Assembly (NCBI RefSeq): GCF_011397635.1
Contig: NC_064770.1
Span: 25,527,603 to 25,591,602, forward strand
Source of the DNA: Epinephelus fuscoguttatus
Lineage: Eukaryota; Chordata; Actinopteri; Perciformes; Serranidae
Length of the DNA: 64,000 bases
Direction of reading: 5' to 3'
Shown one piece after another: positions 1 through 64,000 of this stretch. The position numbers and the translations under genes are program-made. The notes under the pieces were generated by a model. The model saw nothing but the letters and a program-made list of their open reading frames with translations. It was not told where the DNA came from and searched no databases. The stretch's first letter is position 1; the number at the start of each line of letters is the position of its first letter.

Positions 1-1344
1 AAGAATGCAGTTTTATTTCTTAGTGTAAAAGGTTTCCAGCCATTGGCAACACTGCAAGCTTCTCCATAAACTTTGATTGTTCAACTTTTCCAATCAGGGC
101 CCAATAGGCAGACTGGAGCTGGTATTTTGTTGGCTGAAATGGCAACAGAGGCATGCGCTGAAACGGGTCCAGAAAAACAATGTTATAAAATCTTATTGTA
201 AAAGTTTCTAATTCCACGTCCCTGAAAAGTCCCCCAATTTGAGTGGAGCTACCATGACCATTTTGAAAATCTCTCTAACCCAAATTACTCTCTCATCAAT
301 TAAAGCTGGAGTCACAATTTAACAAGATGCTGCTGTGAGGCCTAAACCACAGAGAAGAGAGAAAATCCCCAAGCATTTCTTCCCTGAATCGAAGGAGACT
401 GCGGTACGGGTGGAAAATGTGTGGAGTCCTCAGTATGAACCGTCTTCATTTGTGGCTCCTCAAAGGGAAACCACTTTTACACTCTAATCCTACGTTTTAT
501 CTGCTGTGTAGGAATCAGCCCCCCTTTTCCTTCAGCACAGCCCTCAGAGTGGTTCATCCCTCCCTCGGGGTGTTTCTGATTAGTCTGCCATGTGCCCATT
601 ATTCCCAAATAAGAGTCACCGCACAAAATATACACCCCTCATCACGCCTAATCTCAAATAGTCACAGTGGCCTGTAACTCAATCCACATTGGGCGATTTT
701 CACTCATGCAAACAAATCCACAATGGTAGGAATTGATGGCATGCATTAAATTGTGGGCTCAAATCCTTGGAAGCTGCATGCCATCCAAAGCTAAACAAAT
801 TAGTGTTCCCATGAGAAGGGATGATTTGGAGATTTATGGACCTGTAATTTATTGTCTTTGCCTTTTAGTTGTTTGGAGCAATCATAATCCAGAATATCTT
901 GTGTTTCAAACAAACATAGAGAAACATATTGTCCGTCTATCATCTGGATTTGCTGTGAGTGTTGAGTCTGATCTCTATTGACTAGAAAATGGTTGGCTTC
1001 GGCTCAGTGTGAAAAGGAGTTGACACTAAACCTTCAAAGATGAGTCTTTTTTATTCTCATTTCTTATCCGTTCATTGCAAGACTAACACTTTTTCCAAGT
1101 TTGTAAAAAGTCTCATATCGCATCAGTCATTTTAGGGCTTATGTGTTTTGTTAAAAATCGGATAAACAATGCAGTGCTGTGGTTATTAAAGCTGGGGTCG
1201 GCAGTTTCATTTTGGCGTCATTGGGAAAAAAGAGAGAGGGCATTCCTATTGGCTGGTTTACAATACAGATGCATGTGCGTGTCCCTTTAGATGGTGAAAG
1301 CTTGATTCAGTGGCAGATATTTTTCAGAGACAGAGAGAAAATGA

Positions 1345-1686
1345 GCTCGGACATCCAGAGGGAGCTCAGAGGAGAGCCGCTGCTCCTTCACTTTGAAAGG
1401 GGTCAGTTGAGGCGGTTCGGGCATCTGATCAGGATGCCTCCTGGGCGCCTCCTGTTGGAGGTGTTCCAGGCACGTCCTACTGGTAGGAGGCCCCGGGGCA
1501 GACCCAGAACACGCTGGAGGGATTACATATCTCATCAGGCCTGGGAATGCCTTGGGGTCCCCCAGGAGGAGCTGGAAAGCGTTGCTGGGGAGAGGGACGT
1601 CTGGGGTGCTTTGCTTGGCCTGCTGCCCCAGTAACCCCCAGATAAGGGGATGAAAATTGATGGATGGATGGATGGATGGATGGATA
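1345..1686 (+). mobile_element. 3' end of a non-LTR retrotransposon (LINE), 5' truncated
   Basis: The plus-strand frame reads as the C-terminal tail of a fish LINE polyprotein, with the motifs GRRPRGRPRTRWRDYI and ERDVWGALLGLLPQ just before the stop at about 1634. It ends in a short 3' UTR and a (TGGA)n tail at about 1660-1685, as expected for a target-primed insertion. The open frame starts upstream at 1179, but the first 160 bases belong to unrelated flanking sequence. I cannot assign the clade with certainty. Confidence 0.7.
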
Positions 1687-4600
1687 ACAAGAGCTAATGG
1701 TTTATAGCTGCGGCATCATGTTCACGTTTATAATACCACAGTCTCACTCCCTGCTGCTACAGACCACCTTTCTGGAGGGACAGCTACCAGCTGCTAGACC
1801 CCTAGTCAGCGAATGCACAAACATCAGCTCTAGGGGACCAGACATCCCGACCCCCCAACAGATCAGCAAATAGCATGCTGGCCACCAGTGCTGTGACACC
1901 CAGCACTGGGGGGGGTTTTGCTGGTCAATTTCGAACAACCAAACCAAAGGCCCATCTCTCGAGCCGCTGCCTGCTGTCCTCCCGGGGAAGCAATCCACAG
2001 CAGCAAGGATGGTAGGGTGCTAATGTTAGCTGGCTAATTCATGTGTCATTTGTGGTCTGATAAACAGAGAAAGAGCAGGGCAAGAGGGGCTTTAGCTTTA
2101 AGCTAAAATGATACAGCATATCCTGTTATTGTGATCATTTGTTGGTATTTTTGATATATATTTATGTGTATTAGCGGCTGAGAAACCACTCAAAATTAAT
2201 GCTCATAAATATTACACTATAGACTAAAGTTGAACCCTCACATAAATGTGTAATGGAAATGTAAAAGACTCTCAGACAGCTGCAGTGAGAATGTCTGGAA
2301 CTGCGACACTGCCTTAGTCTATTGAATCAAATCAAATCGTGAATTTTGTGAATTGCCGTACACCTAAAATATTGATGACAGAGTCATAAAACATGACAAA
2401 GTGCTGGTGGTGTCTACAGATTTTTGTGGGAGGTTGGCCGCTCATGAGCTCATACAGAGCAACGTATGCAAAGACAAACCAAAGGGAATACTGAGGCTTG
2501 TTTGCTTCACTGAGTTGGATGAAGTTGCGGTTTATTACATGAGCAGTAGTTTATTTTCATGAACACCAACGTACATCTTCACGTCTCGCTGTTAGGGAAC
2601 ATGTTCTCAATCATTCCTCTTTTTTTGGCTCTTTCTTCCTTCACCTCAATTGGATTTCTCACATCATTACCAATGTTTAGTGACAACCATAGATTATGCT
2701 GAATCTCCTGCTGATTTAATGAAACTTAACGACCGGGCTGGTCCTGCGAACACTGATGCTAACGTCTTTCGCAGATGGCAGAATGGGAAATCAGTTATCT
2801 TTAATGCCTGCTGCTGGGCTGGCACAGCGAAAAGGCAGCTATCACTATGACTGGTAATGCAGAGTAATAAAAGCTGGCACAGATGAAGTGAGCCAAGCAC
2901 ATTTAAATTTTAGCGAGGCCCACTAAAAACTAATGCCAGACATATAAAACAGAGGGGGAATGTGACAGAAATATTGACTGGAATTAGAGGAGGCAAGATG
3001 TATGGAAAGAGCCAAAGCAAGGGATGTGTGTGCATGCAAACTCGCCTGAATACACGCACCAGCATGCTAATGCAAGCAGCCACTGACGTTTCCACAAACA
3101 AAGCACAAAGTTAATAGTTTTGATTAAATATTTTTGGTTTAATCATTGACTACAAGCACTGGTCAGGCATAAATCCATGCATTGTTAAAATAAAACAAAC
3201 ATCTGCAGCTCAGTGTATTCCTCAGATCTTAAGTGGGTTCTTTTTTGGTTGTTCCACCACAGCAGATGTTTTTTTTTTCCCTTCCGTACAGGATAGCGTA
3301 CAATGAAAGAGAAGAACTCTGCTGCTAATTCGGAGCCCAGAGAGGAAGGAGGGGGGGCTTTCTGAGTGAGCTGACATCTTTTATAATTAAAGGCCACAGC
3401 AGCACGCAGGCCTCAGACTGTACATGTGGTCCCACTGTGTGGAAGTGGCGAGAGGGAAAAGCAGTGCGAGAGAGGAAGAGAGGGAAGAGCGAGACTTCGA
3501 GCTGAAGTCTAAAAGCATAAATAAAGTGCGGGGAGAGAGTGGGAAACAGCACGGCAAGGACGGAAAGAGAGACAGAGAGAGACGTTTTGGTTGTGGAAGC
3601 ACCAACAGGGTTACTATGGAAGAACTGACCATTAACTAAGCCCGCCCCCTTAGTTACTGCTGCGCCTGCCAAGCTTTCTGTTCTAGAACAAAGGTACTCT
3701 ATAACAAAGATGATGCATCACAAGCTGTGCCAATAGTACAAAATGCTATCCCGTCTCCTAAGTTAAATCAATTGCCAGTTGTCGACCCTTTTGTTCGCTT
3801 GATGTCACAGTGATTCAGTCCATACATCCATGTTCTAGAACAAGGGCTTCCAAGCTTTTTTGAAAGGGGATTGGCTGCTTCTCACGTCAAATGGGTAATT
3901 TTTTAAAAAAAGAATCACATTCAAATGAAACAACGCAACTACTAATCTTTTGCGGCTCTTAAAAGCGGCAGCCCTTGCTGTTGTCTTTATCCTTCTTTGT
4001 TGTAGCCATGTCTTCTGCCTAGCAGGACGTGTCTGCTGTTAGGTGAAGTGTTCGTTAGGTTGCTTATCATCTGTTTATGAACTTACATAGTTCCTACTTG
4101 GTGCATGTCTATAAACTGTATTTTAGTCCTATTATTGTGAGGTCAAGGGAATAAAATGTAAAATGATCTTGATGGATTAACCAGTATTGTGTGGTGGACC
4201 TCCTGTAGTGTATTTTGAAAGACATGAATCAGTCCGCGAGCCGGACTTTGAACATGCCTGTTCTAGAATGCTGTATCATAGCTGTAGTTGTAGGCCTAGC
4301 TGTTGGTAGCAAATTAAGCTAACGTTAGCTAAATTGAAACTTTTTTTTAATCTTTGCAGCTGATTCATATTAGAACAAGAATCCTGTAAAGAAATCTTAA
4401 ATGTATACACAGTGGCTTATAACATGATATTATGCTAAAGACAGGACAAAAATAAGACAACATGAAAATAAAGAAACAGCATTGTTCTTGTATTGCAGTG
4501 TAGAGCTAGTCGTAGCATTAAAAAACTGTTAGATCAGTATTTTTTGTTTTAACATAACCCTGTTTGGCTGTTTAGCTTACGGATTTTTAAACAGCATCTT

Positions 4601-5143
4601 TGCATTTAAAGGGACTAACAAATGTTTTTGACAACCTTAAAGGTTCTTTTTGACCACTAGTAATGCCACAGTGGGAGTATGAATAAAGAGGAAAACTCTT
4701 TTATGATAACCCATAGCCTCACAAACTAATTCAACCTAGTTATGTCAAGATGTGCTCAGTGACCTTAAAAGTAAGGTGGTCATCCCTATGTTCCCAAGGT
4801 CCTATATTCCTTAGGGCCGAGTCAGCCTTGTGTTGCGTTTTGAGCAAGTGTCTCTTCATATAAACCAATATTGTAAGAGACTGGTAAGGTCTATCTTTGC
4901 AGCTTGAATTGCAATAAATAAATATATTAATTAATTAAAAAATAAAATGAAATAGAACAAAGATACATGAAGGGAGATGAATGTTTTAAATGCAGCTTCA
5001 GTGGGTGCAAATCTCATTCCCAGTGTTCTATGTTTGCAATTTCCCTTTTTTACACACATTACCTATTGTGTTTGGGTCAAATTTGACACATTTCAAATTA
5101 AAGTATCTCATAAATAAACTAACCTGACCCTAAACCTCTTTTT

Positions 5144-5706
5144 TATGCTGCGTTCCAGGCAAGTTTCTGAGCCCATAAGTCACCACTTCAAGTCACGACT
5201 CACGACTTCATAGCGTTCCAGGCAAGTCACGCCAAACTCTCAAAGCAACATGGCAGACTGTGCAGGGTTTATGTTTGTTTATGATCACTTCTGTCACCAA
5301 AGGTGCCAGTTCCTTGCTCATTTGAGCGAAACGGCGCATAAGGTCACAGATGCTATTATACTTTTTATTTTACGTTATCTGTCCGTTTGGAAACGTATTT
5401 TGTATTGATTTATTCTTGCACTAGAAACCAGCTGTTAGAGCGGTTGCCAATAATGCGTTAACATTAGGGTTATTTTATGTCTCTTTCTCACCATGTATCA
5501 CCTGCATCAACACCGCATCCATAGGGCTGCCATTGTTGTTTAGAGGAGTAAGGTAATTGGTTTATAGGGCTGTGTGACGTCAGAAAGCGTAACTGGGAGT
5601 ACATCGATCTGGAGTTCACGGGTGGTAAGTTACGGGTTTGACTGCCGTTCCACTGCACTTTCACGGGTAGAAGGTTGTAAAAATACGAGTTACAGGTTCG
5701 CAGCAT
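5144..5706. mobile_element. MITE-like non-autonomous DNA transposon
   Basis: The segment begins with ATGCTGCGTTCCAGGCAAGT and ends with TTCGCAGCAT, so the outer eight bases (ATGCTGCG/CGCAGCAT) form a short terminal inverted repeat. The unit GCGTTCCAGGCAAGT occurs again about 60 bases inside the left end. There is no transposase frame. The superfamily is not determined; no clear target-site duplication is visible. Confidence 0.5.
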
Positions 5707-6436
5707 TAATCTTAACATATAAGGAAATGGCAATAGCCAACTATTTTTAATTTCCAGACCCTAAAATGTTTAATAATTATTTTCTCCTTTGTTCATCTTT
5801 GTTTTTGTTCTTCTCTTTTAATTGGTTAATTAACTGGTTGACTAATTCTTATTATTTTAAAGTTAAGGCTGAAATATGTTTGGGAGTCATTCTCCATACG
5901 AAAGGAGTAAATACTGGGGCACCAAAGGAGCTAAAAGGGTAGTGCGCATAACATAGTCAATAGGCTATAAACTGCAGGTAGGTGATTTCAACATATTGAC
6001 CAACAGAAATATACCTGAGCATTTGATCTAGGGCAAAAACAGGGTCTCCTTAATGTGTCATGTTGAGAAAATACTGAGCTGGGGGAGCGTAGGACCCTAG
6101 TAACATAGATAGACAACTCCCAAAAGTAGGTTACTAGAGGTTGCTAGTTAGCAGACATGCTAACACCTGTTTCATCTGTTTCTCACACTTTTGCTCTTGT
6201 GTTTTTGGTGTTAAACATGCTAAACCACTGTTCAAACTCTGCACAGTACGCTGCACAGTATCTCATTACTACAGCCTCATGTACACCGCTTCAACATGTG
6301 GGGAAATCCAAACTTTGGCAGGCCTGCCATGTTAGTTGGAGGTGCTAAGCTATGTTCAAGGGAAGGGATTATTGATGGCTGATCCTTTCAAAAATATCGA
6401 TTAGAATGAGCACAGGTTTCAGATACATTAAATACC

Positions 6437-6442
6437 TTTATT
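6437..6442 (-). terminator. hs3st6: Candidate poly(A) signal of hs3st6
   Basis: AATAAA on the minus strand (TTTATT on plus), about 1.0 kb past the hs3st6 stop codon. It would give a 3' UTR of about 1 kb. Choosing this hexamer over others is inference; no transcript evidence is available. Confidence 0.35.
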
Positions 6443-7440
6443 GGATTACCTTTTGAGGGCCAAGCATGTGTCATTCTTCCAACAGTCTTTACACAAACAT
6501 TCTCAGTTTGCTTTACAGTAACACATGAAATGAAAACGGATGAAACTCTGTGAGATAAAACTACTTCACAACACAAAGAATCAGAGTCAGAATTAAGGTT
6601 TTGGAGTCAGAGCAGTAACTGTTAAAAGTGAGTGTGAGGAGATACAGTTTGCACTGTCAAAGGCAAGTAAAATATGTGCGGCTCTGAGGGGAGAAATATC
6701 TACAAATGCCTACAAATGGAATGTATGGTTTCTGGTTATTGTAACGTCATATATTTACAGATGAGGTATCATTGGTATGTCAACTGCAATGTGCACAGAA
6801 ATACCCTGCAACAGCAAACTAAGATATGTAGCATTTCAAAGGACATTTAGAAACGGTAAATGCTCTGAAAATATAAATGCAGTCAAGGTAACACTGCTAA
6901 TAATTAAAAAGACATAGTGGTTTGTCATGGAGTGGGACATTTTTTCCTCCAATGTCCTGTCAATGAAAACATACTCAGTTTTATGTCTTACCTTGTCGTG
7001 TAATAAATACATTTCTTTCATAAAAGAAATCTGTAGCTGTTGTATTTCAAATCAACAGAATCTATAAATATCAGCTTATTTTATAAACAAAAGTCAAAAG
7101 ATGATGTTCAAAGGCAATGTTTTTTCCTTTCCCTTTGGTGCGTACTTTGCTTCTAACTTCTGTGTAACATTAACATACAGGCAAGAAAATGGTTTAATGG
7201 TTTAATAACTAAGCCATGTGTGTAACTTGCATATTGGCAGCATGGTGTTCGTGTCGGCTTCGACTCTACAACTAAACTGTGACTGATGGTTCATGTGCTG
7301 CATGTCATGTTGAGTCCACTGAGGCAGAGTTCAGCTTGTGGACTTTGTGTTTCTCTACCCCGTCCCTGAGAACGTTAGTCCTGTGGAGCATTGAACAGTC
7401 AAACTGGCTTTGATCTGGGCTACGACAGGAAGCTCTTCGA

Positions 7441-8059
7441 TTAGTCCCAGCCAAAGTCTTGTCCACTCATCTGGTAGAAACGGTGGTTGAAGGGCTTGTA
7501 GAAGTCTCTCAGCCTCTGCAGGACCTCGGCGGGGATTTGGGGATGGGGTCTGCCCTTAGACTTTCCGAGGCAGCGAGGTCTGCTGCTCCCCTCGGGCTTC
7601 TTCAAGCAGGGAAAACCTTTGGTCTGGTTGAAGTAGAAGTGTTTGTCTGAAACAACCCTTTTCAGACCCAGGAAGTCCTGTACCCGGCCCATCTCCCCAG
7701 CCGGATCAGACACCAGGCGCTCACCACTAACAAACAGAAAATGAGACAAGGGGAAGTGCTGGAGCCAGTTCTCCAGATGTTTGGCGTAGAGGCCGATGCG
7801 CACAGCGCTCCACGTGGTGTCAATCAGACCTGTGGTGGAGTTTTTTAAAGCCAGGCTCTGGAAGGATGGAAGGCCTGGGTTCTTGGATAGTGTCTGGGTG
7901 TAGTCAGACACGGCCCGCGTCACAGGATCTCTGACCACCACGATGAGCTTAGTTTGGCAGTTCATAGTGCAGACACGGCTAGGAGCCTCCTTTGTGACAA
8001 AGTAGCTGGGGGTCTTCTCCATGGTGATCTGGCCGTCCAGCGTCCGAGGCATCAGGTTC
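7441..8059 (-). CDS. hs3st6: Heparan sulfate glucosamine 3-O-sulfotransferase 6, exon 2 (catalytic core and C-terminus)
   Basis: This terminal exon encodes residues 178-382 of a 382-residue Golgi enzyme that moves sulfate from PAPS to the 3-OH of glucosamine in heparan sulfate. The acceptor ccag lies just before 8059; the split Arg177 codon (AG|G) then reads into [20 protein letters not shown]. Visible landmarks are the 3'-phosphosulfate-binding stretch [16 protein letters not shown] (residues 216-230), [14 protein letters not shown] (about 286-299), the Cys328-Cys340 pair around CLKK...RCLGKSKGR, and the C-terminus GQDFGWD. N-glycosylation sequons occur at NST 250 and NQT 321. [30 protein letters not shown] and KGRPHP match what I remember of human HS3ST6 better than HS3ST3A1/B1. 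Nearby msrb1 agrees. Cys207 and Cys211 are extra cysteines I do not recall from the human proteins. HS3ST3 is the main alternative name. Confidence 0.9.
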
Positions 8060-8739
8060 CTGGATGAGAAGAAGAAACTGATCAGACACAGAATTCTGAT
8101 TCATCTCTCAAAGCCATGATGGAGACTATTGCACATTGTAACATACATACATGTAACTAATGTGTCACAGTTTGAGAGCTTCATTAGCTGTGTTTCCATA
8201 TGTTGTACTTTTCTAAAGCAGTATTAGGCAATTTTAGCCACTTGGGGCAGTCAAACAAGCTGTCAACACAACACTGACATATTACCACAACCATATAAAG
8301 TTGATAAACGTATTAGCAAACAGATACCTAACACATTCAGCAGGCACACAGCAAAATTATCATCCATTTGAAGTCGTGTTTGGACTTATTTTACCAATCA
8401 GCAGCAGATATAACCTATACTTTATTTATTATTTATATTTTAACTGTGCAGTAGTCTGTAAAAAATGCAACGTTGACTCAAGGCCCCCTAAATAATTGTG
8501 CAATAATACTTCAACTCAGCAATACTCTTTCTTATCTAACTCTTAACTGGTCTATTCTTGCATTTATATTTAGCACACTTGTTTTATGATACACATATTT
8601 GTATACATTTTATATATTTCTTATTTCTTATATGTTTATATTTATATGTAAATATTGGATTATATATTGTTGCATAATGTACATTTGTTTCTTGCATAAT
8701 ATTTATTTCTATTTTAATTTTCTTATAATTTCTCTATGC

Positions 8740-8820
8740 TTATGTACAGTATAGAGCAACTGCAGCGTGTCCTAGTTTCCCTGCAGGGATCAATAAAGTA
8801 CTCCTGATTTCTGATTCGAG
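8740..8820 (+). repeat. Short fragment of a fish retroelement 3' end
   Basis: Contains CCCTGCAGGGATCAATAAAG, which resembles the conserved 3' tail of a common fish retroposon that usually ends in an ATCT-type microsatellite. It explains part of an otherwise featureless 149-codon open frame on the opposite strand. The family is not assigned. Confidence 0.4.
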
Positions 8821-11145
8821 TCCACATGATTGGTAGAGATCCAATATTCACTCTTCTTTTAGCTCTGTTTTTGGTCTCCACCAATGCCTGTGGGAATATA
8901 TTTGGCTCTTTAGCTGCTAAATGCTCCTCTATGTTCACCAGCTCAGTGCTGATTTTGTCTGTCTGCTGTACGTTAAGTTCAATAAAAATGTAAATGTCAG
9001 TTTGACTAACCAAAAGTGTTTTGGGCTTGTCAGGGGGTGTTTGGCTGAAAAAATATTTCAAAGATGGTACATTGGTGAAAAAAGTTAAGAAGTCCTGAGC
9101 TAAAAGACCCTTAAACACTCTGAGGAGCTGAGGCAAACTGAAGAGTTGGTAGATAATTCTCTGTGGGTCCATCGCTATGATGAACCTCTTTCATGTTACA
9201 CATAGACATTTGACCAAATTTAAATACAGAATATTGATTCTTGAAGCTTTAAAAAGGAAAAGTGCCAGTTGCATTATCGCTTTACATTTAGTGAAATCGC
9301 ACCATGCCGCTGTAATCACATGTGGAGTACAAACTGACTTCAGTGAAAACAACATCAAGCGATAATGTAAACACATGATATACCCTAAACATTAAAGCAC
9401 CCCAGATTAAAGGTCTATACACTGCAGTGTGTTTACGTACCGGGGCCTCAGACGGCCCATGTGATCCTCACTAAGGCCTGCACAACAGGACCATCCACTC
9501 ACTATGGGCCTGATGAGTCAAAACCACAAAGCCTCAAGAACCACTTAACAGCAATTTCCAGATTTCCACCCCCCTCTTCTTTCTTCCTGCAAGAGCAAAG
9601 TGCCCCCCCTCCTTCACCACCCTCACCTCCCCTACGGGTTTCTACAAGGACCCAAACAGACCAAACAGACCAAAGTCAGGAAGTGCAACCAGGATGGCAA
9701 GCTGCTGAGCTCAGCTAGTGTGTTAAACACATGGCTGCGAGGAGAAGAGATGCTGTGTGGAACACGGCAGTGAAAAGACATGTGTTGAGTTATGTGCTAC
9801 GGTATTACAGAAATAAATTTTGCTAAGTAATCCAGTGTATATTAATCTGTAACCCAAACCAGTATTGCTCATATGAGCTATACTGATATATCTTCGTACA
9901 TATGTTTACAGTTTTCTTTGTCTTTAAATTTCTTCTCCACTAACTGAGTGCATCTGCTGTCCTATTAACTTTTTAGTGCTATCTGGCAAACAGGCATTGT
10001 GGCTTACACGGAATTCGACAGATCTGGCGTTTGTTCTTATTGACAGCGAGAGTGAGGCAAAACTGTGGTGGATTTGGATTTCATAGACAAATTGTTTTGC
10101 ATGACAAGCAGATGATGAGCAATGTTTTGAAACAGCAAATGAATCATCTGCAATTCATTTACTCAACACATCTTATTTGTTACTGGAAACAGAGAGCTTT
10201 AATGTGGCTCTCTATAAAATAAACAAGTAATGGAGCCGGTGTGCTTTATTTGTTTGAGATCGAAAGTCTGCGATGACAAGAGGCCATTCAGAACTGTGGA
10301 TCGTTGAGGGACATCCAAGGGAAATTTACTCCAGTTTTGGCAGTTGCTGCAGTGAGATTGCTTGTGGTCAAACACTGATTAGATGATTATGAAAAGCAAA
10401 CTGCAGTATTCATAAAGTAACGGTCCATTAGACCCAGCGTTTGCCTGCAGATGTTGATACAAAAACATCTGTCAGCCTTTAAGACGAAAAATCAAAAGCA
10501 AAAAATATCATTTTGATTCAGTCAAAAAACAAAAACAAATACACTCATATTTAGCATGTGTAAGGATTAACTACATGAGTGCTATATGCCAGCATCATTT
10601 AGATTTTCTTTATGTTCCAGCTGAGAGAACTAGAGTTAAACAAAGCCTCAATGTGTGAGCAGAAAGGGGCTGATGAAACTCCAACAGTTTTAAAGAACAC
10701 TTGGCAGTGACTGACTGTGGTTATGAGCAGCAGCACAGGTTGCACCGACTTCACTCTTGCTCTGTGGTCAAATGCAGCGCAGTAACCCCTTGACAAGCAG
10801 CAGCTTGCTGATGCATCAGTCAATAAAAGCTCTTTCTGTGCAGCTAAACATTGCTGAAAACCACAGAATTACATTTCGAACTGTAGTGGAGCTCTTTAAG
10901 GAGTAGTCTGACACATATTCATATTCATATTCATATGAAGCTTATGCCAGCAGAACCAACGGTACAAAGATGAAGGTAAAAGATCCACCTCCAGCACATC
11001 TAATGCTCAACATGTTGCAGTTTCAGAGGGGGTTATTGCTGGACTATTTCTTGGCCAGGTGCAATTACTTTCTGTGTCCTTTGTCCACGTTTTAATCCTC
11101 TGATTTTTCTGAGGATTAAACAAAACAAGACATAACAAGACATAG

Positions 11146-11640
11146 GGTGTTTTCACATCAGGGGCCTGACCCAAATCCAAGTACACTTGACCCCAAAGTC
11201 CAGTTTGTTTGATTCGTGTGAAGAATGTGTACCATACCCGGGCACAGATTGACAAACCTGTGTCTCAAGCATGGTCTCGAGTACGGTCCACGGTCCACGT
11301 GAAAAGCAATTGTACCAAAACACAGAAGTAGATGGCTAGAAGCAAGTAGCAGTCGGTGAGTACAGTTGCGAAGGCATTTCTCAGCACCACTGAATCTGCA
11401 TATGTGTTCTAGACATTGTCTCCAAAATATAAACAATAGTAGGGATAATGCGAAGGGCTTGGGATCTTGCAAGTGCCGTGCTTTCCTAGAGTGTAGCAAC
11501 AACATAAAGACATGTCACGTATGATGATGACGCAAATCGGGTACGGAACAACATTACTAACATTCAAGCTAAACAGCGAGGGAGGAGAGGTGGAGAGGTG
11601 GGGCAATCACACTTAGGTACATAAAAATGCCTACAGTGAG
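11146..11640. repeat. Dispersed repeat R3, copy 1
   Basis: Shares CACTTGACCCCAAAGTCCAG and the following GTTT.TT.GATT.GTGTGAA with a second copy at about 37755-38035. Both have a GGGTGTTTT-type end (at the left here, inverted at the right of copy 2), so a non-autonomous DNA transposon is likely. No coding capacity is seen. Confidence 0.5.
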
Positions 11641-12187
11641 CTTTATGACCAAAATACATGAAGCACAGATAGCACTTCAGCTAGGTGGGACAGAGAGGTT
11701 TTTACCTGCTACACAAAATCTGTCTCTGTAGCATGTGGTTGCGTACCACTTTACTGTGTAGGTGCTGAGTTTTGCCAGGTGATAATGCAGCTGGTTATGC
11801 AGCATTTAGAAGCATAGGTTATATTACCTGGGACTGATTTAATTAAATAGATTGTTTTAACTACAGGATGCATTGACTGATTTATTTTAATGTAGAATGT
11901 AAAAACACACACAAAGTTGCTCTGCTGCATCAAGTTGCCTTTAGGACAATGAGGTTTTCATTTTAATATTTTTTAAAGAGATTATAGTACTTGCTTTTTA
12001 CAAAGTTCCTTATGGGTTTAACCTGTTGGAGAGTGCAGAGAAAAAAACAAAGAGTGTCGAGCAGAACATTGCTCACATGGACAACCTTCGGTGCTCACGT
12101 GTAGAATCTGCAGCTGATTCTAATGGATGAACTCTGCTGTGGGCATGCTGCAGCAGATGTGTCGCACCACATCTATGCCCCATGTAT

Positions 12188-12335
12188 TTTCACTACTAGA
12201 GATGCTGGTCGGCAGATTTTGCCACCTTGTGACAGAACCAAGCTACATAGCTGTTTCCCGTTTCCAGTCTTTGTGCTAAGCTAAGCTAACCAATTGTTGG
12301 CTTCATACTTAGCGCAGAAACCTAAGCATGGTATT
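12188..12335 (+). repeat. Dispersed repeat R2 (TTTCCAGTCTTTGTGCTAAG family), copy 1
   Basis: Carries the core CCAGTCTTTGTGCTAAGCTA followed by AGCTAACC, then CTTCATA. Related copies, some inverted, occur near 14.4, 29.8, 34.9, 36.5 and 37.6 kb. This is a familiar interspersed fish repeat without coding sequence; its class is uncertain. Confidence 0.6.
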
Positions 12336-12739
12336 GATCTTCACATTTAACTTGTTAAATGTCAGACTGTTCCTACAAAGTTTGAAAAGATGACAAATAC
12401 ATCAAGATTAATTTTGATGCACAAGACATGTAGAATATTTCAAATTGATTTATTGGTGAAGTCGTAATGTGTGAATATTTCAATCAGTGTTGATGAAGAG
12501 TTGGATCCAAGTTAGATAAAACATATATTCCATACTGCCAGACAGTGAGGAATAAGGTGAAAGAAAGCTACTTATGGGGAAACAAAGGGTATAACTGCAT
12601 GTTAAATGGATTATATTTAGTTTGCTGCAACAATGAAGAAACCTTTAGTAGTTCTGTATTCATGAAAAAGTATTTGTTGTCTCATGGAGAGTCCATGACT
12701 ATGAGTGTGAAGGAGGAAAGGGCCTCCTGCTCCTCTTTA

Positions 12740-13260
12740 AGTTTCAAGTTTCCCCTTTACTTTAAGTTAAGCCATTTCAATCCACCCCCATTAAATGATC
12801 CCCATAATAAAACACCATTAATTGATTATTATCCAACAACAAGAGCTGCAAATGGCCTATCGCTGCCTGTCTGTCCCCTGTTTATCTATGTCTGATCAAT
12901 ACGTCTGTCTCTATATGACAGATTATTCACTGTGTGCACGTGTGTGTATGTGTGTGAGCGCACACACACATATGTGAGCACAGAGGTGTCGGTGTTTACT
13001 GATGAGAAACTAAACGCTCGTCTCCCTCTCCGTCCTCTCCTCTCTCATCCATACTCCTCTGGATTTGTCCTTCACTCCTTCACATAAGTGTCACTTCAGT
13101 AATTGACCATAAGTTCCCTTTCCATATTCATGAATAGTTAATGAATTGCGGCTCTGCCCCCTCTCTCTCATCGGGTCCCTATCTCCCTCATCACAATCTG
13201 TCTCATTATCAGAGAATCAATAAAAGCATTTTCTATCATAAATCTGCTCCTGTGTGTGGT
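12740..13260. other. Possible conserved non-coding element in hs3st6 intron
   Basis: A repeat-free stretch rich in homeodomain-like AT cores, for example TTAATTGATTATTATCC at about 12829 and CATGAATAGTTAATGAATTG at about 13129, separated by pyrimidine-rich sequence and a GTGTGTATGTGTGTG run. Such composition is common in intronic enhancers of developmental genes. The call is inference only; no conservation data are available. Confidence 0.2.
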
Positions 13261-14404
13261 GTGAGGAGAAACTGTAAACAGATCAGAGATGATTAACGTC
13301 TTGTCAATTTCTCATGCATGTAAATCTACTGTTTTGTTCTACAAATACAGCTCTTTAATTTAACATAAGGAAGAAATGCCTTTCAGTCTACTGTCACGCA
13401 AAAAAGAGCACACAAAGATGTTTTCTATTTAGCCCAGTATTTGGACAACATTGCTGACTAGCCACATTAGTCTGGAACTCCCTGCTGCTTTAAGGATGTA
13501 GCACTTTTCCTCCCTGAAGTGCTACACCGCTGATTACACCACTGATATCTTCTAGGCAGTCTGGATGAGAAGATTAAATACTAACCCTGGCAACAAGGAT
13601 GTGGCCAAGAGACTTCCTGCCCCCGAGATTATGGGTTCTCCCGCTGAAGTGCTGCAGCTACATCCCCTGTAGCGCCCTGACAAAAGGCACTCCGCACAGT
13701 AGGCAGAGCACACAAAAAGATCCCAAGAATCAAATTATCATGTCATTTTCTAAAAACAAAAACAGATCTAAATTTCCATGGGTTATTATAGTCATTTACT
13801 GGACCATGTACACTAAACACTGACTTGCTAAAGGAGACTTCTGCTTTGGCAGATGTCTCTATGTCCAATCGCTTTCAGAGCTAAAACCCAATTAACGAGG
13901 CATGTGGAAAATCAAGGTCGTAAAAATGAGAAGGAGAGCAAACAACAAACTGGAGGAAAACATTTCCCAGCAGTGCTGCTGTGCTCAGAGGGTGACAGAA
14001 GCAGCCTCGGGGGCCACGGACGGCCCATCAGGCTGACAGGATGAGTGTGGGAACCTCGATTTATGCCGTTGTGGCTAGATGAAACCAGGCTGTTCTCATT
14101 TACTGTTTGTACTTATACCTACAGAAAGTAATTCACTATAATTTGTATAAAACCCACTTAATCATGAGCCATGAGGCTGTGATCACGTAACCTATGTGCT
14201 GCAGGCTTTACTCCGTCAGCCAGGCCACATAGATTAAAGACTGTGTAGACAGGAAGGCTGAGGTTGTGGATGGGTCAAACATACACAGGACTTTGACCAG
14301 GAGACCAGGGTTCATTTCAGATGTGAAACCAAAAGTCAGGGTAACATCCCATCATTAATCTGGTCCTAAACCTAACCTTACCAGTAGGGGTGATTTGTAA
14401 TAGG

Positions 14405-14515
14405 CATAATTGTTTTCTTGCCGGGAAGTAGATGAGTAGATTGATATCAATCCCTGTCCAGTATACAGCTACAGCTAGCAGCCAGTTAGCTTAGCTAAGC
14501 CAGCTCAGTAACCAT
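14405..14515 (-). repeat. Dispersed repeat R2, copy 2
   Basis: Inverted relative to copy 1: TACAGCTAGCAGCCAGTTAG followed by CTTAGCTAAGCCAGCT. Degraded. It lies immediately before the tRNA-derived SINE at 14530. Confidence 0.5.
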
Positions 14516-14529
14516 TCATACTGTATGTT

Positions 14530-14677
14530 CTCACACACCAATTGAACAGCCATCGGGAGCATTTGGGGGTCAGTGCCCAAGGATACTTCAACATGTAAAT
14601 CGGAGGAGCTGGGGATCAAACCCCCAAACTTCCGATTGGTGGACGACCCCGCTCTGCCTCTGAGCCACAGCTGCAGA
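14530..14677 (-). mobile_element. tRNA-derived SINE (minus orientation)
   Basis: On the minus strand it begins with a tRNA-like head, GCAGCTGTGGCTCAGAGGCA, carrying an A-box-like TGGCTCAGAGG. A B-box-like GTTTGATCCC follows, and the body ends in a tail reading CCCGATGGCTGTTCAATTGG. Teleost genomes hold many copies of this SINE. Box spacing and flanking non-tRNA body rule out a functional tRNA gene. Confidence 0.7.
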
Positions 14678-15879
14678 GAAGTAGTATCAATCCTCAATCT
14701 AACTTTCTGCAAGGAGGGGAACACGTGGGTGAGTGTAACATTTCCCAAAATGTTAAACTACTGCTTTAAGTATAACCTGGGTGCCCTACAGTGACAAAGC
14801 ATAAAGGTTTGCTGTGAAACCACACCATCGACAGCGTTGATGTGATAAAGACCCTGCGCATTGCACACACAACAGGAGTCATCATTGTCTGTGGGATACC
14901 AAGGGTGAATGCCGCCATGCTGTCTACATGTTCTTTGTCTAAATTGAAACCTGAGCAATCGACGAGGCCTTAAAGTATCACTGAAGCCAAAGTTGGAGAG
15001 AAACAGAAATTAACGTGTAAAAAACCAAGTGTAGCCTGAGGACGGGTTTGACACTGAACATCATTATAAATAATATTTCACAACAGCTAGTGACACAATA
15101 TGCATTAGAGCTAAAGAAAAACTCAACACACAAACACACTGAAAACTTGATGACTGGAGGTGAGAGCCTGGAGGTCCTCTCACTATAGGCAGAGAGAGGA
15201 AGTGGATGGTTAGACCCCTCTGGGAAACCACATGACTGGCAGAAAGACTGTTGCCACCCACAGATTTTAAATACATTGTTATCAGCTGATTTTTTTTCTA
15301 CGAATAATGATGCAGTAATGGAGGAAGAGGAGGGTTTTCTCGACAGGAGGTTACCTGAAGTGCTATACTCCCACAGAGACTACAGTGTTTTACATTTTCA
15401 TCTTTGGTGGCTTACAGCAGGATACCACTGCAATGAGTCTGAATGTGCGTATGTGTGTGTGTAAGAGGGTGGGCGGGTGGTTAGGGGGTAAAGTCATGCA
15501 CATGTGTGGGTGTGTGGGCTTTTCTTAAAGGAAATGAAATACTTTTTGTTGGTCAGTAGCTAATTAGTGACTGCGTGGCTTTTGAGTGTCCAGTCATAAT
15601 TAGGAGATTTAACAGGACGTTAGTGATGCTTTGCTGGTGAATTCAGTAATGGCTTCAGCATTTGGCACAAGAAAGTAGCTGTGACACTTACCAGGCTAAA
15701 CTTCCAGATGGGTTGTTCTATGTTCTGTCCTTGTGCCAAAACCAATACAATACTTTTTTAAAACCTCACATTAAGGAACATGTTTTTTCTAGTCCAGCGC
15801 TTTGGTTGACACTGAATGTCTCAACAGCTACCGATTGGATTGCTGTTATTTGGTCATCTGACCCTTCGTCAGGTCAATA

Positions 15880-16240
15880 TTAGTCTGAGTGGGTGGAAGT
15901 TCGCTGCAAAGATCAGCCTCTCATTGGGCAAAACGAGCCACCCGCTGAAGTCCCGCCCTACCACCTCCGGTTGCAGTTTTCAACACGTCCTTTACTAACT
16001 TTTGCAGTGTTTGATCTTGCGGGGATGTAGCCATTTTTCTGCCATGGTTTGCGTCCTGTAGGCGATATTTTTGTGGGCGTGTTACACCAAAACCTGTTTC
16101 CCCCCCAGCAATATTTTTGTAAGCGCACCGTTGCTGTGGCACCGCCAAGAACGATTATGATTGGTTGAAAGAAATACAAGCAGCCGGGGCGTTTTTTTTC
16201 TCCAATCTTAAAGTGAGAGTCAGCCCAGCCAGACCTTTCT
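15880..16240. repeat. MITE-like dispersed repeat, unclassified
   Basis: GC-richer block containing CCACCTCCGGTTGCAGTTTT, several ATATTTTTGT-type motifs and GAACGATTATGATTGGTTGA. It resembles an abundant non-autonomous element of spiny-rayed fishes. The overlapping minus-strand frames (about 75 codons) are repeat sequence, not genes. Boundaries are approximate. Confidence 0.4.
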
Positions 16241-16486
16241 TTTCTTGGAAATCTGGAAACATCTAATCAAAGTATAAGTCAATAAGGCTGTGAATCTGAC
16301 AATCAAATTTCAGCACTTGTAGTTTTTGATACTTGATGCCACAGACACAATTTGTGCCCAAAACACAGTGATGTTTGATACCTAATCCTCTAACTGATAT
16401 TAGCTTGATGCTAAATAGAACTTGATGATTGTGGCTGTCTTGGTTGCTATGGGAATCAGATTCAGACTTCGCCTTTAGATGTGGAT
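16240..16486 (+). repeat. Direct repeat X, left copy
   Basis: About 245 bp that recurs at 17495-17730. Shared motifs are AAATCTGGAAA, GTGAATCTGACAA, GATATTAGCTTGATGCTAAA and TTTAGATGTGGATC. The two copies flank repeat R1. They could be a tandem duplication or terminal direct repeats of one composite unit. Confidence 0.6.
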
Positions 16487-17480
16487 CATAGATGTATTAT
16501 AGTTTCAGTTCAGAAGAGGACCCAAATGCAGATTCAACAGGCAGGTTTAGGTTATCAACAAAAGGCGAGCTTTGATGTAACTGATGAAGGATTTCCAAAT
16601 AAAGGCAGGCAACTCAAAAAAAAAAACCCATCTGTGCGCAGAACAAAAATCCAAACTAAAGCAGGAAAAGACATGAAGACCACAGATGATGAACACAGAG
16701 GGAACACAGAAGGTAGCCAATGGAGACGGACTGACAAAGGACAAAGGGAAACACACAGGTATATAAACACAGAAGACTAATCATAAGGATGAGACACAGC
16801 TGGAGAAGGAAGACATGGGCGAAAGGAGTGAGACAGGGATTGGCTGACAACAACGGTGGAGCAGACAAGAGTAATACAGAACAGGTGTGAAGGGAAGACT
16901 CAGGGAACAGGCAAGACATGACACATGAGGAGAGAACCTACAAAATAAAACAGGAAGCAGATTAAATATGAGCTAAACAACATGAAACAAGGAGCATAAA
17001 CAGAAAACTCAGAGACAAAGTCCACAAGATCACAGAATATGAGAAGATGTGTAATAATAACTCGATACTGAAATCAAAGATGGCACCTGTTAATTCCTAT
17101 GGGATTGCTTGGGAAAAGTTTCTAGCTTTCAGGTTTACTTCAGCAACATGCAGCCCCCAGTGTGCGCAGCCGTGTTTCTCCCACTAGCCCTTCCCCTGCC
17201 CTTAAGTTCCTGCTCAGCTCATTGTGATGACGTGGCTCTAGGAAAGTTTTACAAACATAAAACCACCATAGATCAAAAAGTCATAATACAAGGAGTCATA
17301 TCTGACTTCTGCAGTTCAAAGCGTCCTTTCAACAGTTTTATAGACGTCTGTGTTATAATGGTCGTCTATGGGGAAAATGTGTTTTGGGCAGTTGGGGATT
17401 TTTTTGTTGCAATACTGTAAGTGTACAAAATAGAAGCAAGGCTGAGCTGCGTTCCTGCGGGCCTGTGCAGGCTCACCGAG
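16487..17480 (+). repeat. Dispersed repeat R1, copy 1, interrupted by another insertion
   Basis: Left part reads GATCATAGATGTATTATAG. The right part resumes at about 17041 with TAATAATAACTCGATACTGA and runs to about 17480. The same unit occurs uninterrupted at its left end at 27807 (GATCATAGATGTATAATAAT) and inverted at 35183-35660. Motifs common to the copies include AAGATGGC.CCT, TTTCTAGCTTTCAGGTT and TGTTTCTCCCACT. No coding potential. Confidence 0.65.
16500..17040. mobile_element. Unclassified element inserted into repeat R1
   Basis: About 540 bp, beginning near GTTTCAGTTCAGAAGAGGAC and ending near ATCACAGAATATGAGAAGAT. It interrupts R1 exactly where the 27.8 kb copy is continuous, so it inserted after R1 spread. 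No terminal inverted repeats and no coding frame with a known domain are visible. The similar sequence CAAATGCAGA..CAACAGGCAGG is common in fish genomes; class unknown. Confidence 0.5.
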
Positions 17481-17494
17481 CCTCGCATGGCTGT

Positions 17495-17730
17495 AGACTA
17501 GCCATAAATCTGGAAATAATTAATCAAATAATAAGTGAATAAGACCGTGAATCTGACAAACAACTTTCAGTACTAAACAGTTTTTGATTCTTGATGCAAG
17601 GGACACAATCCGTGCCCAAAAAATCCAGTCCCTGTATTGATATTAGCTTGATGCTAAACAGAAAATTATGCTCCCATCATTATGAGAATCAGAGTCAGAC
17701 TTGTTCTTTAGATGTGGATCCATTCAAACC
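17495..17730 (+). repeat. Direct repeat X, right copy
   Basis: Second copy of the segment at 16240-16486, sharing GATATTAGCTTGATGCTAAA and TTTAGATGTGGATC. After the shared GATGTGGATC the two copies diverge: CATAGATG on the left and CATTCAAA on the right. Confidence 0.6.
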
Positions 17731-18899
17731 ATGTAATGTTTCACTATGTGCCTTATAAAAAAAATTGTTTTTTAATTTCCCAGTTGTAATATTTTATTTT
17801 CATTGGTTGCTCCCATCGGTTTTCTACCTCGTGTTATTCTTTCCTGGAAATAGCAGCCCAGCTGAGCATGACTACTAAATATCTGAAACATTTTACATTT
17901 GCCAACTGACACACAGTATTTTCCTCACTTGCTAACTGCAGTCCGGAGCTAAAACAGCACGACTGAAAGATTTTACAGGCGCCCCAAAATGCACCACAAC
18001 GCGCCTCAAATTATTATAATTCCCACCATATGGGGTGTGAGTGTGGGCCTTTTCAAACCTTATAACACCACCTAGACCCAACTCCAGCCAAAACCCACCA
18101 CCATTAAAACACAATACAACTCAACACTACAGAGACCACTTCCTGGTCTGCTACACTAATCAGTCGTGTTCAGCCTCTATCACTAATGGCCTCGGGGCTG
18201 GACACAGAATGAGGTGTCGGGAAAATCACCCTTGATCTGGAAAACGTTACTCCATTGCGCATTAGAGTCCACTTTCACCATTTCATCTGTCAGATATCCA
18301 AACTGACGTGGTAAGTGTTTGAATGTGACCTTCTGGAAAATACTGAGGTGAAACATGCATGAATGTGGTGCTGTGATGATTTAAGGTAAAACAAAGCACA
18401 GGACAGTTTCACCTACCAGTTAGAGCTTATAAACAAATCCTACTGATGGAGGTAAAACATATTATCGTGTTACTTAACACAATTAAAAAAGGAAGTGGTA
18501 ATTTTGAATATTAACTAGGCTATCAGTCAGTATCATTGTAAATCAGTTATTTTATATTCATAAACCAACAAATTACATACATGACTTTACAGACATATCA
18601 GACTTATCTTGGTTACTCAGACATAGATGAGGGGTCAAAGGACATGTTGATGTTTGGAAATGCTGATGTCAAACAATGTGATTTTTTTTTTTTTTTTTTT
18701 AAAAGTTAAATAAATCGTCTATTCTCCGTATTGCTACCATTTTGTAACAGATTCAAAAAGAAAATTGAAAAAAATAGTCAGATGTGGATTTATAGAAAAA
18801 TAGAACACTGGAAGTGGACAAGTAAAAGGATGAAGAAAATTTTGTGGCTTTAATTTGGGCAATCATCATCTTTCAAAAAGCATATAACTTGATGTATAT

Positions 18900-19092
18900 A
18901 ATTATTAGCAATCTTATTTTGTGTTTTATATGGCTGGCTTTAGAGCTTGACATTTTTATTGTGTATTTTTGTTCTATGTTGTATGTATGTTGCTGCCTGT
19001 CTTGGCTCTTCTGTCTTCACTCTTGAAAAACAGATTGCTAATCTCGAGAGGTTTTTCTGATTAAATAAAGGTTAAATAATAAAATAAAATAT
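18900..19092 (+). mobile_element. 5'-truncated LINE 3' end
   Basis: Ends with the familiar fish LINE tail: TCTTGAAAAACAGATTGCTA, then TCTCGAGAGG, then TTAAATAAAGGTTAAATAAT with AATAAA repeats. No intact reverse-transcriptase sequence is retained. A poly(T) run at about 18681-18701 lies upstream. Confidence 0.6.
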
Positions 19093-19447
19093 TGAAAGGA
19101 ACAGCAAATAGGTTTTGAGAGAAACATAATGCCGAGCAAATTATGTTTTCTATTAAAATCATGAGGAAATGTTTCTCATTATCATTTCTGTCAAGTCACA
19201 AATATGTTGATACTTAACAAATCAGCAAAATGTTCGCTTAAAACGTTTTTCAGCTGTTTTCCACCAAAATAGGCAATCTTGCAATACAGTATCCACTCGT
19301 AATGACTGCTTTTGTTGCCTAAATGTAATACGGGAGTCTAGATGCAAACCCTGGGTTCTGGTCCCTAACCCCAACCATCTCCTTCTAAAGCCCATGTGAT
19401 ACATAAATATAATGTTTAATTATCTAAAAGAATCATTGTCTCTGAAC

Positions 19448-20206
19448 TAGGGCTGCCCCCCAGTAGTCGACCAAACATTAGTTGACCAGAAAGGTTGTTA
19501 GTCAGCAAGATTTAATTGGTCGCTCAGCTGCAGAAAAAAAACAACAACAAAAAAAGTGAAACTATCAGGAGCTGGTCTTGTCAAAATACATCAAAACCTA
19601 TATAAGTGGGCCATGTGGGAATTTAATTTGAAACAGCAGACAATGGAAGTGTCCACGCTCAGCAGTCAGACAGGAGTCAGGTTAATTTCCAGGGCTGGTA
19701 CCTGCGGTTATTCCACAGGCTAGTTAATAACATGTCGGGCAGGAAATCCAAAGTGTGGGATCATTTTGAGAAGGTGAAGGACGAACCCAAGGTGATATGT
19801 AAACTCATCTTCATTGGTCGACTACAAATATGACGCATCATCTGAAACATGGAAGTAGCTACATGTCCATTAGCCACTTAGCAAAATCATTACTGCTTTG
19901 CCGACAGCGTCATTAACAGGCGGCTCGCTCAGTGTGTGACGTGCACTTGTAGATAAAATATAGGCCTATATTAATGAAGGTTCATTAGTACAGTTTTGTA
20001 TTTCTCTGTAATGTAGCACAGTGTTAACAATGTTGCTGATACTATTCTTTCTCACACCTTCAACTCAAACCATTGTGTTGCCCCGCCCAAAATATATCAT
20101 CTAATAATTAAATTAATATTGTAAACATGCAGGTGACTAGTTAACTAATGGCTCTAAATGACGACTACTGGTCAACTAGGAAAATTTTTAGTTGGAAGCA
20201 GCCCTA
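19448..20206 (+). mobile_element. hAT DNA transposon, internally deleted, with 8-bp target-site duplication
   Basis: Starts TAGGGCTGCCCCCC and ends GGAAGCAGCCCTA, so the termini are inverted repeats. The subterminal blocks (AGTAGTCGACCAA left, CGACTACTGGTCAACTAGG right) are also inverted. It is flanked on both sides by the identical octamer CTCTGAAC (19440-19447 and 20207-20214). An 8-bp duplication together with these ends is diagnostic of the hAT superfamily. At 759 bp it is too short for a full transposase gene. Confidence 0.9.
19732..19880 (+). pseudogene. BED zinc-finger remnant of hAT transposase
   Basis: Inside the hAT element the frame from ATG 19732 reads MSGRKSKVWDHFEKVKDEPK, then VICKL. 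This matches the W..F.......C first half of a BED zinc finger. The second half (histidine pair) appears in another frame as THHLKHGSS. The DDE catalytic core is absent. This is the DNA-binding N-terminus of a ZBED-type transposase, decayed and non-functional. Confidence 0.7.
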
Positions 20207-22722
20207 CTCTGAACATAACCCAGGCAGTGATTACTTTGCCACAACAACATAATTAAGAAAGCAGTAGCAACACACAAAACAGGGTTGAAAGCAAGAATAT
20301 AATCCCATTTTATCTTCATCTGTTGTCATCACTTCATATACATATTTGCAAAAGCCGATGTCTTTTTAAGGCCTGATGTAATTTTCAGCAGTGCTGTCAT
20401 TTCTCTTTGCCCTCGTGCTGCTGCCCTTAAAGGATTTATACTACATTTTAATAGCAATCCGATTGAGCGTGGCCTTTGGTGTCAAGACTGTAGGTCAGCC
20501 GATTGACAAGCTTTCCAAGTATTGATGGAACTTGTGGACTGGTGTTTTTCCTCATATAGAAATTCAGAAATGCATATTTTCATAAATCTATAAAGACTAA
20601 TCAGTAATTTGCCAGGATGCTGTTTTGGATCTGAAGCTGTGCAGCTGCATAGTGTTTGTCTCTTCCTGCTTTGAGACAACAACAAATGTTCTCACTTCAA
20701 TGTCATCCAGGTACTGAAGATGCGACAAATATATACTCCATCTATGAATTAAAATTCTAGCTCACATCATAGTGACAAAGCCGTGACAATCACAACCATT
20801 GTATCACGGAAAAGCCGGGGTTTTTCAGTCTTCTGTGGCGGCTCTCAAGTCCCATATGAAACCCATCACTCCATGAAGTCCCCATAAAGCCATAAAACAA
20901 CACAGAAATTCATTAAATCTTCGCTTCATTCTGAATGCACTATTTGTGGCTTTTCCATTCCCGTAATGGGCTCGTATGCACACATGCAAAGGAGGCATGG
21001 GGATGGAGAGAGACGGGGCTGGGTGGAGACTGACTGGATCACTCAAGATAAAAGCAATGGAAAACACACATGAATGAGGTCTTAGTTTGTCTCGCAGAAG
21101 ACAATGCTGCTGGAACAACATGCTTGGGAGGGCACTGCTGCTGCCGCGTCTGTGAAGTGTCTCCAGCGCAGAGATCGCCAAAAACTGACAGCAATATATG
21201 ACTGTGCACGACTCACATCCATCTGTTAAAATCGCCAACAGTTCGTGCTTATTTCTCCGTCCAAGACATGAGGACAGGCGGAGTATCACAATGCACCACC
21301 CGTTGTCAGATATGCTAATGTGAAACCATGTGTCTTTGGCAAAGACTTTTATTACTTATCCTGACTTGTCTGCAAAATGATTAACAGTCTACTAATTAGG
21401 AAGCATTTGAATATGTGTTTTTATATTGATTATGGCTGAAATACAAGCATGCAAGGGTCTGAAAGGGAGAATCGATAAAGTAATAAGACAATGTATGTTA
21501 ATTGGTTCTATCCTGAGATTAAATTAATGATCCAGTTAAACATTTATGCCCTTATGTGTCGTAGAAATATGATCCTGTGAGCTGCAGATGAAGCGGGAAC
21601 TTCAGAAAGATAGCATGTCAAAGCTCAGGGTTGCTTTTCAGAGTCTGTCATACACAGCAGCCTTGAATAAGAAAGTGTGTGTGCTGGCTTCCAGATGTGA
21701 CAGCGAGCTGACCCGCTGTTCACTGACAGTCAGTTGAGGAGGACTCGCTTGTTCCACATGACTGAGCTCTCGCTGTCACTGACACACACACACACATGCA
21801 CGCACACTTACACACTGTCCCAGTCCGTGACTTCCAGCGGCTTCTCTGTGGGTCACTGCAGATGACAGCAAACAGATTTCCCCAATTTCTGAGATTTGGT
21901 GACAACAAGGGACTCATCTTTCAGTGATTTCACCCAGGATCATGTTGCTGCTGTCACTATTGTTGTGTTAATCCCTCCAACTTTTCTCTGCCTTTCCAGC
22001 TAAGTTTACTTCTGTCCAAAATAGTAAACAGCCAACAAAATACTAGGGATGGGCATGAATACTCAAGTACTCAGGTTGTTAGTATTTCTTCAGCACATAG
22101 AGAAATAGCCGCCCACATATGAATATGACTTTAATAGATTTTCTTACTATTTAAAATGGGTAAAATCTTATTTCACTGTAGAGCTGCGTGCAGTGTATTG
22201 CTTCACTTAGCGTTTCCTTGCCCTTCTGTCACTCTCTCTGTTTATCATGACACCACTGCTGCTGGAGTGTGAGCTCCGAACCGGGGAGCAGTTGGTGCAA
22301 GTCCACACCCGCACACACACTTTTAGCATCATACAGATACTGTTAACAATTATTCATGGGTTAACTGACGGAGCTGTTTCGGTGTCTCTGTGAGTTTGTC
22401 GTGACTGTTAAATAAAAAAACTCGGTGTTGGATGAGCTGCTTCAGACTCTGGAGACAGTCCATCAGTGCTATGTCGAACCTATGTCACAGCAGCAACAGA
22501 AAGTTTGCTGGTTTCTCTTATGTTCACTTTAAATTTATGGTCTGATAGGTTAATTGAAGACTGGTTTAAATGAAATTGCCTGTTTTCCGCTGTTGGCCAG
22601 TTAAAATTCCTAATCTACCATTCATTTTTTTTCTCTCTCTCTCTCGAAAAGTAGCATTCGAGTACTATGTAAAGATTTAATGAGAGTACTCTCATGTGGA
22701 AGCCACATTAAATGCTCATTCC

Positions 22723-22769
22723 GGGGCGTCAGTGGCTTAGTGGTAGAGCAGCCCCTTGCTGCATGTCAT
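22723..22769 (+). mobile_element. Truncated tRNA-derived SINE head
   Basis: GGGGCGTCAGTGGCTTAGTG followed by GTAGAGC is a tRNA-like A-box region. It joins directly to CCTTGCTGCATGTCAT, a shortened version of the SINE body found complete at 28021-28192. The central part is missing. Confidence 0.6.
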
Positions 22770-24590
22770 AACAACTCTTTTGATAACTGATTAATATTTG
22801 ACTAATTATTTACAACAAAAAATTCCAAACATCTGCTGCTTCCGGCATCCAAGGATTAGTTGCTTTTCTTTGTCATGTACGACAGTCCAATGAATATCTT
22901 TGGGTTTCATGCTGTCAACCCAACAAAACAAGAAGCCTGAATACGTCATTTTCGGGCTCAAATTATATGTTGCAGCCCTTATTATGACTGATCTAAATTT
23001 CAGAGACCACATTGGTGTCACTGCCGTGTTACAGCACCAACAAAACTCCAGCATTAAAGCATAACAGCTTTACAGCACCAGTCAGGCTAATTAAAACACA
23101 CAGAAACACACATAAAACATGCCCTGGAAACACCAGGTCTGCCACAGGTATTTCCACATAAAGACATGTAGACTCAAAGAAGAGTAAGGAATAGTGAAGC
23201 TGGACGAAAGAGCAACGGAAAGTAGCGAGAGGGATGTAAGGAGACAGATGTAAGAGAGGAGTTGTGAAGGGAGCAAAGCGTTAACCTGCATGAGCATGTG
23301 ATGCATGTGTGTGTTTATGTGCACTGAGAAAAACAGAGAGGAAGCTTAGCAGCATGCTAAAATTATCAGTGGTGAAAGTGTTTCCATGTGTCCTTGTGTT
23401 TGCAGTTAAAACACAGCTAAGGGGGTTAAAAGCCAGGAGAAGATTAAATTACACCTCAGAGTTTCAAGTACCGTCATGCTATCAAAGTGCTTGCTTCAAT
23501 TAAATCTCACTTTCTCCTTATGGCACCTTTAACGCTCAAACATAGCACAAAATAGTGTTCATGCTAAGTTTGAGCTTAGCGGGGATCGAGTGTGGAGGGG
23601 ACACATATGAAACAGGGGGTTTGGGGGTCCTCAACCAGATAAATTTGAGCATCAAACACCTACTTTTCTGCATTCTGGTGACTTTTCATGCACCTTTTTT
23701 GTGCATTTACTGCTTCAGTTCATGGTGTATAAACCTTAATTTTGCAGAAATAAAAGTTCTCTGCTACTTTTGTGTTTAAACTGGTCGAAATATTGAGTTC
23801 CCTGCATCCACTCAGAAATGTCTGGGATGTTCTCTCTGAGCTTGTAGAACATCTGGAGATGATCAAGAACAGCTTCATCCAGACTCAAATCCTCCTTTAG
23901 GGCTTTAAATACACCCAAATGATAGCTCTGGTCAGTCTGGTCACCCCAAATCAGCTGCTGTCACTGTGACAGTAGCCGATTAACATTTTATGTGCAACAT
24001 CATTGTGACATGCAGCCAAGACCTCCAGTATACACCTGACAATAAGGGCTTAACGTCTCATATGTGGGAGTCATACTGGAGTGATGTTTGCATGAGTCAC
24101 ACTCAGAACAAGGGGAAAGCGTTAATACAGGATGTCATGTTGAAGGGTATAAATGATGTTTAGATGACTGTCAAGATGATGAACTGCTCCTCAGAGACCC
24201 CACTAGCCTTTTGATTCACAGTGCAGCATGCGGGGAGAATATTGGCTTATAGTGATCTGAATATATCAGCCAGCCATGTGTACGGCTGTCTGGTCTATTG
24301 ACAGGAGACATCAGCACTTCTGTACAGGTGACACCGCAGCTGCTCATCTGACCCTTCACCCTGCCATACATCATGCAGCACCGTCTGAGATGGCATCCAA
24401 AGCTTTAGTGTAAAGATTTAAAAATGTGCCTGTGGCGGATCTTCCTATGGGGGAAAGTCATCGATCTGTAGTTGTTGTAGGGCCTCTAGTCTGGGCATCG
24501 CAGTTCAACTTAATGTGTTCATCAGTGAGTGATTGTCACAGTCAGAACATGCTAGAGCATCAATGGGTAGGATGGAGAGCATTAGAGTAA

Positions 24591-25203
24591 AGCCCAGTTC
24601 AGACCAAAGATTTGCAACAAGACGAACGTTGCAGAGAAAAGTTGCAGTGGTGTGAACTGGCTGGTCTGTGCCAAACTCAAGCCGGCTGATAGTGTGTGAC
24701 CTGTTTCAAGGGCCAATCAGCCTGTAGCAAAGCCCGCAGGCCAATTCTGTCTGCAGATGCTGTGTGTGCCTGCTATGGTTGAGAACAGCCTTCCATCCTG
24801 ACTGAGGCCAAGTCCATCTCATGCACACACTCAGGGTTACTGACACATAAGTTGGTCTCCGTCCTTGTGTCTTCCTTCCTTCTTATACACACATACTCAT
24901 CCACTGATTATTTTGAGCAGTTTATTTAAATTATTGTGTTCTATTTATTATGAACATGGTCCATCTGAAGCTCAGGATGTTTTATGTTTTCACTGTTTCA
25001 TCACTACAGGAAATGCGACTGTAGTCAGTATCCTCATTCATATTTTAAGAAGCTACAAATATATTCTGCTACAAAATGAGCCTGAAAAGCTGGAAATCAG
25101 AGTAAAAGTGCAGAAAGCTGCTGCTATGAAGACGGTGTACTGTTTCGTTTTGCAAATAGTTGAAAGTTTTGTCCCAACACAAATCGCTGGTCTGAACTGG
25201 ACT
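24591..25203. mobile_element. Non-autonomous PIF/Harbinger-like DNA transposon with TAA duplication
   Basis: The left end AGCCCAGTTCAGACCAAAGA and right end ATCGCTGGTCTGAACTGGACT form terminal inverted repeats with about 13 of the outer 15 bases paired. The element is 613 bp and flanked by TAA on both sides (24588-24590 and 25204-25206). A 3-bp TWA-type duplication fits PIF/Harbinger. There is no transposase frame. Confidence 0.75.
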
Positions 25204-25599
25204 TAAGAAAAAATGAAAAGATAAAAGCCACCCTGGGCAAAAAAAAAAAAAAATAGAAGAAAGGAGAGAAAATTTGCAAATTATTATCATTTCTTAGCTA
25301 AGTTGATTATTTGTGTTGATTTCACACTCACTCTTATTCTTTATTTTAAGAAATACAAGATGATAATATATACAGTATATATTTTTAGGGGGTGGGGGGG
25401 ACGCAAGCTTGCCCAAGGCACCAAATGTGATAGGTCCGGCACTGTCACTTGTTATATTTCTTTTGAGACTCAAAGCACGACTGTGGTGAATTTCCATTAG
25501 TGAATTTAGAGTCGATTTAATGGTGTTTATGGCAGATTAAATCTCATTTTCAGACAGTGCTCAACTTGGATCTATGACCCAGGGACGAGAGCTGAAAAT

Positions 25600-25700
25600 G
25601 AACAACAGCTAAACTTTCTTTAAACACATAAGCCCCGCACTCTGTATTGGACCTATGTTAAATTGCCTTGTCCCTATCAAATAAAATAAAAAAATATTAT
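25600..25700 (+). repeat. Retroposon 3' tail fragment
   Basis: TTGGACCTATGTTAAATTGC followed by CTTGTCCCTATCAAATAAAA and a poly(A)-rich end looks like a retroposon tail. The family is uncertain. Confidence 0.35.
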
Positions 25701-25799
25701 GAGTTAACTTATTAGTGAAAAGTATAGAGGAGTTCTTGTAGCTGCCCTTCAGTTTTTATTTGCTGCCAAAATTGATCTAAAAAGGCAATCCATAATTGA

Positions 25800-25830
25800 G
25801 TGTGTGTTTGTGTGTGTTTGTGTGTGTGTT
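25800..25830. repeat. (GT)n-rich microsatellite at hs3st6 intron start
   Basis: TG-repeat run with interspersed TTTG, lying directly beside the exon 1 donor site; the gap to the donor is only a base or two. Confidence 0.8.
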
Positions 25831-25835
25831 CCCTA

Positions 25836-27190
<1,355 letters not shown>

Positions 27191-27192
27191 AG

Positions 27193-27457
27193 CAAATGAG
27201 CTTAGAAATGGGCCCTGTAAGGGATTGTCCATGGGTTCCATATTGGCCCCATGCCAGTTGCCCACACGGGTTAGTTTATGCAAGTGGGCCCCTCATAGGT
27301 TATGCTACAGCTACCTGGGTACCAAGTGGGTATGGTTCCACAATGGGCATCTTATCCTGGGCCCACTTGGGTAAAGCCACCCATGTGGGCAATTGGCATG
27401 GCGCCATTATGGAACCCTTGGACTATCCCTTATAGGGTCCATTTTTCAGCTCATTTA
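27193..27457. mobile_element. Palindromic foldback MITE
   Basis: The left half (AAATGAGCTTAGAAATGGGC, then CCTGTAAGGGATTGTCCATG and GGTTCCATATTGGCCCCATG) is mirrored by the right half (CATGGCGCCATTATGGAACC, CTTGGACTATCCCTTATAGG and GTCCATTTTTCAGCTCATTT). The whole 265 bp can fold into one long hairpin, with GGGCCC blocks near the centre. Open frames here (up to 129 codons) are by-products of the palindrome. Confidence 0.8.
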
Positions 27458-27802
27458 TTAAACACATGGAACGCACGTACAAATGTTGGATGGGAAGTAA
27501 CTTACCATCTGCAAATGACATTATCAGCTGATATTACAGCAACATGTAGAATAGCTAAGCTTACACAGTTAAAAGCACTTTGTACCTTTCCATCTTTTAT
27601 CATTGGGTCAATCAACACAGATTGTCATAATAAGTTAGTAGCTATCATGTTTCACGTTAGCTGGGGAAGTAATTTGCCCAGCTGGATGTAGGTCTAACTA
27701 AGCTACACTGCATTGATGTGGTGTTGATTATTTTGTAACATTAATTAATAAAGTCATTTGCAAACAGAAAGGTAACCAGTTTACCAGCCAGATCCGCCCT
27801 AG

Positions 27803-28425
27803 AGTTGGGATCATAGATGTATAATAATACCTAAATACTGCATCCCAAGATGGCGCCTATTCATCCCAATGGAGCTGCTCGTCTGGTACAGTTTCTAGCT
27901 TTCAGGTTCAGTTCTGCAGTATATGACCCACTGTATATGTGCAGTAGTGTTTCTCCCACTGGCCCCGTCCGTGAGTTCCTGCCCAACTCATAGAATTTAA
28001 ACTGTGATGACATCATAGATTTTTTTTTTTTGTCTTTTTGTCTTTATTGGATAGGATAGTCTAAGCATGAAACTGGGAGAGAGAGAGGGGATGACATACA
28101 GCAAAGGGCTGCAAGCTGGAATCCAGTCCACGGCTGCTGCAGCAAGGACATTGCCTACACATACTCTACTCAATAAGTCACCTGGCACCCTGACATCACA
28201 TTTTAAAATCACTTTTCATATATTTCGGAATGTTTTGCAAATATAAACCTGCCATGGATCAAAAATTAATGATAGACAAAGTTATAATTACGTATCTTTT
28301 ACAGTGGTGTTCTGCGAGGAAAATGCTTTTTGGGCTGCAGGGGATTTTTTTTTTCTGCAATACTACAAGTGGCCACTGGAAAAAATAGCAGGGCTGAGCA
28401 GCTTTCCTGGGGGGCCTGGTTGGGA
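27803..28425 (+). repeat. Dispersed repeat R1, copy 2, interrupted by a SINE
   Basis: Begins GATCATAGATGTATAATAAT and includes AAGATGGCGCCTATTCATCC and TTTCTAGCTTTCAGGTTCAG, homologous to 16487-17480. A SINE (28021-28192) sits inside it. After the SINE the R1 sequence resumes with CAAATATAAACCTGCCATGG. Confidence 0.7.
28021..28192 (-). mobile_element. Full-length tRNA-derived SINE (minus orientation)
   Basis: Read on minus: a tRNA-like head with A-box region GGTGACTTATTGAGTAGAG, a B-box-like GGACTGGATTCC, the body CAGCCCTTTGCTGTATGTCA with CCCCTCTCTCTC, and an A-rich tail (poly-T on plus at 28021). The flanks carry similar direct repeats, TGACATCATAGATT and TGACATCACATTTT, which look like a target-site duplication with a few substitutions. 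Confidence 0.75.
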
Positions 28426-29839
28426 TAAAGTAAATGACATTTAGGCCTACTACTTCCCTTAGACAAGAATGGATGGCAGCTCAGACCTTAGCTGTTGTAG
28501 CAACCCAAATTCAGCAAGCCCATACCCCAGCCCATGGGTTGACAGGGGGCTGGTGGCCAACGGCAGCAACAAAGTGTGCTGATCCAGCGAGGATTCAGGG
28601 CAGTCGAGAGGGTTGTCCTGGATCAGACTCCCAGCGATCGGTCTTGTTCTGGCTGAATTCAAGTTGCCACAGGGCACAAAGTTAAGGTCTGTCTCTGCTG
28701 GGCCACTGCTGAAAAATGCATGTAAAGGAAACAACGTGTGGAGTCTGAGTTGTAGTTCATGCAACTCCGTTTCTTAGCAAATATTAGCTGCTGTTGTACA
28801 CTGTGTTAGCACTGTAGCAGCGCTAGGGAGAGACAAACACATAACGTCACATCCTTTGGATTTTACAGCAAAAAACATTGGCCTGAGTCCTTTTTCAGGT
28901 CAGTGCAAAGGCTGCTGGAAACATCCGAGAAAGTTGGGGAAAGTCTCAGTCTTTCAGTTAAGTCAGAACCTGTTCATCCATTGGCAATAAGAAAAAAATT
29001 AATACTGGCAAAAAGTTACAGACAAAATCTTTAAATATCCTGTATGTGTTTTGAAACTCTTTAGAAAAATGTTGAGTACTTTGTTATGAGCTACAGGCAC
29101 ATCAGTGTTTTACAAATGTAAGCTGACCCCACAGAGGAAAATCCTCCTTGCCCCTTTGAACCCGTGTGATAGATGTTTCTGTGAATAAGAGACACCCCGA
29201 GGATATCTATCCAAAACCTCTTGTACTCTGCCTGCACCCTGAGACTCAACACTGAACCAACACGTAGCCGACACAGTGACAAGTCTCCTGACACAAACCT
29301 CCGAAACAAAAGCCCTGAAGCGAGGAGGGGGCGGGCTGTGACTGCTCTGTCCCATAAATACAGTGTCTGAGGCTGAGTGTGGCACCTTAAGGGCTGTACA
29401 GGAAGGATCAGCGCTGGGATGTTCCCCCGACTCTGTAAAGCTGGAGCAGGGATAGAGTTTCTTCTGGCAAAGAGATGGAGGTTGAACCTGAGATGGAGTT
29501 CAGACTTTGAACCTGACTAACACACCAAGTGGCTGCTTGAATGGATGAGGGGATGGGAAGAGAGTGAGGAGAGGTAAAAGGGAACTGAGGTAGATAATCT
29601 GTCTGAGAAAGCGGTGCACACATATACACTCACACACACTCGGCACACTCAGCCCTGGGGCACAGTATGTTTTAGACAGAGATAGTAGATGAATTTGGCA
29701 AACTCACTGTGTCGGCTAATTGAGTATTTTATATTTTTTGTCTTTATTCAGCTCTCTTTCTCTATATCCTTGGAGAAAATAGAGACTGCTTGGCTGAAAA
29801 AACCTACAAGAAAAGTTCGACATTGACACCACTCTCATG

Positions 29840-29935
29840 TCTGTATACTGAATATAAGTCGCCTAATTTAGCTCAGCATAAAAACTGGAAATGGGAAACC
29901 TAGCTCTGTGTAAAAGTAACTAAATCCACCTGTCA
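29840..29935 (-). repeat. Dispersed repeat R2, copy 3
   Basis: Inverted: CTAATTTAGCTCAGCATAAA, then AACTGGAAATGGGAAACCTA, which mirrors the TTTCCAGTCTTTGTGCTAAG core. Confidence 0.5.
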
Positions 29936-31142
29936 ACACCTCTAATGCTCACTTATAACACACTCTATCTCCTTTGTTTAGTCCGTACAAAACCCAAAAT
30001 GTAAAATCAACAAATTTGACATTTTACAGGGGGTTATATCTGTTGGCAACATGACCTCATCCTAACTCATCCCTATATAGTGTAGGGGCGGGGTTTATGC
30101 TAAGGTTTGCTTCACTGAATCATCTAGCAGGCATTTAGCCCCACCCAAAAAATCCTGGACACAGAAATGGTGAAAAATGGTTTAACTCCACAGTTCAGTA
30201 CCGCACAGTTCCCAGATTTTCTCATGTTCTCAGTAAGTGAGTAAGTTATCCACTAACACCATTGACCATTTTAGGGTGCACTCAAGAAAAGAATCCACTG
30301 GTTCAGCTTAAATAGAAAGTGAAGGTAACAATTTGCATGCATTTTTTTAAGTAGCTCCAACTCTGGTTTTATTGAGCCAATGCCATGTGTCTTTTACAAT
30401 TTGACAAACTCAATTAGTTTAGTTCAACCAACATGATTTGCTTTGAACTCGAAAAATGTAACTAAGTTGAAACAACTTAATATTGATCCAAAAGTTGTGG
30501 TGATGTGTAGTGGTCAAATTATTTTATTCAAGATATCCCAACTAATTTATTTGAATTCCATTCTACTCAAAAATGTCAAAAATGTTTTTGATTTTGACCA
30601 AATTAATGTAACAAATGTAAATTTTTATGCTGAAAAACTTCTTTGTTCTATGTGTTATCTACTAACCTCATGAATCATTTTTAGAGTGTGTTTTCTAATA
30701 TGTATGTTTAGATGTAAATCTCAGCACTATAACTGAAAGTTTGTGCTCTAGAATGATAGCCTTACTCGTGAGTCACGTTCATCATAGCGTACACCAAGCA
30801 TGACTGTCTGGAAAGAGGTCATGTGAGAAAAAATGCGACATAGGATCCAAATTGTTGCTATTTCGATCATGTCGGTCGCAGACTAAAACCAACTACTAAT
30901 TGTGACAAATTGGTGAAATTATCATACATTAAGGCACTTTTTGGCATCACTGATGGCACATTGTACAGAGGGCAAATCATTGTGCAGCTACAAAACTTAT
31001 GGGACATCTGACAACGCTGTAGCTGCTAACTGTAGCTTCATATTCAATCTACGTGCCAGTGTTAGCCATTCATCCTCTCATCTGTTCACTTATCTTACTG
31101 CTTTGTGCTTTCTTTTTTTTTTTTACTGATGCTTGTTTTGCA

Positions 31143-31183
31143 CTCTTATCTTATTTTATCTTATCTTATCTTATCTTATCTTA
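31143..31183. repeat. (CTTAT)n pentanucleotide microsatellite
   Basis: About eight near-perfect TTATC/CTTAT units, one of them changed to TTATTTTATC. Confidence 0.85.
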
Positions 31184-34100
31184 CTCTCAACAAGAAAGCG
31201 AGTAAGCGTACAGTATGTCCCAAATTGTCAAACTTTCCCTTTAAGGAGTATATAAACTTCTCAGAGTTAAGCATGACAAAGCCTGTGATTGCAATTTCGG
31301 TCTTCTAAGATGTAAAAGCAGTTTTAAAGAAAAAAATGTCCTCAAACAAAGGTCTGTGCAGATTCTAACATGACCCAGGCAAATATAGAATAATGATATG
31401 TTTTGAAGCACAAACAGCCATTGTAAATCCATCCAAAGCGAGGCCAGCCTGGCACCGAGGAATTCACAGCTTTGGAAACGACTGTCTGCTGGCTAGCGGC
31501 AGATTCAGTCAGAATGAGGTCAGGATCCAGGCTTTGCTTTCATCAGACATTTTATTTGCTTTTCCCTCACGCTAATTGCTCTAGTTGGAGTTACACTGAC
31601 AGGTTTGGACGCAGAAATATAAACAGTGAGATTAAAGAAACAAACAGGCAGCAGCAGTGTTGAGGAAACAAATACAACTTGCAAGTTGTGAACTGTGCCT
31701 GTATGTATAGGATTGAGGTTAGATAATATGTCTCACTGCTGGTGATGTGTTTGTGTGCACACATCTGTACATCTTTGGTACATTACTGCGCTCTCACATT
31801 CATGTGCAGGCGTTTATGCATGCATGTGTGTAGTCCAGACTACATTTCCAACTATGGTGCCTTCAGGTGTGTGCTGCTGCATCCCTGTGTGTACCAGTGA
31901 TAGAGATTTCCATAGCCAGAGGCCCGCTGATGGCGTGTACATGTGTCAGCCATTACAGCAAATTACAAATCCTCCTCAGCAAAAGCAGAATGTTCCACTC
32001 TCATTTTGTAATTTCCAGTATGAGGAAGAAGCTGTCGGCCATTTGCGATAGCCGCAAGATACCCGGCAGAATCTCCTTAAAGCCATCATGACAGATCTTT
32101 GAAACCACCGCCCAGGAGATAGTCATTTAGTGGTGCAGAGGCATGGCTGTAGTTTCCTACAAATGGAACCTTTTTATTGTGTCTGGATAGAGACATTTAC
32201 TAATAATGAACTCCAGATTGAAGATGTACGCATATCAGAGGGTTTTCCTACTGTTTGGGTCTGGCTTTCCATGCACGACTGTGGTCATTATCCCAAAACA
32301 ATCAAGTTTAATGCTCACATTGTGGTGTCTGAAGTGCAGCTCCTTTGAAGAAATAAAAGATGTCACACACGCCGCCTGCTATATGTTAGATGCTGAATGG
32401 CCGAGCCCTCAGGTAGGGAGGATCACTGAATACAAAAGCCGACAACAAAGCAACTGCGGAGCCCCACCTTTCTCCTGGAGCCTTCCCAAACTTTCATCTG
32501 CAAACGTAGGCAAAGTCAGTAAGAATGATGGATGGAGACGGAGGGCTGAACAAAAAAAAATCGCTCTGATCTCTTCATCCACACACAATGTTCCTCCCCC
32601 CACATCTTCCTCTTCTCCTCCCGCCCTCCATCCCTTGCGTCCCACCACCTTCACACAGGTGCATCGATCTCTTTCGCCTGCAGGAAAATGTCCAGACTCC
32701 CAGACTTGCCCTGCAGCTTTATAGAGACATCACTGAAAGGATGAATGTGCTAAAGATCTGAGAGGAGAGATGTTTGCAGCTTACGCAACAGCCTCAACAG
32801 CCTTGAAAGCATTAAACAGTGTTAGACACACATAATGCCTCGAGTTCAACATGGGAGTAATTTATATTGGAGGAAAAGTTTGCTGCGATTCATTCCAACT
32901 TCATGAGGGTTCGATTTGGGCAGCACCCAAAGCCAGGAGGTTCAATTATGCAACTGATATACATGTATAGAAAATACGAGCCCACGGATATTTTTCAAAT
33001 AAACAAAAATGCATGCAAGCGCTGCTCGACCGCTAGAAACCAGCTGCACAGAACGCTTTCAATATGTCTTTCATCTTGGCAATAAAACCTAAAATGCTTT
33101 TCCGGGGAGCAAGTCTGCACAGGAGTCTTGTGTTGGTTTAAACTGTTATTTACCTTCTCTGGGTGCTTAAATGTAGCAGTAGAATCAGGAGAGAGAGTAT
33201 CCTAAGAGCACAGAGAGAATTAAGTTGAATGACAATCATGTCATCGTACAAGCCGCAGACCATTTGGGAAATGCCTTCTTTTCTAATCCGCAACTCTGCG
33301 GTGAAAAGTGGGATCTGGTGGTTGGCTCCAAAGCGATACTGGGTGTGTTGGAAAGGGTGGAGATGCAAGGCGAGTAAAAAGGTCGGGGGGGGGGCGAGGA
33401 GAACTTGCATGTGCCTATGTGTGTTTGTGCCGTCATGGCAGAAGACGAGTGTAAGCAAGAGACAGAAACGGAGTGAGAAAGAGGTTAAAAAAGAGACAAC
33501 TGTGATTAGTTGGGTATACAGTTTCCTGCCTCCCAGCTCACTTTGGGGGATTCACTAAGACATGTGGCTGCAAATCTGACAGAGCTGTGAAGGTGAAGCA
33601 TTTTGAGCTGCAGCTTGTGTCTGTCTGTATATGTGAAGTCTGTCAATATGCGTGCAGAGACTTTTATTCCTTTAGGGTGTTATGCATGCATCCATGTGCC
33701 TGTGGAGGCCTATTGTTCCAGTCTGCGTGCACATGTACCACTTGTGGTACCCGATCCCAGACTGTTACTTACTGAGATGCTTGTGGGCTGCTCCATGTGG
33801 CTTTCCTTCATTGAAAGGCCTCGTCGTCTTAAACGCTGATTGCCATGACGTCAGCTCCAAACCACAGCCCTGCCTTTTATGTGTCACTGTCACCATCTAT
33901 TTCCGCCCAGTGTGTGAAAAACAACTTTCTTTCCATCTTCGCGATTCACTGACACGGACGGTTGGATCGAACACTGTGCTACTGTTACTGGGCCAGAACC
34001 GCCACCCAAATGGATGTGCTCGTTAATTTTCACACTCACTCAGCTTATTCAAAACAATTGAATGGCTAAAGATGCGTGTGAACGAGCAACTGGGTGAGTG

Positions 34101-34864
34101 TCTCATTAGTTAAATGGGGACTATGTGTTCATTTATGTAAACAAGTCAGACCTGGAGGATCTCTGTAAATAAAAACAGTCATCAGATGGGTGTTAACTGA
34201 CTGTAATTACTGGTGTAAAACCACAGCAGTTTGTCTCTCCACTCTCTGGAGTTTCCCATGTTTTTCGAATTCCGACCTGTCACAGCGACTGCGAGAAAAG
34301 AGAGCTGTCATCCTTGGAAAGAAAAAAAACCCTACTCTGTCCATTGCTTCACTGTTGAGTCAGGTCTGCTAAAATAGTATCACCTGTCCTGTGAGATCCT
34401 GCCTGCCAGTGTGTGTGGGGGTGTGTGTGTGAAACTGTTTCATGCTGCAGAAACAGGAGATGGGCTCCTACCCTGTGGGGCCAGTCCGCTTTTCACAGGA
34501 ATGCAAAATCATGTGCGACTCACACAGGCAAACCATCAGCGAAGGTGCTGACGGTTGTTTTGGCCAAAGGGGACAGGAGTGGAGCAAATATGTGACCCGC
34601 CAGGAAAACGACAGACCTGGTAGGAGATAAATGGCCTTTAAATATTGGATATTTCACATTGGTTTTTCAGTTTGAATCATTTAAAGTTGGTTCAAAGGTA
34701 AAATGTTCACATTCTTTGGACAAGCGTGGCATAATGTGCTTTTTATCATTGTCCAAAGCTCTGTTTGAACCAAAAAAATTGGCTGGGGTGGTGGAAAATG
34801 AAAACAATAGAAAGACATTGGGTAGTATGCTTATTTGTTTTCTTGTTGAGAGGTAGATTGATTG

Positions 34865-34965
34865 AGAGGATTGATACCATTCATGTCTGTATGCTAAATA
34901 TGTAGCTACAGCCAGCAGCTGGACAGACATGGAAAGCTAACCTGCTAGCTAATGTTAGCTAGCTT
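34865..34965 (-). repeat. Dispersed repeat R2, copy 4
   Basis: Inverted copy: TATGTAGCTACAGCCAGCAG, then CTGGACAGACATGGAAAGCT and GTTAGCTAGC. Confidence 0.5.
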
Positions 34966-35182
34966 GCTAATAAATATGGCGAAATATGATGTTTTTGGTA
35001 CATTTTTCATTTGCTTATTTTCCATGCCTGTCACCCACCATGCTACCAGCCAGGCAGCATCTCTCATGTGGGGCAGTTTGTATATTTCATGGCCAATATC
35101 ATTGACTGGTTAAACATGACAACAATCACTGTCTACAACACATGTAACTTTACTTCTTTGCTATTACCACACAGAATGAAGC

Positions 35183-35660
35183 GTACATCTACCAGGCCCC
35201 TAGGAAAGCCGCTCAGCCTTGTAGCAAATTTTCCCCAGTGGCCACTGGTGGCATTGCAGCGAAAAATTTTGCCTCACAGGCCACCATTGTAAAAGAGATA
35301 TCTGTAAAACCGATGACAGGACACCTTGAACTGCAAACAAGGTGAATTATGAATCGTTCTATTCTGATTTTTTGGAGCCATTGTGGTTTTATATTTGTAA
35401 AAAATCCTCAAGCCAAGAAAAATGATTTACAAATCTGTGATGTCATCACAATGTAAAGTCTATGAGCTGAATGGGAACTCGTGGTCAGGGCCAGCCAGAG
35501 AAACACCACTGCACATATTCAGTGTGTTGCATACGGTGGACACAAACCCGGAAGCTACTTTCATTCGCAAAATGTGTATTTTTTTGCGAATGCACCAGGT
35601 GAGCAACTCCAGTGGAATGCATAGGCACCATCTTGGCATCTGGTATCTAGTCATGATTAA
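35183..35660 (-). repeat. Dispersed repeat R1, copy 3 (inverted)
   Basis: The minus-strand reading AGATGGTGCCTATGCATTCC matches the R1 motif AAGATGGCGCCTATTCATCC. AGTGGCCACTGG and a CTGCAATGCCACC-type end match the right part of copy 2. Confidence 0.55.
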
Positions 35661-36464
35661 AACCTATGGCATCTACGCATGGATGAGAGGCTCATGCTCA
35701 GTGGTGTTAGATGAGCTAGTAGCAGTCAGCGCTGCATGCTTCCCCCTGTGCAGTGAAATGGTTTGCGGACACTGTTGCCAACTCTTTCCCATGAAAATAG
35801 CTAGCACTAGCTCCAAACGTTGCTAGATGATGTCATTAGCTCATCTGCCTATCATTAAATCATCGCTCTTTAAAAGAATCATTACAGCTTCGCTGAGAGT
35901 CAATACAAAAATCCTCAACAAAACATTTGACTGGCATGACAGCTGTGGTGCTTATACTACAATGCACCACCTTCTCAGACTTCCAATCCAGAGTCCTTCT
36001 GCCTGTCCAACACCTACTGCACAGAGGGGAGAGGAAAGAGGGAAGAGACCCCACACTGATTGTGGAAAAGCTATGGACTGACGTCACTCAGAGCAGCATG
36101 GGTATAAATCACAATATAATATATTTCTGGTGGTCTGAATGAGTCACTAAATTTGTTGCTGGTTGCTTTTTAGAAATAAGATCGATAAGAGTCGGGTGTA
36201 GTTTAGTAGAGAGAAAATAGTTCCTATATGAAAACAACAAATCATGTCTGTGGATTATCTTGAGTAACCGGGTCATGATTTTTTTTTTTCAAATGTATTT
36301 TTTTGGCACTTTGAGCACCACAAACCAGGGGCCATCTGGTTTCACTGGATTTCATTATATTGGAGAGGAGGCAGACATCGCTAACTCACACAAAAACAAT
36401 CTAGACAGATAAATAACACTATCGGTAAGAGGAAAAGTATGTGTTAACTGTCTCTTTAAAGGTG

Positions 36465-36540
36465 CTGGTAGGCAGATTTTGTTGCCTGAACTGTCTTCCT
36501 ATCTCCAGTCTTTATGTGAAACTAACTGGCTGAAGCCACC
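36465..36540 (+). repeat. Dispersed repeat R2, copy 5 (short)
   Basis: GGTAGGCAGATTTTGTTGCC followed by TCTCCAGTCTTTATGTGAAA and CTAACTGGCTG; a fragment of the R2 family. Confidence 0.45.
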
Positions 36541-37361
36541 TCTCAGAAACAAAACAATTTCTTTGATTTATGGTGCAAAAATATTATTTGGACCAAGACT
36601 TCTACAAATCAGCACAGGTTCATAATTTCAGTTGTGGTCACAGTAAAGCTCCTCTGTCTTTTCAACACCACCACCACACCCTCACTTTGTCGTAAAGCTG
36701 ATAATCACATCGCGTTGTCTGCGAGCCTCATTCCTGTGGGAATGTATTCTGAGTCTTTGACCTCTTCTTTTTTAACCCCTTTACCAACACACACACAGTC
36801 ACGCACACTCAAACACAAATCTCCCTCTCTTTCCTGTCGCTCTCATCTGGTCTCACTTTGGGTTTTGAGGTCTGTGTTTTTAGAGGACGCAACAGAGCTG
36901 CTGGTCCAAACGACAGCAGGAAGGCTTCTCTGCGGACTTCCCCAGCATACATTCAGAACTGATTTGGGTTCTGTTTTGACCAAGCGATCGATCATTCACT
37001 TCCTGCTATGATTGTTACAGATACATATGGAGGAACACAAAGTACACAGTCTGTCTTCATTGTCTCTAGTATTTGGCGTGACATGGTGTTCTCCCTACAA
37101 ATCTGGGACACTGACCGACGAGCCAATAGGGAGAGACTGAGGGATCGAGAGAAACAATTACTGCGGTGACTGACAGGCAAGGTTAGAGGGTATTTACTTC
37201 TCTGGCACAGAAGCAAAAGAATAAAGTTTGCTTGGGCCAAATGTTGATGCCGAAGATATATTAATCATGCATTAGGGGATTATTTTTAATATAGAAAAGC
37301 AGGTGATAAATGATAACTCTGGAATGATAGTTGGCTCTAAAAGGTAAAATCCGTGTGTTTC

Positions 37362-37397
37362 TGTGTGTGTGTGTGTATGTGTGTGTGTCTGTGTGTT
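37362..37397. repeat. (GT)n microsatellite
   Basis: TGTGTGTGTGTGTATGTGTG followed by more GT units, slightly imperfect. Confidence 0.85.
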
Positions 37398-37574
37398 GCA
37401 CAATAGGTGCTAAGGGGCATAAAGCTGGGAAGGTATGTGGAATTCCCCTCATTCATACAACCAGGGGGATCCAGATGTGATCACACAAACAAACACACGT
37501 TTAAGTGTTATTCTTTGGGGTAACATGCAGTGTTACAGAGAGTAGACATGCTTTAAATGAATAGCCTGGTTTGA

Positions 37575-37735
37575 CATTTTTGTTTCAGCACAGGCAGACT
37601 TTACCTCTGGGTACAGCCTGGCTACCTGTGTCCCTCTGTTTCCAGTCTTTAAGCTAAACAAAGCTAACCTGCTGCTGGGTGTATAGCGTCATATTTAACG
37701 GACAGACAAGACAGTAGTATCAATCTTTTAATCAA
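37575..37735 (+). repeat. Dispersed repeat R2, copy 6
   Basis: GTTTCCAGTCTTTAAGCTAA followed by ACAAAGCTAACCTGCTGCTG and a CATATTTA end; one of the better preserved copies. Confidence 0.6.
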
Positions 37736-37754
37736 ACCCTCTACCATAAGGTGA

Positions 37755-38035
37755 GTAAGGGGGCTTTGATCTGAGCACACTTGACCCCAAAGTCCAGTTT
37801 ATTAGATTAGTGTGAACACTGCATACTGTACTCAGGCACATTATGCCAATCTGTGCCAGAGTGCACTTGAAAAGGTGGTCTTGAGTACGATTCATGTGTA
37901 CTTCATGTGTCTGTCAACAAAAATGCCACGTAACTGATGACACAAATGCACTTGGGTACAGAACATTACTAATGTAATAGCTGATGGCGGGCAGCTAATT
38001 GTACTCGGGCACATTAAAACACCCAAAGTTCATTT
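37755..38035. repeat. Dispersed repeat R3, copy 2
   Basis: CACTTGACCCCAAAGTCCAG is identical to copy 1 at 11.18 kb. It ends with GGGCACATTAAAACACCC, whose complement GGGTGTTTT matches the start of copy 1. Non-autonomous DNA transposon likely. Confidence 0.55.
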
Positions 38036-38039
38036 CCCA

Positions 38040-41000
38040 GAATGTCAAACCAGTGGTGTAATGGAGGGTATACCCACCTATCAGCCAAAACGCCTTTAGA
38101 ATATAGAGTATACCCATTTTCTCCATCATGGTAACCTACCCATATACCCAGTACGCCCTCTTCATCAACTGCCACAACCCCACTGTGTCAAACTAGTGTT
38201 TTATGTGCATACTGGAATACAACAAACACACAAGAACTACAAAAATACAAATGAATGGCACATTATTGCTTGTTTAGGACTTGAGACTTGACTTGGGACC
38301 AGTGGCGATAATAGACTCTGGGGACCCAGACAAAGAAGCCAGTCGAGGCCCACACAGCTGTGCTGACAGTTACACCTAACGTGTGTATGACACTTACAGG
38401 TAGCTAGCAAACTGTCCTAATGAGGGGTATGAAGCTGTCATACGGAGCTAGAGGGGGCCCCACTTAGAGGGTTTTTGAATAAGTAACAGATATGTTAAAA
38501 CAAGTAACCACAGTAACAATTTCCCAGGCCTCCATGCAGCTTTTTACTGTTTACTAACCTATTTTCCAGCCTGTCTGTGATGACAAACATGACACACCAA
38601 TAAAAAACACATAAAGGCAATGGTCATTGGCAACAGAGCCATACACAGCTCTAGCCTACCGGCAATGGGAAAAGAGCCCACAGCCTACTTTCGTCTGCGT
38701 ACATGTGCTAATTTTGGTGGAAGAAGTGTAATATTTGTTACTTGCAAAACAATAACTTAGACCCTCTGTCTCTCCGTGTTTCTTCTTTCACTATTTGTTC
38801 ACTTTTGTTAAAAAAAAAATGTGTGCAAATGTGACCCTCTGTCTATCTTTCATAATATCTTCTGAAAAAACTTAAGTAGGTGTCTCATAATGCTGGGAAT
38901 GATTATAGGTGCCTGATTGGGTTATAATTACTGAGGAGAATAAGGAGCTCAGGCACCTCTGAACATTTTCTGCACAGAAGTTAACAATCAGCAAGACCAG
39001 AGGAGCAATTTTGACTATTAAGACCACCCATCTGGGGCCTCTGAGGGGGGTTCACAACATTTCATACAGACTACATGTATATATATATATGAGTCGCAAA
39101 CACACACAGAAGGAAAATAGTGTGCACAAGCATTCTTGTTGTCGCCTATGGAGCACACTGGGATTACTAACCAAGATGACAGAGGATGAGCAGCCACAAA
39201 TTGTAGGGAGCTGGGGATAGCTGGGTGGGTGGAGGTTGGGTGGCTCGGGGGGGGGGGGGACGGTCTGTGGCACCGTACCCAGGGAAAGACTGAGGTAATT
39301 ACTTTCTTCTCCTTAGTAGCGTTCAGGCTCTGTCTGCGCAGAGATGTTTTTAGAGTGCCATAAACCTCTCCAGACGTCAAAGGCCTCTGACATTTCTGGA
39401 CACACAAATACAGCATTTTCCACAGCTCATCACCGCCCCGACTATCTGAGCTGAGCATCCTTTTAAATCATTCAGCCGAAATCCAAAACCGTCCCTATAT
39501 TTCCATACTCTGAAGACGGCACGTTTGATAAATGTTTCCCTGCCTCTGGCTCACTTTTATCTGAGGCTTCATTTGATCATTTTTTTAAAAACCCAGACTC
39601 TGTAGCTCACATGGCAAACACAAAGTAGTTGTTTGACAGTATTCACAGAGTGTGTCCACAGTTTCTTTCTAGATTACTGTGCCCACCTCTCAAACCCACA
39701 GTCTCTGATCAAGGATAAAAGTTGACATGTGGGCACACAATCAGCCAGTCTTTCTTCTAAACCCTCTCTCTTATCTCACAGTCCATCCCCGAAAATAAGG
39801 ACCCCCTCTCCCTGATCTGCGGAACAATACCAGTGCCACACACCTGAAGCATTCCTTTGAAGCTTTCAGCCCAACTTGTGCTGCTGTCTCGGGGTCCTAT
39901 CTCCCTGAAGCAGATCAGAGTGCAGATAGCGAGGGATGTTTGCAAATACATATATGTTCAAAACCCCCTCTGTGTTATTGAAGCTGGTGGAGCTCCCAAA
40001 CTGGAATGTGATCATGTGATAAAGGTGACAAAAAAGCCGCAGAAGCCATTGAAGATTATCTTTGAAATTTCTCATTGTTTATTTCTTTACTGGGAACCCT
40101 CATACTCTGGATTTTACGGGGCGCTTTTTGGCTTTCCTGTGGGATCCCCTCCCATGTTTAAACTGTTGACATTTTGTTGGAATGAACAGAAAATTGAGGT
40201 TTCTCATTGTTTCTTCCTTGTTGTAATTGTGTTTTTATTACTCCTCATTCCACATTTGCAGTGTTTATAACCAACACAGGCTGTCAAGATATGCATTTCA
40301 TTTACCCACACTGCATTAAAATCTGTTTATACGCTCAGTAAGCAGCATATTTCACGTTGCGGTTCACTGCCGGGGCCTTACAGAGAGGACTGGCGAAACT
40401 ATTCTCATTTTAAGCCTCTTTGAAACACACATGTTGTCCTGACAGAATTACAACGGTGCCCAACCTGGATTGCCTTCAGGTTCCTGCACTTTCTGTTTGA
40501 TCCAGAGCGGAAATCACATTCCAGTGTCATGTATAAAAGCCTTGTTTATCCTTTCAATCATTACAGGGGGAGGCAGATGTTAGGCCAACACATGTGGTTT
40601 GTAACATGTGGAGGGCAGCCCCGCCATGTATGGATGAAGACATCATACATGGAGGGGTTACTCACATACTGCATATTACTCCCTGATGAAAGGGCTTTTC
40701 TCTATTTCTGTTACAGCCACGCATTCAGGAGCTTTAGTCCTCCCACAAAGTGATCACAGCCTCTGTTGGTGTGTGAAGCAGAGCCACTGGATGACAGATG
40801 TTTTCAGGGGATACTACCTTGATGAAACTGTCGTGGCGTGTGGACGCAGAATGAGACTTTTTTTTTTTTTTTCTGTGGCTCAAAACAGAAGCAGGTGCAG
40901 TGCCCATAAACATCCACATCTAAGCAACAGGCCTCATATACGTTACAATTAAAACAAGATGTCCCTGTGAATGAGTCAGTGGCACACACACATATGTTTA

Positions 41001-44000
41001 AGTTGTAGCTCGAGGCTTGCCTCTGGGACTTGGGAAGGCTTTGGAGTAATGGCGGTTTGATGTAATTAAGGATTTGATTGCGAGCAGGACGAGCCCCAGA
41101 GGTAAGTGGAAGGAAAAGTGTGGTTACAATACGAGTCTCGTGATTCTATCGGAAGATTACCACTTCCTCCTTCCTGTTTGCTTCCTCTTGGCCATACATC
41201 TGTGCTCAGATGCCAGCCACTGAGAGTGTTCTCACAGATAGCAAATTCTAATTACAGTCCTGTGTTTTGGACCATTTCCTTTTTGCTTTCCATCTCTCAG
41301 TCTCACATCTGGTTTATCTTTGTATTTTGGTCTCTGTCTGTTGTTGAGTTTGTCTCTCTCCCCCCCTCCCAGACATCACCCCTGAGGACAGTTCAGCCCA
41401 TGTGCCAGCTGCGTGTGGCGACACAACAGAGAATCCTACGACGAAGGCATCTAATCAGTCGAAAGGAAGGTATTACCTCATCATCACTTTGGGCGAAATA
41501 CAGAAATTTTAAAACAATACTTTTGCACCAGCTGCTCCCTCTGAAGTGAATTCAAGAGTTTTGATCTCACAGACAAAATCATCATCACGTCAAATGTGCA
41601 AAACAGTCTTTGCTTTAAATGCCGTGCCACTGCACATCATTACCATCTAGCAATGTTTGCACTTCCTTTCTTAATCCTCTGCCTGACACTGCAGCTTTCA
41701 TCTCCCCCTCTGATCTTCCAGCCTTTGAAACGAGCAGCTCCACACCTGCTCCGTCCCAGACATTTAAAGAACACAAGAGCTGTTGAACGCGCCCCCACAT
41801 CCTCATTTTTGTTTATAATTCCACTGCTCCACTAGCCAAGAGGCAGGTTTACTGAGTTGTCTGGAAAACTTTGTGGAGGGGAAAAACACTCTGGGGTCTG
41901 GACTGATGTCTGAGTTTTACTCAGTAAAGTTATCCAGACAACTTCAGGATCAGCTTCCTGAGACAGACCTGCAGTGATGGGGGAGATGGCAAGTGGGAAT
42001 AACAGAAGTGTGCAGTGGTGACATGCTGTAGAGATATTTACTGTATCTGAATGTGTGGATTTCACGAAGAATGTCAACACAATTCCATGAATGAAGAAGA
42101 TTTTTGTAATACAGTGAAAGCATTCTTACTTGTGAAACTTTTTTGCAGGCAGCATTTAGGAATCCTCTACACTCAAGTAAATTCAATTTACTGGTTCTTG
42201 ACTTAGTTATGTCAAGGACCCCTAAATTAATACACAGTAGGTCATGGGCACCAATTTGATAAGATTTCACTTCAGGAATGCTTGTCGATCTTGAAGAAGG
42301 CCCAAAGGCTGAAACATAATCAAGATAAAAGAAATGCATATGGAGCCAGAGTGTGCACACTTGTTATCTACAGTCACTTCTCCGCCTCTGCCTAAAACAC
42401 TTTTGGGTGTTAGAAATGATTAAGATTAGAATTCAATATTGGTCGACTGCAGATGAGGAGATAACTGTGGAGGAGGTGAAACCTATGATTGGAACAGTCA
42501 CTGTTATGACCAAGGGCATAAAATTTTGAGTAGCATCTCCTGTATTCTAGGGACTTTTTATGCAACAATTTTCACCATTTGTGCATCAATTTATGGTGGA
42601 AACCAAAGGTGTAAATACAGGCAGTGTAGATGCACCGGTGCCTGTGTTTGAAGAGGAACTCGTGTTAAATTAAAACTGCCATTTTCTATACGTGCCTCCG
42701 AAAAGGCAAACTCAACTCTGTCATGGTTTTCTTTCCTTTTTTGTGAAGCTGTCAGTAGCTATCTGTAACAAAATGATAAGCGTATTCTACATAAACTATA
42801 AAATCTATAAATTAAGTATAAAAACAACTCAATTAAATGAAAACCTTTATATGTTCTTTGGTATTTTTGTCATATTCAGATACCCAGTGATGACAGGCAG
42901 GGTAATATGTATGTTGCAAATCTGCAAACTGAGCGAGCAGTCGTACCATTCAAACATAAAACTCAATAAGTAGTTGCTCCACCTTTAAAAGACTTCACAC
43001 AACTGCACTCAGACAATGGGGGGGCATCTAGGTCGACCAACAGAGGCGACTGTGCAGTCTCTTGATCCAACACTATGAAATCTTGTTATATCTTAATGTT
43101 GTAGTGTTGTCTTGCTGTCTTGCTGAAGCCGTTGTGTCATGAATATGTTCATGAATATGTTCCCTTTTTTGTGTTTTTATACAATAGTGTCTTTTAGCAG
43201 AGAAATTATTCTCTGTTTCCTGCCCAGGGACGACAGATGAAAACTAGCATAAAGCTAACTCTGGTGCAGCTAAGTAGCTGTGCACTGTGTCTGTTAAATA
43301 AATGAATAAATAAATAAAATAAAGTAACATTTGATCGTGAAATCCAACACATTGTTGGTAAAATATGCCTAATGATGTGTGTGCTTGTGAGTGGGTGCTT
43401 CATCACTAGTAACTAGCGTGCACTGGGGGCCGTCATAGCTACCTCATGGCACTGATGGAAATGTTATCATACTTCCTGCTTCAACTGTGTGGAGTTACTT
43501 CATCTTCTTTCCGTGTTATGGCAGATAACATCCATTGCTTTTGAGGTGACACACTGGCACTACCTATTTCTCTGGAGACATTGTTGCATCTATGACTTGC
43601 GTTGTAGCAGCTTGTTTAAAATAAAAGTACTATTACTACTTTCATGTTTTTATTAGGGGGCACAAATGTACATGTTCTCAGCACTGAGGGAGACGTGCCC
43701 CCTTCGTCACTCGCAAAATCCACACCTATGCTGATGACTCTTAGATTGGGCTCATTCCTATAGTGAATCCGATTTTTCTGGGGAACCTCTGGAACTCCCT
43801 CAAGGACCCCTGATTAAGAACCACTGATTTCATTAAGGGACAATACTGCAAGTAAATCAAACACATCTGTAAAAAGGCACTTGGTTGTACTATAGCTGTG
43901 TTGTCGCCTTAAGGGATCAGAAGTTTTGCTCTGAATACATGGAGCTGTCATGGTGGGATATAATTCTCTACTGACTCGAGAGAGAGAAAACTACATCCAC

Positions 44001-44230
44001 ACTAACACTCAAGTGCAGTTCATTCAGGAATTTTTAAGGATACATAGCACCATCAAGTGACAGGAGCATGTAATTACACTTTCGAAGTGTCTGAAGTAGT
44101 GTGATCAACATGTTTTCATAAACCCAGCGTGGTGCATTGAAGCTTTGGCTGAACTTGGATCCTAGTTGCTGTTGTGTGTGTGTATCTGTACTCTTGGTTT
44201 AAATCAAGTAGTTCTGTTCTTGCTGCCTGG
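38040..44230. other. Intergenic region between R3 copy and msrb1
   Basis: I see no exon with a recognisable domain. A short foldback lies at 41.86 kb and decayed retroposon-like motifs at 42.2 kb (CTTGAAGAAGGCCCAAAGGC). A TATATATA run lies near 39.08 kb and a poly-G tract near 39.25 kb. Open frames of 134-147 codons at 39.0, 39.9 and 41.1 kb look random. Confidence 0.6.
41855..41947. repeat. Short foldback (inverted repeat) element
   Basis: GAGTTGTCTGGAAAACTTTG near 41856 is mirrored by AAAGTTATCCAGACAACTTC near 41927. The stem is about 20 bp with two mismatches and a loop of about 50 bases. The sequence TCTGGGGTCTGGACTGATGT lies between. A MITE remnant is likely. Confidence 0.55.
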
Positions 44231-44241
44231 TGAAGCCAACA

Positions 44242-44290
44242 TCCATCAGCACTCCAGAGCTCCATCAGGCTTTGCCCCGGAGCACTTCAT
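44242..44290 (-). promoter_or_regulatory. msrb1: SECIS element of msrb1 copy A
   Basis: Stem-loop in the 3' UTR that recruits the machinery for decoding UGA as selenocysteine. On the minus strand, the core ATGA (44290-44287) is followed by 13 bases, then the apical AAA (44273-44271). A GCC..TGAT..GG mini-stem comes next, and the descending strand ends at TGATG (44248-44244). AGTGCTCC pairs fully with GGAGTGCT, allowing G-U pairs, and GGGGC pairs with GCTCT. This is the form 2 SECIS layout. It lies 47 nt past the stop codon. Confidence 0.9.
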
Positions 44291-44336
44291 CCACTGTCCA
44301 CACCTTCAGCAGCAGGAAACAGTCTTCTCTTCTCTT

Positions 44337-44927
44337 TCACAGCTCACCTTTCTGTCCATCAACCTTTTCTGCGCAGAGGGACAAAGCCGAATCAAACAGT
44401 GGGTTCAAGGTGCGTGATGAGGGTGCACTGTAGTGTATGTGTGAAACATGGACTCACCTTTAGGGATGAACGTCAGTGAGCTGCTGAATATTCAGAAGCG
44501 TGATAGCCCCTCTCTTGGTCCGTCATACAGAAACTCATGGCCTAATCCGTTGCCACACTTCCCACAACAAACCTGGGATATTTAAACTATGATTTTTAAA
44601 CTTAATGGATCACAAGAGTAATAACAGGCATAGTGTTCAAGTGAATCTACCTTGATGGGTCCCCATGCTTCAGGGTGTTTGGAGACACTGTCCTCGTGGA
44701 TTGTCTGTGAGAAGGCTGGCCATGGAGAAGAGTGCTCAAACTTTGACGTGCTGGAAAATAACTCGTGCCCACATTCTGAACACACATACATACCTGAGAG
44801 GAAAAATGTGTCAGTGAAAGGACAGCTTAAGAACCATTGACTCTTGGGACTTTCTGCATCTTTGATACTCACCGGGTTGGAAGTGATTTTTATATTCTTC
44901 TCCACCAGAGAAAGAGCAGTATGACAT
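44337..44927 (-). CDS. msrb1: Methionine-R-sulfoxide reductase B1 (selenoprotein), tandem copy A
   Basis: Reduces methionine-R-sulfoxide in proteins, using selenocysteine as the attacking residue and thioredoxin as electron donor. Four exons on minus: 44873-44927, 44651-44793, 44458-44572 and 44337-44368, all with GT-AG borders and phases 1/0/1. The product has 114 residues (human MSRB1: 116). The resolving Cys4 (MSYC) is present. Two zinc CxxC pairs sit at 23/26 and 69/72. HSSPWPAF and [12 protein letters not shown] are conserved, and RFUIFSSSL contains Sec93, encoded by TGA at 44494-44492. The C-terminus is [10 protein letters not shown]. Introns are only 79, 78 and 89 bp. An in-frame ATG nine bases upstream (44936) would add MDE; I chose 44927 because the family starts MS[FY]C. 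Divergence from copy B includes SFSGGEE for SFFGGEV and Cys68 for Arg beside the zinc pair. A standard gene finder would stop at the TGA and miss the last 21 codons. Confidence 0.93.
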
Positions 44928-45339
44928 TTCATCCATGTCAAATGTCTCTGTGTTTTAAAACCAAATGTGATTTCTCTGTGGTTTGAAGCATATGTTTACA
45001 AAGAGTCACCGGCTTGAGCTGGAGCAATCCTGCACAACAAGATCAAGTGACAGCAGCTCTGTCCCTGTTGTGTAAGGTCTGACCTTGTTCCCATTACTGC
45101 CACTTGATGGCAGTGTTGACATCACTGGGCAGTAGATGTAGACTGTTCAGTCAACCAAAAATGTGTTATAAACTTGTAAGAAACATTGTGTTAGATGTAG
45201 GGGGATTTTGTAAAATCCAGCAATTAGGATTGCAGATTTCAACCAGCTGAAACATCTCCTGAGTAGGATTCCTTCAGTGGTTTGTGTTCAGGAGGTTTTC
45301 AGGGGGAACCAAATTATCCACAGAGGCTGCAGGTAACTT

Positions 45340-45730
45340 GTGCTCACTTGTTCTTTCTGATAGCTTCATCTTATTTCTGATCTAGACATTCAGGAAGTTT
45401 TTACCAGGAGAGGAATCATCCACAGAGGTCTCCTCATTTCCAAAACAAACAGGCCAGGTTATTTAAACTGTTAAAAACACTGAATAAAGCAGTTTCACAT
45501 TACAAGTCAGTGTTTCTCCAACACTGTTTGGCACATTGGAGATGGGCTGCTAACCTAGCACCTGCTAATCTGAGCTCATCTTTTTTCTCTGATAATTTAG
45601 GATTCAAATGTTCAGGAGCCTTTTACCAAGAGCTAAGTTATCCGCAGACGTCTCTTCCTCTTCAAAACAAATGGAGCCGGTGATTTAAACCAGTAAAAAC
45701 ACTGAATAAATCAGATAACATAAAAAAAAA
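45340..45730. repeat. Degenerate direct repeat, two units
   Basis: Unit 1 (to about 45500) and unit 2 (about 45570-45730) share TTCAGGA..TTTTACCA.GAG, TCCKCAGA.GTCTC, CAAAACAAA, TTTAAAC and AAAAACACTGAATAAA. The spacing is about 230 bp. An old dispersed repeat in tandem, or a local duplication. Confidence 0.55.
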
Positions 45731-46556
45731 AACAATTTCCTAATGCTCATGCTCATGAAAACATGAATGGAGAGCCAGTGTTTGGTTTGTCTGATCTGCG
45801 CAACTTTACCAGTGGATGAGGACCTGCTCCCGGTGTAGATATAAACGGCTTACTCTAAGGTAACGAACAATGATTCACATTTTCAGATGATTATACACAA
45901 AAGAAAACACACATTGTATTTCATTTCTACCAATATATCCCCCTAAATCCTGCACATGATCCTTAATTGCTAAATAAGTGTATATATTTTAAAAGAGCAT
46001 ATTACATTCTCGTCTCTAAAGAGAGAACGGTACTTCCTCTAAATTCTGACACCAGACTTTTTAGGGCCACAAGGCTCAACCGGAGAACCAGTTCAGTCCA
46101 GAACAAGTAACTCATTTGCCTTAGTTGTTTCAGTACCGACTTAGTTGTATTCCATGTGTCCATAAATAGAGTGAAACTATTCAATAATAATAATTATGGC
46201 AACTAATATCTGATAGAATGATTTAGAGCCCCAAAGGCTTGATTGAACATGTTGAGGAACTCTTGTTCCGTGGTTTGTCAACCTATTACATCACAGTATG
46301 GTTTCTGAGTGCCCTCAGTGCAACACTTTTCTCAATGTCTGATGTGATTTGTGGCATTCATAGTATGGTTTTGTTGTTTGGTTAAGTGTTTTGTAATTTA
46401 GTATTTACGTGTATTTATGTGAAATTGTTGACGTCATTGACAAATTTCAGATTTTCTTTCTGATGATAAAGTGACATTAAATCAATCAGTCAAATCAAAA
46501 CAAGAATACAGACATCAGCTTATATTCAGTCTTTTCTAATTTTAATTTAAAATAGA

Positions 46557-46562
46557 TTTATT
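46557..46562 (-). terminator. msrb1: Candidate poly(A) signal of msrb1 copy B
   Basis: AATAAA on minus, about 470 nt past the SECIS of copy B. Plausible position; not proven. Confidence 0.3.
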
Positions 46563-47027
46563 TCAGTTTGCATAATAGTCATTGGGATCATTTACATAAA
46601 GCTTCTCAATAGTGAAAATAGTATTATTACTGATTCCTGCATGGCACACCAATCAGCAGGTAGAGGCAGTTGTCGATGAATAAATTAAAAATATAAATCA
46701 GGACCAATCCTCATGTGCTGTAGTCTTGGATTCACTGTCTTGTGAGCTATTTTTTTCTAACAGACTGGTGCGCTTGTTTGTTTACTCTGACAGTTTGGGG
46801 GAAACAGGAAAAACTGTGAAGGTAAACAAACATGATTTCTCTCAGTAAGAAATAGCTTACAGAATTGAGGAGCCTATTGTACCCATGAGACGATCTCAGT
46901 CATTAATAAATATGCAGCTGGTGAGACGTTGTGTAATCAGCGAGGCTATCCTGAGATGGTGATGATTGCATAATAAAACGGTGCTGAGACCAGTCCTCTG
47001 TTCTTGCCGTTCAGTGTGGCCATCTTT

Positions 47028-47076
47028 CATCAGAGCCCTGGCGCTCCCAGTTGGGCTTTATCCCAGAACACATCAT
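47028..47076 (-). promoter_or_regulatory. msrb1: SECIS element of msrb1 copy B
   Basis: Same geometry as in copy A. ATGA (47076-47073) is followed by exactly 13 bases, then AAA (47059-47057), a GCCC..AACT..GGG apical mini-stem, and a descending strand closing at TGATGA (47033-47028). CTGG pairs with CCAG in helix II, with further G-U and G-C pairs. It lies about 60 nt past the stop codon TAA. Conserved geometry with diverged stem sequence indicates selection on structure. Confidence 0.88.
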
Positions 47077-47137
47077 CCGCTGTCCACACCTTCAGCAGAG
47101 CAGAAAGACTCCTCCAAGTCCCCTCAATCAGCTCACT

Positions 47138-50100
47138 TTACTGCCCATCAACCTTATCTGTGGAGAGGGGGCAAAACTGTCACAGGTTGTACAGCCAATG
47201 CGTCTGACCTCTACTTTGTCTTGATTAGGCCGACACTTAACTGCTGCATAATTAAATACAGAGGAGGTTTACAGCAATTGTAATTATCTGTCCCCTACAA
47301 ACTGTTCTGTCTGTGAGCACTGTGGGGACACTTACATTTAGTCCACCTTGCCTATTAAAGAAATACATTGGACCCATGCAAACGTCTCTAATTGGTTGCA
47401 GATTGATTTAATTAGGGGCACAAAAAAATCTAAGTTTAGAGTGTGTCTTTTCCTTTCAATATTTGTTAAATAATTAGTGTACTTGAAATCTGTGTGCTCA
47501 ATGGAAATGAGGAAAGATATTAAGACTGATACTGGCTTTTTTAAGCCGAGACCAACATCATAAAACACATCAATGTGAGCCAATAGTCGCTTTTATACAA
47601 AAACACATAATATAATCAAACATTTTTAACAAGCATCATTTAAATTTGTTTTTTTTGTGAAGAGTTGTGACATAGATATGTGCTGAATGTGACATTTTAC
47701 TGTTAGAAAAACTTGCCTGTGCTGGTGGATAAATTTAATGTATACTGGAGACATATTTTTGGCATTTCTATACTGCAATTTCTTGTTGTTGTTCAGTGGA
47801 CAAGCATACTGCTACTTTTACTTGCATCTGCATGAGCTAATATCGGTTGATGTATTGGCCCAGCTGATTATCGGTCAAGCTCTACATGGCATCAGCTGTA
47901 AAACTGGTATTTCCGCATTCAAAGCGCCAGCACAACACAAAGTCAGTGTACCAGGGCAGAAACAGCAGCTGCAACCTGGTGTGATAAATTAACTGTTGTA
48001 CCTTTAGGGACGAACTTCAGTGAGCTGCTGAATATTCAGAAGCGAGACAGGCCTTTGGCTGGCCCATCATTCACAAACTCATGGCCGAGTCCATTTCCAC
48101 ATTTCCCACATCGTACCTGGAACAAGACACCAGACATCTGAATCAGGATTGTGTGCATTTCGATGTAGTCAGCAGTTATGCGTTAAACAATCACTACTAC
48201 TTGCTACCATTAGCCACTGTACCACTGTACCTTGTATGCCCCAGGTCTCTCCTTATGTTTAGATACACTATTCTCATGGATGGTCTCTGTGAAGGCCGGC
48301 CAGGGGGACGAGTGTTCGTACTTGGAACGGCTGGTGAACAGCTGGTGATCACACTTGGAGCACACGTAAATCCCTGAGGAGTAAAGGATAGAAGATGAGT
48401 GTTGGTTTACAACATGAGGAGAGAACTTGTTTTGGATGAGCCTGGCACAGACTTGACATCAAGGTGCGAGTGATAACAACTGTGGCAAATAGCATAAATA
48501 TGGGGAAACTGGAGTGGTCTAGTTTTACTAATGAAGACGTTAAGAAATATACTTCACATGCAGACACTTTGCTGGGAAATACTGAACTGACTAAAGATGC
48601 TATAAGATGTGGTAATGTGAAGTGTAGTAACCCACAACACAGTATTGATTTATGTGGGGGTTTTTTTAGTCTATTGTGAAGTCGCTTCATATCACCAGTC
48701 AGCCTTTTTATGAACCTGAGTCTCAGAGATATAATATCAAGCCTGGCTGGAATGAGTATGTGTCAGAGCTCTGAGCCGAAGCTAGAGCAGCATTTAAAGC
48801 ATGGGTAGAGACAGACAAGGGCCCTTTGTTTGAACAGAGGAAACATGCAAACGCAAATGAACAAGGAAGAAGAATTCTATGAGATCTGACTCATTGGCTA
48901 CAAGGTTGCAAAATAATAGTTATGATGACTTCTGGAGAGAGAATGGGGCTACAAACAACTGCAAAATGTCCTTACAGGCATACATTGATGGAGCCAGTGG
49001 TTCAGATTAAATCTCCCAGATGTGGCAGCAACATTATTATGAACTGTTTAATCATATTAAGAAGAATACTTTTGATGTCGGTATTATTGATTCTGATTAA
49101 TATGTCGTTTTAATATAGAGATAAAGAGGTTCACTCTGCTGTTGTGGTTTTAGGTGGCAATAAAGCATGTGGAGCTGATAAGATAACTGCTGAACATCTA
49201 AAATATGCTGCCAAAAAACTTTGCCCCTTGCTTGCTATCGGTTTTGCTGGGTTTAAGTTCATGGAACTCTGCCTGACTCCATCCTATCTGTTTAATTAAT
49301 ACCTGTTATTAAGGACAAAGGTGGCAAAATAATAGCATGGGCAATTAAAGGCCTATAGCAAGAAGCGCTTGAGAGAATTCTCCTGAACACGCTGGAAACA
49401 CACATCACTACCACTGACAAACAGTATGGTTTCAAATGTAAACATGGCAGTGATGTGCATTTTTGCTTTAAAGGAAATTTTAGATAAATATAATCGTCAG
49501 AACTCAACAGTGTTTTTGTGCTTCACAGATGCCTCTAAGCTTTCAATTGCATTAATCATCAGTCTATGCAGGTTAGATGGTGGGGCTCTGTATTTGAACC
49601 ATTTCATGTCAGTAACAGATTTCGAAAGGGCAGAATTTTGTCTCCTTTTCTTTTATAATGTGTACATGGAAGATGTGTCCCAGCAGTTGAATGCGTGTGA
49701 TACAGGTGTATGGTAGGCGATAGTTTAATAAATCATCTTATGTATGCAGGTTATTTGGTAATCTTCTGCCCACATAGTGCTGGCCAACAACAGCTGTTGA
49801 AGATTTGCTCTGACTATGGCTGCAGACAATTATAGCGCCAATAAAAGCAACTTTATGACTGTTTGAAGTACAGTAGACAGAAAATTAATATTTTCTTATA
49901 TTGCTCTTACAGTGTGTAATGAGATGAAATATCTCGGCCACTATACTGTCAATGATTTATTTGATGATACAGATATCCACAGACAGTGTTGTTAATTGTA
50001 CATGCAAGCTAATATGCTTGCTCGCAAATTCAGCATGTGTTCAGTGGATGTGAGGACAGCTCTGTTTAGAGCATTTTGTACCCTGCTGTATACTGCCCAC

Positions 50101-51028
50101 ATGTGGCTCTCCTACAGGAAGAGCAACATGCAAAGTCTTAATATGGCCTAAAATGATGAAATGGGACTGCTTCTTAAACTTATTAAAAGTTTGTAAATGT
50201 CAGTGTTCCTACCTGCCCTACTTTAATATCAAATCTCATATATCGATATATGTGCAGCTTCTCTGTTTAGCTGAGCTCAGTCAGGCTTTCATCGAGACTG
50301 TGGGGCCACTGGCTCTCCAGCTTGTTTGTGGGTGCGGTTAATTCAATTTTATCTTTTTTTATATGAACTTGTATAATGTAGTGTTGGATATTTCCTGGCT
50401 TTTTATATATATATATATATTATGTTTCTTATATTGCATTTTGGTACATAGATACCAAAATGCAATATCACTGTGTCCTTAATAAGTCATTAATATTATT
50501 ATTATTATACCACCTAATGGTTATTTGTTGGTATCCTTTTATCTATGACGGTAGAAATAATTTTTTATTGATTGTGTTGCATTTATAGTTGTTTAAAGGT
50601 GTATTTTTCAGAGGAAGTCCAACTTCTTACTTACTGGAAACAACAAACACTTTGTAACATAGTTATTGTGTAACCTGAGCAGGGTTACAAAACTTGACAA
50701 GCCACCAATATATTTACTTATTATTATATTAACTATGTTAACTAACTTAGGTCAAACTCTCCTTGACGTTTTTATTGGTAGTTACGGCCTGCATGGACAG
50801 GAGTGGATGATTTAACTCGAGCCAAACGGTTTTTAAGTTATTTGGGGTGACAATGACTAGTTAGCTAACATTGGCTAGCTGGTTATCTTTAACTAACGTT
50901 ACACGTTAACAACACAGCATAAGTTAAGCCGACATTTTGAATGAAGTACAAGAAGTTAAAGTAATGACGGTACCTGTTTCGAAATGGTCTTTATAGACCT
51001 CTCCACCGAAGAAACTGCAATACGACAT
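47138..51028 (-). CDS. msrb1: Methionine-R-sulfoxide reductase B1 (selenoprotein), tandem copy B
   Basis: Same enzyme family as copy A and probably the more conserved copy. Exons on minus: 50974-51028, 48231-48373, 48002-48116 and 47138-47157, with GT-AG introns of 2600, 114 and 844 bp and the same phases. The product has 110 residues, starting [19 protein letters not shown]. Key sites are Cys4 (resolving), zinc CxxC pairs at 23/26 and 69/72, [25 protein letters not shown], and Sec93 encoded by TGA at 48038-48036 within [14 protein letters not shown]. The C-terminus is DKVDGQ; the next codon is TAA where copy A has AAA, so the tail is four residues shorter. Intron 1 carries a LINE fragment, which accounts for much of its length. 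Upstream of the ATG an ETS-like ACCGGATG lies near 51.13 kb (minus). Acts in cytosol and nucleus in mammals; assumed here. Confidence 0.93.
48465..50340 (+). mobile_element. Degenerate non-LTR retrotransposon (LINE) in intron 1 of msrb1 copy B
   Basis: Lies opposite to the host gene. Translated pieces run in LINE order: a pre-RT region ([20 protein letters not shown]; then [16 protein letters not shown]), a linker ([20 protein letters not shown]), reverse transcriptase ([37 protein letters not shown]; a decayed YADD block) and a post-RT part ([30 protein letters not shown]). Many stops and shifts interrupt it and the endonuclease is not recognisable, so it is an old 5'-truncated copy. A shorter piece of the same family is at 55149-55403. 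Clade not assigned. Confidence 0.75.
50431..50468. repeat. Perfect 16-bp hairpin
   Basis: ATATTGCATTTTGGTA, a six-base loop, then its exact complement TACCAAAATGCAATAT. It follows an AT dinucleotide run at about 50405-50421. It lies inside msrb1 copy B intron 1, just past the LINE fragment. Confidence 0.8.
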
Positions 51029-51455
51029 CCCTGTATTCTCCACGCAGCGTGTTAATCCGGCTTCTTCACGGAGCAGTTAAAACTTCTCTGGACCAGCAGC
51101 AGGCAGCAACGTTCCGCTGGTAACAATACAGCATCCGGTTTATGTCCGGCCTTCAAAATAAAAGCAGAGAGCTTCAAAGTATTAATTGTGTGCCACATAA
51201 TCATGAACTGGTAAGATAACATATACACTTAATTAAAACACTTTTCACTCATACAGATAATGTATGTCCATGATTGATAGCAGCACAGGATGTGTAGTAT
51301 TTTAACTATAACAACATAGAAATATACAAATATTATTGCGCTTTAACTTAGACCTGTTGTCCTCGTACATGGAGACATTTTTTGTGCCATAAGTATGAAG
51401 TACGAAGTCGATTAATGCCAAGCCAGGAAAAAATAAATAATTAAAAAAAGATCAG

Positions 51456-51456
<1 letters not shown>

Positions 51457-51500
<44 letters not shown>

Positions 51501-52330
51501 TTTATTTATAAAGCACTTTTCAAGCCATGCACAAAGTGCTTTCCAAAATATAACAAACAAGTAAGCAACACAAAAACAAGCAAACACAAAAGACAATAAA
51601 ACAATAAAAACCATAAAACATAATATGTGATTAACTGTAGGCCATAGTGTAGAAATGAGTTTTGAGAAGGCTTTTGAAAGTTGTGATGGAATCTGTTGAT
51701 CTTATACAGAGGGGAAGACAGTTCCATAAGCGAGGGGCCATCACAGAGAAAGCACGGTCACCCTTTGTTTTTAATCTTGAGTGAGGAACCATTAATAAAT
51801 TTTGCTCCTCTGATCTCAAAGGTCTGGGTGGTGAGTACCGCGTTAGAAGTTCTTTTATATATTCTGGGGCCAGACCATGAATTGCCTTATGGGTGATTAA
51901 TAGAATTTTGAACTGAATTCTAAAACTAACGGGCAGCCAGTGCAAAGATGCTAAGATTGGTGTGATATGACATGACCTTCTTGATTTGGTTAATAATCTA
52001 GCTACTCAATTCTGAATAAGCTGTAGTTGTGAAAATGAATGAGAATTTAAGCAGGTAAAGAGTGAGTTACAATAGTCCAGGTTTGATGATATAAAAGCAT
52101 GAATAACTTTTTTTGCGTCGTTGTAACTGAGCATGTGTCTGATCTTTGAAATATTTCTTAACTGATAGAAGCAAACTTGAGTTGTCTTTCTGATGTGGTG
52201 TTCAAAGGATAAGTTACTGTCGAAAATTATACCAAGGTTCTTTGCAACTGGTTTAGAGATAAAGACATGAAAAGTTTCTGGTGTGGCATCAGTATGTTGC
52301 TGTGAGTGAGACCACAAAACCCTAACCCGT
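51457..52330 (-). mobile_element. L2-like LINE, 3' part with (ATT)n tail
   Basis: On minus, the C-terminal part of a CR1/L2-type reverse transcriptase: NLGIIFDSNLSFEHHI, QLRNISKIRHMLSYNDAKKV, SNLDYCNSLFTCL, ASLHWLPVSFRIQFKILL, APEYIKELL, then APRLWNCLP and LLKTHFYTMAYS. One stop separates two otherwise long frames of 103 and 104 codons. A short UTR follows and the element ends in an (ATT)n microsatellite (plus 51459-51500), the usual L2-type 3' end. It is 5'-truncated. Confidence 0.85.
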
Positions 52331-52389
52331 TGACAGCCATCTCTGCCTTGTCAATCCTGACCGAAAAGTGGACATGGTACAAAGCCTGA

Positions 52390-53800
52390 TCACACTGTAT
52401 GTTTGAAACTTGTTTATTTATGATTAATATTGTTTGTAGTTTGATATGGCATAAGAATTTGACCAGTTATAACAAAAGGCACAAGCTAAGACGCTGTTAA
52501 TTAAGAGTACTTGTCATTGGGACTTTATTATCATATTATTGCGGCATTTCACACAGGCCATTCTGATGTGATGGACTGTTCCTACAGACAAAAAGGACAT
52601 TCCTAGCTTGGAGAATGGAGCAAGGAAAATTCAGTAGTTTTTTGCACAGCCATGTTCAGGCATTGAAAGGAACAGTGTTATACTTTATGACACACTTATG
52701 ACTATTAATTAATAATAATTAATAAAGTATATACAACAACAATTTAAAAATGAACCCATCAACCCCTATGAGGACATCTTTTTTTTTCAAAAACTATTTA
52801 CTGTTCAAAGACAATGCTTAGTTTTTATACTTATCAGGTCCTTTTCATCCAAAATAACTTGAAGAAATTAAAAATGCAAACCAAACAAAAGCTGGGGTCT
52901 CAGGAGGATAAATTAGCAAATTAGCTGTTGTGTTGTAAGTGTTGGGTGATGGGAACAGAAACAACAACAGCGTTATATTATTTTATATTGTATTGTTAAG
53001 ACAGCTGTCTTGTGTTGCAGTGTTTGATCAAATTAATTGATAAATTCTGCATTATTAAAAATGCTATTATGAATTAAATAATTGCAGTCATTTAGACAAC
53101 TATTTAACTTGAAGTAAATATAATAATATAGTGATCATTAAGTTGCCAATTCATTGCCTAAATCCATTTATTCTATTTACATTTGTGTCTTCATCCCAGA
53201 ATTCACGTTAGCCAACATGCTGATAATATTGGCACATCACTGATATCAGCAAATATCGGCTTTAAAATGGACTATATGAATGGGCCAACATGCTTTTTGT
53301 TATTTTGCACAATGAATGAACATTACATACTTTGAAAGGCATAGTATTTCATGTCTTCATCTGCTGGTGGGCCATCATGATAAGAGTATGCATGCATAAT
53401 ATGAAGTTAATTCCACTACAGAAGAGACTTAATGATCACTAAAATTAGGTGGGGGAAAAGTGGATATATTAATATCGGTACCTACCAAAAAAGTTGTTAT
53501 ATATCGGCATATTGGATATTGGCAAAAAATCCAATATCGTGCATCTCTTGCATATAGCACAGGCTAGTGAAGGTGTTTTATGCTTAGATATGCTTATTCG
53601 CAGTATCTTTTGTTCATCTAATAATAGTGTTCCCCTGCATGTCCAGATCCAAAGCTTCAACTAAAAAAGCTTTTAGTTTGAGTCCAGTTTCTAATTATTT
53701 GGTTTATTTTTACAGTCTATGGGTTTAGTGTAACTTTATTTGTGCTATTTTATGTCTTATCGGTTGCCGTACAGTACATCCTCCATATCCATTTAAAATT
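52390..53800. other. AT-rich intergenic region before the zinc-finger cluster
   Basis: No coding exon or confident repeat. TTAATTAATAATAATTAATAAAG-type AT-rich sequence lies at about 52.70 kb. The last 150 bases before the zinc-finger exon (from about 53.82 kb) are GC-richer, with CAGGAAGTCACTT and GTCGGCGCCGGGAAG, and probably hold the promoter. Confidence 0.5.
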
Positions 53801-53978
53801 GACGCTTTTATTTTGAGCGACTCAAACAGGAAGTCACTTTGTGTCGGCGCCGGGAAGCAACACCGGCTAACGTATTAAAAGCTACAGCTTCGCCGTCGAG
53901 CTAGGCTAGGTGAATGTAGCTTCCCACTATCCACCCGCTAATCGTTAATATTTTTGTGCCGTAGCTCTCCTCGGAGAC

Positions 53979-54150
53979 ATGAACGCCACAATGTTTGAGC
54001 TAAGGTTGTTCATTCATCAGCGGCTGTACTCAGCGGCAGAGGAGATCCTCGGAGAGGTGGAGAAAGCTATAACGTCAGCTTTGAAGGAACCTCAAGTTAG
54101 TCGGTCCCAAGAGGAGGCTGGAAGTCTGCGACACCAGCGAGAGAAAACAG
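53979..54150 (+). CDS. C2H2 zinc-finger gene, exon 1 (N-terminal helical domain)
   Basis: Encodes residues 1-57 plus one base of codon 58 and ends at the donor ACAG|gtttgg. The core LRLFIHQRLYSAAEEILGEV is the short amphipathic helix that starts many fish C2H2 zinc-finger proteins. It probably serves as a protein-protein interaction or self-association region; its function is not established. The first ATG (MNATMFEL) is taken; an in-frame ATG at codon 5 is the alternative. Phase 1 fits the acceptors at both 57430 and 59701. The near-identical exon at 63350-63527 shows that this module has been duplicated with the cluster. The GC-rich upstream flank with GGAAGT motifs suggests an ETS-type promoter. 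Confidence 0.85.
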
Positions 54151-54411
54151 GTTTGGGACTTTGTTTAAATGTGCTGTGTAGTGGTGTTTTGATTTCATAT
54201 TGCCTGACAAATCTCTGTATTTAGCTAGAGTGTGGTGGCGGAACATATAACTACAAAGCTAAGGGATGTTGCGCCTCAGTTATCCACAACAAAGGCTCTG
54301 TCAGAAAGAGCTTTTTCCCTCCTCTATGTTGAACATCAAATTTGCAATAAAAAGGCAGGTTAAACTGATAATATTTAAACCCCTATGTGTCTGAGTAGTA
54401 AAAAAAATCAG

Positions 54412-54491
54412 AAAATATAGCCGCGAGCGGCAATCTGCGGGTTCTAACCTGTTCCGCCCCAAACCAGCCACCGTGACCCTCATCTGCCGAG
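54412..54491 (+). repeat. Repeat R7, copy a (forward)
   Basis: AAATATAGCCGCGAGCGGCA, continuing ATCTGCGGGTTCTAACCTGT and TCCGCCCCAAACCAGCCACC. Same unit forward at 55079-55145 and inverted at 57252-57350, all within the zinc-finger intron 1. It contains the small palindrome GCCGCGAGCGGC. Confidence 0.85.
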
Positions 54492-54989
54492 TCAAAATCT
54501 GCCATCTGCCAAGATCAGATGGGTATTGTTGTTATTGTTTTTGCCCATGTTAGAGTTCTGTGTTGTGTTTATAATTAAAAATGACCATCTGATCTTGTGT
54601 TCCCTGAGTACTCCTTTTTTAAAATCTGCTGTGTGTTTAGATTCTTCAAATTGTTAATCACATAGCTACCACAGTTACAGGTATAGACCTACATTAACCT
54701 GCTGTTCTACTTCCATTCAACTGTTTGACAGTCTTAAAATTACTTAAATGTAGAATTACAGGGTCTGACATGTTAACTCTTTACTGAATGTTAGAGTGTG
54801 TTTACGGTAACTGTAATCTCCAGCGATCATGGGCCCAACAGTGAGGAGGACTACCACCACATTGGCTTTCCAGGGTGCTCAGGAAGAACAATCTAGACAC
54901 TGTTAAAGACCTTGTACCACTCTTGTATTGAGAGCCTGCTGGCATACTGTATCATATGGAACCTGCACTGAGGCCAACAGGAGGAGGCT

Positions 54990-55051
54990 CCATCCATCCA
55001 TCCATCCATCCATCCACCTATCTATCTATCTATCTATCTATCTATCAAACA

Positions 55052-55078
<27 letters not shown>
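54990..55078. repeat. Compound microsatellite (CATC)n (TATC)n (AAT)n
   Basis: Three consecutive arrays: CATC x6, TATC x7, then after a short AAACA spacer AAT x9-10. It ends directly at R7 copy b. Confidence 0.9.
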
Positions 55079-55083
<5 letters not shown>

Positions 55084-55145
55084 TAGCCGCGAGCGGCAAT
55101 CTGCGGGTTCTAACCTGTTCCGCCCCAAACCAGCCAGCGTGACAG
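55079..55145 (+). repeat. Repeat R7, copy b (forward, shorter)
   Basis: ATATAGCCGCGAGCGGCAAT through CCCCAAACCAGCCAGCGTGA, almost identical to copy a. Confidence 0.85.
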
Positions 55146-55148
55146 ATT

Positions 55149-55403
55149 ATGAATCATAGTAAAATACCTTTGTCCTCCAGTATGGAGGGGGTAAGTGGCA
55201 GTGTAAATATTATGGAATTATGGAGAAGACATTACATGGAGCTTTTTAACTGTGTTAAAAGTGATGTTTTTACTGTTGGCGATGTATCTCATGATAATGT
55301 GGTCATAAGGCCTGATGATATAAGTTACGCAATTGGGAAATTGGCTTTAAACAAATCCTGTGGCCTTCATCTGATCTCTGCAGAGCTTTTGAAATTTTCA
55401 TGA
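55149..55403 (+). mobile_element. LINE fragment, pre-RT linker, same family as 48465-50340
   Basis: An open frame of 84 codons reads SMEGVSGSVNIMELWRRHYM, ELFNCVKSDVFTVGDV, then LALNKSCGL and ISAELLKFS. This parallels the pre-RT segment of the LINE in msrb1 copy B ([32 protein letters not shown]). Only about 250 bp remain, followed by a GAAT-type simple repeat near 55405-55450. Confidence 0.7.
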
Positions 55404-55743
55404 ATGAAATTTTCATTTTCAAGAATGAATGAATGAGTGAATGAATGAACTAGAAAATTTCACATGAAATTTTGAGTGTGCCTGATGCTCGCTGCCAACT
55501 AGTATCCCCATACCAATATAGACACTGGGGAAGGTAGGGAATCTTGAGGTCACCGGATGAGGGAACTTCTCGGTTGAAGATCCAGATTAAGACAGTCTGT
55601 ATCTTGATGGAGGTGGTGCAGGTGTGGAGGTGGGCTGGGAGTTTTGCTGAAATGACAGCTGGATGACAGCAGAGAGAGAAATTTGACAGCTAATGACGGA
55701 TTGGTAGAGAACAGGGAGAGGCTGGCAGACTGTGAAAATATGT

Positions 55744-56765
55744 CAATCAATCAATCGATTTTATTTATACAGCCCAATATCACAAATCACAATTTGCCTC
55801 ACAGGGCTTTACAGCATACGACATCCCTCTGTCCTTATGACCCTCGCAGCGGATAAGGAAAAACTCCCCCAAAAAAACCTTTTAACGGGGGAAAAAAAAA
55901 AACGGTAGATACCTCAGGAAGAGCAACTGAGGAGGGATCCCTCTTCCAGGACGGACAGACGTGCAATAGATGTCGTACAGAACAGATCAGCATAACAAAT
56001 TAACAGTAATCCACATGACACAATGAGAAAGAGAGAGAGAGAGAGTGAGAGAGTGAGTGAGTGAGTGAGTGCCCGGTGTATTATAGGGGGGGGTCCTCCG
56101 GCAGACTAGGCCTAAATCAGTCTAACTAGGGGCTGGTACAGGGCAAGCCTGAGCCAGCCCTAACTATAAGCTTTATCAAAGAGGAAAGTCTTAAGTCTAG
56201 TCTTAAATGTGAAGACGGTGTCTGCCTCCCGGACCGTAACAGGAAGATGATTCCACAGGAGAGGAGCCTGATAGCTAAAGGCTCTGGCTCCTGAGCTACT
56301 TTTGGAGACTTTAGGGACCACGAGTAACCCTGTGTTCTCAGAGCGCAGTGTTCTGGTGGGATAATATGGCACTATGAGCTCTCTAAGATATGATGGAGCT
56401 TGACCATTTAGAGCTTTATAAGTTAACAGTAGGATTTTAAATTCAATTCTGGATTTTACAGGGAGCCAGTGCAGAGAAGCTAAAACAGGAGAAATATGAT
56501 CTCGTTTCTTAGTTCCTGTTAGTACACGTGCTGCTGCATTCTGAATTAGCTGGAGAGTTTTTAAGGACTTACTAGAGCTACCTGATAACAGAGAGTTACA
56601 GTAATCCAGCCTAGAGGTAACAAAAGCGTGGACCAATTTTTCTGCATCTTCTCGGGTCAGGATAGGCCTAATTTTCGCAATATTACGCAGATGAAAAAAT
56701 GCAGTCCGTGAGGTTTGTTTTAAATGAGAATTAAAAGACAAATCTTGATCAAATATTACACACAC
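55744..56765 (-). mobile_element. L2-like LINE, 3' part with long open frame
   Basis: The 201-codon minus-strand frame (56160-56765) reads VIFDQDLSFNSHLKQTSRTA, then DAEKLVHAFVTSRLDYCNSL, QLIQNAAARVLTGTKKRDHI, ASLHWLPVKSRIEFKILLLT and LLWNHLPVTVREADTVFTFK. This is the C-terminal end of a CR1/L2-type reverse transcriptase. About 400 bp of 3' UTR follow, ending in a TGATTGATTG-type tail (plus TCAATCAATCAATCGA at 55743). The frame is unbroken, so this insertion is younger than the one at 51457-52330. A (GA)n run lies inside the UTR at about 56028-56072. Confidence 0.88.
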
Positions 56766-56767
56766 AC

Positions 56768-56793
56768 ATATTTCAACATATGTGTTGAAATAT
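56768..56793. repeat. Short perfect hairpin at the 5' truncation point of the L2 copy
   Basis: ATATTTCAACA, loop TATG, then TGTTGAAATAT: an 11-bp perfect stem right where the LINE frame ends and a short (CA)n run occurs. Confidence 0.7.
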
Positions 56794-57251
56794 TTGAAGA
56801 AGGGTGGAGCAAGAGGATAGTGGGAAAACAGAGAAGTGGCTTTGAGGTATACTTACGTAAAGAGATGGTCTTCCTGTCTGAACTTTCACTTACCTTCATT
56901 TAGGTAAAATCATAATAGTACACTCACATCTGTGTCTTTAGCCTTACAGAATATTTTACAGCCTCTCCCATACACATCCATTATTATCTCCAGATTTCTC
57001 CCAAAATTATCATGATCATGGAACTGTGATTGCTTAAACATTAAAATACCTATTGAAACTTTGAAATACGCATCAATAGGTAAAATTTCAATTTATGTTT
57101 TGATGTTCAAATGGAGTCTCTATGTGAAAGTATACCACAAATGTTATTAGCATGTAGGCTAACTGAAAACCCGATTTCAAGAAATGTGTGACTTGGAAAG
57201 AGTATGTATTGCTTGGAGCTTTCAGGGACAGAGTGGGGAACGTCTTGCACT

Positions 57252-57350
57252 ACGGCAGATGAGGGTCACGGTGGGTGGTGAGGGTCACGGTGGCTGGTTT
57301 GGGGCGGAACAGGTTAGAACCCACAGATTGCCGCTCGCGACTATATTTAA
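57252..57350 (-). repeat. Repeat R7, copy c (inverted)
   Basis: Reverse complement of copy a over at least 70 bases with about two mismatches (GTCGCGAG for GCCGCGAG; CTGTGGG for CTGCGGG). It carries a local duplication of GAGGGTCACGGTGG. It ends 79 bases before the exon 2a acceptor. Confidence 0.85.
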
Positions 57351-57429
57351 TATGTGTTTTTCTTTTTGAACTTGGAAAGGAAACTTTTCAGGCTGTTGTG
57401 TAACTCTCGATCCTGTCTTTCTTTTGCAG

Positions 57430-58235
57430 CTGCAGAGCTGTCACTGACCAGCAGCGCAGTGGAACATGGAGATGAATGTGATGCCCCACAGCTACAGGAG
57501 AACCAAGGACCCTCAGCACCAGAAGAGTCTAATTTGAGTCTTCGTGCTGATGTCACAGGATCCCCTAAAACCGGCGCAGATGTGGACAATACTAACTTGA
57601 GCTACTGTTTGTTTCAGACAGACTTTAGGATGTGTGAGATAAAAGAAGAGCAGGAGCAACTTGAAGTTGACAGTCAAACACAGGAGATGGTTTTTCTTTC
57701 CTCTGAAATTGTGAAAAGCGAGCAAGTTCAGCCAGAGATACAAGTATCAAATGAGCTGCAGCCATTCTCCTCAGACATCTCTCCAGCTCAGAGTGAGAAC
57801 AATGACCCTGATGAGGATTTGCTGAAGAGCAAAGGACAACAGACCAGAACAATGAAAAGGAAAAGAAAGAAGTATCAAGGACAAAGTGGCAGAGTCACAA
57901 AGAGGAAAAAAGCAGCACTGCCTCGTAACACACATTCTGCTGAAAGTGAAAAGCAACAGACTTTTTGCCATCTCTGTGGCAAGAGTTTTTATTATATTGG
58001 CTTTTTGATGAAGCACATAAAAAGCCATGAAGCCAAATTTGACTGCACCATTTGTAGGATGAAATGCCAGTCTGCAAAGCAGCTGGTAGCTCATTTGAAA
58101 AGCTGGCACAACCAAACATGTGTTTGTAGGTTTTGTGGCAAGATTTGTGCCAAATTTGCGTTTCTCCGGATCCATGAAAAGACGCACAAAGGCAAGTTTG
58201 TGAACAGTATCGACATCTTTTTGCATTTTGGATAA
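57430..58235 (+). CDS. C2H2 zinc-finger gene, terminal exon 2a (three fingers)
   Basis: Begins at acceptor ttttgcag|CT in phase 1, giving AAELSLTSSAVEHGDECDAP and then an acidic linker of about 170 residues. A basic stretch follows (KRKRKK; TKRKK), a probable nuclear localisation signal. Three C2H2 fingers come next: CHLCGKSFYYIGFLMKHIKSH, CTICRMKCQSAKQLVAHLKSWH and CRFCGKICAKFAFLRIHEKTH, each with intact zinc ligands. The frame stops after KGKFVNSIDIFLHFG, short for this family, whose sister exon at 59701 has three more fingers. With exon 1 the protein would be 325 residues. The open frame extends 76 bases upstream of the acceptor, but that part is intron. A candidate AATAAA is at 58817-58822. 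No canonical TGEKP linkers occur between these fingers. Confidence 0.82.
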
Positions 58236-58913
58236 CAGATGGGGTACAATTCAGTCAGTTGTGGTCTTCTATGTTTTCTCATTTCCACTCTCTGAATGCA
58301 CTGATTTGCAAATTTTGCTTTTCTCGAGCCAACTGGTTCTTTCCTTCAGTTCCTCATCCTCCTTTGTCAGTGTCAACAATTTTTGCAAACAGATGACCAC
58401 TCATTGACAGCTGATAGAAGCTGAAATGATGGATGACGCCGCATTCATGTGACTAGTGACCACTCAAATAAATAGTGACAATAGGAATAGAAATTGTTAA
58501 AGTAAACAAAATAATCATAAAGTCGAATTTTGCTTTGCATCTCCAAGGTGACATGAAGCAGTAACATTAAGCAAGAGGGTCAAAGTTGAAAGCACAGTGT
58601 TAGGACAAAGTAGCATGTTCCAAATGAATGCATACTCCATGCAGCAGTACGTACTTTGTAAGGGCAGCTGCAGTACACAGTGATAGCAAAAAGAAAGTTT
58701 GATGTAAAAGGATGTATATAGTGCGTTTTTGTGTATATGAGAAATGCCTGGACGTATACTTGACTAGCAAGAATTTCTGCATATGCAGTCAGAGCTTAAA
58801 GTCTCCCCCAAAATGAAATAAAAACACTTTTTATTCAACAGTAGCTCTACCGTCAGGATCTATACTGTCAGTAATAAAGTAAGTATTATGCGGTAATTAT
58901 TGAGCGTGAAGTG
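58236..58913. other. Gap after exon 2a
   Basis: Presumed 3' UTR and intergenic or intronic sequence. I looked for a second copy of the N-terminal exon (LRLFIHQRLY) between exon 2a and exon 2b and did not find one. Apart from the candidate poly(A) signal at 58817 nothing is recognised. Confidence 0.6.
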
Positions 58914-58920
58914 CGCAGTA

Positions 58921-59465
58921 TTAGCCTGAGCGTCAGACTGAAGCTCCCAGAACCTTCTGTCTGACATTGCCTCCATTGAAGGCGATTTACAAGGGGGAGG
59001 GAATTTGATTTTTCCCTAACCAATCAGTAGAGATCAACGACTCACCCAGAATCTGACGTCATTAGTATCCATGCCTCGGGGGTGCCGAAAACAAGCGAGC
59101 ATTGCCCGTTTAAAATGTCTCTGTCGTCGTGCACGCCCAGCTGCATCGCCGTTAATCCAGTTTAGCAGCTTCCTTAATTTGGTCCTCCATTAACGTGAGT
59201 AGTGGCGAAATACCTCGATAGCATCGTGAATGCGGTCTGTAGGATCTGTAGCGGTCGCCATTGTTGCTATCCTCACCAGTTACCCACCGGCGTACAGCTT
59301 GACATCAGCGTGGCGCTGATTGGCTAATCGCTAGACCCGCCCCCACCCCCGGTGTTCATTGGTGCGTCCATTGTTTGGACGAGATAAATCGCAAATTCAT
59401 TGCAGACCAGAGATGCAAGCCTACTCAGTTGAGTGGGCGGGGTCTATGGTCTGGAACCAGGCTAA
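58921..59465. mobile_element. Non-autonomous DNA transposon with TTAGCCTG ends
   Basis: Starts TTAGCCTGAGCGTCAGACTG and ends TCTGGAACCAGGCTAA, so TTAGCCTG is inverted at the ends. It is flanked by CGCAGTA on both sides (58914-58920 and 59466-59472); the next base is T on both sides, so the duplication reads as 7 or 8 bp. An 8-bp duplication would suggest hAT. At 545 bp with no transposase frame it is a MITE-like derivative. It sits directly between the two zinc-finger terminal exons. Confidence 0.8.
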
Positions 59466-59700
59466 CGCAGTATGTTAGTATGTGATTTCGTATAGAGCCC
59501 AGGTACTGAACAAACTCTGCAGCAGCAGCAGATGAAATATTTGAGTATTGCACATGTTCAGGGTAGTGTGGGCAACACTTTTCATCAAACAGTCCATGCA
59601 AATTGTAGTTTTTCATATTGAGTGTATAGTTTAGAAAAATGACTCTTGAAATGGAAGCACTGAAGGCCGGTGGGTAACTTTGGCTTCTGTCTCTTTGCAG

Positions 59701-60676
59701 CTGAAGAGCTGTCACTGACCAGCAGCACAGTGGCACATGGAGATGAATGTGATGTCCCACAGCTGCAGGAGAACCCAGGACCCTCACCAACAGAGGAGCC
59801 TGACATCAGTCTGAGTGCTGAGGTCCTGGAATCCTCTCAAACAGGCGCAGATCTGGACAGTAGTAACCTGAACTACTTTTGGGTTCAGACGGACTTTAAG
59901 ATGACTGACATAAAAGGAGGGCAGGAGGAACTTTGGGATGACGGTCAAACTCAGGAGATGGTTTTTCCTCCTCCTAACACTGTGGAATGTGAGCAAGATC
60001 AGCCAGAGACAGGAGCATGTGAATTGCAGCCACTTAGTTCAGACTGCTCTGCAGCTGAGAGCAAGAACAATGACAGTGATGTGCAGTTGCTTAACAGCAA
60101 AGGAGATCAGACCATAAAACAGAAAGGGCAAAGTGTCAGCAAGAATGAGATGGACCAAGCAGCGTCACGGCATAACAAAAGTTCTGCTAAAAGTGTTAGG
60201 TCTTGCCATTTTTGTGGGAAGGGATTCCAGTACATCGGCCCTTTGATGAAGCACATAAGAACACACCAGCAGGAAAATGATTGCACTGCTTGTGGGAAAA
60301 CGTGCCGGTCTGCACTGGAACTCATTAATCATGTGAAAAGTGAACACAAAAACATACACGTCTGTCACGTTTGTGGCAAGTGTTTTCACAGTCGCCGTTC
60401 TTGCGGGTTGCATGAAAGAATGCACTCAAACAAGCAAACAAGTGTCAAGAACGTGGCAAGGCATTTCACTGCAGAGGGCACCTGACTGTGCATGAGAGGA
60501 CCCATACTGGGGAGAAACCATATGAATGTGATATATGTGGAATAGCATTCAGCCAGAGCCAGAACCTTAAGATTCATAAAAGAAGTCATTCAGGTGAGAG
60601 ACCGTATCCTTGTGACCTGTGTGGCAAAAGGTTTTATAGTAGAGGCCAACTCGCAACACACAAGAAACACCATTAA
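59701..60676 (+). CDS. C2H2 zinc-finger gene, terminal exon 2b (six fingers, frame-shifted)
   Basis: Paralogue of exon 2a with the same phase-1 acceptor (ctttgcag|CTGAAGAG). It reads AEELSLTSSTVAHGDECDVP, an acidic linker, then fingers CHFCGKGFQYIGPLMKHIRTH, CTACGKTCRSALELINHVKSEH and CHVCGKCFHSRRSCGLHERMH. After that the frame breaks near 60440 and stops at 60485. A one-base deletion or two-base insertion there puts the rest in another frame: a fourth finger (KCQERGKAFHCRGHLTVHER, whose second zinc cysteine is Arg), then TGEKP-linked fingers CDICGIAFSQSQNLKIHKRSH and CDLCGKRFYSRGQLATHKKHH, stop at 60676. The damaged finger plus the shift point to decay, though a sequencing error cannot be excluded. 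It has no N-terminal exon of its own in the 1.4 kb upstream and may be spliced to exon 1 at 53979. AATAAA at 60879 is a good poly(A) site. Confidence 0.7.
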
Positions 60677-60878
60677 GAAGAAGAAACGTAGCCATGTGAT
60701 ACTGGTGGTAAATGTTTTAGCCAAAGGCCACAGATGACTAGACCAAGGACCACTGTGAAAGATACACCTCAAAGTTAAACACAAAGGCCGTCAGTGGCCT
60801 GAGTTCCTATCAGTTGTCCTCTTCTATTGGCCCAAAACCTTGTTGCTAATTTTGTACTTTGTGTTCTATTTTTGGTTA

Positions 60879-60884
60879 AATAAA
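60879..60884 (+). terminator. Poly(A) signal of the zinc-finger exon 2b transcript
   Basis: AATAAA within GGTTAAATAAATCC, about 200 nt after the last finger stop. Good position for a short 3' UTR. Confidence 0.55.
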
Positions 60885-61139
60885 TCCTTTTTTAAAAACC
60901 CATCAGTGACTCCTCATGACTGCCAGCTCCGTCCCTAACATGGGCTTTTAGCTGTTTGAAATTCAGTCGTCTTGTTGAACTGCCTTTCAAATCGTACATG
61001 CTATCTGTGACCACACACACATTGGATATAGAAGTATGAGGCGTATTTTGGTTGACGAAATGCAAAGACATTTAACTTTACAGTATTCATTTAAAGTAGC
61101 CTATTAATTTAAAGACAGACTAAAGAATGGATAAAGTGC

Positions 61140-61555
61140 AAGCCAGTGGAAATGTTTTGACCATAAACTGTCTAAAAAAATGGATATGGCTACCATGACA
61201 TCATTCATTGGATTGTGGACTCCTGTTCTGAAGCCACAAGTTCAGCATTTCAGCTGTCACCATCTTGGTTTTATGGAGCCAGTAGTGATCATATTTGGAC
61301 GAGAGGCGTGGGGGGGGGGGATCTTTAAGCTTTGAGAAAAAGTAAATGAATGAACATACATATTAAAACCATTTTTTGTACCAGGCTGACGTTTATTTCT
61401 GCCTTAAAGTTGGGTGGGCAACATGAATGTCTCTAGGGATTTACTCACTTCTTGAGCCAGTCTCAAGTGGCCATTCACAGAACTGCAGTTTTTGGCTCTT
61501 GGTGTTGGCTTCATTTTCAGCTACGGAGGTTGAGTCTTGTTTTTTGTTTGTTTGT
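61140..61555 (+). repeat. Dispersed non-coding repeat R5
   Basis: Contains GATTGTGGACTCCTGTTCTG, CACCATCTTGGTTTTATGGA, GATCATATTTGGACGAGAGG and, further on, CTCAAGTGGCCATTCACAGA. This string of motifs recurs widely in spiny-rayed fish genomes. A poly-G run lies at about 61311-61320. No coding sequence. Confidence 0.5.
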
Positions 61556-61775
61556 TTCAGTTAAGATACGATGTCTTCTGGGCCCTATTTCAGAAAGCAG
61601 GTATAGCAAACTCTGTGCCTAATTGTGATCTCTGTGTTGACTGAGCTTGAGCTGGGTTCCACAGCAGCGGATCAGAAACGGCTCAATCAGCCCTGAGTAT
61701 GTTCAGCCTGAGGGAAGCGCCGTCATGGTGAGCGCCAAAAGCATCACCAGTGGAATGCAGATGACTTGATTTTCA

Positions 61776-61968
61776 ATGGCAGGAAGCAGAGTTAAAAGCA
61801 GAGCCATATATTTTATCCTAACTGAATTGGAGCTTTTAATGACTGTGTATGTGGACTTAGAACATATCTTAAAAAAAAAAAAAAATCGAATGTGGCAGCT
61901 GCAGCCAAACAGCTTGAGGTGGGATGGGAAAAGACTGCAGAGCTTGTTAATAGGTGATGTGTAGTGAC
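61776..61968 (+). pseudogene. Harbinger ORF1 remnant: Myb/SANT-like DNA-binding protein
   Basis: The frame reads YFILTELELLMTVYVDLEHI, then LKKKK up to a 14-base poly-A run. After that a different frame continues NVAAAAKQLEVGWEKTAELV and NR. The pattern E.E.L...Y....I..KK.N...AA.K...W..I is the first part of the Myb/SANT-like domain of Harbinger partner proteins. A slip in the A run breaks the frame, and a TGA at the end of VNR truncates it. Confidence 0.65.
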
Positions 61969-62319
61969 ATTATGTAATGGGATGCATTAATGTGTATTAA
62001 CAGTGTTCATGTATTTGAATATAATTTGCAACATCTTCTTATTCACCTGTAATCTGATTGAGCCCAAACACACTGGGCAGCAACTCAAAATCAAACACAA
62101 AAATATTGCACAGACTGGTAAGAAATTTTGCTTATCCTTGATTCATTCTTGCAATATTAGGCTGAGGTTAATTGAATTGCTGAATTGCTGGCGTCTTTAT
62201 TCTCAGATGGAGCTACAATGGGGATGTGAGTCCCATAACTAAGTTTTTTAATCTTTAAATATATGAAAAGTATTCATAAATCATTGCATCATGTGTCCAT
62301 GTAGATTAATTTCTTGGGA

Positions 62320-62760
62320 CTAATTTCTTATTAACACTGACAAACCTGCAATTCTGTGGAATTCCTCTTTGATAATCTGTTCTGATTTATGCACAGGGAA
62401 AACCACAAAAACAGGCAAAAGTCTTTTCAGAGCCAGAGTCACTTTTCTTACAGCCCGACAAATCGTTGCCTCGTTGATGTGTTCAGTGTCTCTGATGTTA
62501 TAAAGAAAACTGCTGCTGCCAAAGAATCGGAAGGGCAATGCATAACATTTTCTTGAATGATAATGCAAATCCATGATGTGTATTATTTGATATATCTGGG
62601 AGGAGAAGATTGTTAAGATAAATGAAACGGTATCCTTCATATAGACACTCTTCTGTGAACAATAAGACATCCAAACAGGCTCTGATCACCATCTCTTCAC
62701 ACAACAGCCTCTGAATAATTTGTGCCTCAATATCCACAACTTTATTCACAAAAGCACACG
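62320..62760 (-). pseudogene. Harbinger transposase (HARBI1-like) N-terminal remnant
   Basis: Two overlapping minus-strand frames show VNKVVDIEAQIIQRL-type start, then RFIYLNNLLLPDISNNTHHG and FALSFKKMLCIALP. They are followed in the next frame by LPFRFFGSSSFLYNIRDTEH, INEATICRAVRKVTLALKRL and EQIIKEEFHRIAGL. This is the helix-turn-helix part of PIF/Harbinger nucleases (LRFFA.GSF, S..T.CR...V). One frame change and loss of the DDE domain make it inactive. Confidence 0.75.
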
Positions 62761-62964
62761 CCGTGTCTCTCCTTCCTGCTATACACTCAGCAGGGGATCA
62801 GCCTCAGGCTTTGATGAAGCAAACCTGGAGTATGTTGCCATAGTAACTGACTCAGGGTTACGCTGAACTGGCTTTGTGAAACTGAAAACTCAGCGTTTCC
62901 CTCATCTCAGGCTTAATATACTCAGAGTTGTCACTACTCAAGCTTTCAGAAATAGAGCCCTGCT

Positions 62965-63230
62965 CATCCAATAGTAATTAGTGTTCTCTTGCACATTCAG
63001 ATACAGAGTTATAATTACAAAAATGTTAAACTTATGCTACCAATTGTAAGCAAATTACTATATTATTGTTAATATACAGTTTTTATAACTATACTATAGT
63101 CCTACTTTTTGTTGACTTAAGTTTCTGATTATTTAGGGTGAATTTCGATGGTGTCTTTGCTATTTTATTTCCTATATACATCCTTAAGTGTCTTGGGGTT
63201 GTGATTGATGCGGTTGGCTTTTACTCTGAA
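62965..63230. other. Upstream flank of the third zinc-finger N-terminal exon
   Basis: AT-rich sequence without gene or repeat that I can name. It leads into a GC-richer promoter-like segment at 63230-63345 with ACCGGAAGTCAATG and AGCGGAAGTGG, both ETS-type GGAAGT motifs. Confidence 0.45.
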
Positions 63231-63349
63231 AGATTGAAACCGGAAGTCAATGCAGCTGCTAGCGGAAGTGGTCTGATGGCTTTGAGCGTCAATTAATCTC
63301 GCTGCTATCAAGCTACTATTGTTGATACTTTTGTTCCGTCACCGGAGAC

Positions 63350-63527
63350 ATGGACACCAAAATGATAAAGCTGAGGTTGTTTATTCACCAGCGGCTGTAC
63401 TCAGCGGCAGAAGAGATCCTCGGAGAGGTGGAGAAAACTATAACGTCGGCTTTGTGCCAACCTGAAGTTAGTGGGTCTGAAGAGGAGGCTGGAAGACACC
63501 AGCGTGACATCCAGCGAAAGAAAGCAG
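63350..63527 (+). CDS. C2H2 zinc-finger gene copy 3, exon 1 (gene continues past the window)
   Basis: Encodes 59 residues plus one base, MDTKMIKLRLFIHQRLYSAA then EEILGEVEKTITSAL, and ends at the donor GCAG|gtgtgg in phase 1. It is closely similar to the exon at 53979-54150; the core LRLFIHQRLYSAAEEILGEV is identical. The start lies in the same context (GGAGACATG) as copy 1. No finger exon follows within the remaining 470 bases, so the rest of the gene must lie beyond the right edge. The two ETS-like GGAAGT sites just upstream may be its promoter. Function as for copy 1: probable DNA-binding regulator, targets unknown. Confidence 0.82.
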
Positions 63528-64000
63528 GTGTGGGCCTCAGGTTAAATGTTGTCTAGATGCGTTTTGATCTCACGGTACCATATCAATCTGTATGTTTATC
63601 TAGTTGTGTAATAGTAATGGTAGGAATTTGGTCCATAGCTGATGGTGAAGTTTGCTGCCTGGGTACAGACCTGGGAATCAATCCGCTCCTCCCACCTTTG
63701 TCTCCTGTCAGGAAACGGTGTTGACGAATGGTCCTCCATCCTTTGCATCTCTCACTGTTGTGAAAGCATGTTTGAGATTTAGGTAAAGCCTTAATGCTAC
63801 AGGCTGTCAAACCTTTGTTCTATTTCAGACAATGGAAAAAGGGGTGTTTCAGTGTGGTTTTCAAAACTAGATAGGATTGCGTTTATTGATGATTGATGGG
63901 TTGATTGTTTTCTCATTGATCAATTGGTTGTTTGGTTCATGAAATGTCACATAATGGTGAAAAATTTCAGTTTTTTCCCAAAGCCGAGGATGATGTCCTC
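63528..64000 (+). other. Start of intron 1 of zinc-finger copy 3
   Basis: Follows the donor of the exon at 63350-63527. No second exon or clear repeat is seen before the window ends. Confidence 0.6.

Follow-up and report, generated by a model that had tools for sequence, protein, structure and literature searches.

A tandem pair of predicted msrb1 selenoprotein genes in Epinephelus fuscoguttatus, suggestive of an old local duplication and of a redefinition element-like hairpin after the UGA

How did two msrb1 genes come to lie side by side in a grouper genome, and which of their shared features are retained for reasons other than the protein sequence? The question is raised by the segment 44242..51028 of a 64,000-nucleotide stretch of Epinephelus fuscoguttatus DNA (NC_064770.1 of GCF_011397635.1, positions 25,527,603-25,591,602 of the forward strand; hereinafter the window). 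It holds two gene models:

44337..44936, minus strand: msrb1 copy A, coding span in four exons (44936-44873, 44793-44651, 44572-44458, 44368-44337), from the gene model and Pfam
47138..51028, minus strand: msrb1 copy B, coding span in four exons (51028-50974, 48373-48231, 48116-48002, 47157-47138), from the gene model, structure search and Pfam

Copy A comprises 117 codons followed by a TGA stop and copy B 110 codons followed by a TAA stop, with a first intron of ~2.6 kb in the latter. The two are adjacent on the same strand, their coding spans being ~2.2 kb apart, and they have an equal gene structure: all six introns show GT...AG ends, and the intron positions match at all three sites (phases 1, 0 and 1). 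The original prediction of two head-to-tail, four-exon msrb1 genes is thus borne out by the minus-strand models and their shared intron phases. Four exons are also the rule for MSRB1 in most mammals (excerpt of PMC3316567); what sets the window apart from known MSRB1 is that it carries two such genes in tandem. A tblastn search with A and B recovered no third msrb1 copy in the 64-kb window, matches elsewhere all having E-values of at least 0.2. A retroposed origin for either copy is rejected because the introns are kept, and decay of copy A into a pseudogene is ruled out by its open frame, its splice sites and a low dN/dS.

The identity of the products hinges on an in-frame TGA in each gene:

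44492..44494, minus strand: in-frame TGA of copy A, predicted selenocysteine (Sec), from the gene model
48036..48038, minus strand: in-frame TGA of copy B, predicted Sec, from the gene model

In both copies this codon sits in the context SRF-U-IFSSS, i.e. at the catalytic RFUIF position, and the frame remains open up to the later stop. Both translations match the Pfam SelR family (A, 5e-22; B, 1.6e-22). A structure search, which covered copy B, places mouse MsrB1 (2kv1, 1.6e-53) and human MsrB1 (3mao, 1.9e-45) at the top, with MsrB2, MsrB3 and bacterial MsrB structures ranking below them. As had been claimed from the letters of the DNA, the translations of A and B each contain the TGA at the RFUIF position, two CxxC pairs (CSEC/CSKC and CGKC) and Cys4 (in MSYC). 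We take the CxxC pairs to be zinc sites and Cys4 to be the resolving residue. On the strength of their sequences, both genes are predicted to encode a Sec-containing methionine-R-sulfoxide reductase B1, which would presumably be expressed and enzymatically active. The SelR fold family, the Sec position, the two CxxC pairs, Cys4 and a candidate SECIS in the 3' UTR are common to A and B, vertebrate MSRB1 (SelR/SelX) and fish MsrB1a/MsrB1b. In comparison with mouse and human MsrB1, A and B both lack two residues, near residue 58. Their C-terminal tails read ...DKVDGQ in B and ...[10 protein letters not shown] in A.

Insertion of Sec calls for a eukaryotic SECIS, a 3' UTR hairpin with the consensus ATGA - stem - unpaired AA - TGA. 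One candidate lies downstream of each gene:

44245..44290, minus strand: SECIS core of copy A (ATGA ... AAA ... TGAT), from alignment, pattern scan and fold test
47029..47076, minus strand: candidate SECIS of copy B, homologous to the A element, from alignment with A and the core letters

No SECIS family was returned by Rfam at the gathering threshold across the whole window, nor at up to E=10 in 43800-51300, where there were four weak, chance-like matches. A custom geometric pattern scan recovered the element of A and missed that of B; since it also yielded 17 candidates in the 64 kb (6 on the minus strand and 11 on the plus strand), the pattern alone proves little. The element of A folds better than most shuffled versions (z -2.50, 3/200 shuffles equally good), whereas the fold of the B candidate is indistinguishable from shuffles (z -1.24, 22/200 equally good). 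Thus, the earlier claim of a SECIS in both genes finds support for A; for B, the candidate rests on its alignment with A and its core letters.

The age of the pair can be gauged from the divergence of the two copies. Their proteins are 74.5% identical, and the aligned coding sequences give a dN of 0.16-0.18 and a dS of 1.1-2.0; for codons 1-90 LWL85 gives a dS of 1.74, and NG86 and YN00 yield no calculable value. Silent sites approach saturation, and both genes look to be under purifying selection. DNA comparison of the two regions returned matches only in exons 1 and 3 and in exon 4 together with the 3' UTR, and no similarity was found in it for exon 2, introns or flanks. In a three-way comparison with mouse, A and B are identical at 78/106 sites and B and mouse at 80/106; these three sequences cannot be rooted, and the order of the duplication and the fish-tetrapod split is not readable from them. 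Relatives of B were found at two bacterial loci only in prokaryote genomes, a set with no fish sequence for a tree, and none were found in viral contigs, which also lacked any match to a degenerate pattern of the DNA surrounding the UGA.

These numbers bear on the original prediction of a recent, lineage-specific tandem event, considered here together with a fast-evolving copy A. Such an event would fit the head-to-tail arrangement, the larger number of differences unique to A (14 sites, as against 6 unique to B), the five copies reported for large yellow croaker (PMC4383535), and the 12 sites and two missing residues at which A and B agree against mouse, though the latter cannot be polarised from three sequences. 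Against it stand the near-saturated dS, the unmatched introns and flanks and the fact that B is as near to mouse as to A, and we regard it as very unlikely.

As for copy number, there is nothing unusual in the pair, because two MsrB1 genes are stated to be the norm in other fish and large yellow croaker (L. crocea) is reported with five (excerpt of PMC4383535; see also that of PMC3316567); the latter, MsrB1a-e, resemble the present case in being more than one MsrB1 selenoprotein gene, but differ in their number. For Atlantic salmon, msrb1a and msrb1l.1 are named (excerpt of PMC10451801). The literature search returned no paper combining msrb1, tandem duplication and teleost. A further gene lies on the same strand:

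7441..26489, minus strand: heparan sulfate 3-O-sulfotransferase gene, a neighbor with exons in two stop-to-stop ORFs (25833-26489 and 7441-8100), from ORFs and Pfam

This neighbor is presumably HS3ST6. HS3ST6 and MSRB1 are listed as adjacent or close in goat and human gene lists (excerpts of PMC9902602 and PMC7170856).

The side-by-side arrangement of A and B is suggestive of an old local duplication, and it is against this that an origin by genome duplication has to be weighed: A and B might be the MsrB1a and MsrB1b of the teleost whole-genome duplication, later brought together or else misjoined as ohnologues in the assembly. Mariotti 2012 credits MsrB1b, probably, to whole-genome duplication and reports the gene as duplicated in every bony fish studied there (excerpt of PMC3316567), and the distance between A and B is big enough for that age. 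Yet the two copies share a strand, are ~2.2 kb apart and have a 3-O-sulfotransferase gene close by, an arrangement also seen around mammalian MSRB1; the ohnologue origin needs an extra step, because an ohnologue must move exactly beside its partner. Moreover, no statement that the zebrafish copies lie on separate chromosomes was found in the literature excerpts. We judge this origin unlikely.

Against the background of near-saturated silent sites, one block stands out. Over coding positions 271-325, which take in 43 bases of exon 3 and 12 of exon 4, the copies agree at 52/55 positions (exon 3, 41/43; exon 4, 11/12) vs 187/270 before them. Among codons specifying the same residue in both copies, 14/14 in codons 91-108 are identical vs 29/63 upstream (Fisher 1.4e-4), or 14/15 when codon 109, which lies in the hairpin described below and differs silently, is included (Fisher 9.9e-4); the limits of the block were set after inspection, and a permutation test on the longest run gives ~0.003. 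The block overlaps a hairpin that is predicted to form in the spliced RNA only:

44340..44483, minus strand: post-UGA hairpin of A, joining 44483-44458 (exon 3) and 44368-44340 (exon 4), from fold prediction
47129..48027, minus strand: post-UGA hairpin of B, joining 48027-48002 (exon 3) and 47157-47129 (exon 4 and the start of the 3' UTR), from fold prediction

In both modeled mRNAs the predicted hairpin spans 55 nt, begins 8 nt past the UGA and crosses the exon 3-exon 4 junction. The 70 nt after the UGA fold with z -5.1 in A (0/1000 shuffles as low) and z -4.4 in B (1/1000), and in a scan with a step of 10 the segment starting right behind the UGA scores lowest among 43 in A and among 45 in B. 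Shuffling of synonymous codons seldom matches these folds: 4/2000 weighted and 2/2000 uniform shuffles do so for A, and 7/2000 and 0/2000, respectively, for B. Within a context of 236-265 nt the 19 core pairs have pair probabilities of at least 0.91. All 19 are formed in both copies, and 49 of the 55 hairpin columns are identical between them. Three pairs differ by pair-keeping A/G changes, all one-sided; between these two paralogs of one genome no pair is changed on both sides, and a shuffle control of pair conservation (500/500) is uninformative with two rows.

The frozen block could instead be a gene-conversion tract or reflect splicing signals, a view to which its high identity and its position astride a splice junction lend themselves. 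For conversion, the difficulty is that conservation resumes in exon 4 while the intervening intron is matched at no more than a few bases at its ends, making a single tract unlikely. Splicing signals, for their part, predict neither a 19-pair structure across the junction with three of three changed pairs kept, nor extreme folds in both copies. Hence, we also consider this explanation improbable, about as much as the genome-duplication origin, and prefer a hairpin whose coding and 3' UTR arms, as proposed here, account for the nearly frozen silent sites after the UGA in both copies.

A precedent is offered by the selenocysteine redefinition element (SRE), which the A and B hairpins resemble; the support comes from two paralogs and the function is proposed from models. 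A stable predicted stem-loop lies directly 3' of the Sec UGA in both A and B, and like the SELENON SRE it is kept beyond the need of the protein. Unlike it, the present hairpins cross an exon junction, that of B takes in the terminal TAA, and they are known from predicted folds. SREs are present in many selenoprotein genes according to the excerpt of PMC4561486; those named in the excerpt of a 2022 paper are SELENON and, as predictions, SELENOT and SELENOO, MSRB1 not being among them (PMC9496622). No paper joining 'codon redefinition element' with MSRB1 was found in the literature search.

Taken together, we propose, with a slight leaning in its favor, an old DNA-mediated tandem duplication of msrb1 beside a 3-O-sulfotransferase gene, with both mRNAs carrying an SRE-like hairpin after the UGA. 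The ancestral msrb1 would have been duplicated locally long ago to give A and B in tandem; in each mRNA, the joining of exon 3 to exon 4 would complete the 55-nt hairpin. This might act in an SRE-like manner by delaying the ribosome or hindering termination at the UGA, whereupon the SECIS-directed Sec-tRNA may be used more often at that codon. A broader version is tentative, and we lean against it: that fish msrb1 mRNAs possess an unrecognised, splicing-dependent SRE over the last junction and the stop codon, kept in both ancient tandem copies, and that the fish MsrB1 duplicates, until now attributed to genome duplication, are at least partly tandem-derived.

With the tandem pair, the assumption that fish MsrB1b arose by genome duplication gains a rival that can be tested. 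Should the hairpin prove real, MSRB1 would be added to those selenoprotein mRNAs that have a recoding aid beside the UGA, and the presence of two diverged natural copies within a single genome would furnish variants for studying how the hairpin and the SECIS cooperate.

The window carries a genuine tandem pair of msrb1 genes, copies A and B, arranged head to tail, as the original prediction had it, and encoded by the minus strand: each is complete in four coding exons, their three introns agree in position and phase, and GT-AG boundaries are present in 6/6 introns. Each reading frame is open apart from a single in-frame TGA lying inside SRF-U-IFSSS, and the translations confirm the predicted retention of the Cys4 residue (MSYC) and the CxxC pairs, the first being CSEC in A and CSKC in B, with CGKC in both. 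Both proteins are assigned to SelR by Pfam, and a structure search, run with B only, recovered mouse and human MsrB1 as the closest solved structures. A tblastn search across the window found no third msrb1 copy. Judged from their sequences, both genes look functional.

Features of the msrb1 locus
44936-44337, minus strand: msrb1 copy A, four coding exons
44494-44492, minus strand: in-frame TGA of copy A, inside SRF-U-IFSSS
44290-44245, minus strand: SECIS candidate of copy A, with ATGA and TGAT, a stem of 13 pairs and a loop containing AAA
51028-47138, minus strand: msrb1 copy B, four coding exons
48038-48036, minus strand: in-frame TGA of copy B, inside SRF-U-IFSSS
47076-47029, minus strand: SECIS candidate of copy B, retaining the letters ATGA, AAA and TGAT
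7.4-26.5 kb, minus strand: 3-O-sulfotransferase gene, on the same strand as the msrb1 pair

The 3' UTR segments past the two stops align with each other, and the distance from the in-frame TGA to the ATGA is 112 nt in A and 115 nt in B. The candidate of A folds with a z of -2.50 (equalled by 3/200 shuffles) and the fold of B is ordinary (z -1.24; 22/200). Rfam SECIS models gave no match at the gathering threshold across the whole window or up to E=10 within 43800-51300, and a SECIS pattern scan did not pick up the B candidate. Based on these results, the claim of a SECIS in both copies stands in part: that of A is supported by its predicted fold, and that of B is likely a SECIS by homology. 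The final stop of A is itself TGA (44337-44339), 46 nt ahead of the SECIS ATGA, so that UGA stands in two places in the frame of A, the Sec position and the final stop; B ends in TAA, 61 nt ahead. As Sec insertion requires a UGA-SECIS spacing of about 51-111 nt, the second UGA of A may be too near for recoding.

The further proposal of a recent duplication is not supported by the divergence of the pair. The proteins are 74.5% identical, with A-B agreeing at 78/106 shared sites, B-mouse at 80/106 and A-mouse at 72/106; the aligned CDS give dN 0.16-0.18 and dS 1.1-2.0 (codons 1-90: dS 1.74 by LWL85, incalculable with NG86 and YN00). When 43000-46900 was compared with 46900-51400 at the DNA level, three matches emerged, to exons 1, 3 and 4, the last including the 3' UTR, leaving exon 2, introns and flanks unmatched. 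A and B appear to be long-standing duplicates of a known selenoprotein. In the three-way comparison with mouse, 14 sites differ in A only and 6 in B only, and the two copies share a non-mouse residue at 12, which would point to faster change in A if mouse is taken as outgroup; three sequences are unrootable, and the A-B split is thus left undated relative to tetrapods.

The C-terminal ORF of the 3-O-sulfotransferase gene is nearest to HS3ST3A1 among solved structures; we tentatively take the gene to be HS3ST6. Gene lists from goat and human place HS3ST6 near MSRB1 (HS3ST6, RPL3L, MSRB1 in PMC9902602; HS3ST6, MSRB1, RPL3L in PMC7170856), which, together with the shared strand, is consistent with msrb1 having duplicated locally at its ancestral locus. 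The copy number in the window is ordinary for fish: Mariotti 2012 (PMC3316567) reports that every bony fish examined there has the MsrB1 duplication, with genome duplication as the probable source, and the L. crocea genome paper (PMC4383535) counts two copies in other fish and five in L. crocea.

A short direct repeat (45389-45492 and 45611-45714, 76%) lies between the msrb1 copies. Intron 1 of copy B contains, at 49128-50340 on the plus strand, what by eye looks like a stop-riddled, decayed non-LTR reverse transcriptase; the single open ORF scanned there gave only a chance-like match. The minus-strand ORFs 51631-52350 and 56160-56852 resemble LINE reverse-transcriptase tails by eye, with no Pfam match to either. 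Elsewhere, two tandem C2H2 zinc-finger gene pieces occupy 57351-58235 and 59664-60485 on the plus strand (DNA identity 71% across 776 aligned positions), and an imperfect inverted repeat at 27162-27488 (75% self-complementary, 335 aligned positions) is perhaps a foldback element.

Codons following the UGA are unusually conserved between A and B: same-residue degenerate codons are identical at 14/14 positions in codons 91-108 versus 29/63 in codons 1-90 (Fisher 1.4e-4), with block limits set after inspection and a longest-run permutation giving about 0.003. Codon 109, within the hairpin predicted here in the spliced mRNAs, has a silent difference that retains its pair; its inclusion gives 14/15 (Fisher 9.9e-4). 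Gene conversion between the copies could be invoked for this conservation, but the evidence speaks against it, because the conservation continues in exon 4, past the intron between exons 3 and 4, in which only a few bases at its ends match.

In the spliced mRNA, the 70 nt past the TGA have a folding energy of -27.1 kcal/mol in A (z -5.1; 0/1000 dinucleotide shuffles as low) and -26.6 kcal/mol in B (z -4.4; 1/1000). In a step-10 scan of modelled mRNAs without 5' UTR, the window just past the UGA was the top outlier in each copy (43 windows in A, 45 in B). Synonymous-codon shuffles reached the native energy in 4 or 2 per 2000 (A) and 7 or 0 per 2000 (B), and the 60-nt core by itself gave z -4.58 (A) and -4.66 (B), with 0/200 shuffles as good for each copy. 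The predicted hairpin begins 8 nt past the UGA, spans the exon 3-4 junction, and comprises an outer helix of 9 pairs and an inner helix of 10, with 19/19 pairs formed in both copies. Its columns are identical at 49/55; three pairs vary by A/G changes that keep pairing, with no two-sided changes between the two paralogues compared.

According to a review (PMC8704476), selenocysteine redefinition elements (SREs) are structures that lie 3' of UGA-Sec codons and have been tested in SELENON. The SELENON element is described as promoting UGA recoding, with SECIS presence enhancing Sec insertion, and many selenoprotein genes are stated to have identified SREs (PMC4561486). PMC9496622 names SREs in SELENON, with predictions in SELENOT and SELENOO, and also studies MSRB1 mRNA. 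In the literature covered, no paper was found that joins the term codon redefinition element with MSRB1; some mention MSRB1 alongside SREs, and MSRB1 may already have been listed elsewhere. We propose that the msrb1 post-UGA hairpin acts as such an element, and it is the part of the msrb1 pair worth following.
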